DNA of 42,512 nt from positions 1 through 42,512 of the forward strand of contig CANCFV010000020.1 of the NCBI GenBank assembly GCA_947377275.1, read 5' to 3'. The DNA is from Burkholderiales bacterium (lineage in GTDB: Bacteria; Pseudomonadota; Gammaproteobacteria; Burkholderiales; Burkholderiaceae_C). Below the pieces are notes generated by a model. It was given only the letters and a program-made list of their open reading frames with translations, was not told the origin of the DNA and made no database searches. The position numbers were made by a program, and so were the translations under genes. Shown one piece after another: positions 1-42,512 of the stretch (its first letter is position 1; every line of letters starts with the position of its first letter).

Positions 1-2
1 AC

Positions 3-224
3 ATCGCGACGCCCACCACCGTGGCCGACCTGATGCGCACCTTCCCGTCGGCTCACAAGCAAGTTCACCGACTCACGCCCAGCGACCACGGCCTGAGGTC
101 AATTGGCCACATCGACTGGTTCCGCAGCTCACATCAAGCTTTATGGCCCCTGCTGGCCCGTGCCTTGCGCGAACCAAGTGAACCGCGGTCGTGCTGTCAT
201 CAAGACGGCACATGCCTAGGTTAG
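3..224 (+). CDS. C-terminal fragment, probable alpha/beta hydrolase
   Basis: This is an open frame entering from the left edge and ending at a stop at 222-224, so only about 73 C-terminal residues are present. The segment RLTPSDHGLRSIGHIDWFR, followed by a Trp-Pro-rich amphipathic helix (ALWPLLARAL), looks like the C-terminus of bacterial alpha/beta hydrolases, where a GH in a loop carries the catalytic His. That reading is from memory of the family; the nucleophile and acid lie outside the window. Its last 15 or so residues (from about REPSEP) are low in character and may be a poorly conserved tail. It could also be a chance open frame in GC-rich DNA. Confidence 0.5.
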   Translation: MATPTTVADLMRTFPSAHKQVHRLTPSDHGLRSIGHIDWFRSSHQALWPLLARALREPSEPRSCCHQDGTCLG

Positions 225-233
225 CGTGCGCAC

Positions 234-1637
234 ATGAAGTTGATGGACACCGTGACATGGCCCGGGCGCCTCGTGCGTTTTATGCGTTTTATGCGTTTTG
301 GGCCGACCGCGCTCATGTTCGGGGCCATGCCCCTGCTGTGCGCCGCACAAACCCCTGCGCCCCTGGACGGCCGCCTGCTGGCCTGCGGCGACGACGCCCC
401 GCCCGTGCTCAACAGCCGCTACAACAGAGGTGCAAATGGCGATGCCCCGCCAGCGGACCAGTTGCAGGCACTCGGGCGCAAGATCTTTTTTGACCCGGGC
501 TTGTCGGCTTCAGGCAAACAGTCGTGCGCCAGCTGCCACAGCCCCGCGCATGCGTACGGTCCACCCAACGGCATCTCGGTGCAGCTTGGCGGCCCCAGGC
601 TCAATGAACAAGGCATGCGCAGCACACCATCCTTGCGTTACGTGCACGCGCCACAGGCCTTCACCGAACACTATGTGGACCTGATGGACAACAACGGCCA
701 AGACAGCGGACCCGCCGGCGGACGCACCTGGGACGGCCGCGTCAACCAAGCCCGCGAGCAGGCCTTGATGCCCTTACTTGACCCGAAAGAGATGGCCAAC
801 GCCAGCCTCAGCGAGGTCGTGGCACGCGTGCGCAAAGCACCCTACGCAGCCGAGTTCAACGCCCTATTGAGCCCGCCCGGCACCCGCATCCTCGACGACG
901 AAGACGGTGTCATCAGCTGGCTGACCACCGCCATCGAGTTCTTCGAGCAATCGCCCGAAGACTTTCACCCCTTCACCAGCAAGTACGACGCCTACCTGCG
1001 CGGTCAGGCCCACTTGAGCGCCACCGAACAACGCGGCTTCAAGCTCTTCAACGACAAGAACAAAGGCAACTGCGCCACCTGCCACCCCAGTGTGGCCACC
1101 TCGTCTACGTTCATCTACCCGCGCTTCACGGACTTCGAGTTCTTCGCCTTGGGCGTGCCCCGCAACCGCCAGCTCAGCGCCAACCGCAACCCGACCTTCT
1201 ACGACCTGGGCTTGTGTGGCCCATTGCGCCACGACCTGGTCGACCAAACCGCGTACTGCGGCCTGTTTCGCACGCCGACCTTGCGCAACGCCGCCTTGCG
1301 CCACAGCTTCTTTCACAACGGCGTTTTGCATTCGCTGCGCGAGGTCATTGATTTTTACGTGACACGCGACATCACGCCTGAGCGCTGGTACCCCAAAGAC
1401 GCCCAAGGCCGGGTCATGCGCTATGACGACCTGCCCAAAGCCTACCAAGGGCATGTGAACCAAGACGCACCCTTCAAGCCCTTACCGGGCAACAAGCCGC
1501 GCCTGTCAGAGCGCGAAATCCAAGACCTGATGGCCTTTCTCAACACCTTGTCAGATGGGTATGGCCCCACGCCCCCGCGCCCTGCCGATCGGACCATGCA
1601 CAGTCCGTCACCCCGTCACCTCGCCGCCGCAAGATGA
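234..1637 (+). CDS. Diheme cytochrome c peroxidase / MauG-family protein
   Basis: This is a secreted diheme protein of the bacterial cytochrome c peroxidase/MauG superfamily, expected to reduce H2O2 with electrons from periplasmic cytochromes or to perform a MauG-like oxidation. Two CxxCH haem sites are visible, CASCH at about residues 98-102 and CATCH at about 280-284, one in each half as the family requires. A hydrophobic stretch ending in LLCAAQ is the signal peptide. As written the protein has 467 residues. The N-terminal part before the signal core is long, and in-frame GTG/ATG codons at 273, 282 and 291 would give a more normal signal peptide (the 291 start begins MRFGPTALM), so the start is uncertain. 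No strong ribosome site distinguishes them. Substrate and physiological partner are unknown. Its haems would be attached by the Ccm system at 29.7-36.7 kb. Confidence 0.85.
   Translation: MKLMDTVTWPGRLVRFMRFMRFGPTALMFGAMPLLCAAQTPAPLDGRLLACGDDAPPVLNSRYNRGANGDAPPADQLQALGRKIFFDPGLSASGKQSCASCHSPAHAYGPPNGISVQLGGPRLNEQGMRSTPSLRYVHAPQAFTEHYVDLMDNNGQDSGPAGGRTWDGRVNQAREQALMPLLDPKEMANASLSEVVARVRKAPYAAEFNALLSPPGTRILDDEDGVISWLTTAIEFFEQSPEDFHPFTSKYDAYLRGQAHLSATEQRGFKLFNDKNKGNCATCHPSVATSSTFIYPRFTDFEFFALGVPRNRQLSANRNPTFYDLGLCGPLRHDLVDQTAYCGLFRTPTLRNAALRHSFFHNGVLHSLREVIDFYVTRDITPERWYPKDAQGRVMRYDDLPKAYQGHVNQDAPFKPLPGNKPRLSEREIQDLMAFLNTLSDGYGPTPPRPADRTMHSPSPRHLAAAR
273..299 (+). repeat. Three tandem 9-bp repeats in signal-peptide codons
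   Basis: There are three head-to-tail copies of RTGCGTTTT (GTGCGTTTT, ATGCGTTTT, ATGCGTTTT). In frame they encode repeats of V/M-R-F at the start of the signal peptide of the diheme peroxidase. Each copy carries a possible start codon, so slippage by one unit would change only the n-region by three residues. Confidence 0.85.
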
Positions 1638-1639
1638 AC

Positions 1640-1662
1640 GCAGGTCGGTTGTGCAGACCTGC
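1640..1662 (+). terminator. Hairpin after the diheme peroxidase gene
   Basis: A perfect 7-bp inverted repeat, GCAGGTC / GACCTGC, with a 9-nt loop starts 2 nt after the peroxidase stop. There is no T-run after it, so it is at best a weak or factor-assisted terminator, or a 3'-end stabiliser. Confidence 0.35.
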
Positions 1663-1712
1663 GCGCGGCGCCCTCACAACCGTGGTTGACTTCCCTCATT
1701 GAGCTGTCCAAG

Positions 1713-2942
1713 ATGAAACCCGTGTTCACCCCCCGCGCCACGTCTGCCGTGTCCATTACCCTTGCTTTTGCCGCCTTGGTGGCCACCGGCGCCGCCATCG
1801 CGCAAACCGACCCCGTCGTGCTGAGCTTCACGACCGTGGGCGACTCGCGCCAAGACCCCGTCAAGCCTGACCCCACCCAACTCGTGAATGGCGCGCTGAC
1901 TGGCCAAGATGCCCACTGGCTGCAAAACAGCAAGGCCTGGGCCCGCATCATGCGCGAGGTCACGGCCAAGAAGTCCAATCTGCTGTTCTTCAATGGCGAC
2001 ATGATCATGGGCTACGGCAACGCTGGCGCCACCGCCGCCACCGACGTCAACACCGTGGTCAATTCGGACCTGGTCAAGCACCATGTGCAATACGCGTTCT
2101 GGCGCGGCATGGTCGCGCCGCTGATCGAAAACGGCACTTACGTTGTGCCCGTGCCCGGCAACCATGAAACCCAGTGCAACAGCGCCAACACGACCTGCCT
2201 GGACGCCAGCGGCAACAACCTGTCCAGCGTCAATGGCGGCAAGAACGCCCTCAAGGTGAACGAGGACGCATGGCGTGCCAACATGGGCGACCTGATCGTT
2301 GACGCCACCCGCCTGAACGCTGCGCTGCCCGGCGGCCTGAGCGTGAGCAATGTCGACAACACCGACCACGCTTTGACCGACAGCCTGAGCACCCCGCAAA
2401 ACCAGCTGTCGTACAGCTTTGACGTGGGCAACAGCCACTTTGCTGTGATCAACACCGACGCCACGGGCGCCGACAGCATCGCCCCCAGCACCTGGCTGGG
2501 CAATGACTTCGCCGCCGCCAGCGGCCGTGGCGCGCAGCACTTCTTTGTGTTTGGCCACAAGCCTGCCTACACCTACGACTTCACAGGCAACAACGGCAAG
2601 GCCGGCGGTCTGGACGCCATCCCCGCCAAGCGCAACGCCTTCTGGAGCGTGGTCGAGCAATACGGTGCCACCTACTTCGCGGGCCACCAACACATCTTCA
2701 ACATGCGCCAGCCCATCAAGGCCGACGGCAGCGCCAGCCCCTCGTGGCAAGTGATCGTGGGCTCGGGTGGCTCGCCTTTTGACGTCAAGCAAACGGCTGC
2801 CAACCAACAGCCCTATGACCGTTACTACGCCTGGGCCAACGTGAAGGTCTACCAAAGCGGCAAGGTGCAGATCGACGCCTATGGCTTCAACGACGCCTTC
2901 GGTGCGACCAAGCTGCTGCAAAGCGCCACGCTGGCCCATTGA
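1713..2942 (+). CDS. Secreted calcineurin-like metallophosphoesterase
   Basis: This is a binuclear-metal phosphoesterase exported by a signal peptide. Family metal-binding motifs appear in order: GDSR near the mature N-terminus, FNGDM, PGNHE (His at about residue 151), FGHKPAY and GHQHIFN (about 324-327). The start at 1713 gives a clean signal peptide ending near ATGAAIAQ (409 residues). An in-frame upstream codon at 1686 would add nine residues and is less convincing. The gene lies 27 bp upstream of a PEP-CTERM protein on the same strand, so the two may be co-transcribed. Between GNHE and GHQH there is an insertion of about 100 residues rich in Asn, Ser and Thr, fitting a periplasmic or secreted enzyme. 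The substrate (phosphomonoester, diester or phosphonate) cannot be told from sequence. Confidence 0.85.
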   Translation: MKPVFTPRATSAVSITLAFAALVATGAAIAQTDPVVLSFTTVGDSRQDPVKPDPTQLVNGALTGQDAHWLQNSKAWARIMREVTAKKSNLLFFNGDMIMGYGNAGATAATDVNTVVNSDLVKHHVQYAFWRGMVAPLIENGTYVVPVPGNHETQCNSANTTCLDASGNNLSSVNGGKNALKVNEDAWRANMGDLIVDATRLNAALPGGLSVSNVDNTDHALTDSLSTPQNQLSYSFDVGNSHFAVINTDATGADSIAPSTWLGNDFAAASGRGAQHFFVFGHKPAYTYDFTGNNGKAGGLDAIPAKRNAFWSVVEQYGATYFAGHQHIFNMRQPIKADGSASPSWQVIVGSGGSPFDVKQTAANQQPYDRYYAWANVKVYQSGKVQIDAYGFNDAFGATKLLQSATLAH

Positions 2943-2969
2943 TCACAGCTGAGCACCCGGAGCACACAC

Positions 2970-3620
2970 ATGCAAAGCAAGATCATTTTGAGCGCCATCG
3001 GCGCCGCCGCCCTGGCCGCCTTGATGCCTGCCCAAGCCCACGCCTACAGCGTGATCAACACCAACGCGCCCACCGCCCAGACCATCGGCGCCAACACCCT
3101 GGACAGCAGCAACTGGTTGGCCGAGCGCTTCACGCTCACCAGCGCGACGCAAATCGACAGCGTGCTGACCTACGTGATGTCGACCGACGCAGGCTTGGAT
3201 GCGGGCACCCAGTTCACGCTGGCCCTTTACGCCAACGAAGGCAGCAACAGTCGCCCCAGCCTGAACTTCAACCTCGACAACCATGGCGCCACGTACCTGA
3301 CCACGGCCACCTACGCAGCTGATGGCTGGAACGGTGCAAGCGGCCTGAACTGGAGCCTGGCTGCCGGCACCTACTGGCTGGCCATTGAAGTGGGCGACAG
3401 CTTCACCAGCCCCACCTCCCTGGTCGCACCCAACGGCGCTTTGCCGGCCTTGAGCGTGGCCCAGTACACCGGTGGACAGCACTACAGCGCGATCGCCAGC
3501 ACCGAGTCCTTCGGCCTGCAAATCAACGGCACCACCACACCGGCCGTGCCAGAGCCCAGCTCATTGGCCTTGATGCTGGCCAGCCTGGGTCTGATCGGCT
3601 GGGTGAGCAAGCGCCGCTGA
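2970..3620 (+). CDS. PEP-CTERM sorted surface/secreted protein
   Basis: This 216-residue exported protein has an N-terminal signal peptide (cleavage near PAQAHAY). It has a beta-rich middle with no Cys, and a C-terminal PEP-CTERM signal: VPEPSS, a hydrophobic segment, then Lys-Arg-Arg (about residues 193-216). Such tails are recognised and cut by exosortase, which delivers the protein to the envelope or exopolysaccharide. The start is supported by GGAG seven to ten bases before the ATG. The middle resembles the 'choice-of-anchor' beta-sandwich modules common in PEP-CTERM proteins (a run like SSNWLAERFTL and a later GTYWLAIE), but no specific function is recognisable. The upstream neighbour is the metallophosphoesterase. 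No exosortase gene is in the window. Confidence 0.85.
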   Translation: MQSKIILSAIGAAALAALMPAQAHAYSVINTNAPTAQTIGANTLDSSNWLAERFTLTSATQIDSVLTYVMSTDAGLDAGTQFTLALYANEGSNSRPSLNFNLDNHGATYLTTATYAADGWNGASGLNWSLAAGTYWLAIEVGDSFTSPTSLVAPNGALPALSVAQYTGGQHYSAIASTESFGLQINGTTTPAVPEPSSLALMLASLGLIGWVSKRR

Positions 3621-3630
3621 TCGAGATCGT

Positions 3631-3656
3631 GCCGGGGATCCCTTATCCTCCCCGGC
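3631..3656 (+). promoter_or_regulatory. GC-rich hairpin abutting the ruvC start codon
   Basis: GCCGGGG (3631-3637) and CCCCGGC (3650-3656) form a perfect 7-bp stem that ends at the base before the ruvC ATG. It may terminate transcription from the PEP-CTERM gene or fold the ruvC ribosome-binding region. No other ribosome site is evident for ruvC. Confidence 0.5.
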
Positions 3657-4211
3657 ATGAGAATCCTCGGCATCGACCCCGGTCTGCAAACCACTGGCTT
3701 TGGCGTCATCGAAGCCGATGGCCCACGCTTGCACTACGTGGCCAGTGGCACGATCAAAACGAAAGAAGCCGCGCAAGGCGACCTGCCCACGCGGCTCAAA
3801 ATCATTTTCGAAGGGGTGCGCGAGGTGGTGGCGCGCTACGAGCCCGAGCAGTCGTCGGTCGAGATCGTGTTCGTCAACGTCAACCCCCAGTCAACCTTGC
3901 TGCTGGGCCAAGCGCGCGGTGCGGCCATCGCGGGGCTCTTGTCGGCCCCCGGCGCACCCACGGTGGCCGAGTACACAGCGCTGCAAATGAAGAAGGCCGT
4001 GGTCGGTCATGGCCATGCCGCCAAGGCTCAGATCCGTCACATGGTGATGCGGCTGTTGCAGCTGCCACGCGAGCCGCACAACGACGCTGCTGACGCCTTG
4101 GGACTGGCCATTTGCCACGCACACGCCGGGCACGCCATGGCCCTGATGGCCAAGACCACGGACTTGAGCCGCCGCACGCACGCCCAGATCAAGGGCGGCC
4201 GGGTTTACTGA
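3657..4211 (+). CDS. ruvC: Holliday junction resolvase RuvC
   Basis: RuvC is the endonuclease that cuts Holliday junctions symmetrically with the RuvAB motor during recombinational repair. The 184-residue protein has the expected length and starts [10 protein letters not shown], with the first catalytic Asp at residue 7. The other acidic residues of the RNase H-like site are visible as Glu69 (VEIVFVN) and Asp143/Asp146 ([12 protein letters not shown]). The reading frame ends with a TGA at 4209-4211 that overlaps by 7 bp the end of the convergent carbonic anhydrase gene. ruvA and ruvB are not adjacent here. The hairpin at 3631-3656 directly precedes the start codon and could affect its translation. 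Confidence 0.97.
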
Positions 4212-5437
4212 CCCTCTTTGATCAATCGGCCCGAGGCAGACTGGATGGGGCGCGCGTTCATCGGGTAGAGCTTGCTGAAGATGGCGATCTGCTCGCGCGA
4301 CATTGCAGCGGGCTGCTTCATGACCATCCACAACACGCCCTCAGAGCATGGCGGCGTGGTCAAAGAGCCCATGTACGTGAAGTACTGCTGCTGCTCGGGC
4401 AACAAGGCCTTGAGGTCCATCTGGATCAGGGCAGGCTGCTCGATGTTCTTTTCGAGCGGCAGGTTGTTCCAGACCTGCTGGACCAGCGGGTGCGCCTTGC
4501 CTTGGTCCATCAACACGGCCACCACAGCCAGCTTGCCTTCAACGTCTTTGTGCACGAGGTGGGCCACCATCTCGAACTGGCGGCCATTGATGCGCTCTTC
4601 GCTGGGGCGGTGGAAGTGGAACTGCAGCAGGTCGTAGCGACGTCCCTGCACCGTGATGCTGTTGCCCGGCTCGACATTGACCTGCACCGTGTGGCCGTTG
4701 TCGATCACACGGAAGGCCGACGGGTGGTAGTCAAACTGGATGGGGTCGAGCTGAACAGCAATGCTGTCGCGGATGTCGATCGGGCTTTGGCGTTTGCCCA
4801 CCGCGCATTGCTGGAACTCGGGCTTGAGCTGCGCCCAGCTCTCAGGGCCGGTGTCGCCACCATAGGCCCAATGCACATCGTGGCCGCTGATGCCATGGCC
4901 CGCTGGTGCCGCCAACATCGGCGTGGGCGTCAAAGCGCCTTTGGCTTCACGCAAGGGGGGGCGGCGTGCGCTGGCCGGGGCTTCGGCCCCGTGGCCATGG
5001 GCATCGAACTCGGGGGCCGCGTCAGCCGCATAGACCGCATTCATCATGCCGCTTTGCGGCTTGGGTCGCTGTGCGCGCGATGGCACCTTGAGCACGGGCG
5101 CGGCTTCGCGCTTGGTGCGCACCTCTGCGATCTTTTGGTCGATCAAGTCGCGCAGTTCGGACATCGAGACACTGGCACGGGCCTCCCCGCCTGTTGACTC
5201 ACCTTTGGACTCAGCCTTGCCCCCGCCCTTGCCTTCACCTTTGCCCTCAGATTTGGCCTCGACCTTGGTCTTGAGATCCGGCTTGAGCGAGGGCTTGGAC
5301 TCCTTGGCCTCACTGTGTGCGGCATCGCCATGACCGCCATCGTCGCGGGGCTCAGACGCCTGTGCAGCGGCAATCAGCGCGACGCTGGCCGCCAAAGCGA
5401 GCAAGGTGGAAGACAAAGTGAAGGGGGGCTTGCGCAT
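4205..5437 (-). CDS. Alpha-carbonic anhydrase with long charged N-terminal region
   Basis: This exported alpha-class carbonic anhydrase interconverts CO2 and bicarbonate with a zinc ion in the periplasm. The C-terminal 230 or so residues carry the alpha-CA signature: [24 protein letters not shown] and AHLVHKD. The three zinc His are about 274, 276 and 293, and LTTPPC follows near the end. By eye, the position of Glu117 of human CA II (two residues before the third zinc His) is Val here. The start at 5437 is chosen because GGAG lies 7-10 bases upstream and a signal peptide follows (MRKPPF...AAAQASE). Before the catalytic domain there are about 140 residues of Lys/Glu/Gly-rich, probably disordered sequence with a short helix ([19 protein letters not shown]). 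It is convergent with ruvC (7-bp overlap). Confidence 0.93.
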
Positions 5438-5531
5438 GATCGATCTCCGCATGACGCCGGGATGTCGGCCTCGATGCGCAGAACTTGATGCCCCGCCGCT
5501 CAGGCAGCGCGCCAAGGCGCCGCCGGATGTG

Positions 5532-5537
5532 AAAAAA
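5532..5537 (-). terminator. T-run terminating rnpB
   Basis: On the minus strand TTTTTT follows the 3' end of RNase P RNA by a few bases, after the closing helix P1. It is the only T-run of this length nearby. Confidence 0.55.
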
Positions 5538-5540
5538 GTG

Positions 5541-5867
5541 TGAAGTCAGCCGATAGGCCGGATTCTGTGCGGCCCCTTGTCTTGCGACGCAGAGCCGTGA
5601 CCGCCAGTCCTCTGGGCCGCCTGTCGCCAGAGCGGCTCGATGCCACCTACCCGCACACTCCTCGGGCCAAGTCAACGTGTGCCTATTTGGTGTTGCTGCG
5701 CGTAGAGATTGCCCGTTTCACCCGGACTGAACCGGCTCGTCTCTGTTGCTCTGATCCTCACCTCGCGGTGGAGAGGCGTTACCTCCTACGCTGCCCTGTG
5801 CAGTCCGGACCTTCCTCCAGTGCGACCTTTCGGTCCTTGCACCAGCGGCGGTCTGGCTGACTTCACG
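5541..5867 (-). ncRNA. rnpB: RNase P RNA (M1 RNA)
   Basis: This is the catalytic RNA of ribonuclease P, which matures tRNA 5' ends. Read on the minus strand it begins GTGAAGTCAGCC, which pairs with the 3' end (GGCTGACTTC) to form helix P1. It contains the conserved GGAGGAAGGTCCGGACT and CACAGGGCAGCGTAGGAGGT segments, then GGTAGG and the terminal ACAGAATCCGGCCTAT region. The length, about 327 nt, is typical of bacterial type A. The exact ends are inferred from P1 pairing. A run of six T (minus strand, 5532-5537) just past the 3' end probably terminates it. Its 5' end lies only about 7 bp after the stop codon of the MFS gene, so its promoter must lie inside that gene or it is read through from it. 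Confidence 0.96.
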
Positions 5868-5873
5868 GCGCCA

Positions 5874-7085
5874 TTATCGCCGCTGCAGCCAGCCCCAAGC
5901 GAACAATCCGACCAGCATCAGCAACAAAGACGCCAAAGCCAGGCCCACCGTGCTGTGCATCACCAAAGGCGACAGCACCCCGGCCACCAAGCCATTGGAT
6001 GCGCTGCCCACGAAGGCCTGCAGTGAGGCTGCCATGCCGCGGCGCTCGGGGAACAGGTCCAGCACCATCAAGGTCACCACGGGCGTCATCATGGCCCAGC
6101 CCAGCGCATACAGCCCGATCGGCCACAGCGACCAGCGCACATCGGCCTCGAACAGCAGGTTGGCGACCAGGTTGAGCAAAGACACCACCAGCATCACCGC
6201 AAAGCCCAGCTTGATCTGGCGGGCCGGTTCAATGCGCCCCGCCAGTCGCCCGCTGATGAAGGCCCCAGCCATGATGCCGCTGATGGTGCAAACAAAGAAC
6301 CAGAAAAACTGCGTGGGTGCCAGGTGAAGGTGCTCGCTCAGAAACGCCGGCGCCGAGAGCACATACAAGAACATGCCATTGAAAGGCACCCCACTGGCCA
6401 GCGCCAGCAGCAAGAAGCGCGGGTGCTTGAGCAAGGCCGCATAGCCCTTGAGCAAATGCGCCGCCTCAAAGGGTTGACGCTCCGCGGGCGGCAGGCTCTC
6501 CGGCAGCAGCCACCAGTTGCTGAGCCACAGCACCACGCCCACACCGCTCAAGAACCAGAACACGGCTTGCCAGCCCGCGTGCACGAACAAGAAGCCGCCC
6601 ACGATGGGCGCCACCGCCGGTGCCACCCCAAAAAACAGCGTCACTTGGGACATGACCCGCTGCGCATCGGCCGGCGGAAACAGGTCGCGGATGACGGCGC
6701 GCGACACCACGATGCCCGCCCCAGTCGACAGGCCCTGCAGCGCCCGAAAGGCCACCAACTGCCCGATGCTGGTGGACATGGCACAGCCCACCGACGCCAA
6801 GGTGAACACCGCGATGCCGGCCAACACCACTGGGCGGCGGCCCAGGCTGTCTGACAAAGCCCCGTGGAAGAGGCTCATGAAGGCAAAGGCAAACAGGTAG
6901 GCCGACAGCGTTTGTTGGATCTGCAGCGGCGTGGCCTGCAGTTGCTGCGCGATGCCCGCAAACGCAGGCAGGTAGGTGTCGATGGCAAACGGCCCGAGCA
7001 TGCCCAGCGCCGCCAACAGCACCGAGAGTGACCACAAGGGCCCGCGCCATTGACGCAGGGCTTCAGAAGGGGTGTGCTGCTGCAC
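5874..7085 (-). CDS. Bcr/CflA-type MFS drug efflux transporter
   Basis: This is an inner-membrane proton antiporter of the major facilitator superfamily, with about 12 hydrophobic segments in 403 residues. Two features fit the Bcr/CflA subfamily: the first helix region GPFAIDTYLPAF, and the loop 2-3 signature GALSDSLGRRPVVLAG. RALQGLSTGAGIVVSRAVIRDLF in helices 4-5 is the antiporter motif C-like region typical of drug exporters. The start is GTG at 7085, immediately after the dsbD stop (TGAGTG), so translation is probably coupled to dsbD. The substrate is not deducible. The stop codon lies 7 bp upstream of rnpB. Confidence 0.9.
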   Translation of the reverse strand: MQQHTPSEALRQWRGPLWSLSVLLAALGMLGPFAIDTYLPAFAGIAQQLQATPLQIQQTLSAYLFAFAFMSLFHGALSDSLGRRPVVLAGIAVFTLASVGCAMSTSIGQLVAFRALQGLSTGAGIVVSRAVIRDLFPPADAQRVMSQVTLFFGVAPAVAPIVGGFLFVHAGWQAVFWFLSGVGVVLWLSNWWLLPESLPPAERQPFEAAHLLKGYAALLKHPRFLLLALASGVPFNGMFLYVLSAPAFLSEHLHLAPTQFFWFFVCTISGIMAGAFISGRLAGRIEPARQIKLGFAVMLVVSLLNLVANLLFEADVRWSLWPIGLYALGWAMMTPVVTLMVLDLFPERRGMAASLQAFVGSASNGLVAGVLSPLVMHSTVGLALASLLLMLVGLFAWGWLQRR

Positions 7086-8798
7086 TCAGAGCCCAGCGTT
7101 GCTCAAGCTGCGCAAAAACACATCAGGCTTTTGGAAGCCCACCACCTGCGCAGTGGTCAACTCACGGCCCTGCGGGTCAAAAAAGATCAACCCGGGTGGG
7201 CCAAACAGCTTGAAGCGCTGCAGCAAGGCCCGGTCGTCGGCGCTGTTGAGCGTCACATCGGCCTGCAGCAACACCGCGCCCTTGAGGCGGTCTTTCACCA
7301 GCGGATCGCTGAAGGTGTTGTGCTCCATCTCGATGCAGGCGGTGCACCAATCGGCATAAAAGTCGAGCATCACCGGCTTGCCCTGAGACGCAGCCCGGGC
7401 CAGCGCCGCATCGAGCTCGGCCACCGAGCGAACCACCTGGAACGGCAACACGCTGCTGTGGTTGCTGGTTTGTACCGGGCGGCCCAGCAACTGCGTCTGC
7501 ACATACGGCCAGGCCGGGCGCGTGACCCAGGCGGCCATCACCAGCATCAACACGCCAAACAGCGCCTTGACGGCCGTCATCCAAGGCCCCGTGCGCGGCA
7601 ACAGGCTGCCGGCCGACAAGCCCACCAGCAACAAAGGCATGCTCATGCCCCAGGCCATGGCGTACAGGGCACTGCCGCCCAGCCACACGTTGTGGGTCTG
7701 GCTGATGTAAAGCAAGGCACCGGCCAAGGGGGCCGACACGCAAGGGCTGACGATCAAGGCCGACACCACGCCCATGGCGAACACGCTGACGAAGCGGCCA
7801 CCGGGCAGCTTGCTGCTGCCCGCACCCAGCCAGCTTTGCACCGAGGCGGGCAGCTGCAGTTCGTACAGGCCGAACATCGACAACGACAAGAGCACCATCA
7901 AGGCGCCAAAACCCAGCACCACCCAGGGGTGCTGCAGGTAAGCGGCCAGCCCTTGGCCCAGCAGGCCCGCGGCCACGCCCAGGGCGGTGTAGACCAGGGC
8001 CATGCCTTGCGAATAGCTCAGCGCCAGCGCGAAACCACGGCCACGGCTGACACGCTCACGCTGCCCCACGATGATGGACGATAGGATGGGCACCATGGGC
8101 AGCACGCAGGGCGTGAGCGACAAGAGCAAGCCGGCCAGGAAGAACACCACCACGACCGAACCCACGCGGCCACTGGCCAGTGCCTGGGTGATCTGGTCGC
8201 CCTGCGCGTCGGCGCTGGCACCGGCGTCGCCAGCCGCTTGTTTCAGATCCGTTGTGTCAGATGCAACCGCTGCCGGGGCGGCACCCTGCGCCGCACCATC
8301 GCCCCCCATGGGCTGCACAGAGGCCAACTCGCCCGCGGCTTTCCAGCTCAGCTTGAACTGCTTTTTCTGGGGCGGATAGCACAGCCCGGCATCGGCACAC
8401 CCCTGGTATCCCACGGTCAAAATGGCCTCGCCCTGGGCGCCGGCAGGCAGGTTCACCGCCCCCGACACGTCGGCGTGATAGACCTCCAGCACCTTGTCAA
8501 AGGTGGGGTCGTGCTTGGACTGACCCGGTGGCAGGTCAACGCCCAGGCTTTGGGCCGCAGCCCCAGCCAACTGCAGCTGCGCGGTGATGCGTTCGCGGTA
8601 CAGGTAGACCGCAGGCGCCAAGGCAAAATCCAACTGAACCGAGCGTGGTCCCGCTGCGCTGACCGAAACCGAAAAGGCCTTGTCTGCTGGCAAAAAGGTC
8701 TGGGCCCGCGCCCCCAAGGTCACGCCCAGCAGGGGCAACATGAGCAAGGTCAGACACAGAGCGCGCCAACGCGCCACAATGGAAGTGCAGTGAGTCAT
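7086..8798 (-). CDS. dsbD: Thiol:disulfide interchange protein DsbD
   Basis: DsbD is the inner-membrane conduit that carries reducing power from cytoplasmic thioredoxin to periplasmic DsbC/DsbG and CcmG. The three-domain layout is present. A signal peptide comes first. An N-terminal immunoglobulin-like domain has its Cys pair in [14 protein letters not shown] (about residues 128-141). A membrane domain carries the redox Cys in [10 protein letters not shown] (about 230) and [10 protein letters not shown] (about 350). A C-terminal thioredoxin fold has [10 protein letters not shown] (about 484-487). The start at 8798 (ATG) gives 570 residues; the frame stays open far upstream without meaning. 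It diverges from cysK across a 78-bp gap and is followed directly by the MFS gene. Because this genome has System I (ccm), DsbD is expected to keep CcmG and CcmH reduced for haem attachment. Confidence 0.96.
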
Positions 8799-8876
8799 GC
8801 GCCGTATTCTGACCTGCGCGCGCTTATCCTGCAGGGCTGGCGCCCTTTTGCCGCACCTCAATACGGAGACACGCAC

Positions 8877-9794
8877 ATGAAAGCCCTCAGCATCCTCGAC
8901 ACCATTGGCCAGACCCCGCACGTTCGCATGAACCGCTTGTTCGGTCAAAGCGCCGAGGTGTGGATCAAGTCCGAGCGCGGCAACCCGGGCGGCTCGATCA
9001 AAGACCGCATCGCGCTGGCCATGGTCGAAGACGCCGAACGCAGCGGGGCGCTCCAGCCCGGCGGCACCATCATCGAGCCCACCTCGGGCAACACGGGCGT
9101 GGGCCTGGCCATGGTGGCCGCTGTCAAAGGCTACCGCTTGATCCTGGTGATGCCCGACAGCATGTCGATCGAACGCCGCCGCCTGATGACGGCCTATGGC
9201 GCCACCTTCGATTTGACGCCGCGCGAAAAGGGCATGAAGGGCGCCATTGCCCGCGCGCAAGAATTGGCCGCGCAGACCCCGCTGTCGTGGATCCCCCAGC
9301 AGTTCGAGAACCCGGCCAACGTGGCCGTGCACGAACGCACCACCGCCCAAGAAATCCTGGCCGACTTCCCTGAAGGGCTGGACGCGCTGATCACGGGCGT
9401 GGGCACGGGCGGTCACATCACGGGCTGCGCCAAGGTGCTCAAGGCGGCTTGGCCTCAACTCAAGGTGTACGCGGTCGAGCCCAAAGCCTCGCCCGTGATT
9501 TCGGGCGGCAACCCCGCGCCCCACCCCATCCAGGGCATTGGCGCCGGCTTCATCCCGGTCAACCTGCACACCGATTTGCTGGACGGTGTGATCCAGGTCG
9601 ACGCGGAAGACGCACGCGAGTACGGCCGCCGTGCAGCCCGTGAAGAAGGGCTGCTGGTGGGCATTTCGTCGGGCGCCACGCTCGCCGCCATTGCCCAGAA
9701 GCTGCCAGAACTGCCTGATGGCGCCCGCGTGCTGGGCTTTGCCTACGACACGGGCGAGCGCTACCTGTCGGTGGACGGCTACCTGCCGGCTTGA
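8877..9794 (+). CDS. cysK: Cysteine synthase (O-acetylserine sulfhydrylase)
   Basis: This PLP enzyme makes L-cysteine from O-acetylserine and sulfide in the cytoplasm. The PLP lysine is Lys42 in NPGGSIKDR. The substrate loop TSGNTG is at about 69-74, the phosphate-binding loop is [10 protein letters not shown], and SSGAT lies near residue 260. At 305 residues it is slightly short for CysK but complete. The start at 8877 is supported by GGAG 9-12 bases upstream. CysK and CysM are hard to tell apart by eye, so CysK is the choice by overall look. It is divergent from dsbD and 16 bp upstream of the potassium channel gene. Confidence 0.92.
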
Positions 9795-9810
9795 CCCGCG
9801 CAGGCCCACG

Positions 9811-10638
9811 ATGTCGCACCGACACGCCCACCCCGCGCGAGGGCGGCTGTCCGCCTTTGTCAAGAAGAGTGGTGCTTTGACGCTGGCCCTGCTGGCCAGC
9901 ATCCCGGCGTTTTACGACTCGCTGATGCCCACGCCCGGGGCTTGGGCCAACGTTCTGTACGGCCTGAGCGGCGCGCTGGTGCTGGGCTCGGTGTGGTTGC
10001 ACAACCGACGCGGCCGCGCACATGCTCACGCGTCGTCCACCCAAAGCTGGACGAGTTGGCAGTCGAGCCAGAAGGGCGATGCCCTGTTGGGCTTGGCCCT
10101 GCTGGCCTGCGCGGTGTTGCCGGCCAGCAGCGCGTCGGTGCCCGCCTTGGCGGCCCGCCTCACGCTGGCCCTGGTCACCCTGTTGCGCCTGGTGGTGGTG
10201 AGCAAGCCGCTGTTCGAACACGCGGGCCTGGTTCGTTTGCTGGCCATGTCGGCGGGCGTGCTGAGCCTGTGCGGCGTGGGCTTTTACCTGATCGACCCCG
10301 ATGTGCACAGCCTGGGTGATGGCCTGTGGCTGGCCTTCTCGACCGCGGCCACCGTGGGTTATGGCGACCTGGCGCCCAGCACCACGGCATCGCGCATTTT
10401 CTCGGTGTTCGTGGTGCTGCTGGGCTACGGCGTGTTGTCGCTGGTGACGGCCAGCATCGCCGCGATGTTCGTGGGCTCACAAGAGCGCAAGGTCGAGCGC
10501 GAGATCCTGCGCGAAATGCATGAGCAACTGGGCGCGGTCAAACAAGAGATCGCCCAATTGCGGGCGGCCCTGCAAAACGCGCAGGCCGCATCCACGGCAA
10601 AGCCTGGGGCAGAACAGCCCCAAGATCACGTCAACTGA
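9811..10638 (+). CDS. Voltage-insensitive-type potassium channel protein
   Basis: This inner-membrane ion channel subunit has the K+ selectivity filter TVGYGD at about residues 181-186. The filter sits between two hydrophobic helices, preceded by the pore helix LWLAFSTAA. Upstream are about four more hydrophobic segments without an obvious Arg-rich S4 voltage sensor, so the fold is a 6-TM-like channel of unknown gating. The C-terminus is a predicted coiled coil (EREILREMHEQLGAVKQEIAQL) that could hold the tetramer. The start at 9811 is chosen because it begins 16 bp after the cysK stop; the longer open frame reads through cysK in another frame. Total 275 residues. The 3' neighbour pyrC is convergent, 15 bp away. 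Confidence 0.88.
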   Translation: MSHRHAHPARGRLSAFVKKSGALTLALLASIPAFYDSLMPTPGAWANVLYGLSGALVLGSVWLHNRRGRAHAHASSTQSWTSWQSSQKGDALLGLALLACAVLPASSASVPALAARLTLALVTLLRLVVVSKPLFEHAGLVRLLAMSAGVLSLCGVGFYLIDPDVHSLGDGLWLAFSTAATVGYGDLAPSTTASRIFSVFVVLLGYGVLSLVTASIAAMFVGSQERKVEREILREMHEQLGAVKQEIAQLRAALQNAQAASTAKPGAEQPQDHVN

Positions 10639-10653
10639 GGGTTCAGCGGGACC

Positions 10654-11697
10654 TCAGCGCAAACGCCAGTGCAAGGTCTCGCCTCCACGAAGAGGCTTGA
10701 TCTGCGCTTCGCCAAAAGGCAGCGTCTCAGGCACCACCCAGTCTTCACGCACCAAGGTGACTTGGTCGGTGTTGCGCGGCAGGCCGTAGTAGTCCGGGCC
10801 GTTGAAGCTGGCAAAGGCTTCGAGCTTGTCGAGTGCACCTGCCGCTTCAAACACCTCGGCATACAGCTCCAGGGCGCATGGCGCGGTGTAGCAACCTGCA
10901 CAACCTGATGCGTGCTCTTTCAGGTGCGACGCGTGTGGTGCGCTGTCGGTGCCCAAGAAGAACTTGGCACTGCCGCTGGTGGCCGCTTGCACCAAGGCCA
11001 GGCGGTGCTCCTCGCGCTTGAGGATGGGCAGGCAGTAATAGTGCGGGCGCACGCCGCCCATGAAGATGGCGTTGCGGTTGTAGAGCAAATGCTGTGGCGT
11101 GATGGTGGCGCCCACGAAGCGATCAGCCTCGTTCACATACTGCGCGGCCTCTTTGGTGGTGATGTGCTCAAAAGCCACCTTCAGCTCAGGGAAATCGCGG
11201 CGCAGCGGGATGAGCTTGTCGTCGATGAAAGCCTTCTCGCGATCGAACACGTCGACATCCCCATCGGTGACCTCGCCGTGCACGCACAGCACCAGGCCTT
11301 CGCGCTGGATGGCCTCCAAGGCCTTGTAGGTCTTGCGCAGGTCGGTCACGCCCGCATCGGAGTTGGTGGTGGCACCGGCGGGGTATAGCTTGAAGGCCAC
11401 CGCGCCCATGGCCTTGGCACGCACCACCTCTTCGGCTGGCGTGTTGTCGGTCAGGTACAGCACCATCAAAGGCTCGAACGACAAGCCCGCAGGAACGGCC
11501 GCGCGGATGCGATCGCGGTAACCCGAGGCCTGGTCTGCCGTCAGCACGGGCGGGCGCAGGTTGGGCATCACGATGGCGCGGGCGAACTGGCGAGCCGTGT
11601 CAGGCACCACTGCGGCCATGGCCGCGCCATCGCGCACATGCAGGTGCCAGTCATCAGGACGGGTCAGGGTGATGGACGAGGGCGTGGCAGCGGTCAT
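10654..11697 (-). CDS. pyrC: Dihydroorotase
   Basis: Dihydroorotase is the zinc amidohydrolase of pyrimidine synthesis that closes carbamoyl-aspartate to dihydroorotate. Its metal-binding His are His18 and His20 in [10 protein letters not shown]. The bridging carboxylated lysine is Lys103 in [15 protein letters not shown]. The later HGE and LGTDSAPH motifs provide remaining ligands and the catalytic Asp. Length 347 residues matches the single-domain PyrC type of E. coli. The ATG at 11697 gives this length; the frame stays open 30 codons further upstream with no similarity to the family. It is convergent with the channel gene and divergent from the C25 protease across a 230-bp gap that contains a long inverted repeat. 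Confidence 0.97.
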
Positions 11698-11751
11698 GGT
11701 GTGGCGGCAAATGGCATAAACAGGAATTTTCTCATTTCCGACACGCCTTGT

Positions 11752-11848
11752 GCGCCCCTCCCTAGCCCTTGGGGTGCCACCCGACAACTTAGGGCCCCAG
11801 CCTTAGGGATGCGCCACCAGCGGCCTCCCCAAGCCTAGGGAGGCGCGC
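11752..11848. repeat. 97-nt imperfect long inverted repeat between pyrC and C25 protease
   Basis: The arms are 11752-11774 and 11827-11848. The outer parts GCGC-CCTCCCTAG pair with CTAGGGAGG-GCGC, and the inner CTTGGGG pairs with CCCCAAG, with one or two mismatched or bulged bases in each arm. The 52-nt loop holds two direct CTTAGGG copies. Both flanking genes point away from it, so it is not needed as a terminator. It could be a 5'-leader structure of either gene, a small RNA, or a REP-like palindromic element. The whole 11698-11927 gap otherwise holds only the two promoters, which I cannot place with confidence. Confidence 0.6.
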
Positions 11849-11927
11849 TTGTGGGCCCAAGCAAGCCTGCCTAGCCTGCACTCCCATGCCCGCCCACACC
11901 GGGTGGCGCAACCCAACGGAGTCTTGC

Positions 11928-14624
11928 ATGCGAGCTTTCAACCGCCATCTCACACGGGGCCGACCCAGGCTCTGGCAACTCGGCATGCCTTTGGGCATGG
12001 TCTTGACCGCCCAACTGGCCACCGGCCTGAGCGCCCAAGCTCAGGTCACCGCACCGCCCGGCGTGCGCGTGGAAACCGTCTCGATGTCGGCAGACCAGAC
12101 AGTGCTGCGCGTGATCGTTCCCGCGCCCAAGCTGCGCAGCGTGGAGACCCCAGCCGGACCCTTCCAGCGCTTCCAGTTCAGCGGCGGTGGGGGCGTCAGC
12201 AGCGACAGCGCCGATGTGGGCACCCCAGAGCTGCCCACATCAGGCTTCTCGGTGGCCCTGCCGGTCGATGGCAAAGGCGGCACGATCGACATCACGCCAG
12301 AGGGTGGCATCCAGCGCCTGAGCGCCCGCCTGTACCCGGTGCAAGCACCCGACTCTGGCAACCGCTTTGACCGCACGGGCACCAAGTTCGAATTCAACGC
12401 CGACGTCTGGGCCAAGGGTGTCAAAAAGCCCGGCCAAAAAACCGGCGAACGGGCGGTCTACCGAGGCGACGCCAACATCCAGGGCTACCAACTCTCCCCC
12501 TATGGCTACGAGCCTGGCACGGAGCTGCTGACCTACTTCCCCAGCTACCTCGTCACCATCAAGCACCCCGGCAGCTGCTTCACCTACGACCGCCTGCAAC
12601 TCAAGGGTGCACTGAGCACCACCCAAAAGGCTGGCTTCGATGGCATCGACCAACGCATCGAAGCCATGCCGCAAGGCGCTGTGCAGTTTGCGGTCAACAA
12701 AAGCCTGCTCAGTGAGCTGCGCTGTGCCCCGCCCATCGCCTTCAACCCAGCGGCGCTGGGTGTGCGTTACCTGATCGTCACGCACCCCAACTTCAAAGCG
12801 GCGGCCGACACCCTCAAGGCGCACAAACAAGCCTTGGGAATTTCAACCCAAGTGGTCACCACGGCTGAGATCACTGGCGGGGGCGCTGCGGCCACCGACG
12901 CACAAATTCGCAACTGGATCGCGTCGTACTACAACAGCCACCTGATCCGGCCCAAGTGGCTGCTGCTGATGGGTGACGCCGAGTTCCTGCCCACGCACTA
13001 CGACCTCAAGAACCACTGGGACAAGGCCAAGAACGCGGGCGACATGTGGTTCGGCCAGTTCTTGCCTGGCGCCACGGCCACCACCATCCCGCCGTTTGGC
13101 ATCGGCCGCTTCCCGGTCGACACCTTGCAGCAGGCCAACACCATCGTCTCCAAGGTCATGGCCTTTGAAAACGCGCCACCGCTCAGCGTGCGCTTCAAAG
13201 AGGACTTCTACAGCCGACTGACCTTCGCGTCGTACTTCCAAACCCGAGACAACAACCAACCGCTCAACACGCCGACCCGTGACAAGCGCTGGTTTGTGGA
13301 GACCACCGAGATCGTGCGCGACCACGTCACTGGCCTGGGCTACAACGTGCCCCGCCTGTACACCGCCGACAGCGACGCCGACCCGCAGTTCTACAACAGC
13401 GGCGCGGCCATCCCGGCTGAATTGCGCAAGCCCGCCTTTGCCTGGAACGCCACGGCCAACGACGTGGTCAAGGCCATCAACGAGGGCACGGCTCTGGTCT
13501 ACCACCGCGATCACGGCTGGTGGGATGGCTGGGGGGACCCCGGCTTTTTCACCGGCAACCTGGGCTCGGTGGCCGTTACCAACAACCAGTTCCCGGTCGT
13601 GTTCAGCATCAACTGCGCCAGCGGCGTGTTTGACAACGAAACCGTCGACCTGAGCGGCAACAAGATCGACACGGGCTATGGCATGTCCGTCTCCAGCGCC
13701 TATTGGGCCGAGGCCTTCTTGCGCAAACCCGATGGCGCGCTGGCCATCATCGGCGACACGCGCCAAAGCAGCAGCACCGACAACAACCAACTCACACTGG
13801 GCCTGTTCGACGGCATCTTCCCTGGCCTGGTCAACACCTTTGGCACCAGCAGCCCCGTGCAGCGCCTGGGCGACCTGTTGAACTACGCCAAGACCTATGT
13901 GCAAGACGTGGCCAACGGCTCCCAAACGAACCGCCACCCACTCAACAGTGGCGGCAGCCGCCCCGGCATCTTCAACCTGCAGCAAGAGCTCAACATCTAC
14001 AACCTGCTGGGTGACCCGACCGTCAAGTTGCGCGTGACACCGCCTTGGAAGTTGGGCTTGCCATCGGTGCTGCTGCAAGGCAAGCAGGCCCGCATCAAAG
14101 TGCCCATTCAGCCAGGGTGCTTGACCTGCCCACCCAACCTGCCTCGGCCCGAATGGGTCAGTGCGGTGGCGCTCGACCCAGAGACCGGCGTGATCGTGGG
14201 CCGTGGCGTGCTCAATGCCGACGGCGTGGGTGACATCGACCTGGGCGACTTCGCTGGCAAGAACATCTGGGTGCGCGTGGGCTCAGCCGATGGCACCTCC
14301 GCGCAGGCCGCCGCGGTGGAGACCGACAGCGATGGCGACGGCATTCCCGACAGCCGCGACAACTGCATCTACGTGCCCAACCGCGACCAGCTCGACACCG
14401 ATGGCGACGGCTATGGCAACGCCTGCGATGCCGACCTGAACAACGACGGTTTCGTCAACTCGCTCGACCTGTCGCTGATGCGCTCGCAGTTCGCCCTCCG
14501 CGGCGTGGCCGGCGACCTCAATGGCGACGGCATCGTCAACTCGCTCGACGTGGCGCGCTTTGGCCGGCTCTTCGGCAAAACACCCGGCCCATCGGCCTGG
14601 CACCTCACGGGCTCGCGCCTGTGA
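11928..14624 (+). CDS. Gingipain-like (C25) cysteine protease with C-terminal dockerin
   Basis: This is a large secreted cysteine peptidase of the C25 type. After a signal peptide (about residues 1-40, ending near LSAQAQV) comes an N-terminal beta-rich propeptide-like region. The catalytic domain follows from about residue 285 (VRYLIVTHPNFK). It has WLLLMGDAEFLPT, the catalytic His in VYHRDHGWWDGWG (about 529) and the catalytic Cys in SINCASGVFDN (about 563). Next comes a beta-sandwich. The C-terminus (about 798-887) has calcium-binding Asp-rich repeats of the thrombospondin type 3 kind (DSDGDGIPDSRDNC), then two F-hand repeats, LNNDGFVNSLD and LNGDGIVNSLD, which make a type I-like dockerin. 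The start at 11928 has GGAG 7-10 bases upstream. The next gene encodes a cohesin-like surface protein, the natural dockerin partner. Confidence 0.88.
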   Translation: MRAFNRHLTRGRPRLWQLGMPLGMVLTAQLATGLSAQAQVTAPPGVRVETVSMSADQTVLRVIVPAPKLRSVETPAGPFQRFQFSGGGGVSSDSADVGTPELPTSGFSVALPVDGKGGTIDITPEGGIQRLSARLYPVQAPDSGNRFDRTGTKFEFNADVWAKGVKKPGQKTGERAVYRGDANIQGYQLSPYGYEPGTELLTYFPSYLVTIKHPGSCFTYDRLQLKGALSTTQKAGFDGIDQRIEAMPQGAVQFAVNKSLLSELRCAPPIAFNPAALGVRYLIVTHPNFKAAADTLKAHKQALGISTQVVTTAEITGGGAAATDAQIRNWIASYYNSHLIRPKWLLLMGDAEFLPTHYDLKNHWDKAKNAGDMWFGQFLPGATATTIPPFGIGRFPVDTLQQANTIVSKVMAFENAPPLSVRFKEDFYSRLTFASYFQTRDNNQPLNTPTRDKRWFVETTEIVRDHVTGLGYNVPRLYTADSDADPQFYNSGAAIPAELRKPAFAWNATANDVVKAINEGTALVYHRDHGWWDGWGDPGFFTGNLGSVAVTNNQFPVVFSINCASGVFDNETVDLSGNKIDTGYGMSVSSAYWAEAFLRKPDGALAIIGDTRQSSSTDNNQLTLGLFDGIFPGLVNTFGTSSPVQRLGDLLNYAKTYVQDVANGSQTNRHPLNSGGSRPGIFNLQQELNIYNLLGDPTVKLRVTPPWKLGLPSVLLQGKQARIKVPIQPGCLTCPPNLPRPEWVSAVALDPETGVIVGRGVLNADGVGDIDLGDFAGKNIWVRVGSADGTSAQAAAVETDSDGDGIPDSRDNCIYVPNRDQLDTDGDGYGNACDADLNNDGFVNSLDLSLMRSQFALRGVAGDLNGDGIVNSLDVARFGRLFGKTPGPSAWHLTGSRL

Positions 14625-14691
14625 GTCGCGCCGCTGTGCTTGACACACCCTTTTCAAAACGCCCTGTTCAAACCAACCCTTGGAGCTTCAC

Positions 14692-15255
14692 ATGACACAC
14701 ACACGCAACCTCTTGGCCACCACCGCTCTGTTCCTGGCCGTGGCCACATCCGCCCAAGCGCAAAGCGTGACGGCCTTGCCCTCGCTCAGCCAAGTCCACC
14801 TTGGCGATGCCTTCACCGTGGCCATCCAGGCCACCGACTTTGTGGACCGCATCGTGGGTGGGGGCTACAACATCGCCTTTGACCCCACCGTGCTGCGCCT
14901 GGACGGCATCGACATCCCGGCCAACTGGGAGTTCGCCCGGTCCACAGGCACCTTGGACGCGGCCACCGGCAAGGTCAGCGACATTTACTTCAACACCTAT
15001 GTGGCCCCCATCAAAGGGGACTTTCTGACCAGCACCCTGCGCTTCACCGCCCTGTCCAGCGGCCACTCGCAGATCACGGTGAGCGACTCACCCTCCTTCC
15101 CCTTCGGCAATGAAGACGCCCTGGCCGTGCCTGTGAACTACCTGAGCGGCAGCGTGACGGTGACGGCGGTGCCCGAGCCGCAAACCCTCAGCCTGATGCT
15201 GGCGGGCATGGCCATCGTGGGTGCCGTGGCCGCGCGACGCAGCAAACAGGCCTGA
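14692..15255 (+). CDS. Cohesin-domain PEP-CTERM protein
   Basis: This 187-residue exported protein has a signal peptide ending near TSAQAQS. It then has one domain of about 130 residues that looks like a cohesin fold: VHLGDAFTVAIQATDF, GGGYNIAFDPTVLRLDGI, then FLTSTLRFTALSSG and LSGSVTVTAV at the last strand. The C-terminus is a PEP-CTERM signal (VPEPQTLS, hydrophobic helix, ARRSKQ). Cohesins bind dockerins, and PEP-CTERM tails fix proteins in the envelope or matrix through exosortase. The gene starts 67 bp after the dockerin-protease stop with TGGAG before the ATG, so the two are likely expressed together. The inferred role is to anchor the protease outside the cell. Binding itself is not shown by the sequence. 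Confidence 0.82.
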   Translation: MTHTRNLLATTALFLAVATSAQAQSVTALPSLSQVHLGDAFTVAIQATDFVDRIVGGGYNIAFDPTVLRLDGIDIPANWEFARSTGTLDAATGKVSDIYFNTYVAPIKGDFLTSTLRFTALSSGHSQITVSDSPSFPFGNEDALAVPVNYLSGSVTVTAVPEPQTLSLMLAGMAIVGAVAARRSKQA

Positions 15256-15273
15256 GGCGGCAGGTGGGCAGGC

Positions 15274-17100
15274 TCAAGCGACCTGCTCACCGCCGGCTTG
15301 CTGAAGGCGCCACATCTGCGCATAGCGCCCGTCCTGCGCCAGCAGGTGCGGGTGCGTGCCACGTTCGATGATGTGGCCGTGCTCCATCACCAAAATCTCG
15401 TGCGCATGCACGATGGTGGACAAGCGGTGCGCGATCACCAGCACCGTCTTGCCCTTGGCCACCGCGGCCAACTCGGCTTGGATGGCCCGCTCATTGGCAG
15501 AGTCGAGCGCCGAGGTGGCCTCGTCAAACACCAAGATCGGCGGGTCTTTGAGCAGCGTGCGGGCAATGGCCACGCGCTGCTTTTCGCCACCCGAGAGCTT
15601 CAGGCCACGCTCGCCCACCATGGTCTCGTACCCCTTGGGCGTGCTGCTGATGAAATCGTGTATGCGTGCGGCTTGCGCGGCCTGCACCACCTGCTCGTGC
15701 GTGGCCTCGGGCCGCCCGTAGGCAATGTTGTAGGCCACCGTGTCATTGAACAGCACCGTGTCTTGCGGCACGATGCCGATGTGGCGGCGCAGGCTGTCTT
15801 GCGCCAGGCCCTTGATGTCGTGCCCGTGCACGGTGACACGGCCACCCTGCACGTCATAGAAGCGGTACAGCAAGCGCGCCAGCGTCGACTTGCCCGAGCC
15901 CGATGGGCCCACCACGGCCACGGTCTGGCCTGCGGGGATCTCGAAGCTCACGTCATGCAAGATGGGCCGCGCCGGGTCGTAGGCAAACTGCACATGGTCA
16001 AAGCGCACGGCAGGCGGCCCCTTGAGCAGCAGCGGCTTGGCATCGGGCGCATCGGCGATCTCACGCTCGCGCTCCATCAAGGTGAACATTTTGTCCAGGT
16101 CGACCAGGGCCTGTTTGATCTCACGGTAGATCACACCCAAAAAGCCCAGCGGGATGTAGAGCTGGATCATGAAGGCATTGACCATGACCAGGTCACCCAC
16201 CGTCATGCGGCCTTCGACCACACCCTGCGTGGCCCGCCACAGCATGCAGATCAGGCCCACGGCGATGATGGCCTGTTGACCCGCGTTGAGCAAAGACAAG
16301 GTCTGCTGCGTCTTGACGCCCACGGCACGCAGGCGCTCCAGCGCTTCGTCGTAACGGCGCGCCTCAAAGGCTTCGTTGTTGAAGTACTTGACGGTTTCGT
16401 AATTGAGCAGCGAGTCGATCGCACGGCTGTGCGCTTTGGAGTCCAGCTCGTTCATCTCGCGCCGAAAGCGCGTGCGCCACTGCGTGACCGTGACCGTGAA
16501 GGCCACGTAAAACACCAGCGCCACAAGCGTGATCCAGGCAAAAGCCATGTCGAACTTGGTGGCCAGCAGCGTCAGCACCAGCGTGACCTCAATCAGCGTG
16601 GGCACGATGCTGTAGAGCGAATACGAGATCAGCGAGTGCACAGCTCGGGTGCCGCGCTCGATGTCCCGCGTCATGCCGCCGGTCTGGCGCTCTAAGTGAA
16701 AGCGCAGGCTCAGCGCATGCAAGTGGCCAAACACCTTGAGCGAGATGCTGCGCGCCGCGCCCTCGGTGGCCTTGGCAAACACCAGCTCGCGCAGCTCGGT
16801 GAACAGCGAGGTCGACAAACGCAGCAGGCCATAACCCAGCAGCAAGCCAGCGGGCACGACCAGCAGTGCCTGGGGGCTGGCCGCATTCGGCGCCAGCCGG
16901 TCGACCAGGTTCTTGAGCAGCAAAGGCACGCCCACGTTGGCCAGCTTGGCGCCGACCATGAAGCCCAAGGCCAGCATCACGCGCCACTTGTAGGTCCACA
17001 GATAGGGCCACAGCGTGGCCAGGGTGTCGCGCTCAGACCGCATGGGGGCGTTCGGGTCGATGGCAGTTTGTGGCGTGGGGGCGTGTGCGAACTGGCGCAT
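15274..17100 (-). CDS. Atm1/HMT1-type ABC exporter (fused permease-ATPase)
   Basis: This is an inner-membrane ABC half-transporter with a six-helix permease domain (about residues 25-330) fused to an ATPase domain. The ATPase has Walker A GPSGSGKST at about 397, signature LSGGEKQR at about 501, Walker B ILVFDEATSALD at about 521, and H-loop IAHRLSTI. The permease sequences FHLERQTGGMTRDIERGTRA and NYETVKYFNNE are hallmarks of the Atm1/HMT1 group, whose members export glutathione-linked or Fe/S-related compounds. The substrate here is unproven. The start at 17100 (MRQFAHAP) gives 608 residues, the usual length. It diverges from the thioesterase gene across 58 bp that hold a 15-bp palindrome. 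Confidence 0.92.
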   Translation of the reverse strand: MRQFAHAPTPQTAIDPNAPMRSERDTLATLWPYLWTYKWRVMLALGFMVGAKLANVGVPLLLKNLVDRLAPNAASPQALLVVPAGLLLGYGLLRLSTSLFTELRELVFAKATEGAARSISLKVFGHLHALSLRFHLERQTGGMTRDIERGTRAVHSLISYSLYSIVPTLIEVTLVLTLLATKFDMAFAWITLVALVFYVAFTVTVTQWRTRFRREMNELDSKAHSRAIDSLLNYETVKYFNNEAFEARRYDEALERLRAVGVKTQQTLSLLNAGQQAIIAVGLICMLWRATQGVVEGRMTVGDLVMVNAFMIQLYIPLGFLGVIYREIKQALVDLDKMFTLMEREREIADAPDAKPLLLKGPPAVRFDHVQFAYDPARPILHDVSFEIPAGQTVAVVGPSGSGKSTLARLLYRFYDVQGGRVTVHGHDIKGLAQDSLRRHIGIVPQDTVLFNDTVAYNIAYGRPEATHEQVVQAAQAARIHDFISSTPKGYETMVGERGLKLSGGEKQRVAIARTLLKDPPILVFDEATSALDSANERAIQAELAAVAKGKTVLVIAHRLSTIVHAHEILVMEHGHIIERGTHPHLLAQDGRYAQMWRLQQAGGEQVA

Positions 17101-17133
17101 TCTGGAACAATGCCAATCTTGATTGTTGATTGC

Positions 17134-17148
17134 AGCCGATTGTCGGCT
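17134..17148. promoter_or_regulatory. 15-bp palindrome between divergent genes
   Basis: AGCCGA-TTG-TCGGCT is a perfect 6-bp inverted repeat. It lies in the 58-bp gap between the ABC exporter and thioesterase starts, where both promoters must sit. A GATTG motif occurs three times around it. It may be an operator or a small leader hairpin. Confidence 0.4.
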
Positions 17149-17158
17149 CGTTTTGGCC

Positions 17159-17581
17159 ATGACCGCATCCCCTGCCCCCAATACCCTCTTGACCCCCAAA
17201 GAGCTGCACCCCGAGATGGAATTGGTCATGCGCGTCATGCCCATGCCCAAAGACGCCAATGGCAATGGCGACATCTTTGGCGGCTGGATCATGTCGCAGG
17301 TGGACCTGGCTGGCTGCGTGCTGCCTGCGCGCGTATCGCGTGGCCGGGTCACCACGGTGTCGGTCAATGAGTTCGTTTTCCGCAGTGCGGTATCGGTGGG
17401 CGACCTGCTGAGCTTTTACGCCCGCGTTGAGCGCATCGGCAACACGTCGATCACCGTGCACGTCGAAGTCTGGGCCGAGCGCCGCCCGTCCGAGCCCATG
17501 CTGGTCAAGGTCACCGAGGCCAAAGCCACTTACGTGGCCATCGACCGCGACGGGCGCCCGCGCCCTGTGCGCCCCGTTTGA
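17159..17581 (+). CDS. YciA-like acyl-CoA thioesterase
   Basis: This is a cytoplasmic hotdog-fold thioesterase that hydrolyses acyl-CoAs to free acid and CoA. The motif NGNGDIFGGWIMSQVD contains the catalytic Asp and the hotdog helix as in YciA. GRVTTVSVNEFVF and the later EVWAERRPSEPMLVKVTEA follow the same family pattern. Length 140 residues from the ATG at 17159; an upstream in-frame ATG at 17123 would extend into the ABC exporter's promoter and adds no family sequence. Acyl-chain preference cannot be read from sequence. The gene is divergent from the ABC exporter and is followed 70 bp later by the glycine-zipper gene. Confidence 0.9.
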   Translation: MTASPAPNTLLTPKELHPEMELVMRVMPMPKDANGNGDIFGGWIMSQVDLAGCVLPARVSRGRVTTVSVNEFVFRSAVSVGDLLSFYARVERIGNTSITVHVEVWAERRPSEPMLVKVTEAKATYVAIDRDGRPRPVRPV

Positions 17582-17651
17582 AGCCAATCTCGCCAAGAGG
17601 GCCTCGGCTTTCCGGCGTACAGTGTTTTCATCTCACCTGCAGGACCCTTCG

Positions 17652-18176
17652 ATGCACCACCTCGCCCCCATCAACACCCGCACCGCGCACCTGGCCGCTC
17701 AGCGTGCGCGCAAGGCCGCTGAACAACAACGCCGCATGATGCGCCTCGCCAGTGCCCTGGTGGGCCTTGGCATCCTGGCCACAGGCTTGCTGAGTGCGTT
17801 CCAAACACACGCAGCCACACCGACGGCCAGCGCCACGTCCGCAGCCCAAGCCCAAACGGGCGTGGTGCAGTCGGTGCAAGCCGTCGAGGTCAAAGGCAAG
17901 GGCAGCGGCGCTGGCGTGGTGGCGGGCGCCCTGCTGGGTGGCCTGGTCGGCAACCAAATGGGCAGGGGCACCGGCAACACGGTCATGACCGTGGGCGGTG
18001 CCGTTGCCGGTGGTTACGCGGGCAACGAGGTCGAGAAGAACGCGAAAAAGCACACCGTCTACAAAACCAGCGTCAAACTGGACGATGGCAGCCTGCACAG
18101 CTACACCGAGTCCAAGGCCTTTGCGGTAGGCGCCCGTGTGAACGTGGCCGGCAAACACCTCCAACTCGCCCCCTGA
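17652..18176 (+). CDS. Glycine-zipper 2TM-domain envelope protein
   Basis: This 174-residue envelope protein has an N-terminal transmembrane or signal segment (about 29-50, MRLASALVGLGILATGLLSA). A Gly-rich double helix follows at about 85-120 (GAGVVAGALLGGLVGNQMG, then TVGGAVAGGYAGNEVEK). This matches the glycine-zipper '2TM' domain of the 17-kDa surface-antigen family, usually found in outer-membrane or periplasmic proteins. The C-terminal 50 residues form a small beta domain (HTVYKTSVKLDDGS). The start at 17652 is supported by AGGA 8-11 bases upstream. No lipobox Cys is present, unlike many relatives. The precise function is unknown; relatives are linked to envelope integrity. Confidence 0.8.
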   Translation: MHHLAPINTRTAHLAAQRARKAAEQQRRMMRLASALVGLGILATGLLSAFQTHAATPTASATSAAQAQTGVVQSVQAVEVKGKGSGAGVVAGALLGGLVGNQMGRGTGNTVMTVGGAVAGGYAGNEVEKNAKKHTVYKTSVKLDDGSLHSYTESKAFAVGARVNVAGKHLQLAP

Positions 18177-18193
18177 CCTTTGATTCGCCTCAA

Positions 18194-18218
18194 ACCCGGT
18201 GCGCCTTGCGTGCCGGGT
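18194..18218 (+). terminator. Hairpin after the glycine-zipper gene
   Basis: ACCCGG (18194-18199) and CCGGGT (18213-18218) pair across a 13-nt loop that itself has GCGC/GCG complementarity. It follows the stop codon by 17 bp. No clear T-run follows. Confidence 0.45.
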
Positions 18219-18238
18219 GTTCGTGCGACGATCCCGGC

Positions 18239-18970
18239 ATGCAAGCTCTCAACCCGACCTCGCTCGATCAGGTCCCCGGCAACCTGCGTGAGCAGGGCTG
18301 GTCCGTGATCAGCGCCCCCCTTTTGCTCGACTGGGTGCACGCCGATGCCGCCCGGGCCAAAGCCCTGCACGCCAGCTGGTCTGACCTCCCGGCCGACCCC
18401 CACCTGCGCGACGGCGGGCACTACCGCTTCAGGCGCCACAGCTGCTTCACGCTCGACACGGCCCGCGCCCAACTGACGCAAACCCCGCACCGCGCCCACT
18501 GGCAGCCTGTGACCTACAACGCCCTGCACGGTGGCTTTGAGCGCTGGTTCGAGCCCATGCACGACGCGGTCTGCCAAGACCCCATGTGGCAAGCCTTGCT
18601 CACGCAGCTCGGCACCTTGCTGGCACAAGTCAAGCCCGTTGACACTTGGTACATTGAGGCGCACCAGTTCCGCGTCGACACCACAGGCGGCATCGGCCGC
18701 CCCACGCCGGAAGGCGCACACCGCGATGGCGTGGACTTCGTGGCCGTGCTCATGCTCGAGCGGCACGAGGTCAAGGGTGGCGAAACACGTGTGTTCGAGG
18801 CCGATGGCCCGCACGGCGTGCGCTTCACACTCCAGCAACCCTGGGGCACCCTGCTCCTCGACGACGCCCGCGTCATCCACGAGTCCACCCCCATCCAACC
18901 ACTGGGTGAGCATGGCTGGCGCGACACCCTGGTCCTGACCTTCAAACAGGGCGGCTTCCAGGGGCCTTGA
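18239..18970 (+). CDS. 2-oxoglutarate/Fe(II) dioxygenase-family protein
   Basis: This is a 243-residue cytoplasmic protein of the 2OG-Fe dioxygenase type that includes bacterial amino-acid hydroxylases. The Fe(II) triad is visible as His161 and Asp163 in AHRDGVDF and His214 in VIHESTP. RDTLVLTF near the C-terminus supplies the Arg expected to hold 2-oxoglutarate. The middle WYIEAHQFRV and RHEVKGGETRVFE are typical of this group. The substrate is unknown. The gene starts 62 bp after the glycine-zipper protein and converges with the ferredoxin-oxidoreductase gene (9-bp gap). Confidence 0.82.
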   Translation: MQALNPTSLDQVPGNLREQGWSVISAPLLLDWVHADAARAKALHASWSDLPADPHLRDGGHYRFRRHSCFTLDTARAQLTQTPHRAHWQPVTYNALHGGFERWFEPMHDAVCQDPMWQALLTQLGTLLAQVKPVDTWYIEAHQFRVDTTGGIGRPTPEGAHRDGVDFVAVLMLERHEVKGGETRVFEADGPHGVRFTLQQPWGTLLLDDARVIHESTPIQPLGEHGWRDTLVLTFKQGGFQGP

Positions 18971-18979
18971 GAGGCCCGC

Positions 18980-20293
18980 TCAAGCGGTGCCGAATTTGGT
19001 GTCGAAGCGGATGCCAATGGACTGCAGCAGCGTGGTGGGCAGCACGCCCCCCGCGCACACGATCACCGCGTCGTTGGGCAGCACTTGCTGCCCCTCCTGT
19101 ATGTTCAAGGTGACCTGATCGGCCTCGATCTGGGCCACGGTGGATTGCAGCAGAACCTGCAATTTGCCAGCCTGCTCCATTTGCTTGAGCTTCTGGCGGT
19201 TTTTGTCTTTCACGCGCGAAAACGCCTGGCTGCGGTAAGACAAGGTCACCTGCGTGCCGGGCTCTTGCGCCAATGAAATGGCGGCCTCCAAGGCGCTGTC
19301 GCCCCCGCCCACCACCAGCACGCGCTGGCCACGGTACTGCTCGGCGTCCACCAGGCGGTACACCACCTTGCTCTGCTCCTCGCCGGCCACATCCAGCTTG
19401 CGCGGTGAACCCCGGCGACCCAGCGCCAGGAGCACGGTCTTGGTCTCATACGCCCGCTGGCTGCTGCGCACGATGAAGCCGCCGTCCTCGGTCGGGTCGA
19501 TGCCCTCCAGGCGCTCGCCAAACTGAAAGCGCAGCCCTGTCTTGTCGACCACGCCGTGCCAGAAGGTCAGCAGCGTCTCTTTGGCCACCTCGGTGCCCAG
19601 GCTCATCGAGCCCACCACGTCCAGCTTGACGGGAGCGGTCATGGTGATCTTGTTGCGGGGGTAGTGGTACACGGTGCCACCCAGCGCGTCTTCCTGCTCG
19701 ATGATGGCGTAGCGCATCTTGTGGTGCATGGCGCTCAAGCCAGCAGAAATGCCCGCCGGACCGGCCCCCACGATGACCACGTCCAGCGGCGCTTTCGAGG
19801 CACTGGCCTGCGCCTTCTTGTACAGCGCGGCCATGGCTTGGCGGCCCTGCTCGGCGGTCTTGCGGATCAGGCCCATGCCGCCCAACTCACCGGCAATGAA
19901 GATGCCGGGCACGCTGGACTCGAACTCCTTGCTCAACTGCGGGATGTCCACGCCGCGGTCGGCCGTGCCAAAGACCAGCGTCAATGCCTGCGTCGGGCAG
20001 GCCGCGATGCAAGCGCCATGGCCAATGCAGGCCGACGCGTTGATCAAGGTGGCCTTGCCATTGACGATGCCCAGCGCCTCTTCAGGGCAGGCCTTGGCGC
20101 ACGCGCCAGAACCAAAACAGCGGTTCGGGTCGACCACAGGGTGCAAGGAAGCGGGCTCGTGCAAGCCCGCTTGTTTGGACTCGCTCAAGGCCGTCTCAGC
20201 GGCTTGCAGCTTGCGGCGGCGGATCAGCACATGCACGCCAACGGCCAGGGCGGCAGCGCCCAAGTAAACGGGAAGGTAAGCGGGCAACAACAT
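18980..20293 (-). CDS. Membrane-anchored ferredoxin-flavin oxidoreductase
   Basis: This 437-residue electron-transfer protein has an N-terminal membrane helix (about 1-24). A two-cluster ferredoxin-like domain (about 50-105) follows, then a thioredoxin-reductase-like FAD/NAD(P)H fold (VVIVGAGPAGISAG at about 166, VVGGGDSALEAA near 300). The cluster motifs are atypical: C59-x2-S62-x2-C65-x3-C69-P and C89-x2-H92-x2-C95-x3-C99-P. The second Cys of each canonical motif is Ser or His. By eye this leaves three Cys per cluster. The start at 20293 begins the anchor; in-frame codons further upstream are not supported. It is divergent from the cytochrome conduit (194-bp gap), which suggests a link between NAD(P)H or ferredoxin and the conduit. 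No dedicated partner is recognisable. Confidence 0.85.
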   Translation of the reverse strand: MLLPAYLPVYLGAAALAVGVHVLIRRRKLQAAETALSESKQAGLHEPASLHPVVDPNRCFGSGACAKACPEEALGIVNGKATLINASACIGHGACIAACPTQALTLVFGTADRGVDIPQLSKEFESSVPGIFIAGELGGMGLIRKTAEQGRQAMAALYKKAQASASKAPLDVVIVGAGPAGISAGLSAMHHKMRYAIIEQEDALGGTVYHYPRNKITMTAPVKLDVVGSMSLGTEVAKETLLTFWHGVVDKTGLRFQFGERLEGIDPTEDGGFIVRSSQRAYETKTVLLALGRRGSPRKLDVAGEEQSKVVYRLVDAEQYRGQRVLVVGGGDSALEAAISLAQEPGTQVTLSYRSQAFSRVKDKNRQKLKQMEQAGKLQVLLQSTVAQIEADQVTLNIQEGQQVLPNDAVIVCAGGVLPTTLLQSIGIRFDTKFGTA

Positions 20294-20433
20294 GGGCAAG
20301 GGCCAACAACTCGAACAAGCCAAGCAAGTCGGCCTGCGGGGAATTCCCCGTTCACGCACCACCACACCGGCGATGCCTCACGCAAGACGATACGTCCAAG
20401 CGCGCTTCATGTTTGTAAGAAATCTAAACAAAA

Positions 20434-20451
20434 GTGCTAAAAGCACATTTA
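20434..20451 (+). promoter_or_regulatory. GTGC-N6-CACATTTA motif, copy 1 (upstream of conduit)
   Basis: GTGC-TAAAAG-CACATTTA; the inner part GTGCT-AAA-AGCAC is a perfect inverted repeat. It lies in a short AT-rich island in the divergent gap 20294-20487. A second hyphenated inverted repeat, TTTGT (20412-20416) and ACAAA (20428-20432), is just upstream. The trailing TTTATA resembles a -10 box. The same pattern recurs at 23254-23271. It is a candidate operator or promoter of the conduit operon; the regulator is unknown. Confidence 0.5.
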
Positions 20452-20529
20452 TAGCAGAGCCGATCCTTAGAATCCGAGCACCATGGCGTGGCCGTCCACC
20501 CTGAAGTCGCCGAGAAAGTACCCGTCCTC

Positions 20530-21405
20530 ATGGACACGCCTGCCACCGCAATCAAACCACCCTCGCCGCCCCTGCGCGCCGACCTGCTGATCTACTTGGC
20601 GCTGCTCGCCTTGGGGCTGGCGGCGTGGTGGATCTCCGAGCAAGGCTGGTTCACACCCTGGTCTCGCACCGGCTATTGGTTGGGTGTGGCTGGGGGCGTT
20701 TCCATGCTGTTGCTGTTCACCTACCCGCTGCGCAAGCGCTGGCGACTGACCTACAGCTGGGGCCCTGCAAAGGTCTGGTTCGCGGCGCACATGGTCCTGG
20801 GCATCTTGGGGCCCTGGTTGATCTTGCTGCACTCGACCTTCCAGATCGCCTCCACCAACGCCGCCGTGGCGCTGTTCTCGATGTTGATCGTGGCGCTCAG
20901 CGGCGTGGTCGGGCGCTTCTTGTACGTGCGCTTGCACGCCGACCTGCGCGGTGAAAAGGCCTCACTGGCCAGCCTGCGGCACAGCATGAACCATGCGCAC
21001 CAAACGGCCGACACCCAACTGGCCAGCATGCCCACGGTGCGCCATGCGCTCAACGACTTCGAGACCAAAGTGCTCGACAGCGCACCAGGCAGCAGCCCCG
21101 GACACCTGTGGCGCTTGTGCGTGCTGCCCATCCACAAACAGCGTCTGACGCGACTGTGCAAGCTGGAGGCCAAACAGGCCACCAAAGCCATGGCGCGCCA
21201 ACTCGAGTGGACGCCCAAACAGGCCCTGGCCCACTTCCGCAGCTGCAGCGAGCAAATCGAGGCCCACGGCGCGGCCGTGCAACGCGTGGCGCAATTCCAG
21301 ACTTTTGAGCGCTTGTTCTCGCTGTGGCACGTGGCCCATGTGCCCTTCGTCTGGATCATGGTGTTTTGCGCCATCTTCCACGTGGTGGCGGTGCATGCCT
21401 ACTGA
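20530..21405 (+). CDS. Di-haem b-type inner-membrane electron-transfer protein
   Basis: This membrane protein of about 291 residues has hydrophobic segments near 18-35, 48-65, 83-101, 110-133 and 265-289. Two of them carry paired His exactly 14 residues apart: His87/His101 and His270/His284. An H-x13-H pair in each of two helices is the classic arrangement that holds two haems b across the membrane (as in cytochrome b and ferric reductases). This is my reason for the call; no further family is recognised. A soluble loop of about 130 residues (134-262) with two Cys separates the helices. The start could instead be GTG at 20488; neither has a clear ribosome site. It heads the cluster and is followed 24 bp later by the 24-haem cytochrome. 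The inferred role is electron exchange with the quinone pool. Confidence 0.75.
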   Translation: MDTPATAIKPPSPPLRADLLIYLALLALGLAAWWISEQGWFTPWSRTGYWLGVAGGVSMLLLFTYPLRKRWRLTYSWGPAKVWFAAHMVLGILGPWLILLHSTFQIASTNAAVALFSMLIVALSGVVGRFLYVRLHADLRGEKASLASLRHSMNHAHQTADTQLASMPTVRHALNDFETKVLDSAPGSSPGHLWRLCVLPIHKQRLTRLCKLEAKQATKAMARQLEWTPKQALAHFRSCSEQIEAHGAAVQRVAQFQTFERLFSLWHVAHVPFVWIMVFCAIFHVVAVHAY

Positions 21406-21429
21406 AGCCATGGGCGGCGGGGCGCGCTC

Positions 21430-23325
21430 GTGAAGCTGTTGCTAAACGCCTTGCTCAAGCTGATGCTGGCCGCTGTGCTGGCATGGGCGGGGTGGATCAC
21501 GCCTGCGCGGGCGCAATCCATCGAGTCGGTGCTGGCCCCTGGCGAGCTGATCGCAGGCCACGCCAAGGTCGAAAACGACTGCGCCAGCTGCCACGTGCGC
21601 TTCAACCCCAAAGGGCAAGATGCGCTTTGCACCGTGTGCCACAAAGAGGTCGGGCTGGACCTCAAGAACCGAACCGGCTTTCACGGCAAGCCCAAGTCAG
21701 CGGCCACCTGCCGCAGCTGCCACACCGACCACAAAGGCCGCCAGGCCAAGATCGTGCAGCTCGACACCAAGCGCTTTGACCACAGCCAGACCGACTACCC
21801 GCTCAAAGCCAAGCACGAACGCGTGGCCTGCGAGAAGTGCCACACGGCAGGCAAGAAACACTGGCAAGCCCCCAGCGACTGCCTGAGCTGCCACAAGAAA
21901 GACGATGCCCACAAGGGCGGCATCGCGGGCAAATGCTCTGACTGCCACAAAGAGACCGGCTGGAAAGACACCGACTACGACCACGGCAAGAAGACCCGCT
22001 TTGCGCTGGAAGACAAGCACGCCAAGCTCAAGTGCGACGACTGCCACGCCAACGGCCGCTACAAAGACACGCCCCGCACCTGCATCGGCTGCCACAAGAA
22101 AGACGACGAGCACAAAGGCCAGTACGGCAGCAAGTGCGAAAGCTGCCACAGCGCCAAGGCATGGAAAGACATCGGCTTCAACCACGATACCGACACCGGC
22201 TACGCCCTGCGCGGCAAACACCGCAAGACCGCCTGCAACGACTGCCACACCGGCCCGATCTACAAACAAAAGCTGCCCCAACAGTGCTGGGATTGCCACA
22301 AGAAAGACGACAAGCACAAAGACACCTTGGGACGCGACTGCGCCTCATGCCACAGCGAGTCAGGCTGGAAAGACCCACCGCGCTTTGACCACGACAAGAC
22401 CCCCTTCCCACTGCTGGGCAAGCACACCAAGGCCGACTGCAAGGACTGCCACAAGAGCAACCTGTTCAAAGAAGCCCCTTCAGATTGCTACGCCTGCCAC
22501 AAGAAAGACGACAAGCACGAAGGCACGCTTAGCAAGGCCTGCGTGGACTGCCACAGTGAGCGCGACTGGAAAACCACTGCGGGCCGCTTTGACCACGACC
22601 GCACCCGCTTCGCCCTGCGCAACGCGCACGCGGCCGCCAAGGTCAAGTGCAGCGACTGCCACCAAGGTGGCCCCAGCAAGCTCAAGGGCACGGCCAGCGA
22701 CTGCTACGCCTGCCACAAGAAAGACGACAAGCACGAAGGCACCCAGGGCAAGCAGTGCGCGCAGTGCCATGGCGACAAGGACTGGAAGGCAACCGTGTTC
22801 GACCACGGCAAGACCCGCTTCCCGCTGACCGGCGGGCACGTACGCATCGAGTGCAAGTCGTGCCATGTAAGCAAGCGCTTCAAGGATGTGCAGCGCGAAT
22901 GCGTGGCTTGCCACCTCAAAGACGACACCCACAAGGGCCGTTTGGGTGACCAGTGCGAGAGCTGCCACAACGCACGGCACTGGAAAGCGTGGGACTTCAA
23001 CCACGCCAAGCAAACCAAGTACCCCTTGACCGGAGGACACGCTCGCGTGAAGTGCGAAGCCTGTCACAGCCAGCCGGCACCCAAAGGCAAAGCCATCGCA
23101 GAAGTGGGGCAGCGCTGTGTGGACTGCCACGAACGCAACGACGTGCACGACGGTCAGTTCGGGCGGCGCTGCGAGCTGTGCCACGTGCCGGCGTCGTGGT
23201 TACAAACAGATAAACATGCGCGGGCACGCGACATCCAGCCACCTATAATGAATGTGCAGTTTTCACATTTAATGGGCATCAGCAGTCGCCTCAGTCCCAA
23301 TCGTTTCGTCCATGCCCACCTCTGA
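21430..23325 (+). CDS. 24-haem c-type cytochrome, periplasmic type
   Basis: This is an exported 631-residue multihaem cytochrome. A signal peptide (about 1-29, ending TPARA-QS) is followed by 24 CxxCH haem sites counted by eye, the first at about residue 52 and the last near 585. The sequence is very rich in Lys and Asp (repeated CHKKDDKHKG), as in soluble periplasmic carriers. From the fifth haem on it is built of a three-haem unit (see repeat entry). The start is GTG at 21430. The last 40 or so residues (from LQTDKHARAR) have no haem and unlike composition, and their DNA is AT-rich with a TATAAT and the second regulatory motif, so the tail may be incidental. It overlaps the next gene by 14 bp. 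Inferred role: to relay electrons between the inner-membrane b-cytochrome and the outer-membrane porin. Confidence 0.93.
   Translation: MKLLLNALLKLMLAAVLAWAGWITPARAQSIESVLAPGELIAGHAKVENDCASCHVRFNPKGQDALCTVCHKEVGLDLKNRTGFHGKPKSAATCRSCHTDHKGRQAKIVQLDTKRFDHSQTDYPLKAKHERVACEKCHTAGKKHWQAPSDCLSCHKKDDAHKGGIAGKCSDCHKETGWKDTDYDHGKKTRFALEDKHAKLKCDDCHANGRYKDTPRTCIGCHKKDDEHKGQYGSKCESCHSAKAWKDIGFNHDTDTGYALRGKHRKTACNDCHTGPIYKQKLPQQCWDCHKKDDKHKDTLGRDCASCHSESGWKDPPRFDHDKTPFPLLGKHTKADCKDCHKSNLFKEAPSDCYACHKKDDKHEGTLSKACVDCHSERDWKTTAGRFDHDRTRFALRNAHAAAKVKCSDCHQGGPSKLKGTASDCYACHKKDDKHEGTQGKQCAQCHGDKDWKATVFDHGKTRFPLTGGHVRIECKSCHVSKRFKDVQRECVACHLKDDTHKGRLGDQCESCHNARHWKAWDFNHAKQTKYPLTGGHARVKCEACHSQPAPKGKAIAEVGQRCVDCHERNDVHDGQFGRRCELCHVPASWLQTDKHARARDIQPPIMNVQFSHLMGISSRLSPNRFVHAHL
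21889..23190 (+). repeat. Seven three-haem units in the 24-haem cytochrome
   Basis: The element CHKKDDxHKG (later CHLKDD and CHERND) starts at 21889, 22090, 22294, 22495, 22711, 22909 and 23125. Spacings are 201, 204, 201, 216, 198 and 216 nt, 66-72 residues per unit. Each unit holds three CxxCH plus a conserved W-K-x-FDH-x-TRFPL-x-GKH spacer whose extra His are candidate distal haem ligands. Confidence 0.88.
23254..23271 (+). promoter_or_regulatory. GTGC-N6-CACATTTA motif, copy 2 (before giant cytochrome)
   Basis: GTGC-AGTTTT-CACATTTA, inside the inverted repeat AATGTG-N7-CACATT (23251-23269). It lies within the 3' end of the 24-haem gene and 40 bp before the start of the 47-haem gene. A perfect TATAAT sits just upstream at 23244-23249, but no good -35 box is seen 17 bp before it. 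The match to the copy at 20434-20451 is 12 of 12 fixed bases with the same spacing. It may be an internal promoter or operator. Confidence 0.5.
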
Positions 23326-26300
23326 CACCCGCAACCGCATGCTTCAACTGGCCCTGAGCTGGTTGGCCATGCTCATGCTGGTGATGGCCGGATGGACGCC
23401 GATGCAGGCCTCGGCCCAAGGGGCCAACCCGAAGTTCGAGCACTTCAAAACAGGTTTCCCACTCAGCGGCTCGCACACCACAACGCGCTGCGAGTCGTGC
23501 CACATCAACGGGGTGTTCAAAGGCACACCGCGAGACTGTCAGACCTGTCACACCACGGGCTCGCGCTTCTCGCGTGCCAACGCGACCATGCCGAGCAACC
23601 ACATCCCGGTGTCGGTCAAGCAAACCTGCGACTCGTGCCACGGCACGCAAGCGTTCTCGGGCGTTCGTTTTTCGCACAGCACGATGACCGCTGGCGCCAG
23701 CTGCCAGTCGTGCCATGACGGCATCCACTCGCCAGGCAAGCCGAGCAACCACATCCCCACCCGGGCCAACTGTGAGACCTGCCACACATCCTCTTCGTGG
23801 AGCAGCAACGCCCGCCCCGATCACAGCACGTTCACCACGGCCACCGACTGTGTCGGTTGCCACAATGGTGGCCCGGCCAGTGGCAAGCCCTCAGGGCACA
23901 TTCCAGTGTCAGCGAACTGCGTGAGCTGCCACGCTGTCACCAGCTGGAAGCCCACCAACTTCAACCACACCCAGGTCAACACCTCGGGCCAGTGCGCCAC
24001 CTGCCACACGGGCAACAACCCGCCAGCCGACGGCAAGCACAACAAGCACATCCCGACCAGCGGCATCAGTGGCATCGCCTCGGCGAGTTGCGACAGCTGC
24101 CACAAGGGCGGCTTCAGTGCCTGGAGCAACGGCAAGTTCCACGCGAACAACGCCGTGAGCGGGCAATGCGCCACCTGCCACCTCAATGGCGCGAACTTCG
24201 ACATCGTTGGCAAACCCAACAACAGCACGCACGCCAGCGTGACCGGCAACTGCGAAAAGTGCCACGCCACGGGCAACAGCTGGGCCGTGTCCAAGGTCGA
24301 CCACAGCCAGTTCAACGCCAGCACCACCTGCAGCAGCTGCCACAACGGCACGGGCGCCACCGGCAAGCCCACCACCCACGTGCCCACGAGCGTGAACTGC
24401 CTGAGCTGCCATACCACCAGCGCCTGGAAGCCAAGCAAGTGGAACCACACGCAGGACACCAGCACGACCTGCAGCACCTGCCACTCCAACCCTTACGCCA
24501 CCAGCAAGCCGTCGAACCACATCCCGGTGAGCTCCGGTTGCAACAGCTGCCACGGCACCACCAGCTGGAAGCCCAGCAGCTTCAACCACACCCAGGTGAG
24601 CACCACGGGCCAATGCGCCACTTGCCACTCGGGCAGCAACCCGCCAGCCGATAGCAAGCCCGCCAACCACATCCCGACCACTGCCACGGTGGGCGTGAAC
24701 AACGCCAGCTGCGACACCTGCCACAAGGGCAGCCTCACCTCGTGGGCCACCGGCAAGTTTCACAACAACGTTACGGTGGTTGGGCAGTGCGCCGCATGCC
24801 ACCTCACGGCCCAATTTGGTCTGACCGCTAAGCCCAACAACAACACGCACAGTGGCGTGACAGGCAACTGCGAGCAATGCCACAAGACCAGTGGCTGGGC
24901 AGGCGCCACGGTGGACCACAGCAAGTTCACCTCTGCCACGCAGTGCGCCAGCTGCCACAACGGCACCACGGCCACCGGCAAGGACAACAGCCACATCCCC
25001 GTGACGGGCAATTGCACCAAGTGCCACAGCACCTCGGGCTGGAAGCCAACGTCCTGGAACCACACCCAAGAATCCGTTACGCAGTGCGCCACCTGCCACA
25101 ACGGTGTCTACTCAACCACCAAGCCCGGTAACCACATCCCGGTGACGGCGGTGTGCAGCACCTGCCACACCACCACCAGCTTCAAGCCCAGCAGCTTCAA
25201 CCACACGCAAGTGAGCACGGCGGGGCAATGCGCCACGTGCCACACCGGCATGAACCCGCCGGCAGGTGGCAAGGCGCTCAGCCACATCCCCACCACGGCC
25301 ACGGTGGGCGTGGCCAACGCCAGCTGCGACACCTGCCACAAGGGCGGCTTCACAGGCTGGAACAACGGCCTGTTCCACAACAACGTGTCGGTGGTGGGCC
25401 AGTGCGCGTCGTGCCACATGACCAACCAGTACGGGCTGACCAGCAAGCCCAGCAACAGCACGCACAGTGGCGTGACAGGAAACTGCGAGCAATGCCACAA
25501 GACCAGTGGCTGGGCGGGCGCCACGGTGGATCACAGCAAGTTCACCTCTGCCACACAGTGCGCCAGCTGCCACAACGGCACCACGGCCACCGGCAAGGAC
25601 AACAACCACATCCCCGTGACGGGCAATTGCACCAAGTGCCACAGCACCTCGCGCTGGACACCCACCAGCTGGAACCACACGCAAGAGTCGGTCACACAGT
25701 GCGCCACCTGCCACAACGGCGTGTACTCGCTCACCAAGCCCGGTAACCACATCCCGGTCACGGCGGTGTGCAGCACCTGCCATACCACCGCCAGCTTCAA
25801 GCCCAGCAGCTTCAACCACACGCAAGTGAACACGTCGGGACAATGCGCCACCTGCCACACAGGCATGAACCCACCGGCCGACGGCAAGCCAATGAACCAC
25901 GTCCCCACCACGACGACGGTGGGCGTGACCAACAACAGCTGCGACACCTGCCACAAGGGCAGCTTGACGACGTGGAGCACGGGCAAGTTCCACAACAACG
26001 TGACCGTGATCGCGCAATGTGCCAGCTGCCACCTCACGCCGCAGTTTGGTCTGACCAGCAAACCCAACAACGCCACACACAGCGCCATCTCCGGCAACTG
26101 TGAGCAGTGCCACAAGACCAGTGGCTGGACAGGTGCACGCGTCAACCACAGCACCTTCAACGCCACCACACAATGCGGCACTTGCCACAACGGCAACGGC
26201 GCCACGGGCAAACCGGGCAACCACGTGCCCACCACGGCCAACTGCATCAGCTGCCACAGCACCTCGGTGTGGACCCCTGCGAACTGGACCCACACCCAGA

Positions 26301-27178
26301 TCGTGGTGACCAACCAATGTGCCAGCTGCCACACCGGCGGCTACGCCAACGCCGATGGGCGACCTGGCAACCACATCCCCTACCAGTCGATCACGGCGAG
26401 CGCCGCGGCCAACTGCGACACCTGCCACAGGGGCAGCTTCAAGATCTGGAGCAACGGCCAGTTCCACGCCAACGTGACGGTGACGGGGCAATGCGCGTCT
26501 TGCCACACCGGCGGCTTCCTGGGCCCTGACCCCAAGCCGGGCAACCACATCCCTTACCAAAGCGTGATCGGATCGGCCAACGCAGGTTGCGAGACTTGCC
26601 ACAAGGGCGGCTTCAACTCGTGGGCCAGCGGCAAGTTCCACGCCAACGTCAACGTCACAGGTCAGTGCGCCACTTGCCACAACGGCTCCTACCTGGGGCC
26701 AGACAAGAAGCCCGGCAACCACATCCCCTACCAGAGCGTTGGCGCCTCGGTGAACGCTGGGTGCGAGACCTGTCACAAAGGCAGCTTCACCTCGTGGGCA
26801 ACGGGCAAGTTCCACAACAACGTGACGGTGACCACGCAGTGCAAGACCTGCCACATGGGTGGCTTCCTGGGCGCGACCATGAAGCCCACCAACCACATCC
26901 CTGAGTCGCAACTGCTCAACGGCACCAACATGGAATGCAATGCCTGCCACAAGAGCACGGCGGCCGGCGGCTTTGGCACCACGGTGATGGACCACAACAA
27001 CAGCCAGGGCAATGGCTCGGGCTATTGCTATGCCTGCCACCGGTCTGGCACGGCCTTCTTGGGCCCGATGGAGCGCAAGTCGCTCACCCACCGCAAGAGC
27101 ACCGGTGTTTTTGACTGCTCACAGTCTGGATGCCACCGCCCTGTGGGCAATGAAGGCACGACCTATCGCAGCTGGTGA
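23312..27178 (+). CDS. Giant 47-haem c-type cytochrome, surface type
   Basis: This 1288-residue exported multihaem cytochrome has a signal peptide (about 1-35, cleaved near ASAQG). It has 46 CxxCH sites by my count plus one CX4CH (CSQSGCH) near the C-terminus. The sequence between haems is rich in Asn, Thr, Ser and Gly (repeats such as KPGNHIP, SSFNHTQ, SNGKFH), unlike the charged 24-haem protein upstream. This fits an extracellular, wire-like role. Repeated NHIP and FNHT or VDHS His are candidate distal ligands. No lipobox is seen, so attachment to the cell surface must come from the porin or other proteins. The start is 23312 or 23339; neither has a clear ribosome site. The stop overlaps a GTG of the porin frame. 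It would exchange electrons with minerals or other cells; direction not deducible. Confidence 0.93.
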   Translation: MPTSDTRNRMLQLALSWLAMLMLVMAGWTPMQASAQGANPKFEHFKTGFPLSGSHTTTRCESCHINGVFKGTPRDCQTCHTTGSRFSRANATMPSNHIPVSVKQTCDSCHGTQAFSGVRFSHSTMTAGASCQSCHDGIHSPGKPSNHIPTRANCETCHTSSSWSSNARPDHSTFTTATDCVGCHNGGPASGKPSGHIPVSANCVSCHAVTSWKPTNFNHTQVNTSGQCATCHTGNNPPADGKHNKHIPTSGISGIASASCDSCHKGGFSAWSNGKFHANNAVSGQCATCHLNGANFDIVGKPNNSTHASVTGNCEKCHATGNSWAVSKVDHSQFNASTTCSSCHNGTGATGKPTTHVPTSVNCLSCHTTSAWKPSKWNHTQDTSTTCSTCHSNPYATSKPSNHIPVSSGCNSCHGTTSWKPSSFNHTQVSTTGQCATCHSGSNPPADSKPANHIPTTATVGVNNASCDTCHKGSLTSWATGKFHNNVTVVGQCAACHLTAQFGLTAKPNNNTHSGVTGNCEQCHKTSGWAGATVDHSKFTSATQCASCHNGTTATGKDNSHIPVTGNCTKCHSTSGWKPTSWNHTQESVTQCATCHNGVYSTTKPGNHIPVTAVCSTCHTTTSFKPSSFNHTQVSTAGQCATCHTGMNPPAGGKALSHIPTTATVGVANASCDTCHKGGFTGWNNGLFHNNVSVVGQCASCHMTNQYGLTSKPSNSTHSGVTGNCEQCHKTSGWAGATVDHSKFTSATQCASCHNGTTATGKDNNHIPVTGNCTKCHSTSRWTPTSWNHTQESVTQCATCHNGVYSLTKPGNHIPVTAVCSTCHTTASFKPSSFNHTQVNTSGQCATCHTGMNPPADGKPMNHVPTTTTVGVTNNSCDTCHKGSLTTWSTGKFHNNVTVIAQCASCHLTPQFGLTSKPNNATHSAISGNCEQCHKTSGWTGARVNHSTFNATTQCGTCHNGNGATGKPGNHVPTTANCISCHSTSVWTPANWTHTQIVVTNQCASCHTGGYANADGRPGNHIPYQSITASAAANCDTCHRGSFKIWSNGQFHANVTVTGQCASCHTGGFLGPDPKPGNHIPYQSVIGSANAGCETCHKGGFNSWASGKFHANVNVTGQCATCHNGSYLGPDKKPGNHIPYQSVGASVNAGCETCHKGSFTSWATGKFHNNVTVTTQCKTCHMGGFLGATMKPTNHIPESQLLNGTNMECNACHKSTAAGGFGTTVMDHNNSQGNGSGYCYACHRSGTAFLGPMERKSLTHRKSTGVFDCSQSGCHRPVGNEGTTYRSW
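23993..26340 (+). repeat. Tandem eight-haem repeats in the 47-haem cytochrome
   Basis: Corresponding haem codons (CATCHxGxNPPA) begin at 23993, 24614, 25229 and 25844. This gives units of 621, 615 and 615 nt (205-207 residues, eight haems each), then a partial fourth unit to about 26340. A shorter two-haem unit of about 60 residues (GGFLGPDxKPGNHIPYQS) follows to about 26900. Units two and three are nearly identical in DNA over about 190 bp. Confidence 0.9.
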
Positions 27179-27249
27179 GCCAGCCCCACTGCCCAACGCC
27201 ATCCGATCTGCCCCCTGAGCCTGCGGGCTCAGAACTCACCGCTTTGACC

Positions 27250-29715
27250 ATGACTGCACTGAACCGCCACTGGCTTCTCGCCCCCCTCTTGACGCTGTCG
27301 GCCTGGTCGGCCCACGCAGACATCATGGATGACATCGATGTGCGCCGCGAAGGCAACAACGCCGTGGTGTCGGTGCGCATGGCGGTGTCGGTCAACCTGC
27401 AGCGCTTCACCACATCGCGCAGCAGCGACCTGACACAGGCCTACTACCAAGTGCGCCGCAGCGACGTGGCCCCCGCATATGTGTCGGGCGAGCGCCGCGT
27501 GGTGCAGGCCGATGGCTTGCCCACCATCACCATCTCTGACGAGCCCGTACGCCCTGACTTGGTTCAGGACACGAACCGCCGCCTGATCATCTCGTTCGGC
27601 AAAAGCGTGAAGTTCAAGGTGCGCGCCGGCAAAGGCGAACGCGCCATCGAGGTCGTGCTCGAAGGGATGGGCGCTGCGGTCAAGTCCACCACCTTGTCCA
27701 AACCGCAGGCGCCGCTGCGGCCCGAGCAACGCTACGTCATCACCCTGACCCGCTCCAGCGACCCGAAGGTGGGCGTGGAGACTCCAGTGCCTCAGGCCCT
27801 GCAAAACATGCAGGTGTTCTCGGCACGGCGTGTGGTGGACGGCCAGCAGGTCTACGAAATGGACTTGGGCTACTTCGCCACCCTGGCCGAGGCCGAGACG
27901 GCCCTGAAACTGCTCGGGCGCTTCCCACAAGCGGTGATCGTCAAGCTGACACAAGAGGGCGACGCGCCAGCCCAAGCAGATCAAAGCGGCACACCCGGCC
28001 CCGCCATGGCCGACGACATGCTGCAACAGGCCCGCCAAGCCTACGAACAGCAACGACTGGACGACGCTGCCGCAACGCTGAACAAGCTGCTGGAGCTGCC
28101 GCCGTCGGCCACCACCGCCGAAGCGCAAGAACTGCTGGGCATGGTGCGCATCGCACAAGGCGAACCCGCCAAGGCCCAGGTCGAGTTCGACAGCTACTTG
28201 AAGCAGTTCCCCAGCGGTCCTGGCGCAGAGCGCGTTCGCGCGGCCCTGGCCGGTCTGCAGGCCCCCGACCTCAAGCTCAGCCCCACCCTGGAGGGCGCGA
28301 AGAAGCCCGAAGGGACGCCCACGGTCACGGGCTCGATCTCGCAGTACTACTACGGCGGCCAATCGACCCAAGAAAGCCAGGCCATTCGCGACACCGACGG
28401 CACCTTGCTCTCGGCCGCAGAAATTGAAAAGCGCCGCACCGCACCCATCAGCGGCACCGATCAAAAGCTGCTGTCCACCAACATGGACGCCACCTGGCGT
28501 TCGCGCAACGCCGAGCGCGACATCAAGCTCGTCGCCCGCAATCAATTCGACTACAACCTGCTCAGCGACGCCCAACTCAAAGGCAAAAGCCGCACACGCA
28601 ACCGCTTGACCGCGGCCTACATGGACTACCAATCGCTGACCAGCGGGTTTCGCTCGCGTCTGGGCCGCCAATCGGCCCAATGGGGTGGCGAAGGCCGTTA
28701 CGACGGTGGCCAGGTCAGCTACGTGTTCCGCCCGAAATGGAAGGCGTCGGCCGCCGTGGGCATGCCCACCGACAAACTGGCCGAGTCCAAACGCCAGTTC
28801 TATGGCGCCTCGCTGGACGCCGATGCCCTCACGCCCAACATCGGCGCCTCGGTGTTCGTGATGCAGCGCATGATCGATGGCGAGACCGACCGCCGTGCCG
28901 CCGGCCTGGACCTGCGCTACTTCTCGCAAAGTGGCTCCATCATGGCTTCGACCGACTACGACGTCATGTTCCGCAAACTCAACGTGGCCAGCGTGCAAGG
29001 CCTCTACCTGGGCGAGAGCAACACCACCGTCAACGTGCTGGTCGAGCGCCGCAGCCTCGCACAAGCCTCGCTGGGCCAGACCCTGTTCTTCCAGTTCGCC
29101 GACCTGCAGACCGCGGGCATCCAGCCACAAACCGTGCAGGACCTCAAGCGCAACAACTACACCGTGGCGCAACTGCGCGAGCTGGTCCGCAAGAACACCA
29201 CCTATGCCGATCACGCCATGACCTCGGTGACCACCCCCATCACCGCGCAATGGCAGATGGGCCTGGACCTGCACCTCAACCGCACCGGGGCCATCGCGCC
29301 CAACCCGGTCCTGCCCAATGGGCAACCGGCCAGCGGCTTGCAACGCACGGTGGGCCTGCAAGCCATCGGCACCAACCTCTACTCGGCGCGCGACACCAGC
29401 GTGCTCTCGGGCTCGTACACCAACAGCACCTCGTTCACCCTGCGCCAGATGTCGTACAACAACTTGACGACCGTGACAGAAGATTGGCAACTCGAACCCT
29501 CGGTGCGCTGGCAGTTGGGCCTCTCGAAAGACCCCATCACCAGCCTGACGACCAAGACCACGGCGTGGGGACCCGGTTTGAAGGCATCATTCAAGCCTCG
29601 CCCGGCGGTGACGCTGGAATCCAATCTGAACGTGGATTACACCAAGACGGTGGGCACCAACCAAGATCGCAGCACGCGTTACACCTACTTCCTTGGCTAC
29701 CGATACGACTATTGA
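27250..29715 (+). CDS. Outer-membrane porin of a porin-cytochrome conduit
   Basis: This exported protein of about 821 residues starts with a signal peptide (MTALNRHW...WSAHAD). Its N-terminal part (to about 190) looks like a short beta-domain pair with an AMIN-like flavour. Next is an SPOR-like segment (YEMDLGYFATLAEAETAL, about 215-245). TPR-like helices follow (about 255-335, QARQAYEQQRLDDAAATLNK). The C-terminal half or more (about 350-821) has alternating hydrophobic beta-strand texture and ends YFLGYRYDY, with the terminal aromatic of outer-membrane barrels. It most likely forms the outer-membrane sheath through which the two multihaem cytochromes meet. The ATG at 27250 is preferred over GTG at 27175, which overlaps the cytochrome stop, because it gives a good signal peptide. 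Its 3' end overlaps ccmA by 23 bp. Confidence 0.82.
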   Translation: MTALNRHWLLAPLLTLSAWSAHADIMDDIDVRREGNNAVVSVRMAVSVNLQRFTTSRSSDLTQAYYQVRRSDVAPAYVSGERRVVQADGLPTITISDEPVRPDLVQDTNRRLIISFGKSVKFKVRAGKGERAIEVVLEGMGAAVKSTTLSKPQAPLRPEQRYVITLTRSSDPKVGVETPVPQALQNMQVFSARRVVDGQQVYEMDLGYFATLAEAETALKLLGRFPQAVIVKLTQEGDAPAQADQSGTPGPAMADDMLQQARQAYEQQRLDDAAATLNKLLELPPSATTAEAQELLGMVRIAQGEPAKAQVEFDSYLKQFPSGPGAERVRAALAGLQAPDLKLSPTLEGAKKPEGTPTVTGSISQYYYGGQSTQESQAIRDTDGTLLSAAEIEKRRTAPISGTDQKLLSTNMDATWRSRNAERDIKLVARNQFDYNLLSDAQLKGKSRTRNRLTAAYMDYQSLTSGFRSRLGRQSAQWGGEGRYDGGQVSYVFRPKWKASAAVGMPTDKLAESKRQFYGASLDADALTPNIGASVFVMQRMIDGETDRRAAGLDLRYFSQSGSIMASTDYDVMFRKLNVASVQGLYLGESNTTVNVLVERRSLAQASLGQTLFFQFADLQTAGIQPQTVQDLKRNNYTVAQLRELVRKNTTYADHAMTSVTTPITAQWQMGLDLHLNRTGAIAPNPVLPNGQPASGLQRTVGLQAIGTNLYSARDTSVLSGSYTNSTSFTLRQMSYNNLTTVTEDWQLEPSVRWQLGLSKDPITSLTTKTTAWGPGLKASFKPRPAVTLESNLNVDYTKTVGTNQDRSTRYTYFLGYRYDY

Positions 29716-30319
29716 TGCAAGCCCCTCGCTGCTGTCGGCACAGGATCTGGCCTGTCGGCGCGGTGACCGCCTGCTGTTCGAGCACCTGGACCTGAGCCTC
29801 AGCCCCGGTGAGGCGGTGTGGGTGCGAGGCCCCAACGGACGGGGCAAGACCAGCCTGCTGCGCCTGCTGGCGGGCTTGTCTCAGCCTGCGGGCGGCCAGA
29901 TCCAGCGCTGCGCCCCACTCCTGTACCTGGGGCACCAGCACGCCCTCAAAGACGACCTGACGGCCAGCGAGGCCCTGACTTTTTTGCTGCGACTGCACGG
30001 CCTGCACACCAGCGACGCCGCCGTCACCGAGGCCTTGGCCCGCTTGGGCGTCAAAGGCCGCCGCTCGGCCCTGGTGCGCACCCTGTCCCAGGGGCAGCGC
30101 CGCCGCGTGGCCCTGGCGCGCCTGGCCTTGTCGCCCCCTGCTTCGGTCTGGATATTGGACGAACCCTTTGACGCGCTGGACGACCAGGGCATCGGCACCT
30201 TGAACGAGATGATCGAATCCCACCGGCAATCGGGCGGCGCCGTCGTGCTGACCAGCCACCAGGACGTGCACCTGCCGCGCCTGACCACCCGCCAACTGGG
30301 CGGACAGAACGGGGGTTGA
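29693..30319 (+). CDS. ccmA: Haem exporter ATP-binding subunit CcmA
   Basis: CcmA is the ATPase of the CcmABCD complex that releases haem-loaded CcmE in System I cytochrome c maturation. Walker A is GPNGRGKTS, the signature is LSQGQRRRVALARL, Walker B is VWILDEPFDALD, and an H-loop TSHQD is present. Length 208 residues. The best start is TTG at 29693, inside the porin gene (23-bp overlap), because no other in-frame start precedes the conserved part. The overlap suggests translational coupling to the cytochrome conduit. It is the first of nine ccm genes in the order A to I. Confidence 0.93.
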   Translation: MATDTTIDASPSLLSAQDLACRRGDRLLFEHLDLSLSPGEAVWVRGPNGRGKTSLLRLLAGLSQPAGGQIQRCAPLLYLGHQHALKDDLTASEALTFLLRLHGLHTSDAAVTEALARLGVKGRRSALVRTLSQGQRRRVALARLALSPPASVWILDEPFDALDDQGIGTLNEMIESHRQSGGAVVLTSHQDVHLPRLTTRQLGGQNGG

Positions 30320-30324
30320 AGCAG

Positions 30325-30981
30325 ATGTGGGCCTTGATCGCACGCGATTGCCAACTCGCCGCTCGCCGTCGGGTCGATGCACTGTTGCCGCTGGTGTTCT
30401 TCATCGTTGCCGCCAGTTTGTTTCCCTTGGGCGTGGGGCCAGAAGCGCAGATGTTGCGTACCATGGCGCCCGGGGTCGTTTGGGTGTGTGCCTTGCTGGC
30501 CGCTTTGCTGTCGCTCAACGGCCTGTTCAGCACCGATTTTTCGGATGGCAGCTTGGAGCAGATGCTGCTGTGCGGGCAGCCGCTGGCCGGCTTGGCTCTG
30601 GGCAAGGCGATCGCGCACTGGCTGATCAACGGCTTGCCGCTGGTGCTGGCCTCGCCGCTGCTGGGTGTGTTGTTTGACATGCCTGGCCGTGAGCTGGGGG
30701 TGCTGGTGCTGAGCCTCTTGCTGGGCACCCCCGTGCTCAGCCTGCTTGGGGGTGTGGGTGCCGCCTTGACGCTGGGCCTGCGCAGCGGTGGCATGCTGAT
30801 CGTGTTGCTGGTTTTGCCCCTGGCCATGCCGGTGCTGATTTTTGGCGCGGGTGCGGTCGGTGCGGTCAGCGCGGGCCTGTCGCCGCAGGGGCACCTGTCG
30901 CTGCTGGGCGCCTTGTTTTTGCTGACCTTGTTGGGCGCGCCCTGGGCCACGGCCGCTGCCCTGAAAATTGCGCTGGACTGA
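30325..30981 (+). CDS. ccmB: Haem exporter permease subunit CcmB
   Basis: CcmB is the membrane subunit of CcmABCD, with about six hydrophobic segments in 218 residues. LNGLFSTDFSDGSLEQMLL and the C-terminal APWATAAALKIAL are typical of CcmB. ATG at 30325 is preferred; an in-frame TTG at 30316 overlapping the ccmA stop is also possible. A GGGGG run precedes it. It is separated from ccmC by 3 bp. Confidence 0.94.
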   Translation: MWALIARDCQLAARRRVDALLPLVFFIVAASLFPLGVGPEAQMLRTMAPGVVWVCALLAALLSLNGLFSTDFSDGSLEQMLLCGQPLAGLALGKAIAHWLINGLPLVLASPLLGVLFDMPGRELGVLVLSLLLGTPVLSLLGGVGAALTLGLRSGGMLIVLLVLPLAMPVLIFGAGAVGAVSAGLSPQGHLSLLGALFLLTLLGAPWATAAALKIALD

Positions 30982-30984
30982 ACG

Positions 30985-31722
30985 ATGTCTCGATTGACCT
31001 GGACCACCTTTGCTGCCCCCTCGCGCTTTGAGTCGCTCAGCGCGGCCCTCACGCCATGGCTGTGGCTGGTCTGCCTGATCACCACGCTGGCGGGCTTGTA
31101 CGTGGGCTTCATCCTGGCGCCCTCTGACTTTCAGCAAGGCCAGTCTTACCGCATCATCTTCATCCACGTGCCGGCGGCCTGGATGTCGATGGTGCTTTAC
31201 CTGGCCATGGCCTTTTGGGCCGGTGTGGGCTGGGCCTTCAATGTGCGGCTGGCCTCGATGCTGGCGCGGGCCATCGCCCCCACCGGCGCCCTGTTCACCT
31301 TCCTGGCGCTGTGGACCGGCGCCCTGTGGGGCAAGCCCACCTGGGGCACCTGGTGGGTGTGGGACGCCCGCCTGACGTCTGAGTTGATCTTGCTGTTCTT
31401 GTACCTCGGCTACATCGCCCTGGTTGAGGCCATCGACGACCCCCGCCGTGGCGACCACGCAGGCGCCCTGCTGGCCCTGGTCGGCGCCGTCAACGTGCCC
31501 ATCATCTACTTCTCGGTGAAGTGGTGGAACACGCTGCACCAAGGCTCATCGATCAGCATGACCGCTGCGCCCAAAATGGCGTCGATCATGCTCACATCGA
31601 TGTTGTTGATGACCGTGGCCTTCTGGGCCTACGCCTTTGCCGTGGTGTTAAGCCGTACCCGCGCCATCGTCATGGAACGCGAACGTGGCGCCAAATGGCT
31701 CAACGACCTGACCGCAGCCTAG
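30985..31722 (+). CDS. ccmC: Haem handling protein CcmC
   Basis: CcmC is an inner-membrane protein that presents haem to the chaperone CcmE. The 245-residue protein has six hydrophobic segments and the tryptophan-rich WWD-type motif WGTWWVWDARLTSELIL. His in FIHVPAAW and in NTLHQGSS are the expected haem ligands on the periplasmic side. It follows ccmB by 3 bp and precedes ccmD by 11 bp. Confidence 0.96.
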   Translation: MSRLTWTTFAAPSRFESLSAALTPWLWLVCLITTLAGLYVGFILAPSDFQQGQSYRIIFIHVPAAWMSMVLYLAMAFWAGVGWAFNVRLASMLARAIAPTGALFTFLALWTGALWGKPTWGTWWVWDARLTSELILLFLYLGYIALVEAIDDPRRGDHAGALLALVGAVNVPIIYFSVKWWNTLHQGSSISMTAAPKMASIMLTSMLLMTVAFWAYAFAVVLSRTRAIVMERERGAKWLNDLTAA

Positions 31723-31733
31723 GAGTGAGCGCA

Positions 31734-31901
31734 ATGCAATGGAAAAGCCTGTCTGACTTCATCGCCATGGATGGCTACGGCCTGTACATCTGGGGCTCGT
31801 ATGGCGTGACCCTTGCCTTCATGCTGGCCGAGCCCCTGCTGGTCGCGCGTCGCCGCCGCCAGGCCTGGGCCCAAGCCGCCACCCCTCAAGAGGAATCCTG
31901 A
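31734..31901 (+). CDS. ccmD: Haem exporter small subunit CcmD
   Basis: This 55-residue single-span membrane protein (about 17-34, [19 protein letters not shown]) is followed by an Arg-rich cytoplasmic end. CcmD joins CcmA, B and C and helps release haem-loaded CcmE. The ATG at 31734 has GGAG 10-13 bases upstream (beginning at the end of ccmC), and the stop is one base before the ccmE ATG. The size, topology and place in the operon support the call, since the sequence itself is poorly conserved. Confidence 0.9.
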
Positions 31902-31902
31902 C

Positions 31903-32364
31903 ATGACCCCGCGTCAAAAGCGTGTCGCCCTGATCGTGGGCGGCCTGGTGTTGGTGGGTGGCGCGGCCGCGCTCGTCCTCAATGCCTTCCAGAGCAACCT
32001 GGTGTTTTTCTACACCCCCACGCAAATCGTGGCCAAAGAAGTCCCGCTCGACCGCACCTTCCGCCTCGGTGGCATGGTGGTGAAAGACTCGGTCGTGCGC
32101 GAGGGCGTTCAGGTGCGCTTCAGCGTGACCGATACATTGCGCACGGTGCCCGTTCGCTACGACGGCATCCTGCCCGACCTCTTCAAAGAGGGCAAAGGCG
32201 TGGTCGCACAGGGCAAGTTGGGTGAAGACGGCGTGTTCAAGGCCGCCGAGGTGCTGGCCAAGCACGACGAAAACTACATGCCCCCCGAGGCCGCCGAAGC
32301 CCTGAAACGCGCCGGTGAAGCCAACGCACGCATCGAGGCCCAACAGGCCAAGGAGAAAAAATGA
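31903..32364 (+). CDS. ccmE: Periplasmic haem chaperone CcmE
   Basis: CcmE is a membrane-anchored chaperone that binds haem covalently and hands it to apocytochromes through CcmF/H. The haem-binding His is His121 in KHDENYMP, with Tyr125 as expected. A single N-terminal anchor (about 8-28) is followed by a beta-barrel domain. Length 153 residues. Its stop overlaps the ccmF ATG by 4 bp (ATGA). Confidence 0.96.
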
Positions 32365-34349
32365 TCCCCGAACTCGGTCAGCTCGCGCTGGTTCTGGCGC
32401 TGGCCTTGTCCATCTTGCTGTCGGTCGTGCCCATCTGGGGCGCGCACCGCAACCATGCTGGCCAGATGGCCGTGGCCAGGCCCCTGGCCCGCTGGCTGTT
32501 CGTGGCGGTGGGGCTGGCATTTGTGGCCTTGGCCACCTCCTTCGTTCGCAACGATTTTTCGGTGCTGTACGTGGCCACCAACTCCAACAGCGCGCTGCCC
32601 CTGGCTTACCGCTTTGCCGGCGTGTGGGGCGGGCACGAAGGCTCGCTGCTGCTGTGGGTCATGATGCTGTGCGTGTGGATGCTGGCCGTCAGTGAGTTCA
32701 GCAAGTCACTGCCGCAGGCCGTGGTGGCCCGCACGCTGGCGGTCATGGGCATGATCACCTTCGGCTTTTTGCTGTTCATGCTGGCCACGTCCAACCCCTT
32801 TGACCGCCTGCTGCCCATGGCGATCGACGGGCAAGACCTCAACCCCCTGCTGCAAGACCCGGGCATGGTGATCCACCCGCCCATGCTGTACATGGGCTAT
32901 GTGGGCTTCTCGGTGGCGTTTGCCTTCTCGATCGCGGCCTTGTTGGGCGGCCAACTCGATGCCCAGTGGGCCCGCTGGACCCGCCCCTGGACAACCGCAG
33001 CCTGGGTGTGCCTGACGATCGGCATCATGCTGGGCAGCGCCTGGGCTTATTACGAGTTGGGCTGGGGTGGCTGGTGGTTCTGGGACCCGGTCGAAAACGC
33101 GTCCTTCATGCCCTGGCTGGTCGGCACGGCCCTGATCCACTCGCTGGCCGTGACCGAAAAGCGCGGCAGCTTCAAGTCGTGGACCGTGCTGCTCGCCATC
33201 GTGGCCTTCTCGCTGTCGCTGCTGGGCACCTTCTTGGTCCGCTCGGGCGTGCTGTCGTCGGTGCATGCTTTTGCATCCGACCCCAGCCGTGGCCTGTTCA
33301 TCCTGGCCTTCCTGGTCGTGGTGGTGGGTGCGTCTTTGATGCTGTACGCCTGGCGCGCGCCCAGCGTGGGCATGGGTCAGCGTTTCGCGGTGCTGTCCAA
33401 AGAGTCCATGCTGCTGGCCAACAACGTGCTGCTGGTCGTGGCCACGGCCTCGGTGTTGCTGGGCACGCTGTACCCGCTGTTCCTGGATGCCCTGGGCATG
33501 GGCAAGATTTCGGTCGGCCCGCCTTACTTCGACGCGGTGTTTGTGCCCCTGATGGCCCCCTTGGTCTTCCTGATGGGCGTGGGCCCCTTGGCGCGCTGGA
33601 AGCAAGCCGAGCTGCCCGACCTCGTCACCCGCCTGAAATGGGCTGTGGTGGTGTCGGTGCTGGCCGCCCTGGCCACGGGCTGGTTGGCCGGCCGCATCAA
33701 GTTCATGACCACCGTCGGCCTGTGGATGGCCTTCTGGATCGCGTCCAGCGTGGCCATGGACTGGTGGACCAAGGTCAAGCCAGCATCGGGGCAATGGGGT
33801 GAGCTGCCGGGCAACATCGGGCGCCTGCCCCGCGCCATGGCCGGCATGATGCTGGCCCACTTGGGCGTGGCCGCTTTTGCCTTTGGCGTGAGCATGGTCG
33901 GCACCTACCAGACCGAACTCGATGTGAAGATGAACATCGGCGAGACCACCACGGTGGGCGGCCATGTCTTCAAACTGCAGGGCGTTCGCGAAGTGCAAGG
34001 CCCCAACTACGTGGCCGCGCGTGGCGAGGTGCTGGTGACCCTGAACGGCAAAACGGTCACCACACTGCACCCTGAAAAGCGCATTTACCGCGTGCAAAGC
34101 AACCCCATGACCGAAGCGGCGATTGATGCTGGCATCACCCGCGACCTCTACGTCTCGATGGGCGAGCAGGTTGAGGGCGGCGCCTGGATCATCCGCGTTT
34201 ATCACAAGCCCTTCGTGAACTGGATCTGGGGCGGCTGTCTGATCATGGCGCTGGGTGGTGTCCTGGCCGCCAGCGACCGCCGCTACCGCGCCAAACAAGA
34301 CAAAACCGCCACACAAGGCACCCTGGACGGGAACAAGGCATTGGCATGA
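32361..34349 (+). CDS. ccmF: Cytochrome c haem lyase subunit CcmF
   Basis: CcmF is a large inner-membrane protein (662 residues, about 13-15 hydrophobic segments) that joins haem from CcmE to CxxCH motifs together with CcmH/CcmI. The tryptophan-rich motif [19 protein letters not shown] is clear. His-bearing loops include [10 protein letters not shown] and, earlier, WGGHEGSLL. The length is normal for the family. The start overlaps ccmE by 4 bp and the end overlaps ccmG by 4 bp, so the genes are translationally coupled. It has to serve unusually haem-rich substrates in this organism. Confidence 0.97.
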
Positions 34350-34870
34350 AGCGTTTCCTTTTGCCCTTGGGCATCTTTCTGGCACTGGCCGTGTTCCTGG
34401 GCATGGGGCTCAAGCTCGACCCGCATGAAGTGCCTTCGCCGCTGATCAACAAACCGGCACCCGATTTCGCGCTTCCCACGCTGCACGAGCCCGGCCAGAC
34501 TTTGCGCAAGCAAGACATGCTGGGCAAGGTCTGGCTGCTCAACGTGTGGGCATCGTGGTGCGGTGCCTGCCGCCAAGAACACCCGGTGCTGGTCGACTTC
34601 GCGCAGCGCCAGTCAACGCCCGTTTACGGCCTGAATTACAAGGACGAACGCGCCGACGGCCTGGCCTGGCTGCAATCGGGCGGCAACCCCTATGCGGCCT
34701 CGCTCTTTGACCACGAAGGTCGCACTGGCATCGACTACGGCGTGTACGGCGTGCCCGAGACCTTCGTCATCGACAAGGCAGGCGTGATCCGCTACAAGCA
34801 CATCGGCCCGATCACCCCTGACGTGCTGCAACAAAAAATCGAACCGCTGCTGAGGCAACTCAATGGTTGA
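34346..34870 (+). CDS. ccmG: Thiol:disulfide oxidoreductase CcmG (DsbE)
   Basis: CcmG is a membrane-tethered periplasmic thioredoxin-like protein that reduces apocytochrome or CcmH Cys so haem can be attached. The redox site is WCGAC at Cys72/Cys75, preceded by the CcmG-type VWLLNVWAS. GVYGVPETFVID provides the cis-Pro loop. One N-terminal membrane helix; 174 residues. It receives electrons from DsbD (gene at 7086-8798). Its stop overlaps the ccmH start by 8 bp. Confidence 0.96.
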   Translation: MKRFLLPLGIFLALAVFLGMGLKLDPHEVPSPLINKPAPDFALPTLHEPGQTLRKQDMLGKVWLLNVWASWCGACRQEHPVLVDFAQRQSTPVYGLNYKDERADGLAWLQSGGNPYAASLFDHEGRTGIDYGVYGVPETFVIDKAGVIRYKHIGPITPDVLQQKIEPLLRQLNG

Positions 34871-35375
34871 TGCCACCACCCCCTTCTCGCCACGGTCAAC
34901 GGTTGGCCGGCACCTTCAGCGCTGGGTCGCCGGCAGCTTGATGGCGGTCGCCCTGTTGGGCGGCCAAGCCTGGGCCAAAGAGGCCGAACTGCTGGCCGCC
35001 AACCCCGAGCAAGAAGCCCGAATGATGGCGATTGCGACCGAGCTGCGTTGCCTGGTCTGCCAGAACCAAACCGTGGCCGACTCGCACGCGGGCCTGGCGG
35101 TGGACCTGCGCCAGCAAATCCGCGAACTGTTGGCCAAAGGCCAGACCGACCAGGAAGTGCGCGACTACATGACGCAGCGCTACGGCGACTTCATCTTGTA
35201 CCGCCCCCCCGTCGAAGGCAGCACCGCACTGCTGTGGTTCGGCCCTGGCCTGCTGGCTGCGGGCGGTTTGCTGGGCCTGTGGCTGCTGCTGCGCAACCGT
35301 GCACGCATGCAGGCCGACGCCTTTGACCCCGACGAGCCCGAACCAGACGCCGATCTGCCCCCACGCCCCATGTGA
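34863..35375 (+). CDS. ccmH: Cytochrome c maturation thiol-reductase CcmH
   Basis: CcmH is a membrane-anchored protein with the redox motif LRCLVCQNQ (Cys63, Cys66), which keeps apocytochrome haem-site cysteines reduced. It has a signal sequence at the N-terminus, the conserved helical domain (VADLRQQIRELLAKGQTD-like region), then GDFILYRPP and a C-terminal membrane helix. The 170-residue length matches the short CcmH type, with CcmI as a separate protein downstream. Confidence 0.95.
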   Translation: MVDATTPFSPRSTVGRHLQRWVAGSLMAVALLGGQAWAKEAELLAANPEQEARMMAIATELRCLVCQNQTVADSHAGLAVDLRQQIRELLAKGQTDQEVRDYMTQRYGDFILYRPPVEGSTALLWFGPGLLAAGGLLGLWLLLRNRARMQADAFDPDEPEPDADLPPRPM

Positions 35376-35423
35376 ACGCCTGGCGTTTCGCACCGTTCAC
35401 CGACCGCACACCTGGCACCGCCC

Positions 35424-36704
35424 ATGAGCAAACAACTCGACCAACTCAAACACCAACTGCGTCAACTCACCGAGTTGGCCGAAAGCGGCACCTTGCCGGA
35501 CGATGCCTTCCAGACAGCCAAAGCCAAGCTGGAGCGTCAGATCCTGGACGCCGTGCTGGCCGGTGAGGTGCCGTCGACGGGCGCCGGCGTGTCTGCCCCA
35601 GCAGAAGGCACACGCCTGGACGTGCCCGCCAAGGTGTCTGCCAAATTGAAGTGGGGGATGCTCGCCTTCGTGGTGGCCGTGGGCGCTGGCGGCTATGCCG
35701 TGGTGGGCAACCCTGGTGCGCTGAACGTCGGCCCAGGCAGCCCTGGTGGTATGGCGGCCAACAACGCGCAGAGCGGCGGACCAGAAGCCAATGGCGCCAA
35801 CGGGAAGGCACCGCACGCCGTGGGCGCCGACCAGATCACGGCCATGGCCGAGAGCCTGGCCGCCAAGCTCAAAACAGATCCGAACAACGCCGAAGGCTGG
35901 GCCATGCTGGCGCGGTCGTACGCGGTGCTGGGGCGCTTCCCGGAAGCGGTCACCGCCTACCAGCGCGTGCTCACGCTGCGCACCGATGACGCCCAGGTCT
36001 ATGCCGACTACGCAGATGCGCTGGCCGTGACGCAAGGGCGCAAGCTGGCAGGCGAGCCCGCCAAGCTGGTGGCCAAGGCCCTCTCGCTCGATGCCAACAA
36101 CTTCAAGGCGCTGTCGCTGGCCGGGACGCTCGCGTACGACCAGCAAGACTTCAAGCGAGCCACCGACCTGTGGGGCAAGGCTTTGCAGCACTCGCCCAGC
36201 GACAACCCCGAGCTGACTCGCCAGATCCGCAGTGCCGTGGACGATGCGCGCCAGAAGGCCGGCTTGCCTGCGCTGCCTGCCCAAGCCGATTTGGCGAGCG
36301 CGATGGGCCAAGTCGCGCCCAACAGCGACCCGCAACCCAACGTGGGCGCGGGGGCCTCCGAGGCGTCCGTGTCGGGCCAGGTCAGCCTGGGCAAGGCTGC
36401 GGCGGCTCAGGTTTCGCCAGACGACACCGTGTTCATCTTCGCCCGCGCGGCGCAAGGCCCCAAGATGCCTTTGGCCATCTTGCGCAAGCAGGTCAAGGAC
36501 CTGCCCGCCACCTTCTCATTGACCGATGCCATGGCCATGTCGCCCCAAATGAAGCTGTCCAGCTTTGCCGAGGTGGTCATTGGCGCGCGGGTGTCCAAGA
36601 GCGGGCAGGCCATGCCCCAAGCAGGCGATTGGCAGGGCCTGTCTCAGCCGCTCAAGATCGGCGCCACGGGCGTGCGCATCGAGATCAACGAAGCGGTGCG
36701 CTGA
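35424..36704 (+). CDS. ccmI: Cytochrome c maturation TPR protein CcmI
   Basis: CcmI is an apocytochrome chaperone of System I, 426 residues. A cytoplasmic helical start (DQLKHQLRQLTELAESGTLP) precedes a membrane helix (about 74-92). A Gly/Asn-rich linker and a TPR domain (about 150-285, EGWAMLARSYAVLGRFPEAV) follow. A periplasmic C-terminal domain ends LKIGATGVRIEINEAV. It binds the C-termini of unfolded cytochromes c and presents them to CcmF/H. Last gene of the run; its stop is 5 bp from the convergent DUF5666-type gene. In many genomes ccmI is partly poorly conserved, as seen in the linker here. A standard start at the ATG is used. Confidence 0.9.
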   Translation: MSKQLDQLKHQLRQLTELAESGTLPDDAFQTAKAKLERQILDAVLAGEVPSTGAGVSAPAEGTRLDVPAKVSAKLKWGMLAFVVAVGAGGYAVVGNPGALNVGPGSPGGMAANNAQSGGPEANGANGKAPHAVGADQITAMAESLAAKLKTDPNNAEGWAMLARSYAVLGRFPEAVTAYQRVLTLRTDDAQVYADYADALAVTQGRKLAGEPAKLVAKALSLDANNFKALSLAGTLAYDQQDFKRATDLWGKALQHSPSDNPELTRQIRSAVDDARQKAGLPALPAQADLASAMGQVAPNSDPQPNVGAGASEASVSGQVSLGKAAAAQVSPDDTVFIFARAAQGPKMPLAILRKQVKDLPATFSLTDAMAMSPQMKLSSFAEVVIGARVSKSGQAMPQAGDWQGLSQPLKIGATGVRIEINEAVR

Positions 36705-36709
36705 GCACC

Positions 36710-37975
36710 TCAGTTGCAGCGATCGGCCACCTCGTATTGGGTGGCGATCAAGCGGCCTGCGCCGTCGTAGGCCTTGCCTTTGACCTCGACGCAGGCGCCG
36801 TTGGCCAAGGCATTGCCGCCCTCACGGGTGGTGTTTGATGTCACGGCCACCGTCACGCTGCGCACCTTGAAGGTCGACAACAGCGGGCCACCACCTTGGG
36901 GCGTTAACTCACTGATGCTGCCGTGCAGTTCGGTGTCTTCGTCGTCCACATCAGTGTCGGTTTCGCGTGCCATGCTGGTGGCATACAGCACACCGGACTC
37001 CAAGCTGCCAACGACGCGCAAGCGGTCCCCCAGCGCCAAGTTCAGGCCGGTCAAGACGCCCGCATCAAGACGGCTCACGCTCACAGGCTTGCCGTCCACG
37101 CGCATCACCCCATAGACATCAGGCAAGACCGTGACGCGGCCTTCCCGATTGGCGTAGACGGTGTCGCTCACCAAATTGGTGTCCAGGGTCATGCGGCTGG
37201 CCACCCACACACCACCGACCTTGGTGTTGCCAAACCAGACCCGAGCGCGCTCACCCACAACGGCACCGCCCGGCACACCACCACCATTGCGCAAGGCGGT
37301 GATGTTGATGGGTTCGGTCTGGCCAATCGTCACGGTGCTCGCGGTCACAGCCGTGATCAAACCTGCCACCTTGTAGCGTGTGGGCTGGCTGGCAAAGCGG
37401 TCGATGCGTGTGGCGGTGTAAGCGTTGGTCGCCACGTCCGGCAGCCCATGGATCTCGACCCAATCGCCCGTGGCCAAAGTAGCACCGGTCGGCAGCACGG
37501 TTTTGGCGTTCGAGACAACGGCTTGGCCCAGCACGCTCAAAGCGCCATTGCCAGCCACGGCCAGAGGCCCCACCAGGTCGCTGGCGTAACGCACCTTGGT
37601 GGCGGAGGCTTGGGCGTTGGCGCCCCCCACGCCTGGCGTGACGGTGGACCCTTGAACCTCGACCAGCATGCCCAGCTTCAGGTCATCGGATGCGCCCGCC
37701 GGGGCCGCGTCGTCGTCGGTCTCGATGGTGGTCGATGTCCCCAGGGCGTAGCGAATGCCATTGACGATGATCGACCCCAAACCGGTGACCGGGCCGCTGG
37801 TGTACGAACCCGTGCCGCCGCTGCCGATGCCGCCGTTGTTGTTCTGGGCTGTGTTGCTGCCACCACCGCCGCAACTGACCAGCAGCGTCAAGGCCAAGCC
37901 AAACAGCCACGCCGCGGACCACCGGGCCAAAGACCAGGGCCGACGGGCTTGCATGGGGTGGAGTGAACTCAGCAT
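36710..37975 (-). CDS. DUF5666-type lipoprotein with repeated beta domains
   Basis: This 421-residue exported lipoprotein has a lipobox LLVSC at Cys35 followed by GGGG. Small beta-barrel segments of similar texture come next, for example GLGSIIVNGIRYALG with LGMLVEVQG, and LITAVTASTVTIG with GERARVWF. They resemble the DUF5666 repeats seen in proteobacterial lipoproteins. The function is unknown. The start at 37975 is set by GAGGA 7-11 bases upstream and lies one base after the stop of the preceding DUF6502-type gene (TGACATG), so the two are co-expressed. The C-terminus ends YEVADRCN. Convergent with ccmI. Confidence 0.82.
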   Translation of the reverse strand: MLSSLHPMQARRPWSLARWSAAWLFGLALTLLVSCGGGGSNTAQNNNGGIGSGGTGSYTSGPVTGLGSIIVNGIRYALGTSTTIETDDDAAPAGASDDLKLGMLVEVQGSTVTPGVGGANAQASATKVRYASDLVGPLAVAGNGALSVLGQAVVSNAKTVLPTGATLATGDWVEIHGLPDVATNAYTATRIDRFASQPTRYKVAGLITAVTASTVTIGQTEPINITALRNGGGVPGGAVVGERARVWFGNTKVGGVWVASRMTLDTNLVSDTVYANREGRVTVLPDVYGVMRVDGKPVSVSRLDAGVLTGLNLALGDRLRVVGSLESGVLYATSMARETDTDVDDEDTELHGSISELTPQGGGPLLSTFKVRSVTVAVTSNTTREGGNALANGACVEVKGKAYDGAGRLIATQYEVADRCN

Positions 37976-37976
37976 G

Positions 37977-38870
37977 TCAGGTCCTCTTGGGCTTGCGGGT
38001 GGGCTTGGCCACCTCTTCTTGTGGGGCACTCAATGTCTGCGGTGCCAGTTCATGGAAGGCATACAAGCCGAGCTTGACGCGGTGGTCGGCCGTGGCCGGG
38101 TCTTGCGCGTCATGTTCTCGCCGCTCTTCCAGCAGGTGAACGGCCTCTTGCAGCAGCAATTTCCAATGACGTCGGGCCAGGCCTTGCAGCAATTCGATCG
38201 ACTCGAACGACAAGGCGTCAGCGAACACGGCTTGTTCAACGTGAACTGGCGCATCGCCCAGCACGTTGTTGACTGCGGCGCCCAGGTGATCGCCCACGTT
38301 GCCGCCCAAGAAACCAAGCATGTGTTGCCAGCTGCCCCTCGGGGTGAAGCTGTCTTGGATGAGCGTGATGACGTCGGTGTCCAGGTCCCATTGGGCCAAG
38401 CCCAGGCGACAGATCTCATCGAGCAGGCTGCGGGGGTGAACGTCTTGGGTCAAGCCGCGCGCCAGGCTTTCAAAGCTGAGGCCTTCGCCGGTGCGCGGCA
38501 GGGGCTTGGCTTTGCCACCGCGTTTGCGCAAGCTGGGCTCTGACAACCAACGCGTGACCAGTTGCGAGGCCAACGAGGCGCCCACAGGGCGTTTGCGCAC
38601 ATCGCCATCTTGGGTCAGGCGGGTGACCTCTCGCCGGTTGATGCCGGTGCTGGTGCTGATGCGGCTGACCAGACGATGCTCGCTGAAGCCCTGCGCGATC
38701 TGGGCCTCTTTGGCGGCCTGCACCACGGCCACCTTCAAGGCCTCTTCCATGTCTGCGAAGGGCAGGCCCTTGGCAACCGCCAAACGCGCCATCGGCGCCA
38801 TGATGGCGGCCAAAGATAACAGCAAGGCCTGCTGGTCAGTCTGGGGTGGCTCGACCGGGGAAGATGGCAT
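37977..38870 (-). CDS. DUF6502-type protein, probable HTH regulator-like
   Basis: This 297-residue cytoplasmic protein resembles the DUF6502 family. Its N-terminal third looks like a DNA-binding helical region (VAKGLPFADMEEALKVA, then RISTSTGINRREVTRLT, a helix-turn-helix-like stretch at about 70-90). The remainder is helical with no known catalytic motif. The partner gene immediately downstream encodes a DUF5666-type lipoprotein. A 13-bp palindrome (38912-38924) sits 42 bp upstream of its start. Autoregulation through that site is my inference; the family's function is not established. The ATG at 38870 is chosen over an in-frame upstream codon at 38897. Confidence 0.7.
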   Translation of the reverse strand: MPSSPVEPPQTDQQALLLSLAAIMAPMARLAVAKGLPFADMEEALKVAVVQAAKEAQIAQGFSEHRLVSRISTSTGINRREVTRLTQDGDVRKRPVGASLASQLVTRWLSEPSLRKRGGKAKPLPRTGEGLSFESLARGLTQDVHPRSLLDEICRLGLAQWDLDTDVITLIQDSFTPRGSWQHMLGFLGGNVGDHLGAAVNNVLGDAPVHVEQAVFADALSFESIELLQGLARRHWKLLLQEAVHLLEERREHDAQDPATADHRVKLGLYAFHELAPQTLSAPQEEVAKPTRKPKRT

Positions 38871-38911
38871 CAGGAAGCGTGAAACGTGGCGACACAAAAA
38901 TGTGCGTCACA

Positions 38912-38924
38912 CCCATTTTATGGG
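38912..38924. promoter_or_regulatory. Palindrome over the DUF6502-gene promoter
   Basis: CCCAT-TTT-ATGGG is a perfect 5-bp inverted repeat, 42 bp upstream of the minus-strand start at 38870. On the minus strand it contains a TAAAAT that could be the -10 box, with TTGGCA 19 bp further upstream. A second hyphenated repeat (ACACA and TGTG at 38892-38904) lies between it and the gene. Confidence 0.45.
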
Positions 38925-38950
38925 AATTGCCTACCCTTGTGCCAACAGGG

Positions 38951-41566
38951 TCAGCGGGTCACGGTGCGGCGTTGGGCCATGCCTTGTGCCCACTTCAAGC
39001 CCAGCAAACCCACGAGTGCCGTGGCCCCCAAGGCCAGTACCGCGCCCGCTTGCTCCTGCGTGAGCCAGGCGAACTGAAAAAGGTCGCGCAAGCCAGGCAC
39101 GGCAAACACCAGCGCCATCAACATCGCGGTCAGGCCCAGCATGCGCACCAAGGCCGCATTCGGGCGCCACAGGCCAGACAAGATGTGCCGCCCTTGCGTG
39201 CGGTTGCACAAGATCAGACCGACATTGGCCAGCACCAGCGCCGTGAAGGCGGTGGCGCGGCAGGCGGGCGTGTCCGCACCAGTGGACAAGGCCACGCCGT
39301 AGGCCAGCGCCACCAAGGCCAGCACCCACAGGCCCTGCAACAGGCTCCACAGCACCAGGCCGCGCGAGAGCACAGCGGCCCCAGGCGGGCGCGGCGGGCG
39401 ACGCATGAGGTCGGGCTCTTCGGGCTCGGCTTCGAACACGATGGCGCAGACGGGGTCGATCAAGAGCTCCAGAAAGGCAATGTGCACGGGCATGAACAGC
39501 AGCGGCCACCCCATCAGCAGAGGCAAGATCGACAGCCCCGCAATCGGCACATGCACGGCCAGCACGAACGCCATGGCCTTGCGCAGGTTGTCGTCAATGC
39601 GACGGCCCATGCGCACGGCTTGGGGGATGGCACCGAAGTCGTCTTGCAGCAAGACCATGGCAGCAGCTTCACGGGCCACATCGGTACCGCGTCCACCCAT
39701 GGCCACGCCGATGTGTGCGGCCTTCAACGAGGGGGCATCGTTGACGCCGTCGCCCGTCATGGCCACCACCTCGCCCTGGGCCTGCAAGGCACGCACCAGC
39801 CTCAATTTTTGCTCGGGCATGATCCGCGCGAACACCGACACCTGGGCCATGCGCGCGGCCATCGCGTCATCCGCCAGCACCGCCAGTTCATCGCCTCGCA
39901 GTGCGCCCGCAGCAGTGTCCAGCCCAGCCTGCTTGGCGATGGCCAGGGCCGTCGCAGGGTGATCCCCCGTGACCATGAGGACGCGGATGCCCGCCTGGCG
40001 GCACAGGGCCACGGCCTCAGGCACGCCCTCGCGCAACGGGTCTTGCAGGCCCAGCAGAGCGACAAAGCCAAACGCGATGTCGTGTTGGATGGCGGGCCAG
40101 GTGGGCTCAGCGCCCGGGTCAACAGCGGTGGGCAAACGGGCTTGCGCCACGCCGAGCACCCGCATGCCTTGCTCGGCCAAGGCCTGCGCCTGGTCGCGCA
40201 CCCACTGCGCAGTGGCTTCATCCAGGTGGCACAGGCTGGCAATGGCCTCCGGCGCGCCCTTGGCCGCCACCACATGCTCACAAGACTGCGTCGGCTGCCA
40301 CACGTGCGACATGGCCAGCAGCTCGGGGCTGAGACCGTATTCGTGCGCCATGACCCAGTCCGTGTGCATGTCCAGGCCTTGAGCCAGAGCCAGCGTGTGG
40401 ATGGCCTGCTCCATCGGGTCGATGGGCGCACGCTCGCTGGCCAAGGCTGCCACACCCAGCGCCTCGGCACATGCGGCCGGCAGGGGCTCGGCGCCACCCG
40501 CACGCCATGGGGCCTCGCGCGTGAGCAAAGCGGCCACCGACATGCGGTTGAGCGTGAGCGTGCCGGTCTTGTCGGTGCACAGCACGGTGGCCGACCCCAG
40601 CGCTTCAATGGCCGCCGCGCGTCGCACCAGCACGCCTTGCCGCGCCATGCGCCAGGCGCCCATGGCCATGAACACGGTCAGGATCAAGGGGAACTCTTGC
40701 GGCAGCATGGACATGGCCAGCGTGATGCCCGCCAGCGCCGCAGCCAAGGGATCGCCCAGCGTGAGGCCGTGCAACAGCGCCACCGCCACACTCAAGGCCA
40801 CACCGGACACGCCAAACACCCGCACCAGCCGGCGCATCTGTGCTTGAAGGCCCGAGGGCTGCACGTCCACGTCGGCCAGCACCAGGCCAATGCGGCCCAT
40901 CTCGCTGCGCACACCCGTGGCGCACACAACACCCATGCCCTGCCCGGACACCAACATGCTGCCGGCGTAGACCCAGGGGGTGTCATCTCCGCCTGGGCGC
41001 GCCGCAGCGGCTGGCTCAGCGCCGACCGCGGCCGAAGCCGAGGCCACCTTGCGCACGGGCACCGACTCACCTGTGAGCAAGGACTCATCGGCCAACAGGT
41101 CGTTGGCCTGCACCAACTGGGCGTCGGCAGGCACACGGTCGCCTTCGCTGAGCACCAGCAGGTCGCCCACCACCACCTCACGGGCCGGGATGCGCAGGCG
41201 TTCACCGCCGCGAACCACCACTGCATGCGGGCTGCTGAGGTCGCGCAAAGCGTCCAGAGCGCGCTCGGTGCGCACCTCTTGGTAAAAGCCGATGCCGAGC
41301 GTCAGCGCCACAAAGGCCAGGAGCATGAGGGCCTCGCCCACATCGCCCAGCACCAAGTAAATGCCGCCGGCCACCAGCAGCAACTGCGTCATGGGCTCGC
41401 TCAGGGCTTCCCAAGCGATGTGCCAGCCGGTGCGCGGCTTGGCCTGGGGCAAGGCATTGGGGCCTTGCTCGCGCAGTTGCTCGGCAGCTTGCGCCGCACT
41501 CAAGCCTTGTCCCACGGTTGGGGCCGTGGGCCCGGGCTTGGCAACGGTAGGGTCCATGCGGTGCAT
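38951..41566 (-). CDS. Cation-translocating P-type ATPase (P2-like)
   Basis: This is an 871-residue inner-membrane ATP-driven cation pump. The phosphorylation site is TDKTGTLT (Asp about 332). TGES, TGDHPAT and GDGVNDAPS are present in order. Hydrophobic helices flank the catalytic part: two pairs before it and about six after, giving the ten-helix plan of type II pumps. The helix-4 ion-binding motif is MLPQEFPLILT in place of the PEGLP or PEEFP seen in calcium pumps and their relatives. The ion (Ca2+, Mn2+ or H+) is therefore uncertain. No N-terminal metal-binding CxxC is seen, arguing against a copper or zinc pump. The start is 41566 or 41557 (ATG). The crotonase gene is 59 bp upstream on the same strand. 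Confidence 0.9.
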   Translation of the reverse strand: MHRMDPTVAKPGPTAPTVGQGLSAAQAAEQLREQGPNALPQAKPRTGWHIAWEALSEPMTQLLLVAGGIYLVLGDVGEALMLLAFVALTLGIGFYQEVRTERALDALRDLSSPHAVVVRGGERLRIPAREVVVGDLLVLSEGDRVPADAQLVQANDLLADESLLTGESVPVRKVASASAAVGAEPAAAARPGGDDTPWVYAGSMLVSGQGMGVVCATGVRSEMGRIGLVLADVDVQPSGLQAQMRRLVRVFGVSGVALSVAVALLHGLTLGDPLAAALAGITLAMSMLPQEFPLILTVFMAMGAWRMARQGVLVRRAAAIEALGSATVLCTDKTGTLTLNRMSVAALLTREAPWRAGGAEPLPAACAEALGVAALASERAPIDPMEQAIHTLALAQGLDMHTDWVMAHEYGLSPELLAMSHVWQPTQSCEHVVAAKGAPEAIASLCHLDEATAQWVRDQAQALAEQGMRVLGVAQARLPTAVDPGAEPTWPAIQHDIAFGFVALLGLQDPLREGVPEAVALCRQAGIRVLMVTGDHPATALAIAKQAGLDTAAGALRGDELAVLADDAMAARMAQVSVFARIMPEQKLRLVRALQAQGEVVAMTGDGVNDAPSLKAAHIGVAMGGRGTDVAREAAAMVLLQDDFGAIPQAVRMGRRIDDNLRKAMAFVLAVHVPIAGLSILPLLMGWPLLFMPVHIAFLELLIDPVCAIVFEAEPEEPDLMRRPPRPPGAAVLSRGLVLWSLLQGLWVLALVALAYGVALSTGADTPACRATAFTALVLANVGLILCNRTQGRHILSGLWRPNAALVRMLGLTAMLMALVFAVPGLRDLFQFAWLTQEQAGAVLALGATALVGLLGLKWAQGMAQRRTVTR

Positions 41567-41625
41567 GGTGTCACGTTGCTGCGGCCAGGTCTACCGCGTC
41601 AGGTCAAGACACGGTCCATCACGCA

Positions 41626-42402
41626 TCAGCACTTCGAAAAGTCAGGGCGGCGCTTTTCCATGACGGCGCTGATGGCCTCTTTGGCCGCAGGGCCGCGCAG
41701 CAGCTCACCAAAGTGCTGCAACTCGGCCTGCATGACCGGTTGCAAGTGCGTGTTGGCCATCTTCATCAAGGCCTTGGTGGCACGCAACGAGGCCACGGGC
41801 TTGGCAGCCAGCTTGGCCGCTTGGGCCTGGGTGTAGGCGTTGACTTCGCTGGGCGGCACGATGCGGTTGATCAGGCCCATCTCCAGCGCTTCTTCGGCGT
41901 AGAAGGCCTCGCCCAGCATCAGCTTTTCAGCGGCACGGGGGTAGCCCACCAATTGCGTGAGCAGCAAGCTCGCGCCGGCCTCAGGGCACAAGCCCAGGTT
42001 CACGAAGGGCAGGCTGAACGCTGCGTTGTCGCCTGCGTAGACCAGGTCGCAGTGCAGCAGCAAGGTCGTGCCAATGCCCACGGCCGGGCCCGCGACGGCC
42101 GCCAGCAAGGGCTTGGGGAAGTCGCGCAAGATGTTCAAGAAACGCACCACAGGCGCCGGCTCGCCGCCAGGGGCTGTGTTGGGCGGGTTGTTCAGGAAGT
42201 CCGCCAGGTCGTTGCCTGCGGTGAAGGCCTGCTCGGCGCCTTGGATCACGGCCACGCGCACGGCGTCGTCAGACACGGCTGCTTCCAGGGCCACCGCCAG
42301 CGCGGTGTACATGGCCGCCGTGATGGCGTTCTTCTTGTACAGACGGTTGAAGGTCAGGGTCAGGACACCGGCTTCGGTGTGCGTGAGGATGGCATCAAGC
42401 AT
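41626..42402 (-). CDS. Crotonase-family enoyl-CoA hydratase/isomerase
   Basis: This is a cytoplasmic acyl-CoA enzyme of the crotonase fold, 258 residues. The oxyanion-hole parts are AFTAGNDLADF and AVAGPAVGIGTTLLLHCD. In the active-site helix the text is FSLPFVNLGLCPEAGASLLL: the position of the first hydratase Glu (PE in PExxLG) is Phe. A Glu is present in PEAG, the place used by delta3-delta2-enoyl-CoA isomerases and related members. I therefore favour an isomerase or non-hydratase activity, aligned by eye. The start at 42402 has a clear AAGGAG 8-13 bases upstream. Upstream sequence to the window end (42403-42512) holds no gene I can recognise. Confidence 0.88.
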   Translation of the reverse strand: MLDAILTHTEAGVLTLTFNRLYKKNAITAAMYTALAVALEAAVSDDAVRVAVIQGAEQAFTAGNDLADFLNNPPNTAPGGEPAPVVRFLNILRDFPKPLLAAVAGPAVGIGTTLLLHCDLVYAGDNAAFSLPFVNLGLCPEAGASLLLTQLVGYPRAAEKLMLGEAFYAEEALEMGLINRIVPPSEVNAYTQAQAAKLAAKPVASLRATKALMKMANTHLQPVMQAELQHFGELLRGPAAKEAISAVMEKRRPDFSKC

Positions 42403-42512
42403 GGCTGTCTCCTTGTGGTTGGCGGTCAGGGGGAAGGGGTTGGCGAGCCCAGGCCCAGCCAGGGCAGGCTCAGGGACCACCCGTGTGGCCCCGTCTTGCT
42501 GTGGAAGAAATT

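Follow-up and report, generated by a model that had tools for sequence, protein, structure and literature searches.

The gene cluster in the window (the whole stretch of 42,512 nucleotides that was analysed, from contig CANCFV010000020.1 of a Burkholderiales bacterium) rather likely encodes an extracellular electron conduit of the PCC3 type, with a flavoprotein at its cytoplasmic end. Four of the genes form an ordinary PCC3 cluster, of a kind already described (He et al., 2017; PMC5566968), and the flavoprotein, encoded divergently beside them, is proposed here as a fifth PCC3 component. The name PCC3 dates from 2017, when it was given to a candidate system for iron oxidation or other electron transfer, and the function of PCC3 is still given as a candidate one in the available text of later papers. 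The features of the locus are as follows:

18980-20365, minus strand: flavoprotein gene, a 461-aa open reading frame with putative Fe-S, FAD, and NAD(P) sites, assigned from Pfam/NCBIfam, conservation, co-occurrence, and a permutation test
20366-20487, no strand: divergent intergenic region (122 bp) between the flavoprotein and inner-membrane protein genes, presumed to be a control region
20488-21405, plus strand: inner-membrane protein (IMP) gene, 305 aa, with five transmembrane (TM) helices, two WX3HX13H motifs, and SGXXG
21430-23325, plus strand: inner cytochrome, periplasmic-type, 24 CXXCH motifs in eight tri-haem modules of ∼67 aa each
23312-27178, plus strand: outer cytochrome, extracellular-type, 47 haem motifs, with Thr/Ser/Gly/Asn-rich repeats
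27175-29715, plus strand: outer-membrane protein, with an N-terminal beta domain, a SPOR-like domain, TPR-like helices, and a predicted 22-strand barrel
29693-36704, plus strand: ccmA, B, C, E, F (nrfE-like), G (dsbE), H (nrfF-like), and I (nrfG-like), for cytochrome c maturation

A preliminary description of this DNA had placed four conduit genes in order on one strand, within positions 20434-29715, and likened that order to PCC3. The four genes, their common plus strand, and the likeness all hold, with both the IMP motifs and the gene order of PCC3 present, but the unit was drawn too narrowly, since the flavoprotein and ccm genes also belong to it. The first reading frame is likewise present, with its start at 20488 or at the ATG at 20530 rather than at 20434; for the barrel gene, a possible start is the ATG at 27250, where a signal-peptide-like stretch begins (as judged by eye). 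The order of IMP, cytochrome, cytochrome, and barrel is kept in 29 of 41 loci, the remaining 12 having no barrel in view, and among 19 loci of distant IMP relatives, a multihaem frame follows the IMP in 18 and an Fe-S protein precedes it in two. A scan of positions 20300-30100, including the divergent intergenic region, returned no sigma-70-like promoter and 17 terminator-like sites (13.0 ± 3.3 in shuffles). The first ccm frame begins within the 3′ end of the barrel gene, and the ccm set directly follows the conduit.

The IMP has the features given for PCC3 in the available text of He et al. (2017): a length of ∼300 aa, five predicted TM helices, WX3HX13H on helices 3 and 5, and SGXXG on helix 4. 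Across 41 aligned sequences, W97, H101, and H115 (on helix 94-116), S138, G139, and G142 of the SGXXG motif (on helix 123-150), and W280, H284, and H298 (on the last helix) are invariant; these include both of the H-x13-H pairs noted earlier, H101/H115 and H284/H298. A helical domain sits between TM4 and TM5. The preliminary description had regarded a di-haem-b entry protein as an addition to PCC3, a view that cannot be maintained, as the published definition already includes one. Homology of the IMP to ferric reductases and NOX was rejected: a Pfam scan of the 41 IMPs at E ≤ 0.01 did not match PF01794, and this is a cleaner test than the weak one by hhalign (probabilities of 0.5% and 0.1%, from alignments with wrong rows, among them probably L219 and L223, and doubtful tails). 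Cytochrome b561 (PF01292) was matched weakly by two of the 41 IMPs, no PDB fold matched the IMP model below E 0.29 (Foldseek), and a plasmid search gave no IMP match.

Both haem counts of the preliminary description were recovered, with 24 CXXCH motifs in the inner cytochrome and 46 CXXCH plus one CX4CH in the outer; shuffles of the same residues gave a mean of 0.3-0.5 CXXCH and a maximum of 3 (500 shuffles). These numbers had been called extreme, yet they fall within the range reported for PCC3 in the available text of He et al. (2017), with medians of 34 and 21 and values up to 85, and within that of the relatives, where the outer cytochrome has 11-71 haems and the inner mostly 24. As is typical of PCC3 inner cytochromes (∼21 haems, few residues per haem), the 24 motifs occupy 631 aa, or 26 aa per haem, and the outer cytochrome resembles its PCC3 counterparts (very many haems, repeats, small residues) in having 47 motifs in 1288 aa at a repeated spacing, with 13.8% T, 11.1% S, 9.9% G, and 8.4% N. 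Haems were also counted in 98 distinct IMP loci from stop-to-stop frames, with incomplete frames dropped (inner cytochrome in 89, outer in 52). In 88 of the 89, the inner count fits steps of three haems, and the outer varies freely. The exception (L162) has 10 motifs and is adjoined by another short cytochrome frame, and in another locus (L061) a 9-motif frame is followed by one of 15 motifs, for a sum of 24; both are probably split genes. The three-haem step suggests that the inner cytochrome may be a protein ruler matched to the width of the periplasm.

The outer-membrane barrel is borne out as a prediction, in that the AlphaFold2 model has 22 long strands in residues 381-845 (mean pLDDT 80.2, pTM 0.54) and the 50 PDB matches listed for it are all outer-membrane proteins, with low TM-scores (≤0.28 query, ≤0.49 target). 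This protein would supply the adjacent outer-membrane beta-barrel of a PCC3 cluster, and the 47-haem cytochrome is predicted to lie on the cell surface.

The flavoprotein begins with a membrane helix followed by RRRK, and by the positive-inside rule its soluble part would be cytoplasmic. It carries two Fe-S motifs, CFGSGACAKACP and CIGHGACIAACP, the second of which has His in place of the second Cys in 106 of 106 relatives, along with an FAD domain with GAGPAG and an NAD(P) domain with GGGDSALEAA. The FAD-tail motif is relocated to about residues 139-190, and the protein appears to be circularly permuted relative to thioredoxin-reductase-like enzymes. A profile test supports this permutation, although scores did not rise for every model: AhpF (TIGR03140) dropped to 49.5 bits from 55.7 (45.0 with the tail reversed as a control), BaiCD dropped from 39.9 to 37.1 bits, and ArsO was unchanged at 44.8. 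The flavin part lacks CxxC in all 106 sequences, and the position of the YpdA active cysteine (after GxGP) is occupied by Ala (102 sequences) or Ser (4). A role as a disulfide reductase was therefore rejected, as was identity with the YpdA/Bdr bacillithiol disulfide reductase (157.2 bits against a cut-off of 339.9).

The flavoprotein and the IMP occur together across genomes. In the family draw (399 genomes), the IMP is found in 32 genomes and the flavoprotein in 33, with 31 in common, one IMP-only, and two flavoprotein-only; the two proteins share an identical 17 genomes in the order draw (300 genomes; IMP E < 1e-40, flavoprotein E ≤ 1e-60) and an identical four in the phylum draw (289 genomes). 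The three draws overlap in a few genomes, and the Fisher p values, with kinship ignored, are 1e-42 (family), 4e-28 (order), and 4e-9 (phylum). All 15 non-family genomes of the order draw have the flavoprotein gene divergent to the IMP gene and <400 bp from it, and in 13 of the 31 family genomes with both, the genes lie on separate contigs (these assemblies range from 6 contigs, in G491, to 670). A chance neighbor is ruled out by this co-occurrence in three draws, which extends to genes on different contigs. The 80 named flavoprotein loci are the top 80 among 567 confirmed candidates and thus a sample biased to close relatives; isolates with the cluster include Piscinibacter defluvii SH-1 and Rubrivivax albus ICH-3. 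Counting against the proposal, 15 of the 80 have no PCC3 gene in the flank, and one of these (L150) has full 10-kb flanks on both sides. No passage on a link between flavoprotein and PCC3 was found in the available text of the PCC3 papers, whose supplementary files may mention one.

In the proposed conduit, with topology and cofactor occupancy as we infer them, electrons would move in either direction between cytoplasmic NAD(P)(H), the FAD, and the two Fe-S clusters of the membrane-anchored flavoprotein, and through a putative contact with the IMP to its cytoplasm-side haem b (H101/H284) and then its periplasm-side haem b (H115/H298). From there the path would follow the 24-haem periplasmic wire of eight tri-haem modules, the 22-strand barrel, and the 47-haem outer cytochrome to an external acceptor or donor; the adjoining ccm set would provide for the conduit's many haems. 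The preliminary description left the direction undecided, and that judgment stands. We lean toward outward flow, as yet unproven, because electrons leaving NAD(P)H for the exterior run downhill; reducing power would then be dumped onto minerals, humics, electrodes, or other cells. Of the continuous route to the quinone pool that was also suggested, the part from inner to outer membrane is retained, but the quinone link is only one possibility, and the conserved flavoprotein suggests NAD(P)-type chemistry. A more tentative reading, which we regard as possible but doubtful, is that PCC3 is an NAD(P)H oxidoreductase that spans the envelope and is split and NOX-like, in which the circularly permuted flavoprotein would pass electrons of the cytoplasmic pyridine-nucleotide pool via two haems b and a 24-haem ruler to a surface wire of variable length, bypassing the quinone pool. 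It rests on motif, topology, and gene partnership, since no sequence or fold relation of the IMP was found; if true, it would cover PCC3 bacteria generally, iron oxidisers included.

The published model, which in the available text has a quinone-linked IMP (He et al., 2017; PMC5566968), is one of electron uptake: with Fe(II), minerals, or other cells as donors to PCC3, electrons would reach the quinone pool via the IMP, and the flavoprotein would serve reverse electron flow or stand beside the main path. It agrees with the occurrence of PCC3 in iron oxidisers and with Sideroxydans CL21, in which the IMP gene of PCC3 copy 2 is up when the strain is able to oxidise iron, but we consider it unlikely for the cluster described here. 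As far as the accessible reports on strain ES-1 go, the two PCC3 clusters show lower levels on Fe(II)-citrate than on thiosulfate, a poor fit with Fe(II) oxidation in that strain, and the extracellular PCC3 cytochrome Slit_1448 is at 0 in all eight columns of the proteome table of a magnetite study, which calls into question the use of the conduit under those conditions. Furthermore, there is no RuBisCO match in the window genome (86.9% complete), and uptake does not account for the almost invariable pairing with a flavoprotein of NAD(P) type.

The flavoprotein might instead help in assembly, outside the electron path, for example as a reductant of haem or of apocytochrome thiols that serves the linked ccm system. 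A ccm gene lies in the flank of 23 of the 80 named loci (best 80 of 567), and in both flavoprotein-only family genomes the flavoprotein adjoins ccm genes. This role nevertheless seems improbable given the divergent pairing with the IMP gene in the order draw and the lack of CxxC; in addition, apocytochrome reduction takes place in the periplasm, whereas the soluble part of the flavoprotein is predicted to be cytoplasmic. It is more improbable still that both cytochromes remain periplasmic as an electron store while the barrel does something else. No lipobox was seen in the 47-haem protein, and the barrel protein has SPOR- and TPR-like parts that connect it with the periplasm; against this, the position of the barrel gene directly after the cytochrome is conserved, and the outer haem count ranges widely while the inner is held near 24, as if only one of the two were confined to the periplasm.

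With the flavoprotein as the cytoplasmic end of PCC3, the conduit may connect to metabolism at this protein, the gene for which almost always accompanies the gene set. This conserved partner provides a concrete handle on that end of PCC3, predicts a specific reaction open to in vitro assay, supplies another marker gene, and could explain why PCC3 expression in ES-1 does not track Fe(II).

Among known systems, MtrCAB and MtoAB likewise combine cytochromes with an outer-membrane barrel, but they use decahaem cytochromes of another family, and electrons enter MtrCAB through the quinol-linked CymA. The 47-haem protein scores below the cut-off for the MtrA/MtoA/DmsE family (163 bits against 192.2 for TIGR03508), and genome-wide this model matches only stretches of the 47-haem gene, none over the cut-off. 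The cluster in the available text of a Methylobacter bioanode paper is of the MtrAB type, not PCC3. PCC4 shares the IMP motif pattern and, in its Subgroup II, has an Fe-S gene (pfam13247) upstream of the IMP, but as described in the available text (He et al., 2017) it differs in having another IMP family, three periplasmic cytochromes, no extracellular cytochrome, and a different Fe-S protein. YpdA/Bdr, thioredoxin reductase, and type-2 ferredoxin-NADP reductase have FAD and NAD(P) domains in common with the PCC3 flavoprotein, which is distinguished by its apparent permutation, N-terminal membrane anchor, two Fe-S motifs, and lack of CxxC. Ferric reductases and NOX may be alike in their working, with a pair of HX13H helices in which two stacked haems b are expected and an NAD(P)-type flavoprotein partner; here, however, the IMP has no detectable homology to PF01794, and the flavoprotein, which belongs to another family, is a polypeptide of its own. 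The closest likeness is to PCC3 itself (He et al., 2017; PMC5566968), in the IMP motifs, the two giant cytochromes, the porin, and the gene order, as well as in the low number of residues per haem, the repeats, and the small residues. The available main text gives four components; here a fifth, the Fe-S/FAD/NAD(P) protein, travels along with them, and some of the clusters also have ccm genes attached.

The preliminary description had proposed a complete putative extracellular electron conduit, and its four genes are all among the window ORFs, close-packed on a single strand:

20488-21405, +, inner-membrane protein (IMP)
21430-23325, +, 24-haem cytochrome (CXXCH count)
23312-27178, +, 47-haem cytochrome (46 CXXCH and one CX4CH)
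27175-29715, +, outer-membrane protein

The two cytochrome frames overlap by 14 bases, the 47-haem cytochrome and outer-membrane protein frames by 4, and the outer-membrane protein and first cytochrome c maturation (ccm) frames by 23, provided that the ccm TTG start is correct; given these overlaps, a single operon is likely. Residue shuffles of the window cytochromes gave a mean of 0.3-0.5 CXXCH motifs by chance (maximum 3). The order IMP, cytochrome, cytochrome, barrel is complete in 29 of 41 loci (the window and 40 fetched relatives); the barrel is not in view in the remaining 12, nor is the second cytochrome in one of these (L089).

PCC3, as published, comprises a porin, an extracellular cytochrome, a periplasmic cytochrome and a conserved five-helix IMP of ~300 aa that carries WX3HX13H on its third and fifth helices and SGXXG on its fourth (He et al., 2017; PMC5566968). 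In the window IMP, these residues are W97/H101/H115, S138/G139/G142 and W280/H284/H298; an alignment of 41 IMPs shows no variation at any of them, and an AlphaFold2 model (mean pLDDT 86.4) sets them on helices 3, 4 and 5, respectively. Every published PCC3 sequence feature is found in the window cluster. The cluster had earlier been set apart by a built-in di-haem-b protein, which belongs to PCC3 as published, and by extreme haem numbers; its counts of 24 and 47 stand against published medians of 21 and 34, with a maximum of 85 (PMC5566968). Since the published description already holds both, these supposed differences are ordinary PCC3 features. The window cluster is an ordinary PCC3, of interest through a conserved flavoprotein partner, which renders PCC3 function testable. 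Aquabacterium MAGs are, among the matches listed, the closest named relatives of this flavoprotein (78% and 76%), and Aquabacterium sp. NJ1 is a named PCC3 carrier (PMC5566968).

The flavoprotein ORF (18980-20365, -), unnoticed in the preliminary description, is divergent to the IMP gene at a distance of 122 bp. Among 300 genomes drawn from the order, the IMP (E<1e-40) and the flavoprotein (E<=1e-60) each occur in 17, and these are the identical 17 genomes; 41 genomes have an IMP relative at E<=0.001, and the 24 with distant relatives only have no flavoprotein at E<=1e-60. A draw of 399 genomes from the family (IMP E<=1e-20) gave 32 with the IMP, 33 with the flavoprotein and 31 with both. G627, the one genome with the IMP alone, has it at a contig end and is 82% complete, and in the two flavoprotein-only genomes (G318, G656) the flavoprotein adjoins ccm genes on a 10.2- or 8.1-kb contig, an arrangement that occurs in PCC3 loci too. 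In the phylum draw, the IMP (E<1e-80) and the flavoprotein occur in the same 4 of 289 genomes, and 11 more have weak IMP matches only. Pooled, the three partly overlapping draws hold 49 genomes with the IMP, 50 with the flavoprotein and 48 with both. Within the window's own genus, the cluster occurs in only 2 of the 6 genomes of the family draw, which suggests that it was gained by transfer or is often lost.

The flavoprotein is divergent to the IMP within 400 bp in 15/15 non-family genomes of the order draw; in the family draw, the two share a contig in 18 of the 31 genomes having both (coordinates read by eye) and lie on separate contigs in 13, from assemblies of 6 (G491) to 670 contigs. The flavoprotein falls inside the fetched stretch, upstream or downstream, in 22 of 41 IMP loci. 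Among the named flavoprotein loci (the best 80 of 567 confirmed candidates), 52 have an IMP in the flank, 65 have any PCC3 gene, and 39 are divergent; of the 15 without a PCC3 gene, six are contigs of <=8.1 kb and four have ccm genes. Linkage is not universal, as L150 has full 10-kb flanks on both sides and no PCC3 gene. In G730, the IMP and flavoprotein are on different contigs (L195, L196), and a cytochrome frame stands at the end of each. Assemblies are probably broken by the repeats of the outer cytochrome, and MAG-based counts of PCC3 may therefore be too low. A 2OG-Fe dioxygenase gene (18206-18970, +) adjoins the flavoprotein; of the fetched IMP and flavoprotein loci, only L059, L099 and L100 have a copy (76-79% identical) close to the flavoprotein.

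Among the titles listed by full-text literature searches, none connects PCC3 with a flavoprotein. FAD and ferredoxin have no matches in the main texts of PMC5566968, PMC12442390, PMC8788666, PMC13386937 and PMC12016527. The main text of PMC10734462 has 15 matches for "ferredoxin" and one for "FAD"; the passages shown deal with Rnf, with ferredoxin and, in one table row, with an unassigned cluster of 4Fe-4S ferredoxin-domain type, and they connect none of these with PCC3.

In the flavoprotein, RRRK comes directly after a membrane helix, and two Fe-S motifs are combined with FAD and NAD(P) domains; by the positive-inside rule, its soluble part would be in the cytoplasm. Its best curated matches are YpdA and thioredoxin reductase, far under their cut-offs, and its PDB relatives are YpdA/Bdr, thioredoxin reductase and ferredoxin-NADP reductase. 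Before its FAD domain stands the consensus motif TNVPGIFIAGELGG...EQGRQA, which in enzymes of this kind comes after the NAD(P) domain, a position with which a weak second alignment in the PDB search agrees. When residues 139-190 were moved behind 461, the thioredoxin-reductase match, which had covered 2-212 of 300, reached 2-293. Several scores rose, among them those for thioredoxin reductase (82.0 to 87.9; reversed-tail control, 78.1), YpdA (158.7 to 169.5; 155.4) and PRK05249 (54.3 to 65.5; 48.3); the AhpF score dropped (55.7 to 49.5; 45.0), and some other models dropped or were unchanged. At the sequence level, the flavoprotein can be read as a circular permutation of a thioredoxin-reductase-like enzyme.

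Across 106 distinct flavoprotein sequences, the flavin part never contains CxxC, and Ala (102) or Ser (4) takes the place of the YpdA cysteine. The second-cysteine position of Fe-S motif 1 is Ser in 81, Ala in 12, Cys in 11 (L136, L158, L167, L170, L171, L173-L175, L177, L196 and L197) and Gly in 2, while that of motif 2 is His in 106/106; loss of the cysteine ligand in motif 1 thus looks lineage-specific. Ferredoxins of the CXX?XXC(X)nCP type bind [3Fe-4S] or [4Fe-4S] clusters; in M. marinum their potentials range from -340 to +230 mV, where Ser goes with low and His with more positive values (Child et al., 2018; PMC6237146). Given the His position and these potentials, one flavoprotein cluster may lie above the usual ferredoxin potential.

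The outer-membrane protein model (mean pLDDT 80.2) has an N-terminal beta domain, an SPOR-like part (187-257), TPR-like helices (277-360) and 22 strands across residues 381-845. Foldseek gave 330 PDB matches at E<=0.001, and the 50 listed are outer-membrane proteins, with low TM-scores. The prediction favors the barrel proposed earlier over a soluble protein. Pfam matches in 26 relatives were TPR_9 (16), SPOR (6) and OMP barrel (4), and the SPOR and TPR parts suggest periplasmic anchoring.

The haem motifs of the 24-haem protein follow one another in a recurring pattern of ~16-18, 18 and 33 residues, giving eight tri-haem modules. The haem count of the periplasmic cytochrome is a multiple of three in 88 of 89 distinct complete relatives (24 in 70), and that of the outer cytochrome ranges from 11 to 71, with multiples of three in 18/52, in line with chance; published counts agree, with 21, 24 and 27 haems in the periplasmic subunit and 10-35 in the outer one. 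These counts may be read as a periplasm-spanning wire of fixed length and an unconstrained surface wire.

The direction of electron flow can be weighed from several sides. Evidence against Fe(II) oxidation includes the lower PCC3 expression of strain ES-1 on Fe(II)-citrate (PMC8788666) and the value of 0 for its extracellular PCC3 cytochrome, Slit_1448, in all eight columns of a proteome table from a magnetite study (PMC12016527), as well as the window genome (86.9% complete, 6.15% contamination), in which neither RuBisCO nor an MtrA/MtoA member above cut-off was found. Uptake is favored by strain CL21, in which the IMP of one PCC3 copy rises with iron-oxidising ability (PMC12442390). As electrons run downhill from NAD(P)H to the cell exterior but not in the opposite direction, the balance tips towards export.

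Directly after the cluster lie ccmA-I, and ccm genes adjoin it in 13 of 41 IMP loci. A genome search with ccmF gave a second match (60% identity) with one internal stop. The linked ccm set may be dedicated to PCC3. Also in the window are a MauG/di-haem cytochrome c peroxidase (234-1637, +) and a long DsbD (7086-9902, -), which are more cytochrome/thiol-reduction genes near the cluster, a carbonic anhydrase domain of eukaryotic type that a long N-terminal region precedes (4205-5515, -), and a gingipain-type Peptidase C25 with dockerin and TSP3-like matches (11886-14624, +).

Distant IMP relatives are followed by a multihaem frame in 18 of 19 fetched loci, and are preceded by a cNMP-binding and Fe-S protein in two (L018, L020). 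Pairs with multihaem proteins occur in L018 (1414-3777; with an FHA match below cut-off), L020, L019, L025 and L030, and look like a separate inner-membrane electron-transfer system. An Fe-S gene also precedes the IMP of PCC4 Subgroup II (PMC5566968), and input through Fe-S proteins may be a repeated design among membrane proteins of this kind.

Membership of the IMP in the ferric reductase/NADPH oxidase family fails: a Pfam scan of 41 IMPs gave no PF01794 match, and a profile-profile comparison with PF01794, a weak test, was negative. IMP loops 78-93 and 150-270 should be cytoplasmic, as they are K/R-rich, which would put H101/H284 on the cytoplasmic side and H115/H298 on the periplasmic side. 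The flavoprotein and the 24-haem cytochrome would then be bridged by two stacked haems b, and the flavoprotein and IMP together would resemble in function a ferric reductase/NADPH oxidase divided over two proteins.
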